From: Tribonema minus | Taxonomy: Eukaryota > Sar > Xanthophyceae > Tribonematales > Tribonemataceae | Direction: 5' to 3' | NCBI GenBank assembly: GCA_017506865.1 | Contig: JAFCMP010000057.1 | Span: forward strand, 434,001-498,000 | DNA: 64,000 nucleotides | Shown: positions 1-64,000 of the stretch, piece by piece | Layout: each line of letters starts with the position of its first letter | Position numbering within the stretch: position 1 is the first letter of the stretch | Notes under the pieces: generated by a model | What the model saw: only the letters and a program-made list of their open reading frames with translations | Told to the model about the DNA's origin: nothing | The model's database searches: none | Program-made: the position numbers and the translations under genes

Positions 1-3000
1 CTCTGCCGCAAGGTGTGCAGGCGCGATCCTGCGCAGAAGGGGCGCTTTGTGCGCCTGCTGCTGGGCATGCTGCAGAGCGACAGCGCCGCGGTGTGCTACG
101 AGGCGGCGTGGACGCTGGTCAGCCTCAGCAGCGCGCCAACCGCCATCAGGTGCGTTGAGTGCGGTTGCGCCTTTACATGCAGAAGAGGCACAGCTGGCGT
201 GGTCGCAGAGCTACAGTGCAGTGGTATAGCGAGGCAGTGTGACCTCTTGCCAGTCTCAGCAGTGCGGCCAGTAGTAGCACGTTTGTTCTGCGCCACGCAC
301 GGATCAATTGCAGGGGGAGCAGGTAGCAGCAGGTTGTGCAATTTAGGCAGTTGCTGATGTTTGCGGTTCGTCGCTGAGGCCGTCTTTTATGGCAGTGAAA
401 TCGGGCGATCGAAATCGGGGCTTAAACGCCCCTTTTAAATCCACGCCAGCTTTGAAGAAAAGTGACCTGGACTTTTGCGTGAAAATGAGGCAAACAGAAC
501 GGCCACGCAAATCGGGCACGGACTCTTCGAGACGAACAGGCGCAGAACTGCTGACGTTTGCACGGCGCAGGCTCAATGCGGCGACGCCCGATCCGATTTG
601 AATGGGACTTTTGTGCCTCATAAAAGGTGGCCTGATAAAAGATGAAAGATGTCATGAATCCTTGTGAGCCTGAACAACTGCCCCAAATGCCCTCAGGTCA
701 TCTGGCGCACTGCCAGAAGGGCTCCACATGACAGATGTAAAGCGTCTTATGAATTCTGTAGATGCTCACAGCATGCTGCCTGCTTGTTGCTGTGTGTTTG
801 GCAACAGGGCGGCTGCGGCAACCTACGCACAGCTGCTCAACAGTCAGAGCGACAACAATGTCAAGCTCATTGTGCTGGAACGCCTGGATGCTCTGAAGCG
901 GCAACACGCCAAGGTTCTGCAGGCAAGCCTCATAGCCATCTCAACCTCAAAGCATTTCCGTGGCTCGCCAGCACGGACCCCCTTGCCAATTTTTTTTACT
1001 GCGAAGGCAGCAAAACTTTAACATGTGTCGCATCTTGAATGTTCGCCACAAAATCGGTTGTTGCATTGGCAGTTCAGCAGCCTGTGCGTGCATGATGTGT
1101 CAGCATGCACGACATCAGCAGCTTCTGTCAGGATGTCACGTCAACCATGCAGGTTTGCATTCATGAGACTATATAACACAGCTCACTGAGTATGCTGCGT
1201 TCTACTGCGTTTGTGCAGGAAGTGCTGATGGACATACTGCGTGCGCTGAGCTCTCCCAACATTGACATCTGCCGCAAGACGCTCACCGTGGCCATGGACC
1301 TGGTCAGCCCCCGCAACATTGAGGAGGTGGTGCAGGTGCGAAGTTGAACTTGAAGTTCATGGGGGACAATATTCACTGCATGTACTGTACATAGTCCTTG
1401 CAAACCATCTGAGAGGCACTGCGGAGCTTGTGTAGGGCACTCTTCAAGTGGTGCCTGCCTGCAAACCATGCATGAGACAGGCTCAATACGGAACTGTACT
1501 CTCCCTAAGATTTACAGTGCGCCGTACGCTGGCCTGCGTGTGAGCAGGTTGTGTGGTTGTTGATGCCACAGGTATCACTGATGAGCAATTTGCAACCTGT
1601 GCGGGGCAAGCGCTGGTGACGTACAACATTTTATACAATGACGTGTGTGATTTAAGCCAACACATGAGCAATGAGCAGCCTTCATCATGTCTGCATCATG
1701 CAAGTTTCGTTTGAATGTGCCAAGCTCCTCATCTTGGTTTGCCAGTGGCCTGAATAATCCATGCCACTGAGGAGCTTGCTGCCTACCAATGTGCACTTTG
1801 TATTGCGTCGCTGCTCATAGCATTTTTGCATGCAATCATCTCATTTTAATCATTTGTACTGTCAAATGCGTCTGTCATGTGCAGCTGCTGAAGCGGGAGG
1901 TGCTGCGCACACAGGAGGCGGGCATGGAGAAGGGTTTGACCTACCGATCCATGCTCATTCAGGCGATACACACCTGTGCCACCAAGGCAAGACAGTGCTC
2001 GAGTACATGTGGCTTTGTATAACCCATCATGCAAACATTGTAAATGCCTAGCACAATGCGGCAATGTAGGCCATGCTTCCAGCAGACGCAGATCGAGTCA
2101 CTCTTGAGTGAGGGTGCGTGGTTTGAGCCAAGACAATGGTGAGCATGGCATGATTTCTCATTTGCAATCCTGCAGTTGCTGACTGTTGACGCAAGGCAAC
2201 TGAACGGCACATGCCCTAGTAAATGACTTGCATCAAGGCAACCTGCTCAACTGTAGTAGTTCAAGCAGCACCTAAATTTCACATACTTTGAAGTATGCCA
2301 TTTCACCCTAAGCTCAATCCCCACTGCCGCCTTGCTTGCGCGCCGTGATGCAGTTCCCTGAGGTAGCGGACAGCGTAGTGCACGTGCTCATGGACTTTCT
2401 GGGGGGTGAGGGGGGCATGGACGTGGCGCTGTTTGTGCGCTCAATTGTGGAGCAGTACGCGTCGCTGCGGTCATCGGTGCTCGGCAAGCTCATGGCCAGC
2501 CTGCGGGACATCTCAGCGACGCCCGTGCTGTGCGTAGCGCTCTGGGTGGTCGGCTCGTACTGCGAGGGGCCTGACGCGCTGGCCATGGTGAGTGCATCGC
2601 AGCAACGGGGTGTGGTGAGCTGCAGTAACGCATGCAAGAGGTTGTTAAGTGTAGCACAATGTCGCCTTGCAGTTACCATTTACGGACTATGGTCAAGCGG
2701 ATGCCACGTGGAGCCTCAGACGACAGGGCATGGGGGTGTGTGACTTTTTTTACAGGCCCTGTGAACGGTGAGTGTAGCGATAGCGGTCGTCTATGTGACA
2801 TGATCCCAGACTGCCTTGCCTTGGCACATTGTTTTGCCAGTGATGTGTACTCCTCCACCATGATAATCCCAGCGATGCTCCTGCAGAAGTTGCTCACAGT
2901 ACAGGTGAGCGTAACGATGTGAGAGCGCTCAATTCAAGAGCGGTCACCGTATTAGACGGCTGGACACGGATTAGGTTGATATATGAGCTAGTTGGTGGCT

Positions 3001-6000
3001 GTTCGAGCCGACTGCTATTATCATATCCAGCATCGCTCGCAGCTTTATGGCCGACGCATGTGGTACAGTTTTGTGCAATGCCGACGATGGAGCTTATCTG
3101 AGGCGGATGATGTGCGCGGTGCTGCGGCTGCAAGGTGCAGTGCAATGTTCCTGGCTTGACTCGCCGCCGCTGCCAACGTCTACCCTTACCCTAGCTACTT
3201 GCTTTAAACCCTAGTGCTTGAGCTGCGGCTAGCCTAGGATTTGCCATATTTGTGGTCTGGTCCCTGAACAGAGGGCCTTCTCTACCCCTGTATACTTTCA
3301 TACTAGACTATACTTTCATACCAGGCTATCGTTGATTTGTTTTCACATTTCATGTTGTGGTGCACTGTCAAGTACCGTAGATCACAGAGTATAAAACCCC
3401 CCCGTTTTAGCACGTTGCGAGGCCCGTGTTCGGAAGACGGGGAGTCTTTTACGGGGGGGGGGTCTTATACTACGTACCCCCGTCTTGCACGCGCGTGAGT
3501 GGCTGCGGTACCATATATCGCATGATATATACTGCTGCACACGGCTACTGCAAGCAGCAGGCCACAAATGAACGTTCTGCAGCTCCTACCCTAGCACGCC
3601 TGGTTCAAACACGTCCTTAGCACTACAAACTCACGGCTGCAGAGGCATTGCCCAGTAACGCAGCTCGCACCACCTGCTTTGCGCTGCACCACAACTTGTC
3701 CCTCGCACTGAATATGCCGAAATGACTTGAAGTTTGAGTAACTGCCATGTTCCTTTGTCTACATCCCCGGTCTTACACAACACGTGCTTACCCGGTCTAC
3801 AGCATACCCCCGGTCTTGCGTGCACACACACACCTCCCTAGGGAGACGGAGGGTCTTATACTACAGTATACAATGGGGGGGTCTTATACAAGAGGGGGGT
3901 TTTATACTCCGTGATCTACGGTAGTAACACACACGTATGTATCATAGAGGAGTGGCAATCGTCCTGATTCTATCAATTGCACTGCATTTCAATTCTTGTT
4001 GCACGCACAGGCATTCGCCGAGCTTCGGGAAGCGGTTGGCCCTCTGCCATTTGAGACCAGTCAGGTACATGCTCACAGCGCACATGTCTTCCAGCACAAT
4101 GCACTGCGAGCGGTGTGCTGCTTGCCGCAGTGTCTAGTCACCTGTGATAGGCAACGTGATTAGACCACACGCTTGCCTGCCTTGTGCCCATGCCGCTGGA
4201 TTTGCTGCTTGTGGCACAGCATGCTACCGCCTGTGGCAACGCTGAGACGAGCGTTCTTGAATGTCATTGATTGTGCGGCGTGAGTTGATGTGTCTCTCAG
4301 CCTCAGTGGAATACCTGGTGCAAAGGCTGCTGCAGAGAGATGCACACACGCAAGCTGTGCCTTGTGCTGTCATGCCGCATCACCACCTGACCAGCACACA
4401 CTTGGCATATGGGAGATCATAAGGCATCTGAGGCACTCAGCAAATGTGGCAAGTCACCTCTTCTGCTCCGCCTGTGACAGTGTCTGCCTCTGTACCAATA
4501 ATCAAGTCTCTCACTGAGTTGTCAAGTACCTCCAATTTTCTGCGCAAGACGATGTGGTTCGTGCAGCAGACGTTGTGTGGTAACATGATCGTGACATCTG
4601 CCTTAACCGGTCGTCGCTGCTTGTGTTTTGTACCAATGCTGCTTGTGCCAGGGTGATGGCAAGAGCGCCAAGGCTGCTGCTGACGCCCCTACACTGCCTA
4701 CATACACCACAAAGAATGTGGTGCTAAGTGATGGCACGTATGCAACACAGGTAAGAAGGCGTCAGTTGAATGTAAGTGCAGTCATCTCGCAATGCACCAC
4801 CATAATACATATGGTACTGATGCCTTCATTTGCGTCCCCGAGCGCACATCACTTCACACGCGCACATGCTAGACGGCTTGCATTGAGCTCATGCAGCACC
4901 TCCACTGGCACCACTGCTGTGTTTGTGATGAATATCCCACACTGTCGTTTTGAGCTCCGGACTACAGCAGTGCTCGTCAAGTCACAAGTCATGAAGCCAG
5001 AACAGCATGTGGGACTCGTGTCACTGGCGCGCCTCCCACCAACCCTAATGATGTGTGAGAGCGTATCGCCTTCCACCGTGCCAGAGATGGACAACCAAGA
5101 AGCTCAAGCAACCACAAGACGCGCGGCTAATGCATGTGTTGCTAGGAGTCATCATTGTAAACCAGGCGGCAAACATGAGCCTGTATGTCAATGCCCACAC
5201 CAGAGATGGTGCGTTAACTTGTTGCACCGGTACAAGTACAAGTTTTTGTACCGGTTTTGACCCGTAACCGGTGGCCCGCTGCGCCGCACGCGTTGACTGG
5301 TGCGTGTAACTTGCCGTGGGTGGCAATGCCTAAACACCCGTCGGTCCCGCAGCTGATAACTGCGGTACAAGTTAAATGCCCGTTCCGCTTTATTCTGTCG
5401 GTGCTCGGGAGTTTTGCCGAGGGGAGCATCATGGTATGGTTGGTAGCGACCGATGGCGAGCGATGTTTGCCACTTGTGTACGATTGAGCAGCTCAAAAAG
5501 GCCTTCTAGATTTGAGCAGGGCAAGGTTAGAGTTCGTGAAACTATGTAGCGACGCACGCACGCTCGGCTGCCTGCAGAACACAGGTGCTGGCCGACAGCA
5601 AGCAGTGCTGCACAGCACGCGGCTTTCAGCTTGATGCGTTCACTTCGTGAGTCATTTGTAGAGGACAAGCTGTGCTGGCATGCTGCTGCTGTGATGTGTG
5701 TGCCGCACGCTATGCATATCATGCAAATTACACTCTTTGTGACATTCGCGTGCAAATGCGTGCCCACCTCTTGCAGCCTTCACATTCATGACAATTATGA
5801 GTGAGTACATGAGCATACTATGACGTTTGCATGACATGAATACTGGTGGGCCTTCCAAATAACTGGTTCAGCTGGTGAAAACTTGTTGAACCAGTAATAA
5901 CCGGTGCAACAAGTATACGGGTACCGGTTGGCACAGCTCACCAGTTAAACTTGTACGGGTAGCCACAGCTACAAGTTTCGGAATACTCGTACGCGTACTT

Positions 6001-9000
6001 GTCAAAAATTTTCTCGCGCCACGCGCGACCGGTGCAGAGATGGCACCACGCGCCATCTCTGGCCCACACGACCAACCTCAATATGAGCTGAGCTGTGCAA
6101 TGTGCATATTGTCAGCTGTGGCCTGCGAAGTGCTGCTCTCCGTAGCTTATAGCACCGTCTTGCAATATCGTCTTTAACAGACCATCATGAAGACCCCAGG
6201 CAGCACCACAAACGCCGGCGAGGCACAGGGCAGTGGGCTCAGACGCCTCATTGCAGGTGGCGACGTGTTCCTAGGAACAGCGCTGGGAGTGTGCTTGACC
6301 AAGCTCACACTGCACGCCCTCAAGTTGATGGGGGAGACCAGCAATGGCGTCAAGGACATGCAGGTGATTTGCTGGCAACACCAATGTGAAGCGAGCATTA
6401 CTCAGAGTCGCACTGGCGAGTCATTACTCATGCACCTGCGCAATGTGGCCATGAAAAAGTGGCGCGGTTTGTCAGTACAGCATCATGGTTCCTGTGTCCT
6501 GGTACTTCAGCCAAGATGAGTGTCCTATTGCACAGCCATGGACAAGTGCATAGCCATGCAGCACAAATTGGTGCAGATCTTGAATCGTCTCCTCTGTGAG
6601 CATTTGTGTGATCAGGGTGATAAGCTGACGCAAGCCACGCCTGCTTGTTAGCACAATTAACACCAGGTACTTTTACTGTGAGGCACGTCTGCAAGAGTTG
6701 CTCCACACAGAGCACAATGAAGAGTGCATAATACTTCTGAAGCGCATGACATATCTATCTATTTATCATACGTGGATGTTGCTCGAATTTGTCCGGCACC
6801 ATCATTGGGCACTATTTGGAGGCAACTATGACATGCCATGAACACCTCTGTAGCTTTTTGATTGGACTGTGTGGATGCTGCACGTAGGCCTCTGAGCTTG
6901 CTTCAATGCGCCTTGGCGCGTATCTGACCCATCTTGTGCTTGGATTTTTTGCACCCGTAGGTTTATACCCTGCAAGTGCTGTGTGGAGTGGCCCGAGTCA
7001 TTGAGGCAGCATCCACAACACACAGGGGTGCCTTTGCCGACTGCAGTGAGCGCGTCACACTGTGCTGCAAGCTGCTGCTAGGTGAGCAAGCTGACAACAG
7101 GTGTTGCAGATACAGGGCAAGAGCCAGGCGCTGCTGCCATGATGTTTAAGGATCACAGCACCTGGAGTGGTGGTGCATGCTGCATGAATGTGCTTGTCTG
7201 TCCAGCTGTTTTGCTTGCAGTATGGCACGACAAACGGCTAATGTGTTCTGTTTCAGGCAAATTGTGGTCGTCGCGCTAGACTGACGTGCAATGCAATATT
7301 CATGATGCAGAAATTTGCACTTTCAGGTCACAACAGACCATTGATCAAGTCCTGTGTTTGCAGTCTGCTGGGGCACTCTGCTGATGATGCCTGTCAAGCT
7401 GAAGTTCATTGGGTGACTGCAGTTCGCTTTGAGCATGTGGTTGTTCCTGCTGGAATTCTTGCAGAGAGTGCTTGTTGAATTGAGCACACGAAGAAGATGT
7501 TGCATAGCGTCTGCATCCATGCATCTGCCACACTTAGGACTGTCAGAAGCCAACGTAGACTGCTGGCGGCAAGTTGGCGTGATCACAGCGCACGTCAACG
7601 CACCGCAAATGGCTGGGTGATGATCCAGCGAGATCTCAGGGAGAGGTGTGCACCCAGAAAATTTGCAAGCACGTTTTGCTTGACCATGAAGAGCACTTTC
7701 TCTCTGCCTGGCCTACAATTGCCACGCCATGCAATCTTGTGACCAGGCTGCCTCATGCTTCTGCTCTCAATGTACACAGACCCTGCAGCTCGTACATCTC
7801 TGGGCTCCACCATGATGGATGGTTGCCGCGACAGCTATGCAGCTCTGCTGGCCATGGAGAAGACGGCACTGGCAATGGCTGAGGCGGCCAAGAAGGGGCC
7901 AACATTGTCACAGCCAGACGACCTTATCAACTTCAGGTAATGTGTAAGGTTGCATTTGAGTGTCCGGGGCTTTAGTGTTCTTGCGCAACTTGAGGGATGG
8001 TTGAAGCAATATGTGTGCGTGCATGTGACATAAAATGGCTCATGTCAGGACAACACGCAGGAGGAGCATATGACGAAGCCCGAAGCGTGTACCCCTGACT
8101 GTAATATTTTTACAGCTGCATGGCACTCCGAGCACATGAAACCTGAACGGCCCTGTTTATTTTACCACTCATCACAGTGCTTCCACATTTTTACAGACAG
8201 TAAACGATTGGCTTGCCTCAAACAAACATCCTTGTTTGGCTACCACACAGCTGTTGTGCCAATATTCCTCCAACCCACCAAGGAGGATCTTTGCACAAAA
8301 TAAACTGCTCTGTCACTGCCGTCTCGTGCTCTGGTTTGTACCTGCAGGCAACTGCGAGCAGCAGGGCTTGCAGGGCCTGAAGTTGACATTTACGACGGCG
8401 ATGACATCACCAAGGCCACTGGGTTAGGGGCTAATGCCGATGATGGCAACAAGGGCCGCATATACCAGCTCAGCGGCTTCTCGGACCCGGTGTACGCCGA
8501 AGCGAACGTCACTGTCCACGACTACGACATTGTGCTTGAGGTCAGTGCTTCTGCTGCCAGTTGCGCAGTGGACCACGGTGGTATATTTTGCATATTTGTG
8601 AAAACCATGGTGTTATAACACAATATCTTGCATATTTGTGAAAAAAAGCATTTTTCGCTCTATGTCAAGTGTTGCTGTGCGCCATGCTGTGGGCATTTAC
8701 GGCATTGCAGACTGTGCAAGGCAGATGCAGCCATTTGGCATGGCTGGACTATTCTTGTGGTGTAAATATCAGATACTTGTTGAACAGCGCACGATGCACT
8801 TGCCGAATTTGAGGCACCGTTGAAGGCGTGCAGTTTCTTCTTGTGGTTGTTGAGAGTTTGCCCGTGCGCTCCAGAAAGTCATGGCGCAGCTGTGAACAGT
8901 GTTTTGCAAGGCAAACTGACCCTCCCTTGGTCGCAGTAGCAGGCCAACTATCTCATTAGCACCAGTCTCCATGATGCACCTGCAACCTGCAGGCGTCGGA

Positions 9001-12000
9001 CCACGGCCAGGCACCCGGCTTATTCATTTCTTGGTACTGTATGGGTTAGAGTCTTCCATCTTCCAACCTTGGTACTGTATGGGTTAGAGTCTTCCATCTT
9101 CCAACCAAACCATGTCTCCATCAAGTGTTTACCATTATTTCTTTGATTGACAAAGCCACAGTCCCCTGCATGTTTGTCCCCCCCTGTACCAATTCCTCAA
9201 CGAGCTTTTCTGATCAATAAAGTTAACCCTGAAGTATTAAGTTGCCCGTGCTCGCTCATTTGCCATCTTTGTGATTCGCTTTCTGATGTTTCATGTGTCT
9301 TGTGCACTCTAAATGTCTCTTGCTTGGCAACAGATACTGGTGATCAACCGAACGCCTCAGACGCTCACCAACCTGACTGTTGAGCTGGCAACAATGGGCG
9401 ACCTTCGGCTTGTGGAGCGTCCTCAAGCTCACACCATCGGGCCACTTGACCAGCGCACTATCCGCGCCAACATCAAGGTGCAGCACCATAGCTCATGTGT
9501 TCCGTGTTACTTTTGTGACTGCAGCCAGTAAGCAGGCAACTGTATGAAAATGTTCGGTGAAGTCCATTGCCACCTGTGATCTCATCTTCCCGTCCAGCAT
9601 GTCCGTGTTTGCTTGCTGTCCGCACATGTGTCTCTTGTTGTTATTGTTTGTAGCAATGGGTCTCATTGCTGTGACATTTGACAGTCAATGCCACACGCGC
9701 ACCTTCGTGAACTGATGTCCATCGCGCAATAGTTGTTCGCCACTGGTGCAGATTATTTGTCGAAGTTTGATGCATGATATTATAGCGTTTATCTTTTGTA
9801 CTTCACTTTTTAATCATTGGCATGCTGCGCTACTCCACGCAACAGGTCAGCAGCACGGAGACAGGGCACATCTTTGGCACCATTGTCTTTGAGAACAGCA
9901 GCACAGCAGAGAAGGCGTACATCAACCTGAGTGACATCCACCTGGACATCATGGACTACATCAGGCCAGCCACATGCAGTGAGGAGGCGTTCCGGAGCAT
10001 GTGGGCCGAGTTTGAGTGGGAAAACAAGGTAAAGATGCACTATGGCCTCAAGGTGTTCTACTTGAGCTTGCAGGAAACAGGCATACGGGAGAGCTGTGTT
10101 GTAGGGATAGACTGGTATGCAGCAACTATTGCAATGCACTACTGCTGGGTTTATTTCCAAGGGCAGCATGCGCACAACAAATTATACTTCCTCTGTCCCA
10201 GTTTGTTTGACAGTTCACTTTGAATTGCGATATTGAGGGTGAAGATGGCAACACTGGTACAATGTCCTGTTATATAAATGGAAGAGAACTCCAAGGCCTT
10301 TCACATGCACCAATTAGTTTTGAAAACGGTCCACATCTTGAAATGTTGTCACTTTCCCACTACGAGGGTTAGGGTTTCGGGTCGCGGAGAAAACCGACAA
10401 AACTGCAAGTTTGAACTTGCGCAAGTTTGAACACAGGCGACATGCCGCGCCACACGCGCTATGGGCCATTAGAGCGATGGCAGCCTTAAGTAGAAATGCG
10501 TTATAGCAGTACAGCTAGCGTTTGTGAAGCGCACTGGCGACAGGCTACCTCGTGGTGCGTGAGCAGCGGTGGCAAACGAGCACGATGAGTTTCCCAGGTT
10601 CTGTGCCAGAATGCAGAGGATGCGCGCGCTGTCTGCCACGCTGGCGGTGCTGGTGAGCTGTGCTGCACGTTCATATGCAGCTGCAAGGCTGGCAAGCCTC
10701 CAACCATCGCTGGCGCCACGCTGGAGGCGGTGTCGGGTGTGTCTGTGAGCAGCGCTAAATCTGTCGCGTTTTGGCTCACGCGGTCTACGTCGACTGCAGC
10801 ACCTTGTATCGCTGAGCCAAGCTCAATACTCGCAGTCATTTGGGCAGATGCACAAAGGCCATGCTTTCTGACCAGCACATGCTCCACAGGGTGTTGTGTG
10901 CACCCCCAGCAGGGTCAGAGCTGTAGCGACGGCGACAGTACCGCAGCGTGCACTTCAACATGAAGTGGCGCTTTGTTGTGATAATGGTCAACATGACTAC
11001 ACTCCGTGTTGCCAGGTTGTAATGGGTGGCAGTGAGCAACGTCGCATCGAATGCAACTTGCAAATCCACAGTATTGTCGTGATTTGGTGTGCATTGCATG
11101 CTCCAGGCTGCGCGCACACACAGGAGGTCTCAAGCGACTGCAACTGGCAGACCATAGAAAAGCGCCCGATATGGTGTGTCTGGTTGTCTACAACCACCTT
11201 TGGGAGCGCAAAGGGGATGACAAACACTAACTGCACCACAACAGGTGCACAACCAGCGATAAGTGGGCATACTGCCGTGAAATGCGGCTGCTAATGTGCA
11301 TTTGTGCGCGAAAATGAGGCATATTTGAGGTCCCATCACGTGCGCACGCAGTTCACCAACATGGGGTCATGGTAAATCTCCCGACATCTTCTTACCCTTA
11401 ATTCAGGAGTGCTGATCACTTTTCATCAGGGCATCTTGAGTATTTGCTGCCGTCTTTGCCCTCAAAACTGCATTTCAAAGTGAACTGTCTAATAAACTGG
11501 GACAGAGGAAGTACAGTGAATTTCATACTTCCAAAAGTACAGGTGATCGAGTCGTCAAATTCACTGACCTGCACATCAGCGTTGGCAGCCAACATTTGAG
11601 CAGTGTTGCCCTCACGCTGGCAGTTTTGCAAGCACTTTGAAGCGATGCCAACACTGGGGATCATCACCAAGGAAATCGTCTGATTTGTCACGTAAGGGTT
11701 GTGTGGTCAGGCACTCTGAACCCAGAATGATGCCTTGCGGTCCCTTCATGGCTAGAGCGCATTTGCAGTGCATGCCTTGCAACGAAGGTGGGGCACTCCA
11801 AGTTCAATAGGCAGAGAGGTGCTGACTGACATTGTTGACAACGGTCATTGCCTGATGATGTGTGGCATGCAAACGCCTTGAATGCTTTTTCACAATTGAT
11901 CGTATCCTAGTGACATAACTTTTGTAGGCTTGTGATATTCCAGCAGTGTTGCAATGTCGCAAGGTCAAGGAGCATCCTGAGCGCACTCATTGAGTGCCAG

Positions 12001-13022
12001 AATGGAGACACCAGAATCTGGTGCAAGTGCCAACGGCTGAAACAGGAGTGATCTGTGTTTCATGCCAAAGCTACAGTTGGCACAGTCTATCACCTGCCTT
12101 GCTCTTCATCAGCATCGATGTCATTGAGAGCTCTTGCATGACACAACACACTCTCTAATGTGCCCTCAAATGACCTCCTGCTTGGTCGATCTCAACTGCC
12201 ACTGTATGATGACTTGCACGTTCTCACGCTGCCACTGGAATGCCCGCCCATCGCTATGCCAGGTTTCCATCAACACAACCTTCACGGACTTGAATGAATT
12301 CCTGGCCCACCTGGTTGCACAAACCAACACCACCTGCCTCACGCCTACAAGTGCGCGGCATGGTCCCAGCAGCTTCCTCGCAGCAAACCTTTATGCGGTA
12401 AGCAATGAGCTCTGTTTGGTAAAGCCAGGTGATGCTGACGGACATTTTGGTTCTTGAAGTGCCGAATCGCATGCATGTATGCTGCCTGCAACTACTCGCG
12501 ACACATTTGTCACAAAGCGTGTCAGTAGCCGGGAAGGGTAGGTGTGATGCCTGGTGCTTGGCATTGCGAAGCCATGGTGTCCGCACGACAATAAGCACGT
12601 GAAATGTTTTTGGTCGAGCTTGTTGCAGCCATAGTAACCATCGTTGGCTATCGTTGTCTTCAGACTGGGCAGGACATTCCACACCCAATTCAACATTTTC
12701 TACTTGCGACATGGCTCCACATCACAATGAACTCGCAGCATCTCAATCACTGGAGGATGTACAGACATCATCGTGCGCCTCAGAGTTTTACTGTGTTGAT
12801 CATTCTGGAGTATGCTCACCCAGGCCACGCTCTGCTGTCCTGCAGGTGAGTGTCTTTGGCGAAGACGCATTGGTCAACGTCAGCGTTGAGAAGAAAGCGG
12901 ATGCAGGCGGTGCCCTTGGTGGGCATGTGCGCATTCGCTCCAAAACACAGGGCATCGCGCTGTCTTTGGGCGACAGAATTACACTAGTGCAGCGCGGTGC
13001 GGGGGCTACTCCGCAGCCATGA
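1..13022 (+). CDS. COPB1: Coatomer subunit beta (beta-COP), 3' three quarters of the gene, 15 exons
   Basis: Beta-COP is a core subunit of the COPI coat that buds Golgi-to-ER vesicles. Exons read by splice sites and homology: 1-149, 808-922, 1219-1335, 1885-1986, 2354-2587, 4011-4064, 4652-4750, 6181-6363, 6961-7081, 7789-7936, 8348-8540, 9334-9477, 9846-10028, 12263-12397, 12846-13022 (stop TGA). These give about 717 codons in consistent phase; the family is ~950 residues, so about 220 N-terminal residues lie upstream of the window. Diagnostic stretches are QSDNNVKLIVLERLDALK, LRALSSPNIDICRKTL, FPEVADSVVHVLMDFL (HEAT/adaptin-like solenoid) and, C-terminally, FSDPVYAEA, SDIHLDIMDYI, MWAEFEWENK and FGEDALVNVSVEK (appendage). 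Introns 2 and 4 use GC donors. The intron between exons 5 and 6 and the one between exons 7 and 8 each hold a MITE. A TGTAA at 13133 may be the poly(A) signal. Family assignment is secure; small exons are the least certain part. Confidence 0.95.
3375..3921. mobile_element. Non-autonomous TIR element (MITE), TA target duplication, in a COPB intron
   Basis: The ends are inverted copies of CCGTAGATCAC(A/G)GAGTATAAAACCCCCC: left arm from 3375, right arm ending at 3921. Both ends are flanked by TA (3373-3374 and 3922-3923). The 547-bp interior has repeated C-run plus GTATAAGAC-type motifs (for example near 3460, 3790, 3870 and 3890) and no transposase. The TA duplication fits the Tc1/mariner superfamily, but that is inferred from the duplication only. 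Confidence 0.75.
5201..6061. mobile_element. hAT-type non-autonomous DNA transposon (861 bp) in a COPB intron
   Basis: The terminal inverted repeat is CAGAGATGGTGCG on the left and CAGAGATGGCGCG on the right (read on the opposite strand). It is flanked by a perfect 8-bp direct repeat GCCCACAC at 5193-5200 and 6062-6069. An 8-bp duplication with CAG(A/G)G-type ends is the hAT signature. Subterminal regions carry many ACCGG(T) and ACAAGT motifs in both orientations, as hAT transposase-binding repeats do. The right end also folds on itself (6034-6061). No transposase is encoded. Confidence 0.85.
8584..8645. repeat. Imperfect short direct repeat around TTGCATATTTGTGAAAA
   Basis: Two copies of TTGCATATTTGTGAAAA lie about 45 bp apart in a COPB intron, separated by a short AT-rich stretch. 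Probably a local duplication. Confidence 0.6.
9031..9106. repeat. Perfect 38-bp tandem duplication in a COPB intron
   Basis: The unit starting TTGGTACTGTATGGGTTAGA occurs at 9031-9068 and again, identical, at 9069-9106. The identity implies a recent slippage or replication duplication. Confidence 0.9.
10185..11513. repeat. Inverted repeat pair inside the large COPB intron (10029-12262)
   Basis: The segment at about 10185-10250 matches the reverse complement of about 11448-11513 (shared core CTTCCTCTGTCCCAGTTT, then CAGTTCACTTTGAA). Both arms, read in the same sense, encode a similar peptide around LPLSQF(V/I)RQFTL followed by a charged stretch, so they look like two copies of a coding fragment in opposite orientation. 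No known family was recognised. The ~1.2 kb between them holds no recognisable transposase. Confidence 0.55.
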
Positions 13023-13132
13023 CCCCTAGCGTCAGGGCAAGTGATAGTGTGTGTTCAGGTATGCCGGTGGCAGGCGCACTTACTGCGCATGTGTATGCTC
13101 GATGTGACGGACAGCATGTATGAGCATCTCCA

Positions 13133-13137
13133 TGTAA
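13133..13137 (+). promoter_or_regulatory. Candidate TGTAA polyadenylation signal for COPB
   Basis: TGTAA lies 111 bp after the COPB stop. TGTAA is the known poly(A) signal in chlorophycean algae. The assignment depends on the organism being one and is inference. Confidence 0.3.
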
Positions 13138-15572
13138 TCAAAGCACAAAACCCGCGTTACATATCTGCGCAAGTGCTTGCTCTGCGTTGTGTTGTCCTGC
13201 TGTGCTCTCAACAACACAACACGGCGCATCGAACTGCAACAGTTGTACACATCACAGCTGACACAGGATGCTGTTACATGCATGCTGATGTACACTATGC
13301 CAGCCATGTATTTTGCAGTAGGCAAGACCATTATGGGAGAGACTACAGCAGCACTCCTCCGCTCCCCACTCGTGTTCGCTGTCAGACCACGCGCGAGTGG
13401 CATCCCCTGATCCGTCTGCCTCTGTGTCCTCGCACACAGAGTCTGTTGTGGCCAGGTCAATGACCTCAGCAGCAACAGTGCTCAATGTCGGTCTGGGTGG
13501 GATGGTGGTGAAGAGTGGTTTCCTTGGCCTGATGTCTTCTCCTTCCACTACTAAAGTCGAACGAGTCTTGCGTCGCTTGATTGGCCCCTGCTGTTTTCTG
13601 GCCTGCATTGCGTGGAGTGGCGCAACGACTTCTCTTGCAAACTGCGCCTCAAGATCCTGCCGCCCCAGCAGCGCAGCTCGAATGGCAGCCTGCCTGGCAT
13701 CTTCGGTTGCGTAGTGCCCAGTGATGATGTTGGCAATCACGCGCTCAAAGTCCTCATATTGAACCGGCAGCAGGCACACTGCGTGCAAAGGGCATAGCAC
13801 CACAAAGCGAAAAGCAAACTGTGAAGCATCATTGCGATTCTATTAGCGCCACTGTCCACGGACGAGGTGCAGCACCGTGTGGGCAGACTACCCTCTGCAT
13901 GGTACCTCTGAGACGTTACCAAGACTGTCTTGCTGGTGCATCAGGGCAACCTGCTGTGTGCACGTCAATGTGTGCACTTGTCTGGATTTACAGTACTTGA
14001 ATTCATGTTCAAAAGGAGCACCAATGCCAACAAGGTACAAGCCCAAGAACACAAGTGTCAACTATGGCAGCTCTCAACTGTGACTCTGCCCATATTGTTT
14101 GCAAGGTCATATCAGTGGCATCAAGAGCTACTAGTACACGCAGCAAACGCAAGGAAGCAGTGGGGATCCATGACTGCCACTTCAGCTCATCCTACAGCGG
14201 CAACCAACGCTGCAGGGACCAGGAGTTGCTGATTCAATGACAGTGCACTGCGCCACAATGGTGAGAGTATCACTATTGACCATGGGTCACAGACATGTAA
14301 ACTCCAGTGGACTACCAAGACTACTCTAAGTAGCAATTGCACTCTGATTTACTCACTGGTCCCATGTGTTCATGAAAGCAACAACCATTACGCTTCACAG
14401 CTTCAATGGCAAGGGTGACGCTCCTTCCTGTTAAAGCCAAGGTGGAAGCTGGAGCTCACAGGAACCTCAGTTGGGATGGAAGTCTTGCTTGCAGCTTGCT
14501 CCTTTAGAGTGCGCCACCACCACTGCCATCCGCAGCATTAGCAATTTTGGGCAAATGCGCCGGCGGACACCGCAGCACAAGCTCCATGGCTGCCTTTGCA
14601 GTGCAGATAAGGATTTGCGGCCCGTGTTTGCGGACACAAGCAAGGTCGATCTCTGCACCAGGCGGTCCATCAGGAACAGTTTCCCATGCACGAGCTTTGC
14701 AATGCGCATTCGTCTAGCGGCCGCCTTCCATAGCTGTGGCAGTTAATGCCAGCTGACCTGTGCATCAGCGGATTGCAACAGAAGGCCGGACCGGACAGCT
14801 GGCGTGATGCACGCACAGGATCCCGTCCAACGCTCTGCAGCACACCCAGTGCAATGTCTTCAAAGAAGTGGCCAATGATGTTGGTGCGCGGTACCATGAG
14901 TAAGCTGCCTTTAATCTCCACTGGTGCCAGTGGACACGTATTGGTGCTGCTGGCAGGAGGGCTGGCGGCACTGCTGGCAGCGATGCGGCCCCAGGTCTGA
15001 TGGCATGTCTTGAACTTGACCACCTAACAAAGCAACAACGCCGGTGTATAGCAGGACATGCAGGGTTGTTGATGATGTAATGACGACAAATTACGTCAGC
15101 TGCAGCAAGCAAGTAAGTAAATTACTGCAAATTCTTGAAGTAAGGCAAATAATGAAAGTCTTCAAGTTGAGCTTTGACGCATTTCAACACTAGCTTAATG
15201 CTGCCAGTGATGACATCTGGTCACAAACATGACCATAAGATGCAGGAAACGCGACACTGCACGCACAATGCATTTATGTACACCGCGCTTGGCAGTTGTG
15301 GCAGTAACTGTTCATGGTAAGTGTGCATGTGCATGATCGAGGGCAGGCTTTTAAGACAGTTCAGAGTCACGCAGAAGGTCGGTGCACCTGAGTAGGAAGT
15401 GCATCATCATTGTTGCAGATCTTCAAAAACAGTTTCTTTATGAATGTTTTCTCAAGTATATATCAATGATTTTTACAAGCCACCTTGGGAGGTGCGAGCC
15501 CACCTCCAAGAGTGCTTGCAGAGAACTTCCGTCCCCGGCACTTCATCACGCCAGTAGTAGCTACAGTCATGG

Positions 15573-15586
15573 TGTACACATGCCAG
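15573..15586. repeat. Left target-site duplication of the truncated LINE
   Basis: TGTACACATGCCAG here is repeated exactly at 18316-18329, directly flanking the LINE fragment. Confidence 0.88.
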
Positions 15587-18315
15587 CTGGACTGTGAGAA
15601 CGCGTTTAACAGTGTGGATCGCGCCGCCATTGTGCGGGGCCTTATGCTCTTCTGTCCGGAGCTGCTCCCGCACTTTGAGTCCGTATACTGTGGCGACACT
15701 GCCCCAGAGATGCGAGTGGAGGTGAACAGCGAAGCTCGCATTATCTGCTCCCACCTAGGGCCCTCGCGTGCCAGCAAGGGGACCCTCTAGGGCCGCTATA
15801 CTTTGCAGTGGCAGCGGCCTTCCTGCTCTTCTACCCTGATGGAGTGAATGCGACGCCCGGCAGTATGCCGACCTACGGCCACAGCACAGCGGAACCGCCA
15901 GCCCCGCACTGCGCTTTCCTGGATGACCTCAACGTGCTGCAAGCTGCCTATTTCGACGATGCAGCGGCCGCTGGGGTGGCAGAGGTGATCCGCCGACTGG
16001 CGGCAGGGGGCTTGCGCGTTCGACCAGACAAGTCGCTGGCCATCGCCATGCGCGGCACAGTGTTTGATGAAGCGGCCAGAGCACGCCTGCGTGCCCTTAA
16101 GTGACATACCGTTTGTGGACGCCACCATGCCAGAGTCCAGTCAGGGCTTTACATCGGTCGGGGTACCGGTAGGGCACCCAGCCTATGTGCATGCTGCCAT
16201 GAGCAAGCATCTAATTGACGCAGGGACGTGGCGATTGTCGTGGCGGCTGGCTGGAATGGCGCGGCATCACCTACAGGCAGCACAGTTCATTCTGCGCAGG
16301 TCACTGACGAAGCGCATGGGCTTCTTAGCTCGGGTCGTTGACACGGCTTTGAGTGAGACATGGTTGCACGCGTTTGACGGGTTCTGTGCATGGACGCTCG
16401 AACGCATGCTGCACCTGCATGGCTGCGCTACCGCGGCAGCCATGAAGTCACACCTGCTGGCCGCCTGCACTGCTGGTGACAATGAGGAAGCCAGCAGTGG
16501 CAGCGTGCTGGTATTGCCACGCTTGGGCCCGCCAGAACTCACGGACATCGCAGTGCCGCTGCGGGCATCACGGTTGCCGGAGCGACGAGGCGGTCTGGGC
16601 ATGCCGCTTTTGGGGCTACTGGCACCAGCCGCATACACGGCCCAGGCATGCACAACCCTGCGGCCAGCAATAATTCATGCAACTGTGGCAGCAGGGGCCC
16701 TGAGGCTCGGTACTGACGAACAAGGCGCAGTCACCTGGTTTGCGCAGCACTCATGCGCAATTCGCGAGGACCAGGGGCTGCTGACAATCATCGAGGCCGT
16801 GCGACGCTCTACGCGAGCGCTGACAGCTGATGGCGGCGAAAAAACACGCACAGCTGTGGCCGAGCAGCTCCCAGCATCGTTGCTACGGTGGGCAGCAGAT
16901 ACGACGGCCGCAGCGTCGACGCTCCCCACTGCGGTGCAAGCGATCTACGCCGCAACTGCCGTCACGGAGACGGTGACCACTGAGCCAGCCCCATACACCC
17001 ACGGCATTGCGCCTGGCGCCGAGGCGACCGCTGCGGCGGCGACCGTACCTGGCCCTCAAGCCGCTGCCGCGGCTGCCTGTTCCACGCCCGCTAAAACACA
17101 AACTAGCGCGGAAGAAAGCAACTGCAGCGGCGGGCAAGAGGACGACGACGACGACGACTGGGAGGCCTATGCTGACGAGATCTGCAGGAAGGTAGTAGTG
17201 CCTCGCCGCCGGCGCGGCCACTTCACACACGGACTACAGGCCGGCCTTTCAAGTGTTCTTCCACGCCAATACGAGGATTGCCTGGTGAAGGACCTAGAGG
17301 CTGCCTCGGTTGGTGCCGAGGGCAAGCTGACGCAGGCTGCACCTATTGGTGACTCGCGCGACACCAGCCGCCGCCGCCAACAGGCTAGCGCGCGGGTCCT
17401 GGCGCAGCTGCGCAGCCAGCGTGCGTCCGGGGCAATGGCATTGATGAGCGTGCCACCCGCTGCCAATGACCGCCCAGGTGCGGCGCCCGTGTCCAGTATG
17501 GCAGCAGCCACGATGATTTTGGTTGCGATCTTCATAGACGGGTGGGGCATACAGGGCGAGGTGTGCCCATGGCGGTGCAGTGACGTGAGCCCCACCTCCA
17601 CGCATGCGATCAGCTGCCCCAGCCAGCACATACGGGGGCACAACGCGACACACACTGCCCAAAAACGGTGCGTGCAGCGCATCTTGAGACAGCACCATGT
17701 CTCTATTGTCCGCAATGAGGATGCTAGCGTCTTCAAGGTACCGGGGTATCGGGCGGACACAGTCATTGACCCAGGGTGTCTGCACTTTAGCAGTGCATAC
17801 CGTAACAAGGGAATAGTGCTAGACACAAGTGTGCGCGCGCCCACAGCGAGCTCGTACCTGACAGGCAAAACAAATGCCTCAAACACGGACGGCTATGCTG
17901 CTGGGGTGGGGGAGGACGCGAAGGTCAAGCACCACACCGGCACCTTGACGTCATCTTGGGCTGTTGTGCCATTCGTGCAGGAGTCGTACGGACGGCTGGG
18001 CAAGCAGACAAGACTTTTTGTCAAGGAGTTGGCAGTGCATTCAGCACTGTGCTCAGGGGGGGGGAAGGCAGATGTGTTACGCAAGGCTGGGTTAGCTAAG
18101 CGTCAGATCCTCATTGAGCTGAGCATGTCGCTGGCGCGGGAGTTGGCGAAGCGCGTCATGGCGTACACACGCGGAGCGCGAATGCTGGGCTGTGTTGCAG
18201 CGCCGGTGTCCAAGCTCCTAGGACACAGCGCAGACTAGGCTGCTGCGTTGACTTAAGCTTTTCGATTGCATAGGCAACCCGGCCTCCCTTGGGCCTCTAT
18301 AAATACAGGTCCATA
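15587..18315 (+). mobile_element. 5'-truncated copy of the RLE-type LINE (2.7 kb)
   Basis: This copy matches 37980-40692 of the full element, starting inside the reverse transcriptase gene at motif LDCENAFNSVD and running to the 3' end, at about 97% identity by eye. It is framed by the 14-bp duplication TGTACACATGCCAG (15573-15586 and 18316-18329), the mark of target-primed reverse transcription with 5' truncation. An 8-bp insertion near 15761 and a 4-bp insertion near 16100 break the frame; downstream the frame is open from 16064 to the stop at 18238. It lies in an intron of the inverted BAH pseudogene. No poly(A) tail is present at its 3' end. Confidence 0.93.
16064..18238 (+). pseudogene. 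LINE polyprotein C-terminal remnant (RT thumb and connection, RLE endonuclease)
   Basis: A 724-codon open frame corresponds to the last ~720 residues of the full-length LINE protein. It holds the post-RT region, an acidic stretch (run of D residues), the Cys/His cluster CPWRCSDVSPTSTHAISC and the endonuclease residues (YRADTVIDP, IVLDTSV, VPFVQESYGRLG). The catalytic RT motif lies just upstream in another frame. The copy cannot make a working polyprotein because it lacks the 5' two thirds, but the endonuclease region shows few substitutions, in keeping with recent insertion. Confidence 0.85.
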
Positions 18316-18329
18316 TGTACACATGCCAG
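18316..18329. repeat. Right target-site duplication of the truncated LINE
   Basis: TGTACACATGCCAG, an exact repeat of 15573-15586. Confidence 0.88.
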
Positions 18330-20892
18330 ATACTGATTTTATTGCTATCAGAAGGCAAGCTAGCGAAAGGGCGCGCTAGCGAGAATGCAGCCAAATAAAA
18401 TTCAAGTTTCAAACCTTGAGGTTTGACATGTATTAAAATCAACTTAGTCCTTCGAAGTTGGCCGTAGCCGTAAATGCCATAAGAACGCCTTACAGAATGA
18501 GGCACGTGGTGACACACAAGTCATCACCTCGACGTGCCGTAATCAACAACCCCGAGGACATGCTTCAGCTGTCAGATGGAATGTAGAGTGTTCTGCTGCT
18601 CCAGTATCAACAGAACTTTCCAGCACCATGACGCAGCTGACATTTTGGATCATGCCACAAAGGGGCATGCTGAGAACCGTCGCGTGCTGAAATGCAACAC
18701 TGCCATTTTTATTGCACACAAGAAACTTCAAAGTTCATGAGTGTATGCAGAAACTGCCAGATGTAGTCAAGCCAGTGCCACTTAAACTTGACAACATGGT
18801 TCACTCACCATGCCTTCGTGAAGGACTTCTGCTGCTTGTGCGGCATCCAAGTATGCCTGCAGTGATGATTCATCTGCTGCAATACACCCTCCCCGCGCTG
18901 GAGTAACTTCCTCTGCAGAAGGGGTCTGCTGATGGCCTGCTGGCGGCATTGATCTGCAGGACAGGCACAACAGCCTGGTGTTCCGGTCCTACAAGGATGG
19001 CTCCAGACAAGCAACGAGCTTGCTGAGCACATACAGCAGTTCACACAGAGCAGCATCCAGCCCAGAATCAGCAACAACGCACAAGTGCTGCGTGTTCACA
19101 GGCAAAATGTTGTCAACTCGAAAGAATGAACTTGAGTTTGTGTCATGTCAAGTAATAGAAGTAGTAGATTCACCTAGTTGAGTGCTGCAAAAGATGGAGC
19201 TTCCACATGTCACGTGTAGCACTACGATTTTCCAGTCATTTATGTCAGGCATCATGAATGTCGGGCATTCACAATTTGTGGGCAGGTTGAGCATCTTTCA
19301 TCAAGCAATGTTGGAAGCAATACCTACATCTTAACATCACCTTTTTGAAAGAAGTGCAGGAGACATGCAAGATGGTGACGAGAGGGCCCTAATCAGCAGC
19401 AGACTTGATACAACATGTAACAATAATGGACAACATTCAGAGCTTTCTTCACAAGCCTTTCTTACATGCCTGCAGCTGTGGAACAGGTCAAACGGGCAAC
19501 ACTGACCTTAGTTCCACACTGGTAAGGTACTACTAATAGTAAAGTTGTTGAGTGGCAGAATCCCACTTGCAGCGCAGGAAAAAATTGCACTGCAGCAAAG
19601 CAGAGGGGTGGCCAAGCAATGAGACCAGGAGGAAAGGCGGTACTCTCGGTGCCGCCATGACATTGTGCAGGATGACCCATACCTATACAGTAATTTGTGG
19701 TGTTCTGCATCAAGAAACACATCCATAATTAGTTTTTGAAGACTTGTTTGATAATGCATGGCGCTCAACAAATGTGTTGGCACGATGTCATGTTGACCAC
19801 GCTAGGTCATTTTCAAATGTAGGCTGCAATGCTTGTGCGCCACATAAAGTCATTTTCGAAGTAGGCAGCAATGCTTTTGCAACCACTTCTCTTTGCAACA
19901 TGTTGCTTTTTGTGATGTGGAGACATGGGACTATCAACAAATACGATGACAAGTCTGAGAGGCTTGCCGACAATTTTGAACATTTCAAGAAGCCAATCTA
20001 CAGCAGTTGCTGGCAGCAACGCTTAGGGAACCCCAGCAACAGCCCATATGCAGTGAACAACTGTGGGTGCCTTGTGGCTCAGCAACTTCATGTCTGCTCA
20101 AGATACCTACTTCAAGTGATGGTAATAGGCATTGGCATTGTCTGCGTCGTGCTGTGTTGCGCTGCAACTGGTAGTGGCATTGCTCTTGTACCTGAAGTCC
20201 AGAGTGCATGACAGTGTCACCGACATCATAATTGTTGCTGTGCCATTCTGCAAGTCCACCTGCACATTTGAAGTAGAAAACGGTGAAATGAAGCCTTGAA
20301 GGCTGATTACTAGTAGAGCTATGGTAAACATGACACAACAATATGCATGGCCCATTTGCAAACACATCAGCGGTGTTACATCAGGTACCTTGTTGAGATT
20401 TTTACCGTCATTCGAGTCCATGAGTTCATGTCAAGCATGCTGTAACGTTTTCAATAATGAAAATTCATCAATGCTGCTGACCATGTATGAGAGCATTGCA
20501 GCACATTGTAGATATTCACATCTGATGATGACGGTCTGTGCATCATTCACAAAAGCGCTCAGTCAGGCCTCCGAGCCAAAAAATGCCCTGATACAGGGCT
20601 GCAGCTAGGGCAGAATGACCAACATGACATAGCACCGCATGAGCATGCAGTGCTTGTGCTGATGACTCACCTGCTTGGCAAGGCCAAAGATTCTGAACTC
20701 AGTCACAGGGCTGGCATCACCAAGGCTTGTAGTACCATTGGTGTACACTGCATGCATGAGTGACCACTGACAGCCAGGTATTGAGCTGACCAATGGAGCT
20801 GCCAGCCTGGTCCAGAGTAGCATCAGCAACAGCCTGTGGCTCCAGTGCTGCCCACGGTATAATCCTGATTAAGCAGCAGGGATGATTGCAAT

Positions 20893-21077
<185 letters not shown>

Positions 21078-24015
21078 ACCCACCTGTCAAACTCTTCCAT
21101 GCGGGTTTATTTAATCAACGTGAGTTGCTCCATTGGTATGTACATACACCTTGTCGGTAATGATGGTTCTTTGGCTTACTGACTGAGGTCAAATTTTGAA
21201 GTGAATTCTGAGGTCCAGAATATGCTGGCTTTGAAAACAAAAAATATTAAGTCGTGACAAAGCTGCCTGCCGCCTGCTAGGTCGGTTTGAGTTGATGTTA
21301 GTAATACCGCTGTCAGGGAGAGGACCATAAAGGTGTAGAGCAGCTCTGATATCAGGACTGTGCACCCATGTTTTTTCAGTGCAACGTGGCGCCCGCAAAC
21401 TTGCTTGGTGGTTGGCGTACTGTACCATCATGATGATGATGATCATTGCTGCCAGAGACTGAGTGAAGAATTCTGAAGCTGTTAACAGTCTTACTTAAAG
21501 GCTGGCTGGACATGCATGCTGCAAAAATTAATTTAATTTAGCTGCAACTTTCACCAGTTTCACACAGTGGTGCGAACACCCAGTGCACCGGTTGTTTTAG
21601 GTACAGCACGTCGTGCATGTCTCCGAGAGTCTGTGTCAGGCTTGTTCACTCACAGGTCATGTTTGATGGCTGAGGCACTGCAGGAGAAGTTCTTGGCGGG
21701 GTGGCCTGGTGCCACTGGGTGGTTGCTTGCTCGTATGCACGTGTCGTCATGTCAACCTGCAGACAAGACCGAGTCTTAATCTTGTGAGAAGCAGACAGCA
21801 ACACATGATTGTGACCATCATGTACTCCTATAGTATACTAGTAAGGAAATGGCATTAATTGAAATATTATAGCAAGTTGCTGCTACTGCAACAGCCTGAG
21901 TCATTGAACAACATAACATTATTCTTCTATAATAACTAGTATTACGCTACTAGTATCTTAGTTATGCCAGTGGTTGGCGTGGTGGCAGACACATCAGCCT
22001 GACTCATTCTTCAATAGTTTTTGCCAGTTGACAACCTATGTCAAACTTTAGTATAACAAACAAATAGCTGGCAAGTGCGTCCGTCCATGGCCAACAAGTT
22101 GAACCTGTTACTACTAGTAGTACTAGAAATTAATAAAAGTACTTGTAGTACTCATTGAGAAATTGAATTTCAATAGTTGTTTTTTTGTTTCAGAAAAAAT
22201 GAGCACCTCATGAGGTACTGTAGTACAAAGTAACTGTCACAGTAGCCAGTGACCAATTTGAAAGCTCATCAGCAGAAGCTGAATCGAATTTGATTCATCG
22301 TCGACGACCAGATTTCCCAATGTCTGCCATGACACATGACATGCATGGCATGCATCATGGCTAGAGCTCTGTCATGGAACTTCTGAGTCAGAAGATCTCA
22401 TCCACCAGCATTGAACGGTAGATATGAAATGCAAGTATATAATATACTTCCAGACTGAGTGCACATGTCACCACTAGTGACACTCATGCCTGTCACACTG
22501 TGTGGCAAAAATGTTCACCGGAGGCCTCAAGTGGTAACCGCAATTAATTGAGGTGAACATCATGATGTTTGCCACACAGTGTGACAGGCATGAGCGACTC
22601 TGAGTCTCACGCGACGCCGTCCGCCAGATGCTGCATTGCCTGGATAAACACTAGCACCGCTTCAGGTCCTGGAGCAGGTGCTGATTTTTGGCAACAACAA
22701 GCCATAGTGACAGGCAACTCCTGGACCAAGGCCTGCCCTCAGGCCACTGGCAGGCTGGGCCACGTCAGGCTGGGCCATGTCGATTAATCGCAATTGCCAG
22801 CACCCAGTCCGGTTGACCAACTGATTTAATCAGAATCAGATGAAGCACTCAAACTGGTCTGCCTCACCATGGTGCGGCACTTGAGCCCAGCCATGGTGAA
22901 TCAGAGGCACATGTAGACCTATGGATTGCAGCAAAGCACGCCCAGTCGCTGTGGTTGCGGTGCCCCATGGGCTGCAAGTGCCCGACGGGACCTGTGTGCT
23001 AAAAAGCAATTGAGTAGCAGGAATTGATCAGGATTCAAACCAAGTTGATTCCACTTTCGTGTCATGCCCGCCCAAATGGCAAATGGACAAACAGATTCGA
23101 GACTTCAATAAGCCTTGAAGTTCATCCAGGATCTCGAAGACTTGACCCGTCGACCCGTCCAGCAGATGCACCTCTGAGTCAGGCGCATGCCATCAGATTC
23201 TGTCAGTGATTGATTCAGAAGCACCCAGACGCTTCTGTGAGTTGCTGAGTCAGTGTGTGCGTGTGTCGCCATGTGTTGTGCGCCTGTAAGGAAGCGTCAG
23301 TCAGCACAAAATTAAAGCAGTATTCGTCATCGTCGCAACTTGAACATCATGAAAATATCTATAGTTACTGTTGATAGATAGTCAAATGGCACGTCCGTTT
23401 AAAATGTCCACGTGTCCAAGATTGCTTGCAATTCGGGACTGTTGGTGACCTATTGGTGACAATTCGATCTGGGCAGCCCCCATACAAGCAGGCCTACTAG
23501 TAGTACGCAGCCACAGCATGTGTCAAGCAGCAGCCAATTCGGAAGCCATGATGATGAGTGCAAGTAACAAATAATATAGCACAATCACGACAGGCGCACT
23601 TGCGCCACTGCAAAGTTCAATGGTAGTGCCCTACAGAATCAGGATACAATGCAAACTGCCATGAGATCCGGAACACTTGAAGTTACGTTTTGTGCGTAGA
23701 TGATAGATGAACTGTGCTTGCTGGACAATATGTCGTTTCACATGCGCGTGTGCAATGGTCACGAATGGCTGCAGGTTCAGGCCTCACCGCTCATGACTGT
23801 GCGCGGGAGGCAGCCTGCCCTGCGTGTCGGCAAAGCACACAGCAGCCTCGAGCAGCGGGCCATCCACCAGGTCACAACACCGAGGCCACTTCTGTCCCTG
23901 CCTGAGGGTAACGACCTGCCCCCAATAGCAGACAGAAGTAGTACAGTATACCTACCGTATGTACGTATGTAAACAAAAAAGTTGTGTGTGTTTTGGCTTG
24001 CTGAAGGTTGAGAGC
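21078..24015. other. Non-coding interval upstream of U2AF; no gene recognised
   Basis: The interval is AT-richer than its surroundings, with many ACTAGTAGTA-type short repeats at 21830-22160. No frame shows conserved protein features. A hairpin at 22482-22594 is listed separately. The promoter and 5' UTR of the U2AF gene must lie near its right end; a GTATGTACGTATGTAAAC stretch at about 23957-23974 precedes the start but has no clear core-promoter motif. Confidence 0.6.
22482..22594. repeat. Large inverted repeat (hairpin) with arms of about 38 bp
   Basis: The left arm starts ACTCATGCCTGTCACACTGT at 22482 and its reverse complement ends at about 22594. Both arms continue through TGTGGCAAA and ATGTTCACC, with a loop of about 32 bp and a small asymmetric insertion in the right arm. 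It could be a tiny fold-back element or the apposed ends of an inverted duplication. Confidence 0.85.
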
Positions 24016-27000
24016 ATGGACGGTGACAGGAGGCGCAGGCGTAGCCGCTCCAGGGAGGACAGCAGGTCCCGTTCTAGGGAGAGACGCAGGTTCGTGGCCG
24101 CCACCCTTACACGAGTTTTTTTTTATGGATCCGCTTCGTTTTGCCTGGACACCCAGTGCCTGCTGGATTGCCCTGCCCTGCCCTGCGAAAGGCGAAAGGC
24201 GGCGTGCACATCTTTCATATTTTGTATGCAATACCTTTGATCCGGCCTTTTCTCTTGATGTTGACCTCTTGTTTCGTTGTGCCCGTCTTCTTGCAGCGAT
24301 GGACATAGGAGGCGACGCCACAGGAGCCGCAGCAGTAGCGGCAGCCCTGCCAGAGTCAGAGATCAGTTTACCCCCTCAATCCCCACCGCTGTCAGTGCTG
24401 GCCTAAGCGCTTATGGAGTGCCTGCCCCTGGTATGCCCACGCCAGGCATGCCGATGCCAGGCATGGCTGGGCTGTACGGACAAGCCGCGATGGGGATCAA
24501 TCCCATGATTGCGAACATGCTGCAGCAGGTGAAGATCACACCGTGTAGAGCGTCCGGTTTGAGCAAAGTCTGTGTCATGAATAAGCCCATCGGCATCACT
24601 GACGTTCGTCTTGTTCTCCAGATCATCACTGCACCAGCCAGCCAGAGAGCTTTGACGGATCATATTGCAGGTGCACAGGACGACGGTGATGTCCATCTGC
24701 CAGTCTGGCTTCTACCTGATTGTTTGAATCAGAGATACCAATCTGCGATTCATCAAGAACCAAATTTGGGTTGCAATGCTCAGCTTGGTTGCTCTCCGTC
24801 AGTCCATGGCGTTGACTTGTTTTGATGAAGGCAGGTGGCTGTCAGACGTCGCGGAGCATTACATTATGCCGGCACACTGCTTTACCATCACGCCACAAAT
24901 TTTGTTGATTTGAAGGATGGGAAGGCCATCATATTCAATTGGGTAACATTCTGATGCCGTGGCACTGACTGATGTGTTGCCTTGTTGATTGCCCCAGGCT
25001 GTCACTCCTGGCGCGTTCACGCCAGTGCCTGACAAAACGCAGCTGGAGTTGTTTGTTGGCAACACGCCACCGAACACTTCGGAGTTTGTCCTGCTCAATT
25101 TCCTCAACGCAGCAATGGCTCAGGTATGTGAGGTTCTGCTTGCTCGCCCATTTCAGGTGCCAAGTCTTGCCACTGCAAGCAACTGGATTGGTCAATGGGG
25201 GGCTTTCTGTACTCACAATGCATGCATGATTGCCAGCTCGCAAACTCTGATGACAGGTGATGGCTCTAGGTCATGGCGCAGGTCTACGCTTGTTTGCCAC
25301 ATGCTGCCGCATTGCGCGTGTTGATGCAGAGTAGCGCAGCAGCCTCACCACAACTTTCTGCAATTTCACTCTTTTGTTAACTCTTGCTCAGCAGCACGAA
25401 GTCTGCATCCGGCTCTTTGCTTCCGTTTGTTCAACTTAATACATAGCGGATTTAATCTTGGCTAGCCAAGCCATAGCCGTTGCCGTACCTGCGCTGATGC
25501 TCGATACTAGAAGCTTGCTCGTGCTGGTGATGGCTCTATGGATTTTTAAACATCCACGTTTAGATGTTCTTGTCGGCAGCTTGGCAGGTCATCTGCTTGC
25601 CAACAGGTCAGACAGAACTCGTTTCTGCGTACACGCATTGATGATGATTGTGTTTTCTTCCCTGCGTGCTGTGTTGTCGCCAGGTCAACCTCAACACGGC
25701 TCCAGGCAACCCCATTGTCCAGTGCCGTGTCAGCAACAAGTTCGCATTCATCGAGCTGAGGAGCGTAGATGAGGTGAGGCAGTTTTTGAAGATTGCATGG
25801 TATTGACATGCTTGCCGGCCTCCCTCCTTTTTCACTCTTGTTCAAGTACGCTCAAAAGTCATGACATCACATCTCAGATGCGCATTCACATGCAAGCTCT
25901 CAGCTACTCATTCAGCTCCTCATTCCGGTCTTTAATCGATGAATAAATCGATGCTGTATAGCAGGGCTGATGTTACCAGTTCAGTGCTCAAGGATCGTGC
26001 TCTGCGGTGTGTTTTGCAGTCTCTTCATTGTTTTGCTGTATGAAATGCATGATGTCTGGCTGCATGCATCAAGGTTGCATCCAGCAGCCCGTGTCGCATT
26101 TGCATTTGCACCTGCAGGTTCAGTTTTGTGTTTGAAATCTGAGCTCACTTGTTGAGGACGACTTGTGCATTATTAGCTGGCATGAAGCATCATCAATCTC
26201 CACATTACACATATCATTCTTGCTGTCCACCAGCTATGAGACGTACCACAGCTTGGTAGTGCGTTCTGGCATTACTCACCTCCCGCTTACTTGCCTTGCT
26301 TGTCATTTTGCAGACCAACAACTGCCTCTCACTCAACCAGATCCCATTCATGGGCACACCTCTCAAGATTGGACGCCCCAGCAAGTACCGCGGCCCTCCT
26401 GTTAACTGCACAACTTGGCAGGCGCTGACGGGACAGCCTGAGCTGGCTGGTGGGACCATGATGCCTGGTGCTGGAGGCAGCATGTCAGGGCTTGACCCAG
26501 CAACTAAGGTGTACAGGGAGCTGTACGTGGGCAATGTGCAGCCTACCATGACTGAGGTGCGTACGCCAGATCATGGCATAATGTGAGAGTTTGAAGGACG
26601 TCAGCACGGACTTGCTTTGAAAGAGCTGAAGCATGCAGTCACCAGTGGTGGCTGGCAATAATGCGTGCGCTGCACCGGTGAAGTAGATGGCTCTGCGGTG
26701 GAAAGCTAAGCTTGTGAGATTGCACATGTGTCTGCTCACCCTGCAGGCAGGATTATTCGGTTGGCGAAAGCTCTCATATGCTTGCGGCATGCATGGTGGT
26801 AATGATTTTCAGCAACTGCTCTGCTTCATCTAGTTGCACGTGGTGGAACATGCAAGTCGACAATCGTTACAATTGAGCACGAACAGTTATTTGTAGTTAA
26901 TATTTTTTCTTCTCATTCATGGTTTGATCATCCAGCTTTACAGCGATTTATTAAGTGTTGTTCCATTGGCTGTCTCTCTTGCAGGCATCCATTGCAGAGT

Positions 27001-28917
27001 TCCTCGGGACAACGCTGCAGAAGGTGAGGGTGCAATGCGCTTGTGGGGAGTACCCTGTGTGCCACCTGCATGAAGCAAACTCGCTTGCAAATTATTACGG
27101 CGTCCACAGCATTGAAAACTGTAGTTTCATGGGCCAGTACTGAGTACATATTGAAACGTTACATGTAAGATGACCATTTTGCCTCATTTAGGGTGCATTT
27201 TGATAAGACCAACATTATCTTATCTGGTGGCATGTGCGTTTATGTGGTCGCACTGTGTGGAGTGCCTCCATTACTGAATGCTTGTTTGACAGCCAACAAC
27301 CAAGCACTTTTTCAACCGCTAAGTGCTATTGATGACCCACATTCAAATACGCCACCATCAAGGCTAATGTTGTGCTTTGAGCGCCTGTTTTCGCTCACGC
27401 TTTGACAACTGTTCTTGCACCTGGTATGATCATATTTGCATAGATGCTCACATTTTTGGTTCACTTTTTCGGCAGGTTGGACTGGCAACTTCTGCCCCGG
27501 GCAACCCTGTGGTCATTGCGCGTTCCAGCGGCAACTTCAGCTTCATTGAAATGCGCTCAATCGAGGACGCCAATGCCATGCTCAACCTCAACGGAATTCC
27601 ATTCATGGGCAGCACTCTCAGGGTGAGTGGGGCATGGCATGTTGCGCTGCACTGGAGTGCAATGTTGAATGCATCGCCCATCAGTTCGTCATCGACCAAC
27701 AACGATGTGCCACGCCATCGAAGCTGCATGAGTCATGTCTGACGCCTGACGTACCACCATTGTCTCACACATTGACTACTGCCATGGCACGTTGGACACA
27801 ATTTCTCACGTCACCTTCGCTCGCTCCTCTGAGCACTGCAGATCAGCCGCCCGGCCAAGTACGCAGGGCCCATGACCCCCGCCATGACGTGGCCTGACGT
27901 GCTGGCCCGTCTTGTTGCCCAAGGCGGCGGGGCAGACAAGGCCCTTGGCACGCCAGCTGCGCCCACGCAGCCCGCAACACGCGTGTTGAGGCTCAACAAT
28001 ATGCTGAGCGCTGATGACCTGGCTGATGAAGAGGGGCTGGCAGACATTGAGGAGGAGACCAAGGGGGAGTGCGCGACGTTCGGGCCCGTGAAGAAGGTGC
28101 ACATTGTGCGGCCCAGCACTACGGACGCGGCTGCGGAGAAGACTGCCACGGGCGTGGGGTATGTGTTTGTGGAGTTTGAGGAGGCGGACGCGGCCAGGAA
28201 GGCCATGCTCAGCCTGAGCACGCGCACGTTTGACAACAAGAAGGTGTGTTTGTGCTTGCAAAAGTGCTGGTGCTGATGACAATGATGGCAATAGTGACAC
28301 CTGAAGGAGCTCCTACATTCACCAGCATGAATGTGGCACTGATTTCGAGTGCAACATTCACTGTCAAAGCACAGAACATGGATGCCAGCAAATTGGTGCA
28401 TATCTGAACAGATGTCATTGCTGCATTTAGGAAGCATACCGTGGTCGGCGGCTGCTGTTGGGACTTACTTCGGTTATTCGCCTGCATATCCAGACTACCA
28501 GCCTTCTACCTCGAAGTATACACCAAATTCCAGCACAGGTTAACCATGCAGCTGATGATGAAACACCAGCAGATGCAGCGGCAGAGTTTATGCACCTGCT
28601 GCTGTACTAGAGATGCCTTCAAAGTGCTGCCTCCTGCTCATGTAGTCTGCAGAACCTTGCTATGTCTCTTCAAGTGATGGTGTGTAATGGAGTGCAACAC
28701 CTCTTGCACGGACATGGTGCCATGCTCATATCATTTTGATGTGGGCGCTCGCTACTTGATGTGGATTTGACTCTGATTTTAAGTGGTATGTTCTAGCTGC
28801 GTTACATGACTTTGTGCTCTAAGCAATCACTGATGCTCATGTTGTACCCTGCAGGTGGAGGTGACGTTTTGGCCAGAGGAGAAGTTTGCACAGGGTGACT
28901 ATGGCGACGGCCCCTAG
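24016..28917 (+). CDS. U2AF2: Splicing factor U2AF large subunit (U2AF65-like), complete, 9 exons
   Basis: U2AF65 binds the intron polypyrimidine tract and recruits U2 snRNP in the nucleus. Exons: 24016-24089, 24297-24528, 24998-25123, 25684-25773, 26314-26556, 26985-27023, 27476-27622, 27842-28243, 28855-28917 (stop TAG). All borders are GT-AG and phases agree. The start ATG opens MDGDRRRRRSRSREDSRSRS, the Arg/Ser domain. A Met/Pro/Gly-rich linker (PAPGMPTPGMPMPGM) follows. RRM1 begins LELFVGNTPPNTSEF and includes FAFIELRSVDE. RRM2 begins RELYVGNVQPTMTE and includes FSFIEMRSIEDANAML. The C-terminal UHM-type RRM starts RVLRLNNMLSADDLADEE, has the acidic helix and YVFVEFEEADAARKAM, and ends FWPEEKFAQGDYGDGP. 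About 470 residues, normal for the family. PUF60 or CAPER-type relatives are less likely given the RS-RRM-RRM-UHM order and the U2AF-like UHM. Confidence 0.93.
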
Positions 28918-30929
28918 AGCGCAGCTCAAGCAGAACCATTCAGGTCGGCGCAATGCGCATTCGAGCGTGCATGAGTAGACAGCTCGTTGTGCAGCGTCTG
29001 CCTTGGCTGACATGCTGTGTGTGGAACAAATGGGGTAACTGATGGAATGCCTGCACGTTGTGCTGCATAACATTCAGACATGCATCATTTTCACAAGGCG
29101 GAATTGTGGCGGCAGGTTGACCTGGGATCGCAATATCAGGCCTTGCTGCGAAATCAGATGTGCATGACTCTCGGTCTTGACTGCCGGCTAGCCTCAGCAG
29201 TTGTATTGTAGCATGCAGTGATGGTGTTGACGGGCACACAGCTGTCTGCTTGGATGACGCTGATCGCAGCAGAGGTCCATCTCAGCTGTTGCATGTTGCA
29301 GCTGCCATTGCTGCAAGCATCAATGCCCAATTTCTATAGCATGCAGACTTCGCACCCACTAAGCCTGCACTCTGTGCGTGTGTGTGCGTGCTGGTGCCAT
29401 GTTGTGTTGTGTCTGTTGCTTGTGTCGTTTGTGTTGTTGTGTCGGTTGTGCTTGTCTGCTGCTGTGTTGCTTTGTCAGTTGACTGTGCTGCTGGGCGCCT
29501 GCAGATGGTGCTACTGGCAGAGATTCAACGCGCAGTAAGTATCGCCCACAACATCTGTTGCATGCATGATGACAGTTTATTCTGTGCATATCACTGTTTA
29601 CATGCAGCTTGTTGTCTGCATGGAGCCCTCCAAGTCATACAACAGGCATCGTTGACATTGCGGATGGACAACCACCATGCTTGTCACTTACACGACGTAG
29701 ATTGGTGGCAGCAGCTGCTGAAGTGTTTTTCTGCCTGACATGTACAAGCTGTAGCTTCCCGTCGAGCTTCATGTCATCTACAGCGGTTCATCTGACTTCA
29801 TGTTTGTTCTACATGCATGCTTGAGCGACACTGAGTTGCGTCGATGACGTCCACAGTGACTCTGAGTTGCGTCGATGACGTCCACAGTGACTCGCAAAGC
29901 GAAGATGAATCTTCAGATTTGCCCACGAGCATACGCATCAGCCACTCCACCTGCACAAGATATTGCATGCATGACTGCCGCTTAGCTGCCGCAGCAGTGC
30001 CATTGATGCAATATCTGACCAAGATCATTCCATTTTGCCGCTTGAAGCGCATGAGTGCGGCTTATTGTGTTTCGGCAGTATATTGTATAAGCTTGTCATG
30101 ACTGGACGTGTATAGATGCGTTCCACCGCCGTGCCAGCGCAATGTTTTCTACAATTTACTTCCCAAGACCTCCATCCTGGTGCACCTCTTTACCGTGTGT
30201 GTGTGACCCTGCCGTGAGCTTTGCATGTCATGAAACCCACAGTGCCATAGGCTAATGGACAGATATAATGGCTCCTGGAAGCGAGTTCGTCTTGTGAGTC
30301 CACTTGCATTGCACACAGAAGCAAGCATTTACTGCATGTGTAGAGCCTGTGCATGTTCGCTGTATCCAGTGGCGTGTATGCACTGTTGTTGTTGCATGCA
30401 TTCTAGCCATTGGTGTGCATCACTGATGAGCTTCCCAGGATGTGGGGTAACCTAAGCTGGAGCTGCCAGGTCCACAAACAAGATGACAGCACCAGCTCTT
30501 GGCGGCTGATTGCCGAGTGATGTTTTTTTTTTGTCAAAAAAAGCAAGAGAGAGAGATATGCACTTGACTATTTGCAAATGCTGGCATCGAGGGCACCGAG
30601 GCCCCAAGGAGCCTCGTGATGTGCGTGCCAACCAACCAGAACAAGGGAACACACCCCTAGAGAAGGGACTCGTGCATACACGGGCCCCCACACACACAGA
30701 CTCCAACAACCACTCCCTGTTTGATTGTCTTGGGGGTGTTCTTTCAAAAACATATTCCTGGCAACATACGTTGGGGTGCTATAGCCGGTTGCACAACGTT
30801 TAGGCGGCAAGTACACACAACAGAGCACTCATTGATGATTCGCATGAGCAGACCAAGGGCAGGACATGCGTTGCTCCCTCGTCTCCCATCCCGCCTGTCT
30901 TTCCAAGTTGCCCCTCAGCTCAGTTCTGT
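28918..30929. other. Interval between U2AF and the LINE; no gene recognised
   Basis: The first few hundred bases must include the U2AF 3' UTR. The rest shows GT-rich stretches (29380-29470), a 31-bp tandem duplication (29831-29892) and T/A runs near 30520-30545, but no frame with conserved protein features on either strand. Confidence 0.55.
29831..29892. repeat. Perfect 31-bp tandem duplication
   Basis: The unit beginning CTGAGTTGCGTCGATGACGT is present at 29831-29861 and 29862-29892 without change. Confidence 0.9.
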
Positions 30930-30941
30930 GTACAACACCTT
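30930..30941. repeat. Left target-site duplication of the full-length LINE
   Basis: GTACAACACCTT here recurs at 40693-40704 immediately after the LINE 3' end, defining both element boundaries. The base before it is T, giving TGTACA in the original site. Confidence 0.85.
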
Positions 30942-31241
30942 CGAGTGCTGCACGGGCGAGCGGCAGGAGGAGGCAGCGAAGGAGGAGCCGCTGGCGGAGC
31001 GGCGGCGCGGAAGGCGAGGATGCACAGGGGACACTGAGGGCACAGCAGCACCGCACGCTCAACCTGTCGGCCTGGCTACAGCCGAGGACTAGAGAGCGGA
31101 TTTTCGCTCCACCGCGGGCCTGAGGCGAACAAGGCCAGACACGCAGCGTGGGTCGCCGGTGTAAGCAAGTAAGCCTCGCATTGATATTGCTAAAGCTACC
31201 TACGCACACAGCGACATCGGCCGAAGCACAAGAAGGGCAAA

Positions 31242-31273
<32 letters not shown>

Positions 31274-31761
31274 ATCAGACGATATCGCCGTCGACGGATC
31301 GGGAAGGGGGAACCTAGGGCACACTGGATCGCAGGGCAGTAGATAGCACTTCACCAGATTAAGGTTTGAACGCTTGCTGACCAGCTTGATTTGCAGCCGC
31401 ACAAGGGACCCCGCCTGGCAGAGACTGACTGCATTCAGCACACGCACAGACACGACAGGACCACGACACTGCAGCGGCAAGGACACGAAGTGCACAGCAT
31501 TGCATTCAGCCCAGCTGCCTTGTGTTGGTCAGAGGCAGAGAGCTTGAGCACACCGACTCGTTCCACCACCGCTCGTTTCACGACGGCGGGAGAAGCACCT
31601 CAACAGATACACCAGAGCAGGACGGGATCTTGAACTGAAAGTGGTATAGTTGTGCAGGGGAGTGTTCGCGGTAGGCAGCCGCGCATTCGAGACCGAGCCT
31701 GGGCTTTTTTTTTTTTTTTTTTTTTTTTTTTTCTCGCGCCTCAAAGTCGCCTTTCAAAGCT
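30942..31761 (+). promoter_or_regulatory. LINE 5' leader with a poly(A) tract and a poly(T) tract
   Basis: The leader starts CGAGTGCTGCACGGGCGAGC directly after the target duplication. It contains about 30 A at 31242-31271 and about 26 T at 31706-31731, roughly 435 bp apart, which could pair into a long hairpin. LINE leaders carry internal promoters in known families; no specific promoter motif is recognised here. Confidence 0.5.
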
Positions 31762-34700
31762 ATGGCTCTCCACTGGCTTACCAGCCCTGCCTCACGTGGG
31801 GAGGGGTCACCTCTGAAACGCAAACGGGAACAGCGCAACCACGGGCTGAATACTGGCTTGTGGTGGTGGCAGGTCAAAGCTGCACGCCAATCTGACACAC
31901 GCCGCAGACGCCGCCATGGTGTTGGCCGTTGGGTACGCCTAGTGATACCGCCGCCGCCACCGATCCCGGGCCCGCCGCCAATCCCGGGCCCGCCGCCGAT
32001 CCCGGGCCCGCCGCCGATCCCGGGCCCGCCGCCGATACCGGGCCCCCCGCCGATACCGGGCCCGCCGCCGATACCGGGCCCACCGCCGATACCGGGCCCG
32101 CCGCCGATACCGGACCCGCCACCGATACCCGGCCCGCCACCACCTCAGCTGATGGCCCAGAGCTCTAGACCGCGGCCGATGCCAGAGGTGCCAGTGTGCA
32201 GTCAGGTTGCAGAGCTGTGCAGAAGCATGCGCAGACTACACTTGTCGTCAGCCGACTCGGACGAGCCTCAGGGCAGTGGCAGCCACGCGCACGTCAAGAA
32301 GCGCCGCCGCCATCTGTCTAGCCCAGGTGCCGCTAATCACTGTGACAGGGGATGCTCACAGACGAAGCGCCCGCGGCATCAGCCTGCCAGTGACTCGGAG
32401 TCTCAAGCGGCGAGTTTACGGGAGGCACTGCCGCCAGCAGCGATGATTGTACTGAGCTTGGTGGTACTACCGCCACCAGCGGCAAATAAACGCCGTCGGG
32501 CGACACTGCCGCCGGATTCACCAGTAGCGACAACGCCAATGCCAAAACGACGTTCGCGGCGGAAAACGCCTTTAGTGACGGCTGCCACTGCCGCACCAGC
32601 GGCGGGGCCCGCACCGGCCAACCCGGTGGTTGCACAGCCACGGACGACTGTCACAGCCGCCGCTGCATGCGGTCGCAAGGTTACCTCCGACTTAACGGCG
32701 GCGGCAACGCCACGTGCGGCAGACATGGTGCCAAAACCGCCGGCAGGCGCTGCCGCATCAGATGGCCAACGCGGGGCAGCTGCATCCCGGCGGGGTCGGC
32801 GTCGCGGCGCCAGCGCCGGGCCGCCCCCGGGACGCCTCGGAAGCATTGGCAGCATCAACCGCCCAGAGTCGCCGTCTGGCAAACTGAGTGCGCTGGCAAA
32901 GGCGGTCACCACGACCGTGCCCGTACCGATGGAAGTTGGCGAACCTACCAGTGGGCCAGCGGGTCACCAGAGACGGATCACGTCGCGGCCTTCGCAGCCA
33001 GCTAGCAGCGGCGCCTCTCCCCAGTGGCATCCCGGTCCTCAGCCGATGGAGGTCACCGCAGCGGAAACCTCATGTACTGCAGACATGGTGACAACAGCAC
33101 CAGCGGCCGCAGCGGCTGCTGCACCGGGCGGCGAACGTGGGGCGGCTGCACCCCGGCGGGGTCGGCGCCGCGCCAGCGCCCAAAGCACTGGCAGCGTCAC
33201 CCGTCCAGAGCCACAGTCTGGCGGTGCGCTGGCAAAGCCGGTCACCGTGACCATGCCTGTACCGATGGAAGTTGGCGAACCTGGGCCGGCGGGTCACCAG
33301 AGACGAATCACGTCCCGGTCTTTGCAGCCAGCTGGCAGCGGCGCCTCTCTGTCAGGCGGCAGCGTCACCTCTGACGGTAACAGTCGCAACGGGCACCCAA
33401 TATCCGGCATCACCGCTATGACATTTTTGGCGCCCGCCAAGACACCCGCTGCCAACCGGAAGGTCAATATCCCGGGGCTGGACTGCCGCATGTGCGACAA
33501 GTTCATAGTGCGAGCAAATCCTCGGGCCCCGGGAAAGAATTGCCCAGCGGCACACGCATGTGCACACCAGCGCACGCGCCACACAGGGAAAGGGAAGCAA
33601 TTTGCAGAACTGCATGTTCAGCTTTTCCTAGACCATCGACCAATATGCGGCGGCCTGGAGCAGGTCTGCGATGGGTGCGGCAACCTCTTCATCAGACGCA
33701 CAGCAGCAAGCGCCACGACACCATCTGGTGATCTAGGGGCCCTGGACCAGTGCGACGTGTGGCGCTGCGCCGACTGCCTCGCAGGCCCGGTCGCCGCGAC
33801 AGCATGCACACTCTCAGGCTGTGACCGTGCATCAGGCCATGATCACATTGCTGACATACACACCCGACCAACGACATGCGCGGCGGCAGCGGGTGGTGCA
33901 GCTGTTGGTGGGGGGAATAGCCTGAAGCCAACAGCCGCGCTGCTCGCCGCCGCTAGCAAATGTGGTCCCATACGCAAAATCCTCGGATGCGAGCACCTGG
34001 GGGTAGACCCCAGGCAAGCCCATGCATCTACGTTGGACGGTGTGGCAGATGCGCCGCTGCCGAGACTGACCCGGAGCAGCACAATGGGTGTGCTGCCTGG
34101 CGAAAGTCGTGCTAGCGATAGCGGCGCAACGATGTCAAGCAACGATCGTGTGCCCAGCACACCTGGCAGTGCCGCAGCTGCTGTCGCAGCGGGCGCTCAG
34201 TCTAGCGAATGCCCCAGGGACCCGACGGGATCACACTGGCAAGGCCTGCTGGGGGCGGCTGGCGCACTCGCGCGCAGGGTACGTGCACTGGCCCTTGCCC
34301 CCAATCGGGCACGCGTCACGGTGCTTTGCGCTTGGCCGACGGGTACCAAGCTTGGACCCTGCCGCACGTCACGCCGACTGCATATGCGGCCGGCGCCCAG
34401 CGACGCGCCAGCAACACAGACCCTGCTGGGCCGGACTTCCTGCGCACCGCTGGCGAGTCAGATGCATGACCTGACGGTCACGTTCAGCTTGCTCTCCCTC
34501 CGAGAAGAAGGTAATGACCTGGCAACGGTGTTTGACCAACTCTCCCTTAGGGAACCGGTCGTTGCCAGGTCGCCTCGCCAGCCAGCCGGGAAACGTGGTG
34601 AGTCAGACGTAACGCAGGCTGGTGATAACAGCACCCACGCAACAATGACCGAGACAGCACCTGTCACGGCTATGGTTGCCAGTGGAAAGCGCAGTCGACG

Positions 34701-37700
34701 CAGAGGTAAACACAGACGGCGGACGCAGGAGCGACAGGCCCAGTGCGACAATTCTCGTGCACCCCTGGCACCAGCCACCACACCGCCGAGGGGCGGTGCC
34801 TCTGCCCCCTCAGCACCAATATCCGGGCCGGCGAAGGTCACCACCGTGACGGTGGCGACCCGGGTACCCTCAACCGTGTGCCATACAGTCACCGTGGAGG
34901 AGCAGCAAGACGCGCTGGCAAAAGCCACCAACTATGGTTTTTCCACTTGGCACACGGGCCTGCAGGCACTCCACAAACAGGCGCTTGGGGAAAACACAGC
35001 GACGCTAGCACGTGGTGGGGAGCTTCGCCCCGTGAGCAACGTGGGCAACGGCAACTGCCTGATTCATACAGCTCTACACGGCATAGGCAGCGTCGCAGTT
35101 GAGCACGGACTGCCGGCCCCAGCACTGGTGATTGCCATGCGAGAGGCACTGCTGGACGGGATGGTGGCATACGTCACGCAGGGGGCAGGCAAACAAGGGG
35201 CCAGCATGTCATCGATGCGTCAACTGACCGCGCATGCAGCAGCCCAACCTGCGTGTACACGTGAACAATTCGACACGTACGGGACACGCGCTCGCTGCCT
35301 CGCAATCGAGTACGGCACAAATGAAACGGACAGCGCGGACAGCGGGCACACGCTCCTGCTGCAACGCCTACAGGAAGAGGGCGTGTGGGGACGGCCCCTC
35401 GGTTTGTCTGTGTGGGCCATTGTTGCAGCGGTCTACGCGGTCTCGGTGACGGTGTGGCAGGCCGAGCCTCAGGCCACTGGCAGCACGCAAAAATCAACAG
35501 GGCTGGTGCTGGCACAACTGATGGGGCTGCCAGCGGTATTCGCACCGGTAACTCCAGCTCAGCCTGACTGCCATCTGGATGTGCTGTGGACGCCGCCTGG
35601 GCTATATACAAATGTGGGACACTTTGAACTGCTTGTCGCCCCTGCGGCAGCTCCGCCCTTGCCAACCACTATGACAGCATCGGCGACCACTCAAGCTAAC
35701 AGCACCCACATCACGGCTCCGAGTCGGACACAGCCCCGTACTGCGCTACAGTTGCCGCAGCAGCCTGAGCCACTGAGGTGTCCTTTATGCACACTGGCAT
35801 TTTGGCAGCTTGGTCAGAAAGAGGACAGCAAACAGCGAGGCAAACTGTCAGCTGCGAGCCGCATGGCACCGGTAGTGGCCCACTTCAACGGTGGTAGCTG
35901 CACGAGGTCGATGCTGAACCCTGAGGCGAGCACATCACACTGTCAGCAAAATCTGGCGGCAGCATACGCCAAGGGCATCCGGCAGCAGGTTGATCACGAC
36001 CCATCCGGTGACCGTGCCCCTTCAGGCAGCAGTACCTGCAACACTGGGGCACACCATGCCAAGCGTGTGCAGGAGATGAGCACCATGTATGGTTGCACGG
36101 CAGAAGACTTCCTACGGGCGGTAAGGAAGCTGAGTGCATGCACAGGTGCCTGCGGTCTGGTCCATATGTCAGCCAGCGCGGGGCAGAGGCAATGCGCGCT
36201 GACCTCGCCATGCCACACGTGTCGACGGAATGGAAGCGCCCCCACGCGCGCACGCCCGGCAGTACCCCCGGGCCAGTCCGAGGGCGGGGGTGCGGGTAGC
36301 GACGGCGCGGCCGCGGCGGCGGGGGCTGCCGCAGCGACACCTCCAAAGCCACCGGCGGTGCCGGCTAGTGGCGCTGCCAACTCAAAGTCCAGCAAGAAAC
36401 GCCCGGCGGCCACGGCAACCGGCGCGCAACGCCGGCGCCGAACGGCAGCTGCTGCGGCACCGCCTGGCAGCGCCGGCAGCCGCACTCAGTCTAACAGCCT
36501 AAGGCTGCAGGACAGCAGCCCCCCCCACGGGACGGCCGTGGGATGGGCGGACATGGACTTGGACCCGCCGGACGATGCCGCGTCACCGCCCCCCCCGACC
36601 ACCACCACCAGTGGCAGGCCCTCAAAGCCCCAGTCACGAGCATCCCTGGCTTGGGACCTCTCGACGCCCTCGGTCGTCCACGCACTTGACCAGACCAATG
36701 AGGCGGATCTACTGCTGCTACGGTTCACCACGACTGCCAACCCCTTCCGCACTCAGCTGCAGTGCACCCAGTGGGCACGGCTAGTGGAGCACGCCACACG
36801 ACTACTGGCGGACGCCACAGACAGTGCACGTGAGGCGGCACGGGTGCGCCTCCACCATGGTGCCGGGGCGTTTGCTCATCAGGTTTTTCAGACTCTAGTG
36901 CAGCGCGGCTACAGGCTGCTGCACCTGCTAGCAGCAATGGCCTTTGGTAGGCAACCGGAGGGAACCGGTATGCCGCCTGCGGCCCGGCTGGCAGCGTTGC
37001 TGTCTGGCGACTTTGCGGAGCTACTGAGAAAGACGCTGTCAGCAGCAGCGGCGCTGCGGGCCCCCAAACCAAACAACGCAGCTACGGCGTCGGCACAAAC
37101 GAACTTCGATGCCGACTGGACGGAGGCTGACTCCAGGCAGCAAACAGCATGCGCTGCCCTCTCAGGCAAGCGACGGGGGGTAGGCCTGGCTGCCGCACGA
37201 CTAGAGGCGCGTGAAGCATGCGCCCCAGCAGACGAGGTCACGGCACAGGTGCTGGCAGCAAAGCACCCTGAAACTGGCACCCGGCCCGGGGTAGTCGATA
37301 CGCCAATGGAGCAAGTGCGCGGCCTGGTACGCGACGCCCGGCGGCACTGCTTGCACGGCGCAGGGGTGGCAACGACCGCCGGGCCCGCTGGCAGCGGCAG
37401 TCCCGTCTTCGAATCGGGTCAGGCGCATGATCGCAGCGATAGGCCTGAGGATGCTGCCAGCGCAGCCGGACGGCGCCTCGAGGTGGAGGCGACAGACATA
37501 CTGTCGACCTTGTCCGCAGCAGGGGCGGGGAAGGCAGGAGGGCTGGACGGCCTACGCTATGAACACCTCTTGATGGCCGCTGGGCCTGGTGCACCAGTGA
37601 AAGCAGCCACCCGCCCCGTGGGCAGTGCCTCGCCAGGACTAGCTGGTGATTCAGAATCGGATGTGATGGAACCGGCATTCGCCCATCACCTGGCCAAGGT

Positions 37701-40614
37701 GTTCACGACGCTGCTTGTTGAGCCCGAACTGCTGCCGGAGCAATCGCAACGGCTTCTCCGCGCCGCGGCCCTCTCAGGCATAGGACAGAAGCGGCGTCCG
37801 ATCGCCTGCTCCAGTGTCTGGCGCAGACTCCTCGGGTCCACAGCGGCACGGGGTGTCAAGGGCAAAATATCGGGGCTGCTGGCCTCCATGTCGCAGTTTG
37901 GCGTAGGATACCGGTCTGGCGTCGAGCATGTGGCAGCGCGCGCGCGCGTGTGGCACGAGCTGTATGGCACCACAATCCAGCTGGACTGTGAGAACGCATT
38001 TAACAGTGTGGATCGCGCCGCCATTGTGCGGGGACTTATGCTCTTCTGTCCGGAGCTGCTCCCGCACTTTGAGTCCGTATACTGTGGTGACACTGCCCCA
38101 GAGATGCGAGTGGAGGTGAACGGTGAAGCTCGCATTATCTGCTCCCACCTAGGGTGCCAGCAAGGGGACCCTCTAGGGCCGCTGTACTTTGCAGTGGCAG
38201 CGGCATTCCTACTCTTCTACCCTGATGGAGTGAATGCGACGCCCGGCAGTATGCCGGCCTACGGCCACAGCACAGCGGAACCGCCAGCCCCGCACTGCGC
38301 TTTCCTGGATGACCTCAACGTGCTGCAAGCTGCCTACTTCGACGATGCAGCGGCCGCTGGGGTGGCAGAGGTGATCCGTCGGCTTGCGGCAGGGGGGCTA
38401 CGCGTTCGACCAGACAAGTCGCTGGCCATTGCCATGCGCGGCACAGTGTTTGATGAAGCGGCCAGAGCACGCCTGCGCGCCCTTGACATACCGTTTGTGG
38501 ACGCCACCATGCCAGAATCCAGTCAGGGCTTTACGTCGGTCGGGGTACCGGTAGGGCACCCAGCCTATGTGCATGCTGCCATGAGCAAGCATCTTGTTGA
38601 CGCAGGGACATGGCGATTGTCGTGGCAGCTAGCTGGGATGGCGCGGCATCACCTACAGGCAGCACAGTTCATTCTGCGCAGGTCACTGACGAAGCGGATG
38701 GGCTTCTTAGCTCGGGTCGTTGACACGGCTTTGAGTGAGACATGGCTGCACGCATTTGACGGGTTCTGTGCATGGACGCTTGAACGCATGCTGCACCTGC
38801 ACGGCTGCGCTACCGCGGCAGTCATGAAGTCACACCTGCTGGCCGCCTGCACTGCTGGTGACAATGAGGTAGCCAGCAGTGGCAGCGTGCTGGTATTGCC
38901 GCGCTTGGGCCCACCAGAACTCACGGACATCGCAGTGCCACTGCGGGCGTCACGGTTGCCGGAGCGACGAGGCGGTCTGGGCATGCCGCTTTTGGGGCTA
39001 CTGGCACCAGCCGCATACACGGCCCAGGCATGCACAACACTGCGGCCTGCAATAATTCATGCCACTGTGGCAGCAGGGGCCCTGAGGCTCGGCACTGACG
39101 AACACGGCGCAGTCACCTGGTTCGCGCAGCACTCATGCGCAATACGCGAGGACCAGGGACTGCCGCCAATCATCGAGGCCGTGCGACGCTCTACGCGAGC
39201 GCTGACAGCTGATGGCGGCGAAAAATCACGCACAGCTGTGGCCGAGCAGCTCCCAGCATCGTTGCTACGGTGGGCAGCGGATACAACGGCCGCAGCGTCG
39301 ACGCTCCCCACTGCGGTGCAAGCGATCTACGCCGCAACTGCCGTCACGGAGACGGGGACCACTGAGCCAGCCCCACACACCCACGGCATTGTGCCTGGCG
39401 CCGAGGCGGCCGCTGCGGCGGCGACCGTACCTGGCCCTCAAGCCGCTGCCGCGGCTGCCTCTTCCACGCCCGCTAAAACACAAACTAGCGCGGAAGAAAG
39501 CAGCTGCAGCGGCGGGCAGGAGGACGACGACGACGACTGGGAGGCCTATGCTGACGAGATCTGCAGAAAGGTAGTGCCCCGCCGCCGGCGCGGTCACTTC
39601 ACGCACGGACTACAAGCCCGCCTTTCAAATGTTCTTCGACGTCAATACGAGGACTGCCTGGTGGAGGACCTAGAGGCTGCCTCGGCTGGTGCCGTGGGCA
39701 AGCCGACGCAGGCTACACTTATTGGTGACTTGCGTGACACCAGCCGCCGCCGCCAACAGGCTAGCGCGCGGGTCCTGGCGCAGCTGCGCAGCCAGCGTGC
39801 GTCCGGGGCAATGGCGTGGATGAGCGTGCCACCCGCTGCCAATGACCGCCCGGGTGCGGCGCCCATGTCCAGTATGGCAGCAGCCACGATGATTATGGTT
39901 GCGATCTTCATAGACGGGTGGGGCATACAGGGCGAGGTGTGCCCATGGCGGTGCAGTGACGTGAGCCCCACCTCCACGCATGCGATCAGCTGCCCCAGCC
40001 AGCACATACGGGGGCACAACGCGACACACACTGCCCAAAAGCGGTGCCTACAGCGCATCTTGAGACAGCACCATGTCTCTATTGTCCGCAATGAGGACGC
40101 TAGCGTCTTCAAGGTACCGGGGTATCGGGCGGACACAGTCATTGACCCAGGGTGTCTGCACTTTAGCAGTGCATACCGTAACAAGGGAATAGTGCTAGAC
40201 ACAAGTGTGCGCGCGCCCACAGCGAGCTCGTACCTGACAGGCAAAACAAATGCCTCGAACACGGACGGCTATGCTGCTGGGGTGGGGGAGGACGCGAAGG
40301 TCAAGCACCACACCGGCACCTTGACGTCATCTTGGGCTTTTGTGCCATTCGTGCAGGAGTCGTACGGACGGCTGGGCAAGCAGACAAGCCTTTTTGTTAA
40401 GGAGTTGGCAATGCACTCAGCACTGTGCTCAGGGGGGGGGAAGGCAGATGTGTTACGCAAGGCCGGGTTAGCTAAGCGTCAGATCCACATTGAGCTGAGC
40501 ATATCGCTGGCGCGGGAGTTGGCGGAGCGCGTCATGGCATACACACGTGGAGCGCGAATGCTGGGCTGTGTTGCGGCGCCGGTATCCAAACTCCTAGGGC
40601 ACAGCGCAGACTAG
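31762..40614 (+). CDS. LINE polyprotein: proline repeat, zinc-finger-like clusters, OTU-like protease, RT, RLE endonuclease (2950 aa)
   Basis: Residues ~64-127 are a PPPIPG hexapeptide repeat with ten IP(G/D)P steps. Residues ~320-420 and ~440-530 are a tandemly duplicated basic/proline module (each with RGAA(A/S), RRGRRR and VPMEVGEP). Cys/His clusters occur at ~575 (CRMCDKF), ~636 (CDGCGNLF) and ~1340 (CPLCTLAF). An OTU-like domain spans ~1090-1290: GNGNCLIHTAL with Cys1099 and GHFELL with His1287; the usual Asp of DGNC is Asn. The reverse transcriptase is at ~1915-2270, with LDCENAFNSVD (Asp2075), GCQQGDPLGP and the active site FLDD at 2181-2184. The C-terminal RLE has CPWRC (2727-2731), a His/Cys cluster, YRADTVIDP (Asp2791), IVLDTSV (Asp2813) and VPFVQESYGRLG (~2861). 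Start is the first ATG of the frame. The predicted role is target-primed reverse transcription; the OTU-like domain may process the polyprotein or act on host ubiquitin, which is inference. Confidence 0.92.
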   Translation: MALHWLTSPASRGEGSPLKRKREQRNHGLNTGLWWWQVKAARQSDTRRRRRHGVGRWVRLVIPPPPPIPGPPPIPGPPPIPGPPPIPGPPPIPGPPPIPGPPPIPGPPPIPGPPPIPDPPPIPGPPPPQLMAQSSRPRPMPEVPVCSQVAELCRSMRRLHLSSADSDEPQGSGSHAHVKKRRRHLSSPGAANHCDRGCSQTKRPRHQPASDSESQAASLREALPPAAMIVLSLVVLPPPAANKRRRATLPPDSPVATTPMPKRRSRRKTPLVTAATAAPAAGPAPANPVVAQPRTTVTAAAACGRKVTSDLTAAATPRAADMVPKPPAGAAASDGQRGAAASRRGRRRGASAGPPPGRLGSIGSINRPESPSGKLSALAKAVTTTVPVPMEVGEPTSGPAGHQRRITSRPSQPASSGASPQWHPGPQPMEVTAAETSCTADMVTTAPAAAAAAAPGGERGAAAPRRGRRRASAQSTGSVTRPEPQSGGALAKPVTVTMPVPMEVGEPGPAGHQRRITSRSLQPAGSGASLSGGSVTSDGNSRNGHPISGITAMTFLAPAKTPAANRKVNIPGLDCRMCDKFIVRANPRAPGKNCPAAHACAHQRTRHTGKGKQFAELHVQLFLDHRPICGGLEQVCDGCGNLFIRRTAASATTPSGDLGALDQCDVWRCADCLAGPVAATACTLSGCDRASGHDHIADIHTRPTTCAAAAGGAAVGGGNSLKPTAALLAAASKCGPIRKILGCEHLGVDPRQAHASTLDGVADAPLPRLTRSSTMGVLPGESRASDSGATMSSNDRVPSTPGSAAAAVAAGAQSSECPRDPTGSHWQGLLGAAGALARRVRALALAPNRARVTVLCAWPTGTKLGPCRTSRRLHMRPAPSDAPATQTLLGRTSCAPLASQMHDLTVTFSLLSLREEGNDLATVFDQLSLREPVVARSPRQPAGKRGESDVTQAGDNSTHATMTETAPVTAMVASGKRSRRRGKHRRRTQERQAQCDNSRAPLAPATTPPRGGASAPSAPISGPAKVTTVTVATRVPSTVCHTVTVEEQQDALAKATNYGFSTWHTGLQALHKQALGENTATLARGGELRPVSNVGNGNCLIHTALHGIGSVAVEHGLPAPALVIAMREALLDGMVAYVTQGAGKQGASMSSMRQLTAHAAAQPACTREQFDTYGTRARCLAIEYGTNETDSADSGHTLLLQRLQEEGVWGRPLGLSVWAIVAAVYAVSVTVWQAEPQATGSTQKSTGLVLAQLMGLPAVFAPVTPAQPDCHLDVLWTPPGLYTNVGHFELLVAPAAAPPLPTTMTASATTQANSTHITAPSRTQPRTALQLPQQPEPLRCPLCTLAFWQLGQKEDSKQRGKLSAASRMAPVVAHFNGGSCTRSMLNPEASTSHCQQNLAAAYAKGIRQQVDHDPSGDRAPSGSSTCNTGAHHAKRVQEMSTMYGCTAEDFLRAVRKLSACTGACGLVHMSASAGQRQCALTSPCHTCRRNGSAPTRARPAVPPGQSEGGGAGSDGAAAAAGAAAATPPKPPAVPASGAANSKSSKKRPAATATGAQRRRRTAAAAAPPGSAGSRTQSNSLRLQDSSPPHGTAVGWADMDLDPPDDAASPPPPTTTTSGRPSKPQSRASLAWDLSTPSVVHALDQTNEADLLLLRFTTTANPFRTQLQCTQWARLVEHATRLLADATDSAREAARVRLHHGAGAFAHQVFQTLVQRGYRLLHLLAAMAFGRQPEGTGMPPAARLAALLSGDFAELLRKTLSAAAALRAPKPNNAATASAQTNFDADWTEADSRQQTACAALSGKRRGVGLAAARLEAREACAPADEVTAQVLAAKHPETGTRPGVVDTPMEQVRGLVRDARRHCLHGAGVATTAGPAGSGSPVFESGQAHDRSDRPEDAASAAGRRLEVEATDILSTLSAAGAGKAGGLDGLRYEHLLMAAGPGAPVKAATRPVGSASPGLAGDSESDVMEPAFAHHLAKVFTTLLVEPELLPEQSQRLLRAAALSGIGQKRRPIACSSVWRRLLGSTAARGVKGKISGLLASMSQFGVGYRSGVEHVAARARVWHELYGTTIQLDCENAFNSVDRAAIVRGLMLFCPELLPHFESVYCGDTAPEMRVEVNGEARIICSHLGCQQGDPLGPLYFAVAAAFLLFYPDGVNATPGSMPAYGHSTAEPPAPHCAFLDDLNVLQAAYFDDAAAAGVAEVIRRLAAGGLRVRPDKSLAIAMRGTVFDEAARARLRALDIPFVDATMPESSQGFTSVGVPVGHPAYVHAAMSKHLVDAGTWRLSWQLAGMARHHLQAAQFILRRSLTKRMGFLARVVDTALSETWLHAFDGFCAWTLERMLHLHGCATAAVMKSHLLAACTAGDNEVASSGSVLVLPRLGPPELTDIAVPLRASRLPERRGGLGMPLLGLLAPAAYTAQACTTLRPAIIHATVAAGALRLGTDEHGAVTWFAQHSCAIREDQGLPPIIEAVRRSTRALTADGGEKSRTAVAEQLPASLLRWAADTTAAASTLPTAVQAIYAATAVTETGTTEPAPHTHGIVPGAEAAAAAATVPGPQAAAAAASSTPAKTQTSAEESSCSGGQEDDDDDWEAYADEICRKVVPRRRRGHFTHGLQARLSNVLRRQYEDCLVEDLEAASAGAVGKPTQATLIGDLRDTSRRRQQASARVLAQLRSQRASGAMAWMSVPPAANDRPGAAPMSSMAAATMIMVAIFIDGWGIQGEVCPWRCSDVSPTSTHAISCPSQHIRGHNATHTAQKRCLQRILRQHHVSIVRNEDASVFKVPGYRADTVIDPGCLHFSSAYRNKGIVLDTSVRAPTASSYLTGKTNASNTDGYAAGVGEDAKVKHHTGTLTSSWAFVPFVQESYGRLGKQTSLFVKELAMHSALCSGGGKADVLRKAGLAKRQIHIELSISLARELAERVMAYTRGARMLGCVAAPVSKLLGHSAD
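31951..32142 (+). repeat. 18-bp minisatellite encoding the PPPIPG repeat of the LINE protein
   Basis: Tandem CCGCCGATCCCGGGCCCG-type units, about ten copies with GATCCC/GATACC variants, lie in frame in the ORF. Reverse-strand and shifted open frames here are shadows of the repeat. Confidence 0.9.
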
Positions 40615-40692
40615 GCTGCTGCGTTGACGCAAGCTTTTCGATTGCATAGGCAACCCGGCCTCCCTTGGGCCTTTATAAATACAAGTCCATAC
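40615..40692 (+). other. LINE 3' UTR
   Basis: The segment from the stop to the target duplication is shared with the truncated copy (18239-18315): it starts GCTGCTGCGTTGAC, includes GGCAACCCGGCCTCCCTTGG, and ends TATAAATACA(A/G)GTCCATA. This short conserved tail is probably what the RT recognises. There is no poly(A) or simple repeat at the end. Confidence 0.8.
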
Positions 40693-40704
40693 GTACAACA
40701 CCTT
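40693..40704. repeat. Right target-site duplication of the full-length LINE
   Basis: GTACAACACCTT, a repeat of 30930-30941. Confidence 0.85.
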
Positions 40705-41380
40705 TTTGACTTGCTTGTGCTGTGTCAAGCACGACTTGTTGATTGATAAATGAAGCATCTGCGCCCTGCTTAAAGTGAGGCATGCAAAGTGCAGTTCAGC
40801 CAGCAGTTCATGGCCTTCACCAGTTGAGTACACAGTGGAATGTAAGGAACCCACACTGTGAGTCCCATGTCAGCCACAAAAAAAAGCTGAAGCAGGAGTG
40901 GATGCTCCACTGCCAATTTTGCTTAAGTTGAACATACTACCGAAGTACTAAGGGCCAGGGTTCTACAGCATGTGTGCAACAGACCATTATGTCGCAACCA
41001 CAACAGAAGAGATGAAAGATGCAACAGAGGAAATATGATCCACAGGCAAATGGGCACGAGCACCAGCAAAAGCACATTGTCATGGAAAGTGCCAATGCTA
41101 GGTGCAGAGGCGTAGCATGGTACATGTTGCCGAAAGCGCGTGCAGACCCATCTTCACACAACTACAACACACACACACAGAGCATGTTGCAACTGCCATG
41201 TGGCTACTCGGTGGACGAATATGTAATAGGCCCCAAGAGACTCTGGCTGATGTGTGCTAGAGTGGCTTAAACAGCATGTGGTTCAATCCTAACTGCACTG
41301 CCTGCTTGCCTGGTTTGTGTACACTCTGTCTCCTGGTTATTGCTTCAATCTGTTACCGCTACTGCTGACTGCTGGCAGGT
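40705..41380. other. Interval between the LINE and the transporter gene; no gene recognised
   Basis: The interval includes the 3' UTR of the minus-strand transporter at its right side. A GGTTCAATCC box at about 41279 resembles a tRNA B box, but no acceptor stem or cloverleaf can be drawn. Confidence 0.55.
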
Positions 41381-44300
41381 CTATGCGTTTGCTGCGTAAG
41401 CTCGCACAGGATTGATGCCTGAATCATACAGAGGCGTCTTCTCTGTCCCCTCGTACTGCTCTGACAGCTTGGCAAGCAACTTGCGCGAGACAATGGGGCT
41501 GTCTGAGTACAAGGTCTTAGCTGGCTGCGTAGGCTGTTGCCGCTGCTTATAGAGCTCAAACAACGGAAGTGCCAGCAGCAAAGCCAGCGTTGCCGTCTGC
41601 AAAATAGCAATATCAAACAGAACATGGCATCGTGTCAGCAAATGCGAGACAAAAAAGCCAGTGACTGCGCCTGCAACAGCGGGGCATTGGTAACTGCAGT
41701 TGCTGCCCAGGTAGGATAGCCATGGAGAGAAACTTGGATATCATACCGCATCTGAGAGGCTGCAGGACAATTGCGGATCGCTTGCAGAGCACAAATCCTG
41801 TTCAACTGTACTACTTCCAGCGTAATTGGTTTGCTCCATACTTTAAAATGCTATTTTGAAGTTGCCTGTTTTTTTGGTTGATGCATGCTTGCTTAACACA
41901 TTTCCAAATGGCAGGCTGTGGGCTTGCAACCCTTTGTTAGGATGGTACAAAGTGGCATAGAGCTGGTGCACATTCCCTGAGATTGGTACTACATGTACAA
42001 TCAAAGAAAAGGCAAAATGTCCTGTTGCAAAGGTACATGCGCTACAGGTGCTGCAAGTCTGTTGCTGTCCTTACCTGTGCGTAAGCCACCATATCCCAGT
42101 TGCCATGATCACACCCTGGCTTGTCCACCTGTGCATACAAATGTGAAGACCACAATGAGTAAGTCATTGTAAGCCGCCAAGCAAGTGCTTCTCAGCCTCA
42201 TGCAGCAGAGGGACGATGTGCTTGAAATTACAGACAACAAGAGTGTGCATTGATACCATCTGCTAGGCGCAGCATGCAGGTCTATTAAAGGCCCAGTCAG
42301 CGAGGTTTCAGCGGGCTTGCTTTCAGATGTGCACATCAGCATCTGCAAACGCACGCAACCGGCTTGTATCGCGCGGAGAGTGACGCTGCTCTCACAGCTC
42401 GATGACTGTGTCATTGCAGCCCGCTGTGCTGGAACGGCGACATGATGACAAGCGTGTCCTACTGCCCACATGACATCTTGGTCCGTGTGCGCCAGCATCA
42501 TACAAGTCCCACTTGACAGGGTTGACTCACCAAGTGGCAGTCGCCTGTGCCCCAGTCGCTGAGAGGATACTGGATGAGACCCACAAGGCCCGCCATGGCA
42601 AAGCTAACGCCACTAGTGATGCCAAAGAACCGGAAACCCAGGGCATCGCCTGAAAGCATGCATCGAAGTGCAACAAGAGCAGAACCAAGGTTGCCGATGT
42701 CAGATATGCTGATTGGTGTCACAACTACAGATGGCTGCTAGATTGCACAGCTAGTCAAATTGTGACAAACAGTCTCAGGTGCTTGATAATACTGCAGATG
42801 GGCACTGGCGTTTCAAAGCTACTACTGCCATGACAAAATAAGCCAGCCAGAACATAATAATAAACATGCCCTTCATGCACGACCAGAACCGATTGTGAAT
42901 TTGCAGTAACTTTGCCACCACCTTGAGCACAAGCTTTCATTTCGTTCATGGAGAGATGTGATGGTCAAATGAGTACGAGTCAGGCAACAGAGTTGTGCTG
43001 GTATTCCTTCTTTCCTGGGTCATCAACACCAGTTGATGCACTGTTTAATGGCTATCAGCTCACCTAGGTAGCCAAAGAAGTAGGTGAAGAGGAACGTACG
43101 GAACAGGGAGTATGCCGCAAACGCCACCAGCAGCGCCACCTTGGTCTGCAGCATGATGGCCACAGACCAGACCAGCGCCAGCAGCAGTGTCATGACGCAT
43201 GTGGCAGGAAATCCCACACTGTCCATCATGGCGCCGACGATTGGGATTCCCAGGACACCGCCGGTGGTGATGGCGGTGAATATGCGCAGGCACGACAGCT
43301 GGACGTCAGGGAGAAGGTAGGCCTGGTCGCCAAGCTGTGTGCCGATGGTGCCTATGTAGAAGTTGGCCCAGAAGGAGGCGACCATGAGGAGGAGCGTCAC
43401 ACGCACAAATGCTCCGCTGGACAGCTGAGTCTGCAGAGACTCCTCTTTAAGGCCACGCCGGGACTTCATGGGAGGTGCGGGCAGGCTGCGCCATGTGAAC
43501 ACACACGCAGATGCAGCAAATGTGTTAGAATGCAGCACAATATGCTAGTCGCGCTGGTCAGCAATGACTGAGCACTGGCGTGTGCGTGTTGGCTGGCGCA
43601 AAGCCTTGCACAGTCCCTGGAGGCACAACATGGGGCTGTGTCATACCTCATGCCTCACCTGAAACCTTCTTGCAACTGATCAGACATTGCGATAGTTCAA
43701 GTAACACTGAGATGCTTGAAGCTTGCGCATGTATGGTGCTTTGCGAAAGCGCAGATGCACTTGAGACATTATTGGCAGTAGCAATGCGAAAAACGATGGG
43801 ACTGGCCAAGCTGGGCAGGCAGAGCATACGCCAAGCAGTTCAGCACACCCGCAAAGAAACAGCTCTGACACTGATGCGTGCTGAGCAACTGCATGAGCTG
43901 GAGATGACCATCCAAGTTATTGTTTTTGTGGCTAGTGCAACATGCAAGCAATGCAACCTGCCAAAACTGCATGCATCAAAACATCTGTAGTGTACGAGGT
44001 CTGATGCACTACCTCCACAGTAGCCATGGCTGCTTTGACCTGATTGCTTCCGCAAACCACAACATGTCAGTCCCGCATCTATGCAGCACAGGCTGTGCCT
44101 ACTGTACCACTCCTTGCCGCTTGCCACCAACATGTACTTGCATAGTGCACTATTATTCCCTGAGTCAGTAAATCAAGCTTCAATGGATGTATGCAATTAG
44201 AGCATGCACGTACCCGGCTGCACTCGCACTGGGGCTGTTGCTGCGCCCAAAGAGGGCAACACTCGGGAGACGCTCCAGGTTCGCGCTCTTTTTCCATACG

Positions 44301-46162
44301 GACGGTAGACGCAGCTTGGAGAATTCAAAGTCTTCCACTGTCTTGCCCGCGTACTTCTGCGAAAGCTCTGGCTCCTCTATGATCTCCTTGCGCAACTCAT
44401 CCTGTTGACCAGCAAACAAAAGTGTGACCGCGCATGCGGTGAACTTATAGTGGCTGAGGATAGTGCTGCCCAGCTGTAGTACCTACCAACGCAATACAAT
44501 ATTGCTGCGATTGACTCACTTGTCCAACAAAGAGCAGCAAACGAACTTACACGCAAGTTTGCATACTAAGCCCGGACAGGTGGCTGGTCGGGCATAACAT
44601 GGTTCATACTGAGGCGTACATGGTGCCCTGATTTCTAAAGGCTCTTCAAAAAAACTGAATGCTGCACAAAGGGGTCAACTCAAATTATGCGGATGCCCAA
44701 TGCCTAACATCATTTTGTGAATGTGAGGTGAGGCAGGTCAAGGTCAACACTTCAAGCCATGCAAGCTCCCAAGGTGCACGTTAATGATAGTGCGCCATGA
44801 TAAAGCAGCAACTCCATGTGCTGTATGATGTAGGCAACTATATGTGCCTTATAAGTCCTCCTTGTCAGCTACAGAGGAGCTTCATGGCGTCGTGTTGATT
44901 CGGTTCAGCACTGCTGTACTTAAACTGGCAGGTGATTGCTATGCCAACAGCCATTGCAGCCCAATCTACATATGTGCTCGTTCGAGGAAATTTTCAGACA
45001 ACCAGCATTTTCAGTAAGAAAAACTGTGAGAGGTGTATGAACGTGGCAACTGCTTCCAGACACCCAGCGTTTCAGTGAGGAAAACTGTGAGAGCGAAGGT
45101 GGCGATGCACTACACACTCTGAGCTCATTTATGCCATTGAGTACATTTCATCAAAAAGAGTCTTAAATCGTTGTCTGCTCATAATACCATGCCGCTTGTC
45201 GGTGCTGTGGTGCTGGCTGATATTTGTGCCATATGCCAAAGAGCTCAAGATGCAAATTTGGTCATGGCAGTCCTGTTGTACTGTTAAGGCCAGTCAAGGC
45301 CAGAAAGCATTACGCTCCGTCAAGCAGTCAGTGATTCACCAGACTAAAACAGACTTCAAGCGGCCCATACATTGCAACTACAGGAGCTCACAGCACCATA
45401 TATGGCCACCAGATAGCGCTCGCAAAGAATTTCAATCCTCCACTTGCTTTGCATGAGCTCACCTTGAGGGTATACGGCTTGTCAGGCATCAGCGCAAGTG
45501 TCAGCAGCAAGCACACCACCACAATTGCCGTGTAGCCCGTAAATATCTGAGAATAACTCAGCCGAAAGCGCGACCATACAAGGTCGAAAGCCAAGAACAC
45601 CACGAAGCTGAGGCTGAAGCTGCCAGTGATTATAGATGTAGCGGTTGCCTTCTTGGTCGGGAACAAGTTGGAAATGTGGATGATGGCTGATTGCACGCCA
45701 GGCCCACCCACCGCCACCAAAGCCATGCCAGGTACAAACATCTCGAACCCTGCTACCAGCAGCAGGCACAACGCAGCAACAAGTGTGTCTCTCAGCTAGG
45801 CAGTTACAATCGCTGTTGGTGCACCCAAACCCTCATGCTATGCACTTTTAATGCTTACCTGGCTTAGATTGGCCGAACAGCAGTGTGCCAGCTCCCACCA
45901 GCAGTAGCGACAGAGCGCTGCATACCCGAGGGCCCGCGCTGTCCAGCACAATGCCCAACACAAGAGGACTCAAAAGATTGAGACTGCTGCCTAGGACGAA
46001 GATGCTGTGCACATAGTCACGAGATAAGCCCGCGCCGCCTTCACTTATATCCGCTGTCAACATGCTCGTGATGGCAGCCCAGCCAAACAGCAGCCCTCCG
46101 CAGCAGAAATTCTGCAAGCACGCCACCAAGAGCATCACGTGTTTGCGCTTGACGGCCCCCAT
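41381..46162 (-). CDS. SLC43/LAT3-like major facilitator transporter, complete, 7 exons (529 aa)
   Basis: Exons on the minus strand: 46162-45859, 45749-45463, 44401-44214, 43485-43064, 42649-42531, 42128-42075 and 41596-41381 (stop TAG). All are GT-AG, and phases join to 529 codons. The start ATG opens MGAVKRKHVMLLVACLQNFC and leads directly into the first membrane helix. Hydrophobic segments suggest about 12 helices in two halves separated by a charged loop (DELRKEIIEEPELSQKYAGK). Family-like motifs are FGWAAITSML, LGIVLDSAGPR (the inter-helix loop), VAVGGPGVQSAIIHISNLFP and ATATSIITGSFSLSF, which match SLC43 (large neutral amino acid carriers) and fungal Fmp42. Substrate is not determined; amino acids are the family's usual cargo. 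Location is probably plasma membrane or an organelle membrane. Length is near the family norm (~520-570). The tail ends in a hydrophilic stretch of about 50 residues. Confidence 0.9.
45002..45095. repeat. Direct repeat of about 31 bp in a transporter intron
   Basis: CCAGCATTTTCAGTAAGAAA plus ACTGTGAGAG near 45002 recurs as CCAGCGTTTCAGTGAGGAAA plus ACTGTGAGAG near 45063, with about five changes. This is an older local duplication. Confidence 0.7.
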
Positions 46163-48354
46163 GGCGCCTCGTGCTCAGGTAACGCCGAGCCAAGCGCTTC
46201 AGCAAGCAATCAAACAGATGCTGCTCTGTTCTAGTGTCCACAGGTTCGCTGCCGACGCTGTCTGCTGCACCTGCATCCAAGTGAGATGGCTACATAGCAG
46301 CTGTGCTTGTACGCACTCCATGTATGCGCGCAAGTACCCCCGACTCCAAGGGGCTTCATTGTTGCACCTTTTGAGAGATCGATGCATAGTAAGTTAAAAA
46401 GCCTGGCGCCAGCGTTGCAGGGGACGAGTGCGGGAGCCGGGCAGCTGCACCTGCCTGGTCAGCTTTGCGGGGAGGAAGGAGTGCGGGAGCCGGGGGTAGC
46501 GACAAAGCCCGGTCCAGGCTTTTTTGGTTCTGCAGCGCGCATGAAACTACGGCACACAGGACAAAGCAGCTGCAGGAGATGAGACATGTTGCAGCACAGC
46601 AGAGAGGTAGATGCAGCAGGCAGGAGCTACATCTGGTGGCGATCCCCCCAAGTTCCACTCGCAGTGAGAACTTTCTGTGCGTTTCCGGTGGCCTTGCGCT
46701 GCTGACCGTGGCGCAATGCTCGCGCTGGCGTCGGCGTTTGCGGCTGGATGAACTGGAGGTGACGTATTATTTCAGGCGTTTTCACGATTGCAGAGGTGTT
46801 GCCGTCGTGCTCACCCTCGAGGACGCAGGTATACCCCTGATACACACTTGCTTGCAGCGGCATGTTGACATACATTACGATATTTAAATGTGTAGTGCAG
46901 GATCGCATCTACTTCATTTTTGTGTGCGATTGTCGTCGATTGGCAGGTTCACTTGGTCGTGTTCGTTGATGGCAGGTTTCACAGCGATTTGAAAGGATGA
47001 GGACGAGGCTCCGCTAATGCTACTGCAAGTCGACAGGGAATCCACAATTGCCGACGCTTGAATACGGGTTAAGGTACCTCTTCTCCATAAGAGCTGCTCT
47101 TGTTAAACAGCGGCCCCTGTGAAGCATTTCGACCCCCTGGCTTTGTCTCTGGCTGCTGAACGTTCAGGTAGGTCATCTTGCACATAATTACTTCACTTCA
47201 GAGCTGACTCTACCTGTGTGTTGCTTGTGCAGCTCTGCCCTCTCACTTGCCTTTTGTGTTCCCCTTCGCTGCGCCCAAAAGCGAATGTCACCCCATCCAA
47301 TAGGTGTTTGGGTTTGTCAAGGTATGCCTGTGACTTCGAGGCACTAGTTAGGGTCAACACTTGCGTGCGCACACATTGAGCTAATTTCTTTGCCATGCCT
47401 CTGTGACCTTGATCAGTCCACAGGTGTACTATGCGTGCGTACTGCATGAAGCTCGTGTGGCTTGCTCAGAAACAGACCAACATCGGCAACGCCGAGAAGC
47501 AGGCTCTGCAAATACGCTGCTGCCAACTGGACTTCTGCCATCACTGCCGCCATTTTGCCAGCAATCAGCTTTTCATCAACAGCCTGCTTCACAAACACAG
47601 CTTGAGCTAAGTTTTGCGCAAGCTTCTGAAGTCGGGATTTTCATTTACATGAACCTTGACGGATTGCCCAGCGAACCTTGTTCAATGCACATGTGCACAC
47701 CTATTACTGTACATGTTCACATCTGGGTATAGACGTGCGCATCATTGATGGTATTGACATGCATGGCATTGACAACACCTGTACCACAGTGTGACGCAGT
47801 CATACATCAGATTTCTTGATTTCAAGGAACCCAAAAAATAGGACTTTCAAAAACCTTGACGGTTTTCAAACTGCATGCCTTCTTTGTGAAACAAATGATT
47901 CTTCCTTTGGATCGATCGTAAATAACAGGCGTTGGCATCATCAGGCTGGGTTTTAGGTGGCGAGCCGTTGCCGCCAGAGCAACTCCATATCAGTGCGTTA
48001 ACCGGTGTCCATTTGCAACATATGGCGAAGTTCAGCGTTCGAGTTCGCGTTCGCGTCCGCTGACCCATGCAATCCGATTGGCAAATTGGTAGAGTGGAGA
48101 ATCGCGCGCGCGCCAAAACCGAAAAGAAGGCTCGCCCCCAACCAATATTGCTGTGCAGACTGTAATTGTACGCGCTGCTGCGGGGTCTTGATTGTTGTCG
48201 ACCTACACTCAGCCTGCTAACGCATGAAGCCAGCCAGCCGCCCGCCTCATTTGCCATGTTAATTGGATTGAGAAAACCGTCTTAGGCGATTTTTGTTGTC
48301 AAATTAAAAAAAAATTGAGACCCGCTCTGAACTTGTGAACTTTGTACGTACATT
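46163..48354. other. Region upstream of the transporter; no gene assigned
   Basis: The transporter promoter and 5' UTR should lie at the left end. GAGTGCGGGAGCCGGG occurs twice near 46427 and 46478. On the minus strand, 47622-47413 reads as a possible terminal exon (preceded by TTCAG, peptide KLAQNLAQAVFVKQAVDEKL and onward to a stop, alanine/leucine-rich and helix-like). No partner exons or family were found, so it is only a candidate. Confidence 0.35.
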
Positions 48355-48620
48355 AAATTTTAAATAAATAGGCAAGGAGGCCGGGTTGCCATGCAATCGA
48401 AAAATTTGCACCAACGCAGCAGCCTAATACAGTTTTCGCTGTGAATCCGGGCGTGTGTGAACCGCATCCTGCGCGCCACGTCGTGGCAAATGCAACGTCG
48501 CCGCGCGCTAGCTACCACGCATGTAAAGCCCTTCAGCGCAAATCTCGTGGCGCAGGCAGCGGCAGCTCGAAGGCTAGTAGTCATGGGCGCTGCACAGCCC
48601 CACGCTCGCCATGACGATCG
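48355..48620 (-). mobile_element. Truncated 3' end of a related LINE, minus strand
   Basis: Read on the minus strand, about 48430-48360 matches the 3' UTR of the full LINE (AGGCTGCTGCGTTG, TTTTCGATTGCAT, GGCAACCCGGCCTCC, then a T/A-rich tail). The match is clearly more diverged than the 15587 copy. Upstream coding similarity fades quickly, so the copy is probably a short 5'-truncated insertion of a sister subfamily; the 5' limit is approximate. Its 3' junction, like the other two, reads into GTACA (TACGTACAAAG on the minus strand). Confidence 0.6.
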
Positions 48621-51600
48621 ACCCTCACAAGCTGCGCGTGATCTGATTGGCCTTGGTTTCCGATTTCGCTTGTGAAATTATTGTTGTTCCGGGGGCGGGC
48701 GCCTCTGCAATGTTTTCACGTGTGTTTCACGCCATAAGCTGCTGTACAGACGCCCTCGCCCTCGGGAGCGAGGCGAGGCGTGGTGAACCAATCGTCATCT
48801 ATTCGTCGAATGCCTGGTTGAAGTGTCTGCCTGTTTGTGTGTGTTGCAGCTGATGTTCACGTTTGATGTTCACGTCCTTTTCCATCCATGTCTGCTTATG
48901 CATAGAACGTACAGGTTACATTGCAGGTTTGGTCGAGCGAGCGTGATTGACCATTGTCTTCAGCCTCCAGGACGGTTTTTTAAATCTGTCATGTGCGCGG
49001 AGATATCAAAAGCCGGATGAACAGCGTACACGTCCCTCCCACTTGTAGAAACGAGATGCTCATTTAAGTCGTTGTCAAATTTCACGGCAGCACTTGCTTT
49101 GCATCGGCTACGTGCTATGCGCGCGTTCGTGGGATCTCTCGAGCCGATGACGAATTCTGCTGCACTGTTTTTCATTTCTCTAGAAAGTAACATCTGTGTG
49201 CCGGCGGCACCGCACCGTAGCACGACTATTTTGGCGTTTAGCTCTGCCGGACAAGATGCATGAGCATGCCCCCCCTGTCTCTTTTTTTTTTTTTTTTTTT
49301 AAACAAAAATAATGCCACGCTGATTATCAGTGATTATCAGCCAATGGAATGCCCCATACGGCTGCTCGCAGCACACATCGCTCGCGCGAGTTGGCAGCCG
49401 CAATAGCTGGCACGCTGGCTGCGAGAAAACTCTAAGATCTATTGATCGTGTTGCGTGTGAGTCCCTGCACGCGACAAAGCAGCTGCTGACGCAAGCACCG
49501 TGACGCGGCGACGGCGACTTGGCCCAGCTGCTGTGTGATTTTTACGAAAGGGTTGCAAAGGGCAGGGGTGCCGTGTGGAGAAGACTCGGCCAGCAAGATT
49601 TTAGCAGGACATTTGTCAGGCATCTGCACAAGCGGCCTACTAGTAGCCTGCCTTCTGACTGCCAGAACCGCCGCGGCTGTCATCGTCGGCCAGGAAGGCA
49701 CCCAATGTGGAGATGCTCTGAGACCTGCAGGGAGTAGTATGTATGTAGCTTCACCAATCGCGTACGAGAACTGGTAGGTTTTACCAGCCTACAGGATTCC
49801 GAACTACCGTAGTAGACCACTGTAAGTAAATGTAAGTAAATGCTTTGTTTTTTAATATAAAAGCACACATTTGTCAATTGTGTTGGGAGGTGCCATTTGG
49901 CGATGACGTCAAGAAGGGTGATCGATCAATGTGATCGATCCATGCGCATTATTGAGACTGTAGATTTGCAAGCTGCGTCTTTTCCACAGCGTTTGTGTTG
50001 AGCTCGTCGCTTCCCACCCTTGACCCGGGGGGGGGGGGGATGTCGATGCACACACAGCATCACACCACTGTCTGACTTTTGCCGTTGGCTTGCCGAAAGC
50101 CGTTGAGATTTAAATTTGAATTTTGAGGTCACGTGACGTGAAAGGTTTGACGAAGAGTCCAACGTTCGCAGACTCTGACGCGACAACTCCGCGGGACACA
50201 CGCCGTGACACCCACACACACTAGACGGGACTCCGCGTCTTTACGGACAGTGTGCAGGTGCAGCTTGCCAAATACAAGCGGAAATCGGAAATCTGAGCCC
50301 AAGAGCGCTCGCAACCCTCAACTTGGTCCGTGTCCACGTTGCCCATTTCCGTTCTGGAGCCAGTCCACAGCCTTGCCTTCCCTCACCGCTTGGTGGCCAG
50401 ACTGAGTCCATCCCGCTATCGCCAGGTACGTCCTGAAATGTTGCTGCTGCGGCGTCTCAGCAGACTGGGCATCATGAAGTTTGTCGCGGTCAGCATCGTT
50501 CGAAGCCTCTGGCAGATCGATCGTTCGAAGCCCTTGGGTCCCGTTGGCCAAAAGTCAGCCGCAGACGCCATCGCAGCTGGTCCGGCAGGCGACCACCGCT
50601 CTTCCGCGTGGGGCATTTCGCCGCCCCCGCCGAGGAACCGAGCAATACTGGTGGCCGCCTCACAACAGCTGCAGCAGCTGCAACATATCCTGGTGAACTT
50701 GAAAATGCAGCATGGAGTTGGATGGAGGCTGAGCGTGTGAGCTGGCTGCAATAGCCGCATCGCTTCGCCTACCCACACTTGAAGCAAGCCCTTAATTGGC
50801 TGCTGCCGCAGCCACAGCATGCGAAACCAATTTGGCAGTCAGCTCACGCGGCACCTGGTCCAGAACAGTTACAGTTCTGTGTCATCCAATGTTGAAATTT
50901 GAACTAAATGGATCAGCAGCAAATGAGATGCTAGTAGCTGTCACTGTGAGAGAGGACGTTGGGTCTCCAAGAGCACACCCAAGCTGATTCCAAAAAGAAT
51001 ACCACCAGCGGATGGTGGCCGCAGTTCTCATTGACAACCAGCCTGCCTGAGGCTCCGCAGACTTTTAGAAATAGAATCTCAGAGTTGAGAATTGGAGAAT
51101 CGGCACTTTGGCAGTCAGCCCGAGCCATCGGCACATACAGTGACTGCTGCCAAATTGATCTCGGAATTTGAATATCTCTCATGGTTTTAGGCCGTCGAAC
51201 GATGTCATGGTTAGCATCGATCGGTGCCGTGTGACAGTGGACTGCGAGGCCGAAGTGCGCTGCCTGTAATTCAAATGTATGACCAGTGAAAAATCAATAC
51301 ATTTGGGTCAGAGGCGCTCGCAAGTCCCTAAGTAGCCTCAGTACACGCCACTCAGTCTGGCATACTCGGCTGAAGTATATTTTGCTTTATTCGGACCAAG
51401 CAAACGACCACTGGATGCCAACAGTCACTGTTACAGTATTGCGTTGCATCATGAGGTCACTGCTCGCCAACCTCCAGGATTCCTTACTGCTGCTGCCTTG
51501 AGCCATGCCTTTGTCGCCGCCTGCAACTCAGCAGCTGCATTGTGGCACAACCTGGATCCCGGCAACTTGAAGTTGAGTTCACAACTTGCGCACCCCACTG

Positions 51601-52004
51601 CCACCATCCATATTATATCGCTGGCACTCTCGCTGCTCAGCCTGCCACTGGTACTGACAAGCAGTTCGCGCCTCACTGGACTCGCCGACGGCGTGATGTG
51701 CTGACCAGTGAGCACAGCAGCAGCTGTTGCGCCCCTGCAGCAAAACCCTGAGGGCGACGCTACCAATCAGGCTCTGACCCTCAGGCTGGCCCAACGGCTG
51801 ATGAGGTGGCCATGGCCGCCAGCTATAAAACCATCATCACGGATATTCTGCGTGCACGGCACCGTGACGCTCATCCATGCTGACTACTGTGTAAGGGAAG
51901 GGCTAAGGCTGCTTCTGCTTCTGCATCATCTGACAATTTGAAATTGAATCAGTTGCAAATTGAATGTCATCTGTGCAGGGGCCAATGTGGAGTGAAGTCT
52001 GCAG
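48621..52004. other. Mostly unassigned region with weak coding signals
   Basis: A T homopolymer of about 20 lies near 49281-49300, and a G run of about 12 near 50028-50039. Plus-strand stretches at about 50545-50745 (including HFAAPAEEPSNTGGRLTTAA and ending ELENAAWSWMEAER before a GTGAGC) and at about 51790-51870 (ADEVAMAASYKTIITDILRA) look like protein, but I cannot join them by phase. They may be 5' exons of the BAH-domain gene or a separate gene. Confidence 0.3.
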
Positions 52005-52111
52005 CTTCTACTGGACAAGAAGGATTTCATGAATAAACAGCCCCTCCTACCGGCGGCGGCAAAGCCAGTCATACCTCAGCCGCTGGCGGCCCCCGCCGTT
52101 CGACGTGACCT
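52005..52111 (+). CDS. Candidate isolated exon, possibly 5' part of the BAH-domain gene
   Basis: Between an acceptor (CTGCAG ending at 52004) and a donor (GTGAGT at 52112) the frame reads LLLDKKDFMNKQPLLPAAAK then a proline/alanine-rich stretch. The splice sites are good and the peptide is well composed, but no family was recognised. The link to the downstream gene rests on position and strand only. Confidence 0.4.
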
Positions 52112-54102
52112 GTGAGTGGACAAGCTGGCAGCAACTGAACTGAAAGCTGCAACGGCTGCACAGTTCATACATTAGTAGCAAATTGAATGCACCACATGTT
52201 CTTGCGCACTCAATAACTCTCAAAAGATTGGTCAGTTATTCTCAGGGACCGCCTTGCACGTGATGGTAGACTCACAAATAGGCACATTTTTTACATGATG
52301 TGAAAGTACCAACTTCAGCCTGAGCATTCTAGCAGCTAGAGGTACATTTTATTGGATTTAAAGAAAACATCCAGAGTGTTCTTGCTCTACTCCAAGCATC
52401 TGAATAATCAGGCGTCCAGATGAGCTTGACTGCGAGTACAACATTCAGTTACAGTAAGCACATCATTGCACCACCGTGCGTGCTTTCATCATGGTGTCAG
52501 GTTGTACTAGGAGTTTCACCAATTGAGTGCACAACGATATCATTGGGTTGACAAAGTGTAGTCTGCAAACCCATTACATTGTCTGCTAAGCGAACACGGT
52601 GTGGTACATACTGTGAAATCATGATGTATGCATCACATTGAAGTTATGGCAGTCTGCAATATCACACAAGACAGATGTCATGTTTACTAGATCAGCTCAG
52701 TGAGTATGGCCTCGCTTAGCCCATTCACACATGGAACCCCAAATGCTTAAATGCATCCAAGACCAAAGTCCAGTACAGCATTAATCAGGGCACGAGTAGC
52801 ATTCAAGTTGTGATGTTGTAGCCCCACACATGGGAACCTCCGACTGTTGACGTGTTGAACTTAAGATAGATCCGGCTGCGACATACAGTCCGATGGTGCT
52901 TGTTGAACTTGACCTTCAATCCAACTTCAATGTGTTCCTACAGCTTCAACAAACAAGAAGCAGGTACGCCAACACTGAGGTAGGACAACATTTTGGTACC
53001 AGGCAACTCAAACAGGGGCTCGCCGCAGCGTGGGATACGCTCTGGTCCTATGACTATTTAAGCATCTGTTGATAGCAGATCTGTTGCTGTCAGGCAAGCA
53101 GTTGAAGCTAGCAACATCACAGACACGTACACAAGAACGTGAAAGGAAAATGTGTAATGATCGTGCAATTCAACAACGGCACTGGTCACTGCGTCACAAA
53201 CGACTGGCGACATGCCAGCCGCACACCGGCCAAACAATGGAGGCTACAATGGCTTTTGCAGCATGCGAAAGTGCTGCTGTTGCGTCTGCTCCTGCTAGGA
53301 TCAGGAGTGCAGATCACAGAGTTGAAGTGCACTCCTTTGTGCAGATCAAGCAAGGCTAAGAGCACTGCTGCAGCTATGTTCTCAAGCAGCCCACTTTAGC
53401 CGGACGCAGCCGACCTAAGCGTCCATCTTCTCCGCCGCATGCTGGGCTTAACATAACCTACTACCAACTGCCTTGGTTGCATGTTAGCATTCTGGCTTGC
53501 ATCTGGGCCGAGAGCATCCTCACAGGCGGTCATGGTCAACATGTTAAATTGAGTGGTCTGAAGTGTATTTATAAATCAGGTGCAGAGATATGATCTGGTG
53601 GCTCTGCCTTTACCGCTGGCGTAAAAGCTTGTGCACACTTGGCAGAGTACAGAGCGAGGGAGCCAGGAGCAATGGTACATGTGCGGACCCTTAATTGCCC
53701 GCAGCCCATGCTACATGTGCCTGATGCATGGGTCTGTCACTGAGTAATTGGCAGCTCCCCGCCAGGCTGGTGAAGGCAGGGCCAGTTGCAATTTCATCAG
53801 CCTAAGTAGCCTACTCTGTTGTGACCAGCAGCCGCGCTCACTCGAGAAGTGAGCAGACCACACCTCTCTCTCTCTGCGGTCACTTTCGGCTGATCCCAGA
53901 CACCGATTTCACAGTCAGCTGAAGTTATTTATTGGGTTCTGACTTCATTTCAGCAGGCTGCGAGACAGACACCAATCACATGCATCAACACATCTGTCTG
54001 TTGATGACATCAAACATCAAGTTGTGCAGGTGATGACCTATCCAATTTGACAGATTACTGAATAAAGTAGTATACTCGACGCTGCTGCTTCTTGATGATC
54101 AG
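52112..54102. other. Interval upstream of the first secure BAH-gene exon
   Basis: One further possible exon lies at about 53215-53355 (plus strand, peptide TMEATMAFAACESAAVASAP followed by a charged stretch), with an uncertain donor. The remainder shows no protein-like frame; a CT repeat of about 10 bases occurs near 53865. Confidence 0.35.
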
Positions 54103-57100
54103 GATCATACCATGGGCAGTTCTTCGACCGCAAGATGCTGCTGGTGCGACCTCCAGACCACCTGTTTCACAATACATGGCCGCTGGCAGTCGCTGGTCAC
54201 TGGTGCATCCAGCAATCAACAGTGGCACCCATCAGGCAGCTGTCAGAAGTGCCCCCAGGCCTTTTGACCTTGCCAAACAGGTGATGCTTTATATGGGCTA
54301 CTGTTATTTACGTTGTGTGCAGTACTTCTGTCTTTTCCTGCGCACTCATACAAACAATACTCGTATATATGTTCTGGACTTGAGCACAACGCATGTTGGC
54401 CCATCTCTAGTTCTAAATGGCAGGATGCAGGACAATTGAAGTCTAAGTCTGGGTCCTGCTAGCCCAGTTCGAATGCATCAGTTCTGGATATACCATGGCT
54501 GAAGTGCTGCGGCAGGGCCGCATGCTTATGCATAGATGAACTTCAGATGATGACTAGCTGAATGGCATAGGCAGTGTTTCACTGTTCCACACACTGGGTG
54601 CATGCACTGGTTGAAAAAAAATTTAGCATGGTTTGTGACCTACTGTAAATGTAAGGAATTACCTAGAGCAATGTCTCCAGTGTGCTGAAAGTTCGATTTG
54701 GATGTGCTACACCGCTGTATTGCCAATTTTGATCGCAACCCACCAACATCATGGTGGCTTGCTCTCATTGTATGCAGGTGGACTTGCGGACCAACGAAAC
54801 CTCAATTTTCGGCGTTGGCGACACTGTTTTGCACCATGGAGCAGCGGTAAGCTTGAGATTGTGTACCTGAGAATGCCCGTGCATTTGATAGATGTGATGT
54901 GAGCAGTGAGACAATATACCGCATTTTGGAACGGTTCCATCACTATGTTGGTTAACCGAATAAGGCAAACGGAGAACAACGCTTCATTATTTGCCACTGC
55001 CTTCCTACTGCCTTCCAACGGCTGCTGAACTACCCAAGGACGTGCTTCTCAATACCAGAGGACCAGATATGGCTACAGCTCATACTTGCAATCACTGACG
55101 TTTTCAGGTCCACTGTGTGTAATGATGATGCAGTTGCTGGCACTCTCATGGACGCTTTGATGGTGCTAGCCATATGTGCCGCCTGCTTCAGCCCACAATT
55201 CATCTTAGAGAAGTGCCACATGGAGCGTAAATAGTTCCCTGGCTGCAGGGCTACCTTGCAAGTGCAGTAGCTGCAGGCTCTGTTGCTTGCTGCTACTTAC
55301 TCCACCATCTTTGCCGGTGACCTGCATCGCAGCTTTTGTTACATCTTCAGGAGCAGTGTCAGGCCAGCATCATACGAGTATCATCAGGTTGCATTTGTCA
55401 ACTGCAAAGATTGAATTGGTCATCAACGCACACCAGACACCAAATAGGCCCATCTGGGTGCAAATGCAGTGTGTGCCATGAGCAGCTCATAGTTACAAAC
55501 CAGATTGTTTTCGTAGAGCCATGACCACTGCTTCCATACTGCGCAGCCTGTTCACCAGTCATTGCACTCGCTGACCTGTCTGCTCTCTCTTCTGGTGCAT
55601 GTTCGCCTGCGCAGGACCCGCCAGCCGCTTCAAATTCTGGACTGCATCATCCACCTCGTGTTGGCCAGATCATAGGGTTCTCGCAGGATGTTCATGGTGC
55701 CAAGTGGGTCACTGTGAAGCTCTACTGCAGGTGTGTGTTGTATTGTATGTATTGATTACTTATAATAGTTCCGTGATAATATTGTGAATTTTATCTCTCA
55801 ACTTGACACATACCCTACAAATGTGTGTGCAATGCAGTCGAGCTGAGCCGTGATTGCAACGCTATGATGAGCAGGCCCGCCATGCTCCTGCCGTTTTGCC
55901 TGCAACATATGGGTATGACTGTTGAATGTCTGGCAGTGTGACGCAGCTGCAAATTGCGCAGCACGGGGTGCTGAATGCTTCTGTGTGCATGCTCATGATC
56001 TGCAAGGAATGCTTTGTGGAGATTCAACAGTGATGATTTCAAAACTCATGAAATGCTCAGTCAGGCATGTTGCTCATTGACATTGTCGTCAGCAATGTTC
56101 TCCGGTCAGTCACTCACTATCATGACACTATTGATATCCCTTCTCCCGTGCAGGCCCACAGAGTGCGCACTGCCACCATCAAGTATACAACAGCGTTTTC
56201 ATGCCACTGGCCGGGCCGCAGTGCGTGCGGGTCTATGGCCAAAAACCACCCTCACCGATGGCATGCATGAGCGAGAGCTGTTCGCCACCAGCCACACATC
56301 AGTGGTGCCCTTGGCGAGCATTCGGGGACATGCACACATGTACTCACATGTGCCTCTTGCACACAAGCCTCTCAAGCAGAAGGCAAGCTCTACTTACCTA
56401 CACAATGAGCACGCCTCAGGTTTCTGATAATGTTTGTTGGTAGCCCCGTGTCACCACATGAAGTGCACAAACATGCTGCAAGAAAAGTCATTGCAGACCT
56501 AGCATTGCTGCCCTTCTTTGAAAGTGCCTTGCCGTGGTCAATCCGGCAGTAAGCTTCCTGTTCACACTATGCCAGTGCATTCATGAGCTCCATGTGTACA
56601 CAAGTCTCTAAGAAACAATGATTATGCTTGTGTTTTTGGATACAGAACGCCACACAAGACTGTATAGGTCGCTGTCATCCTGCACATAGTTGCACCGAGA
56701 GCGCCGCCTTTCCCTCTGGTCTTATTGTTCTGCCACCCCTCTCCTCTTGCTGCAGGGCGAGTTTTTGCTGCGGTGCAAGTGGGATGCTGCCACCCAACAA
56801 CTTGATTACCTGACCAGTGAGGAACTCAAGGTCAGTGTTGCCCTTTTGACCTGTTCCACACATGCAGGCTCGTAAAAAGGCTTGTGAGGAATGCTGTGAA
56901 TGTTGTCCAGTGTTGCTACACATTGTATATGTCTGCTGCTGCTTGAAGCCCTCTCGTCACCATTTTTCATGTCTCCTGCATTTCTTTCAAAGGTGATGTT
57001 GAGATGTAGGCACTGCTTCCAACATTGCTCGATGATTAATGCTCAACCTGCCCACAAATTGTGGCATGCATGCCCGTCATTCATGCCTGACATTTACGCC

Positions 57101-59658
57101 TGGAAAAATCGTAGTGCTACACATGGCACGTGGAAGCTCCATCGTTTACAGCACTCACCTAGGTGAATCTACTACTTGTTTACTTTACAGGGCACAGATT
57201 GAACTTTGTTCTTTTGAGTTGACATTGTGCGTTATTGCTGATTCTGGGCTTGATGCTGCTCTGTGTGATTTGCTTTATGTGCTCTGCAGCAAGCTCGTTG
57301 CTTGTCTGGAGCTATCCTTGTAGGGCCGGAACACCAGGCTGTTGTGCCTGCCTTGCAGATCAATGCTGCCAGCAAGCCATCAGCACACCCTTCTACAGAG
57401 GAAGTTGCTCCAGCATGGGGAGGGTCGACTGCAGAAGATGAACCATCAGTGCAGGCATACTTGGATGCCGCACGAGCAGCAGAAGTCTTTCGTGAAGGCA
57501 TGGTGAGTGTGCCATGTTGCCAAGTTTCTCGCTGTTCTGGATGGCACTGGTGACGGTATCCTTGAAAGTTTATGCAATCATTCATGCAGTCTCCAGTTTG
57601 CAAGGAAAGTGGCAATGCTGCACTTCAGCACGGCAATCGTTCTCATCATGCCCCTTTATTTTATGATTGGCAAGTCAGCTGCGTTATGGTGCTGTAAGGT
57701 TCTGTTTTCGGTGGGGGTGCATCAGCGGGACACTTTACATGTCACATGTGCATTTACAGCAATGGTGCCAACCATCTGGCAGCTGAAGCATGTCCCGCTT
57801 GCATACTGGCTTTGTTGATTTGTTAGGTGGTCAAGTTCAAGACATGCCATCAAACCTGGGGCCGCATAACTGCCAGCAGTGTCACCAGCCCTGCTGCCAG
57901 CAGCGCCAATGCGCAGTGTCCTATGGTGCCAGTGGAGATTGAAGGCAGCACACTCATGGTACCGCGCACCAACATCATTGGCCACTTCTCCGAAGACATT
58001 GCCCTTGATGTGCTGCAGAGTGTTGGACGGGATTCTGTGCGTGCATTACGCCAGCTTTCCGATCCGCGCTTCTGTTACAATCCGCTGATGCACTGGCCCG
58101 CTGAGGCATTAGCAAAACTGCCACAGCTACAAAAAGCGGCTGCAAGACGAATGCGCATTGCGAAAGCTCGCGCATGGGAATCCGTTCCTGATGGACCGCC
58201 CGGTGCAGAGATCGACCTTGCTTTTGTCCGCAAACACGGGTCGCAAATCCTTAACTGCACTGCAAAGGCAGCCATGGAGCTTGTGCTGCGGTGTCCGCCG
58301 CCGCATTCGCCTAAAGTTGCTGATGCTGCGGATGGCAGTGGTGGTGGTGCAAACTCAAGGAGCAAGCTGGACGCAGGAGTTCTATCCCAACTGAGGTTCC
58401 TGCGCGCTGTAAAAGGTACCCTCAGCTCAACATTTAGCTTTGTAAAGGCAGGAGTGTCACACTTGCAATTGAGGTCTTGTACAGTATACGGTCGTTGGTT
58501 CACATGCGAGACGAGTGAGTAAATCAGAGTGCAAATGTTGCTCTAAGTAATGTTTGCTCCTGAATAGTCTACCAGTCTTCGCATATCAATGTCAAGTCCA
58601 GTAAACTTGGCAGCAAGTTTGTGTGTCGAACATTGAACATGAATCAAATTCAATGCGAGCTGCATGTCTGATATTGAGCTGAGTGATTCACTCACGTCGC
58701 AACGCCAGTACTTCAGTACACTCTGGCACACCGGACCGTAGTCCAATGCATCAGATCATACCCTGTTTGACTCCTATCTGGTAATCTCGGCTTCAGCAAA
58801 ATTCAAGGTGTGTAGCGTAATTCTACAGGGGGGTACACTCCGCAGGTGCATGCCTGTTGTTTTTGTAGCATGATCAGATAGGTCTACATTTGCTGCAGCC
58901 TCAGGCTTCTGCTCAGCAACGGCAAACAAATCAGACTGCAAGTCCTCAGTTAGGCTACGTGGGTGAGCAAAACTTGAGCAGCTGGAACCCAGTGAGCAAG
59001 CTGCGGCAATCAGGATTACTTGTGTTGCCTGTTCCGCCTTATAATGCCGTAGGCGGTGGCATGATACCCTGGCACTGAGAGCCGTCGTTATATGCAGCAC
59101 GGCTGCACGATGTGATCTGCCCACACAGTGCTGCACCTCGTCCGTTGAAACCTACAATAATCACAGCGATGCTTTACAGTTGCTTGACATATCATGTGGT
59201 GCTGTGCTTCTTTGCACGCAGTGTGCCTGCTGCCGGTTCAGTACGAGGCTTTTGAACGCGTGATTGGCAACATCATCACTGGGCACTACACCACCGAAGA
59301 TGCCAAACAGGCTGCTATCCGAGCTGCGCTGTTGGGGCGGCAGGATCTTGAGGTGCTGTTTGCAAAGGAAGTCATTGCGCCATGTCACGCAATGCAGGCC
59401 AGAAAACAGCAGAGGCCAACAAAGCGGCGCAAGACTCGCTCATCCTTATTGGAAGCAGAAGACATCAGGCCAAGAAAACCACTCATCACCACTATCCCAC
59501 CCAGACCGGCATTGAGCGCCGTTGCTGCCGAGGTCATTGACCTAGCCACGACAGACTCCATGTGCGAGGACACAGAGGCAGATGGGTCAGGGGATGCCAC
59601 TAGTGCGTGGTCTGACAGCGAACATGAGTGGGGAGCGGAGGAGGAGCTGGCGTTGTGA
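54103..59658 (+). CDS. BAH-domain protein, at least 8 exons; 5' end not resolved
   Basis: Exons: A 54103-54280, B 54778-54846, C 55615-55730, D 56154-56382, E 56756-56830, F 57290-57502, G 57827-58415, H 59222-59658 (stop TGA). Phases agree; the intron after D uses a GC donor. Together they encode about 630 residues. Exons B-E form a bromo-adjacent homology domain: GVGDTVLHHG, then VGQIIGFSQDVHGAKWVTVK, RELFATSHTSVVPLASIRGH, and FLLRCKWDAAT. BAH domains bind nucleosomes or chromatin proteins. Exons F-G are of unknown fold. Exon H has a basic stretch KRRKTR (nuclear-signal-like) and EVIDL followed by acidic residues, a SUMO-interacting-type motif. No catalytic domain is seen, so the role is probably chromatin binding in the nucleus. 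An ATG at 54095 could start exon A, but the conserved acceptor ATCAG before 54103 suggests further 5' exons. A broken inverted copy lies at 13352-20872. Confidence 0.75.
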
Positions 59659-60300
59659 GCCACTGCTGAATATAGCTGCTTTGGAAAAAGTACAACTTTG
59701 AGTACAATAAGATGCACCGCGGCGGCACAGCCTCATTTCCGCTTATGCTATATCCTGCGCATGAAGTTCACGAGAGCACGCTACACTAGTTCATTGTGCA
59801 AACCTCAGCCATATGTGCTGTGTGTGCTTCTAGATTGTGCACTAACAAGGACTGAATTTGCCAGTCCTGATGGAATTTCACGTTGGCTTGTTCCAACTTG
59901 AACAGGAGCCAGCTGGTTGCAGTTGTGTTGCATGCAGCCACACACATGGTAGCCTGCAGCGCGTCAAACCCCATGAGCTGCAATTCATGGTTCCCTTACC
60001 TTGTGTCCGGACCGTGCCGTAGTGTTCGTTTCATATCCTGACAGCGGGACAAAGCCGTGAAACCGTGGCGTTGCATGATGACGTCACTGCTGAATCAGGA
60101 AGGGGAAATGGGTTGGTGTATGTAGACTCCGGCAACCGTCAATATCGTATCAAGAAGATTCAATAGTTCGTAATTATGATAGCAAGCTATCACACTTGTG
60201 TGCGCACATAGAACATACTACCCGTGAGGGCACTGGCAGTACAGGAAGAGTGAATCACAAGATCATCGGCCTTGGCATGACCAGCGCCTGCGACATCTCT
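59659..60300. other. Downstream flank of the BAH-domain gene; nothing recognised
   Basis: The interval contains the 3' UTR of the BAH gene. No open frame with protein-like character and no repeat beyond short motifs was seen. Confidence 0.5.
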
Positions 60301-62157
60301 GATACTGCGTAATACGATGTGGCGAGCACGCTGCAAGCACTGCAACCAGCACTCTCTGGGTGGGCAGCCTGAGGGGTGCTGCAGCAGGCGACTCCACTGG
60401 CAGGACCTCAAGCCGCGGCAACGTAACGGCCCGGGCATTGCTGAGGATGCGGCAACACAAGCGGTGCCGGCTGCAGTGCCTGTAGCAGCAGCACGTAGTA
60501 CTAGCACTACCAACAGCAGCAGCAACGGCAACAGCGGCACTGGCACTGGCAGTGGCGGTTGAAGGCGCGACCACTCCGGCAGCAGCAAGTGCATCAGCGG
60601 CAGGCCGCGCTGCCGCCGCAGCGGCAACAACCGTAATGGTTACAGAACTGAGTCTAGCGGCTGCAGTGCCGCACTGGCTGCAAGCGGCACAGCCGCTCCA
60701 GTGCCGGCCGTTAATGGCGCAGCCATTCTGGTGACACACGGCGCAGCTGCCGCTGGACCAGTGGCCACGGCGGCAGCACAGGCAGCACCAGCGGCAGCAG
60801 CAGCGGCAGCGCACGGCACAGCTACATACTTCGTCGGCAGCAGCAGCGAACAGTTTCAGCTGCTGCCTCAGAGGCCGCTGCGGCATCACATGTTGTACCT
60901 CCGAGTCAGGCTACCTCGGCGGCGTCACTAGCAGCAGCATCAACGGCAGCTGCTGGCATAGGCAGCACAGCTGCTCTGCGGCCGCCCCAGAGCAGACTGA
61001 GTGCCACAGTGCACCACTCAGTGCACCACAGGCAGGGGCAGCGGCAGCAGGCAGCGCTGCAGTCGTGCCAGCGCCGACAGCGGCAAGGGCAGTGGCAGCG
61101 GCCAATGTGGCAGGTGCCGCACTTGCACCTGCCGCAACGGCAGCAGCAACACCGTGTTCTGGGGGGAGGGAATTTTTTGATACAATCCGCAATTTATCAA
61201 GACACGCCCCGAGGTCGCGGCAGGCGTGTGCGTCCGGGGTAATTGCCGGTAGGCTTGATCAAGGCCTTTCCTGTTCAATTTTCTGAAGCCAACCACACAG
61301 ATCTCTTCAAGGTTTTGAAACTTCAACTTTCACTTCAACTTTAACTTCCTTCAACTTGAAGTTGAAATGAAAGATTTTGGATCGTGGAGATGATGTTGTA
61401 GTTAAAAATTTTGAAAGTGGAAAAGGACTTTCAAAAGGATTGAGCCTTTTTCGGCCTGGATTTCACAGGGCGTGTCCGCCGGCCTCACTGTGGCACCCGT
61501 GGTGCCTTCCGATCTCGAGAATTGGCGTATTGTTTCAAAAAATTCCCTCCGATGTTACACCAGCAGCAGCAACGGCAGGCGGCGCAGCTGCTCCAGGCTG
61601 AGCGCACGCAGCAGCGGCAGCCGTCGATGCAGGCGCTGCGCGTCCCACATCAGCAATGCTACAACTTCAAGTTGAACTTGAACGTGCAGCAGCAGCTGCT
61701 AGCAGCAGAGCCTCGGTGGCGCACCTGCCCCTTTCAAGTCACCTATGCGGACGATCACCACAGCTGCCGCATCCTTGCGTGCGACAACAGGTGACAAACT
61801 AGAACATCTACTGCCAGCAGCCCTATTATATGCCACTGCAGCAGCAGCAGCCTGGCAGCAGCCACCTATGCAACAGCCGCCGCCGCCAGCAGGTGGTGGG
61901 ACTGGAGCTGCGGACGCTGCTTGTGGTGTACTTGATGTCAGTGCTATGCAGTTGCAGTGCAGCCAGAGGCGCCTTAATCAGAGTGTGCGTGCAGATTCGT
62001 CGTCCCCGAGCTGACAGATGAAGTTGAGGCGGACCTGCCACTGTTACAGCTGCCCCAGGCCCTGGGCACGCAGCGTACGCAAGCACTTCAAGGCTTGCTC
62101 GATTCCGATCGCAGCGCCACATGCACTTGATCGGCATATGGCATTTCTCAACTTCCA
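60300..62157. repeat. GCA/CAG-rich low-complexity region
   Basis: Interrupted GCA, CAG and CGG triplet tracts dominate 60440-61160 and 61560-61960, giving spurious Ala/Gln/Ser-rich open frames on both strands. Short protein-like stretches (for example ARCKHC near 60324 and FVVPELTDEVEADLPLLQLP near 61998) suggest this may be decayed coding DNA of a repetitive-protein gene or transposon, but nothing is continuous. Confidence 0.6.
61165..61550. mobile_element. Fold-back / MITE-like element with inverted ends
   Basis: The left end GGAGGGAATTTTTTGATACA is matched by the reverse complement of the right end (GGAGGGAATTTTTTGAAACA). Similarity extends about 36 bp with several mismatches, and more loosely to about 50. 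The interior is non-coding, with CTTCAACTT-type repeats near 61320-61360. I could not find a convincing target-site duplication, so the superfamily is open. Confidence 0.55.
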
Positions 62158-62892
62158 GTGCACCCTACAACGGCTGCATTTGACGGAATGCCTTGGCAGC
62201 TGGCGTTGAAGCATTCCATCAGAGTAGAGCAGCAGGCTTCGCGCTGCAAGCTGTCACGGTGCAGGAAGTCGCTGGGCGGCAGTTTGCACGCGCGGCTCTG
62301 TCAAGCACCATGCACCAAAGCACATTACACCATTGCGCACAACAGCGTCAAGCGGGCCACACAGCGCATGCTGAACACACGGCTGGTTGACGAGGACTAC
62401 ACGCCATTCCTGACGTCTCCGGCAGATCCCAGGATTGACATCGTGCTGCCTGCCAACGCCTTTCCGGTCAATGGCTACGATGACAAGTCGCGTCAGGAAC
62501 GGCTCATGGTGGACGTCGCCTACTACGAGGCACAGGTGCAAGCGGCGACTCGGAAGACTGCAGGGGACCCCATGCATGCGGTGCTGCCACGACCAAGAGG
62601 CCATCAAACTGACTACGATCAGAATTGCTACAAACTTGCCAGTTTGGCAATCGGGCAACGTGGCCGCAGGGGCAGAAGCTTTTGGAAGTCATTGCTGCAG
62701 AGTGCGCAAGCAGGATGTCGGTTTCTGCAGCAGCTTCTCCTCCGAAAGGCACATGTACTTGTAGCACTGGCGCGCATACGCTCAGCTCTCTCGGCAGCGC
62801 TCCACAAAGTATGTAGCGCAATGGTGGCCTATGGTGGCTGGCAAATGTGGAGTCCAATGAGCCCCGGGGTGGACACATGTACGAGGAAGTAG
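62158..62892 (+). pseudogene. Orphan RLE-type endonuclease fragment of an older LINE
   Basis: The 244-codon frame has the order seen in the RLE region of the intact LINE: a Cys/His stretch (CRKSLGG...CQAPC...H), AHNSVKRATQRML, then PRIDIVLP, ERLMVDVAYYEAQVQ and NCYKLASLAIGQRG, comparable to the intact element's HNATHTAQKRCLQRIL, YRADTVIDP, IVLDTSV and VPFVQESYGRLG. Similarity is at motif level only, so this belongs to a different, older lineage. No RT is found upstream; the preceding 1.8 kb is triplet-rich. The start given is the first in-frame start of the open frame, not a proven initiation site. It could alternatively be a host gene derived from such an element. Confidence 0.45.
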
Positions 62893-64000
62893 TGGGGGGG
62901 GAGATGCCATGCATGCACTTGGCGATGCTGTTCTGAAATGAGTGTCAGTATGCATTGGTCTCAAAAACACCTTTTCATAAGATGCACAACATGTAGACTC
63001 TGGTAGCAAGGTTGAGGGCGACCATCTGGGCTTTTTCGCGCCCTAAGCAAAAATCAATGAGAGGTACAATTTAGGCTTTTTCGCGCCCTGAGCGTGAATC
63101 AACAAGGTATAATTTTGCTTAGAAGTAATTGTTAATGCGCATTGCGACACTTTCAGGTTTTCACAAAGTACATGATATAAGCCGTAGCTCCTCGGTCATC
63201 GGTCATGAATGTTGGAAGGGTAAGCAGTGGACGGCTGGCAACCTCGAGGGTTCACACCAGACCACTGTGGCACACCCTACTACACGTACACAGGCATGCC
63301 ACACTATGCAACCGCCATGCTACCGCAGCCCCCCCCCCCCCCGGTTGCCAGGCCCCCACCCCTGTCACAAATGCCGCTGCCACCACTGGCAGGCAGCAGC
63401 TGCCGGCACTGGCCTGCAGGCAACTGAGCGCCGCCATCGCCCTACCATTACCCGCAATCCCCCCCGCGTGCTCAGTCCCAGTGCTGAAAACTGCACTAGC
63501 CCCTACAGCAACTATCACCACTACTGCCCTCGCCAGCTGTTGCACAACTCCCCAGCAGCGTCACGCTGCTCCCACCCCAACCCCTCACACACAGTGCTTC
63601 GTCAATTGATATCTGCTGAGCCTGCAGGCGCACGCATCGCTCTGCAAACGGAGCCCGCCGGGACCCCTGCCCCGCCTGCACCCCGGGCCACTTCCCTGTG
63701 CAGCCACGCGAGTTTGTACTTTTTATTAATTCTCGCTCGGGGCGCCAGAAAGCCCAGATGAATGAATGGCATCTAACTTGAAGCTTGCTGTACGGAACTA
63801 CATGTCGTGTGACAGTCTGAAAGTGTCTTAACGACAACCACTCAAACGCCGCCGCCGCCAAATGGCATCTCGGGATCCGCCCCTACTTCCTCCTCCATGT
63901 GCCCCCCCCCCCTGGATTCTGCCATGTTTGTCATGACACGGCCAGAGTACGCCATGTGGAGCACTGCCGACAGTGCCGAGCGTAAGCGCGCCAGGGCGAT
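62893..64000. other. Proline/cytosine-rich right edge with weak coding signals
   Basis: A 44-bp imperfect tandem pair (units starting GGCTTTTTCGCGCCCT at about 63029 and 63073) is present. Plus-strand 63227-63420 reads GFTPDHCGTPYYTYTGMPHY then a proline run, and a frame from about 63924 (MFVMTRPEYAMWSTADSAER) is open to the window edge, so a gene may begin here. Poly-C runs at about 63331 and 63902 make frames unreliable. Confidence 0.3.

Follow-up and report, generated by a model that had tools for sequence, protein, structure and literature searches.

The element carried by this 64,000-nucleotide stretch of Tribonema minus DNA (the window, a term used here for the whole stretch analysed) raises the question of how a LINE with a putative restriction-like endonuclease (RLE) chooses its insertion sites, and whether its 2950-residue protein includes an OTU-like protease. 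We refer to the family of this element as family A and to a second RLE LINE, also present in the window, as family B.

The complete element and its copies

The complete family A copy and its parts are as follows.

30930..30941, no strand: 5' target-site duplication GTACAACACCTT, sequence read
30942..40692, + strand: complete family A LINE copy, 9751 bp between exact 12-bp repeats
30942..31761, + strand: 5' UTR; A tract at 31239-31272, T tract at 31705-31732
31762..40614, + strand: single ORF, 2950 aa, stop included
31954..32138, + strand: 18-bp tandem repeat encoding PPPIPG units, 8-10 units (20 copies counted)
33472..33831, + strand: N-terminal Cys/His-rich zinc-finger-like stretch, aa 571-690, read by eye
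35044..35634, + strand: OTU-like stretch, aa 1095-1291 (Cys 1099, His 1287), from motifs and a weak profile score
37789..38802, + strand: reverse transcriptase (RT), aa 2010-2347 (LDCENAF, GCQQGDP, FLDD), from Pfam, motifs and the alignment to family B
39940..40377, + strand: CCHC knuckle and putative restriction-like endonuclease, aa 2727-2872 (D2791, D2813, K2846)
40615..40692, + strand: 3' UTR, terminal AAGTCCATAC, without poly(A)
40693..40704, no strand: 3' target-site duplication GTACAACACCTT, sequence read

An intact single-ORF LINE between exact 12-bp repeats had been predicted at this locus and was found as described, with a frame free of internal stops over all 2950 aa and GTACAACACCTT on both sides of 30942-40692. 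The G+C content was 64% in the ORF (5704 of 8853 bases) compared to about 52-55% in the flanking 2-kb blocks. The predicted LINE RT was supported by Pfam RVT_1 at aa 2040-2223 (E 1.6e-6), which scored 28.4 bits in the whole protein, just below the curated cut-off of 29.6, and 31.6 bits, above the cut-off, in the segment alone, and by the presence of RT motifs A, B and C. No Pfam domain besides RVT_1 was detected in the protein (whole protein at E 1; aa 551-2950 at E 10), PDB sequence searches returned nothing relevant for the whole ORF, the OTU-like stretch, the RT, the family B RT or the RLE alignment, and the fold of the 3' UTR was no better than that of shuffles (z 0.21). The A and T tracts of the 5' UTR are spaced by about 430 nt; the T tract (22-30) was present in 20 of 20 copies, and the A tract measured 18-30 in eight copies and 8-9 in twelve, length classes that suggest two subfamilies.

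The genome searched comprised 158 Mb in 554 contigs. The last 793 bases of family A were found at 40 places at about 100% identity (best 40 of 1304 first-look candidates) with one adjacent partial match besides, and the 5' UTR at 40 places at 97-100% (best 40 of 142 candidates), further matches consisting solely of poly-A or poly-T. The OTU region was found at no fewer than 149 places with 99-100% protein identity (best 149 of 393 candidates), an open frame of at least 2900 aa being present at 53 of the 149, and this count of near-identical genomic copies bears out the earlier view of a complete and recent copy. A variant scan that covered up to 2214 coding bases in each of 30 copies (five copies were shorter and one had a 6-base gap) identified 26 coding variants, 11 synonymous and 15 non-synonymous, with a ratio per site of 0.47. 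Twelve variants were present in at least two copies, eight synonymous and four non-synonymous (ratio 0.17), and the comparison of shared with single variants gave a Fisher P of 0.045. Across the OTU stretch, five copies displayed 15 variants, eight synonymous and seven non-synonymous (ratio 0.31). The numbers are small, and they fit a young family in which the multiplying lineages keep the ORF.

A second family A copy, absent from the original prediction, lies in the same window and is flanked by a 13-bp duplication.

15574..15586, no strand: 5' duplication GTACACATGCCAG of the second copy
15587..18316, + strand: second family A copy, 95.5% identical, with a truncated 5' end and a broken frame
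18317..18329, no strand: 3' duplication GTACACATGCCAG of the second copy

A divergent short relative of the family A 3' UTR was also observed at 48376-48426 (- strand; 90% identity over 52 bases), ending on GTACGTAC; used as a query it gave 37 matches, and the four other loci that were read proved to be family A copies. Elsewhere in the window, exon-like frames at 24265-24822 and 27833-28273 resemble, by eye, the large subunit of the splicing factor U2AF, an uninterrupted (CA) repeat of 56 units occupies 20941-21053, and Rfam and tRNA searches of the window returned no match. At another locus (L190), the LSU rRNA consists of N over positions 2501-2800, and the SSU and 5.8S are readable. The SSU rRNA of the genome is eukaryotic by Rfam and looks stramenopile-like to us.

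GTAC at the insertion sites of two families

The exact last 22 bases of family A occurred 1046 times in the genome (503 and 543 by strand), and GTAC followed directly after 848 of these 3' ends (81%; 409 and 439). A reversed-pattern control for the 3' end with GTAC gave 0 occurrences, and the local GTAC background was 172 in the 50,780 window bases outside family A copies (0.34%). The same flanks recur on different contigs (C389, C65 and C318; C419 and C62), so the figure of 1046 overcounts insertions. Among the 72 distinct 3' flanks read first, 58 started with GTAC, the remainder comprising six GTGC, three GTAA, two GTTC, two GTCC and one GTTA, and across all distinct flanks 85 of 102 began with GTAC. 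The information content of the flanks was 1.89, 1.92, 1.35 and 1.74 bits at positions 1-4, 0.42 bits at position 5, where a weak preference for A was observed, and at most 0.07 bits at positions 6-12. With 19% of exact 3' ends off GTAC, the word is a strong preference of family A and not a strict rule.

A word that follows 81% of exact 3' ends could be merely the last four bases of the element, and the two ends of each insertion bear on this directly. A total of 35 family A copies were read at both ends (33 fetched and two in the window; the copies on C389 and C65 have the same flanks), and the duplication was taken as the longest part of the 3' flank that recurs at any point in the 5' sequence of about 160-280 bases. 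Duplications of 9-14 bp were found in 16 of the 35 copies, 15 of them beginning with GTAC and one with CTAC, and in this last case CTAC stands on both sides of the copy. The other 19 copies displayed no clear duplication (14 with an uninformative match of 4-7 bp and five with none). By eye, a 12-bp duplication, GTACAGTATCAC, was also recognised around an 88-nt remnant (L187). Since the duplications start with GTAC, the word belongs to the insertion target rather than to the element; the reading of GTAC as the element's own end is contradicted by these duplications and, in addition, by a family with a different 3' end that also sits on GTAC (family B, below), and is almost certainly wrong. The original prediction made no mention of duplications beginning with GTAC, but its point that insertion of RLE LINEs is usually site-specific gave a useful lead, the site here being GTAC.

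Two pieces of family B lie near the end of the window.

60240..62806, + strand: decayed family B copy, pieces 72-76% identical to the full copy
63720..64000, - strand: family B 3' end, 90% identical to a full copy, running out of the window and abutting GTAC at 63716-63719

The RLE region of the decayed copy was found at 150 places (best 150 of 1247 candidates), with identities of 56-59% except for the query itself. A full family B copy at L191 has an ORF of 1786 aa in which the RT is the sole Pfam domain. The 3' end of family B, CGAGAATTAATAAAAA, is unlike that of family A. Fifteen copies on the + strand with frames of 1763-1786 aa were chosen for reading, and all 15 were on GTAC (17 of 17 tails); duplications of 9-13 bp were found in nine, all beginning with GTAC, and none was clear in the other six.

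Copies were observed both one behind another and tail-to-tail on a shared GTAC. Two family A tails on one GTAC were found at five places on three contigs (one on C26, two on C59 and two on C257, those on C59 and C257 possibly being local repeats), two family A flanks (L098, without the one mismatch seen in L118, and L118) continued past GTAC into the reverse of a family B tail, and a family B tail with GTAC was present in the 5' stretches ahead of two family B copies (C41, C190). A third tail type, GCTGCTATAAATACAAGATCATAA, with GTAC was seen ahead of two family B copies (L191, at about 440-470, and C195) and one family A copy (C137). The stretch before a further family B copy (L220) matches neither the A nor the B protein.

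The endonuclease and a proposed route of insertion

Alignment of the two proteins gave 28% identity over 341 aa in the RT (E 3e-20), 22% over 223 aa in the RLE (E 8e-6) and 35% over 66 aa in a stretch ahead of the RT (E 0.002), with a weak match of the N-terminal fingers at aa 571-643 of family A (E 0.05). The patterns CX3CX8HX3C at 2727 in A and CX2CX8HX3C at 1552 in B are the sole match in each protein. The text available from PMC5678591 describes the knuckle of the R2 group as CX2-3CX7-8HX4C, placed before the endonuclease, compared to which the last spacing in A and B is 3 instead of 4. The same text gives the RLE signature as PD-(D/E) with a distant K in KX2KY (PMC5678591). Residues assigned by eye are R-A-D (2789-2791), L-D (2812-2813) and K2846-VK-HH in A, and R-M-D, V-D and K-TT-HY in B, so that relative to that description the P is replaced in both families and the Y is H in A (PMC5678591). 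Pfam and PDB sequence searches of the RLE region gave no match, and an AlphaFold2 model of the family A RLE (pLDDT 34) was uninformative. The C-terminal RLE proposed earlier is supported by the homology to family B and by the order of the motifs, with some departures from the described motif.

Family A is probably a recently active, autonomous RLE LINE whose insertion proceeds by target-primed reverse transcription, with the 4-bp palindrome GTAC as its target. The basis for this reading is in the sequences, namely the 3' end joined to GTAC, the GTAC-first duplications of 9-14 bp, the 5' truncations and the same target in family B. Direct 3' joining, duplications and 5' truncations are marks of target-primed reverse transcription, and both target-site duplication and 5' truncation are present in family A. 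During insertion, a bottom-strand nick would fall on the outer edge of GTAC, made by the RLE, perhaps together with the knuckle and the N-terminal fingers. The 3' end released there would prime copying from the 3' end of the element RNA, and the top strand would be cut 9-14 nt further on. Recognition of GTAC may reside in the RLE or in the knuckle and fingers. Because GTAC reads alike on both strands and is duplicated each time, the site could accept another element, either behind the first or opposite it, which would account for the adjoining and tail-to-tail copies.

Selection of GTAC might also occur through annealing of the primer, with nicks made more widely and only GTAC ends priming, by pairing with the GUAC of a read-through RNA. 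GTAC is self-complementary, and a nicked strand ending in GTAC could pair with RNA ending in GUAC, such as copies standing on GTAC could give; however, two families with unlike 3' UTRs would need the same trick, and exceptions such as GTGC and GTAA would pair incompletely. We consider annealing an improbable explanation and prefer an endonuclease directed to GTAC itself.

Many relatives among the RLE LINEs aim at long repeated genes, and family A aims mostly at the four letters GTAC. Site-specific insertion is studied in RLE LINEs, where long rDNA sites make the determinants of the target hard to dissect; two divergent families on one four-base target make recognition by the RLE, knuckle and finger directly testable. 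Families A and B also show that a LINE can be sequence-specific yet spread genome-wide.

The OTU-like stretch and comparison with known elements

The OTU-like protease claimed for the protein is plausible, though not established. The motifs GNGNCL at 1095, WG at 1209 and GHFELL at 1286 were identified in the family A protein, and the order Cys box, WG, H-aromatic, which is that of OTU proteases, was obtained in 0 of 20,000 shuffles of the segment, for a motif picked after it had been seen. The Pfam OTU profile gave no match on the family A protein at E 10, a PDB sequence search of the stretch gave no match at E 10, and PF02338 had 22 matches in the same genome, none at the family A places among the best 149 listed. 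A profile built from five OTU domains found in this genome (three in host-like genes and two in Helitron-like ORFs) scored the segment at 6.5 bits, with 2 of 2000 same-composition shuffles higher and an alignment degenerate to one residue. Structure prediction of the stretch, which the original prediction had proposed as a check, was run with AlphaFold2 (single-sequence, without alignment) and returned a mean pLDDT of 40, uninformative on the fold. An unrelated Cys/His region that is no OTU protease would be consistent with the failure of Pfam and PDB sequence searches at E 10 and with the shuffles that beat the profile score; against it stand the ordered motifs, and family B, searched with the same patterns, displays neither the box nor the order. 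We regard this explanation as unlikely, and an OTU identity of the stretch, made plausible by the ordered motifs, as likely.

BLAST of the OTU-like stretch likewise gave no match in family B, and in family A the stretch sits between segments that match family B. Since the OTU-like domain is seen in A and not in B, it was probably gained (or lost) within this lineage. Its role is a matter of guesswork: it might deubiquitinate, protect or process the protein of the element itself. A Pfam-recognised OTU domain was found in two large ORFs of the same genome (L182, L184), which we take to be Helitron-like, placing OTU in another transposon class. An OTU-like protease has been described in Helentrons, according to the text available from PMC6431247.

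In our reading, families A and B are RLE LINEs that target 4 bp, and one of their branches would have gained an OTU-like domain. Whether they form a distinct RLE LINE clade, with a restriction-enzyme-like GTAC target, self-built landing sites used in both orientations and one branch that captured an OTU deubiquitinase, is close to evenly balanced, and we propose such a clade tentatively. The GTAC specificity of family A is new here; a search of the open-access literature, a weak test, found no report joining LINE target-site duplication with GTAC and, among the matches listed, none that pairs a restriction-like endonuclease with GTAC. No relatives were found in a viral contig set (RT and OTU queries) or in a genome contig set (RT query). 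RVT_1 matches in the same genome were considered as relatives and rejected, as the eight loci among the matches listed belong to one Ty3/gypsy-type family, seven by their reading frames and one (L002) by 95-96% DNA identity to these.

Family A could alternatively be a Dualen (RandI) element in which the APE and RNase H have been lost or are hidden from Pfam. Kojima and Fujiwara are said to have reported in 2005 that Dualen also has an RNase H and a cysteine protease, and the cysteine protease of Dualen/RandI is a likeness to family A. We know of no GTAC target for Dualen. Dualen is a known group with both RLE and APE in the sections available from PMC4640811 and PMC3636483, the RLE being shared with family A (PMC3636483), and LINE/Dualen is described as expanded in cryptophytes in the accessible part of PMC12747079. 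Pfam found neither an APE nor an RNase H in the 2950 aa, and the related family B shows the RT alone by Pfam, both of which are weak tests. The earlier statement that no APE is present agrees with the Pfam result, itself weak as Pfam also misses the OTU. Dualen may be nearest to family A in parts, and we hold membership of that group to be possible, if rather doubtful, and assign the element to no clade.

R2 inserts at a 28S rDNA site and is not known to carry an OTU-like domain. Its order of RT, CCHC knuckle and RLE, with the catalytic K far downstream (as described in the available text of PMC5678591), resembles that proposed for family A. Utopia/NeSL elements resemble family A in having a long protein that combines N-terminal fingers, an RT, a single finger and an RLE, whereas the protease that some of them carry is Ulp1-like, unlike the OTU-like stretch of family A (PMC4640811, in the sections available). 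Among the targets named there are U2, spliced-leader, tRNA and 28S genes as well as microsatellites, but no 4-bp word (PMC4640811). A Utopia-type insertion into U2 snRNA genes was rejected for family A, the 102 distinct flanks having only GTAC in common and the window having no Rfam match to U2.

The nearest system in behaviour is EhLINE1 of Entamoeba, whose RLE, with CCHC and PD...D motifs (accessible text of PMC3118788), resembles the putative RLE of family A. Its endonuclease prefers GTATT, and one hot spot of nicking coincides with a site of insertion (PMC3118788); GTATT has GTA in common with GTAC, but is no palindrome. Compared to EhLINE1 as described in that text, the elements analysed here have GTAC at 81% of family A ends and at 15 of 15 family B copies, an OTU-like domain, and copies that share a site.
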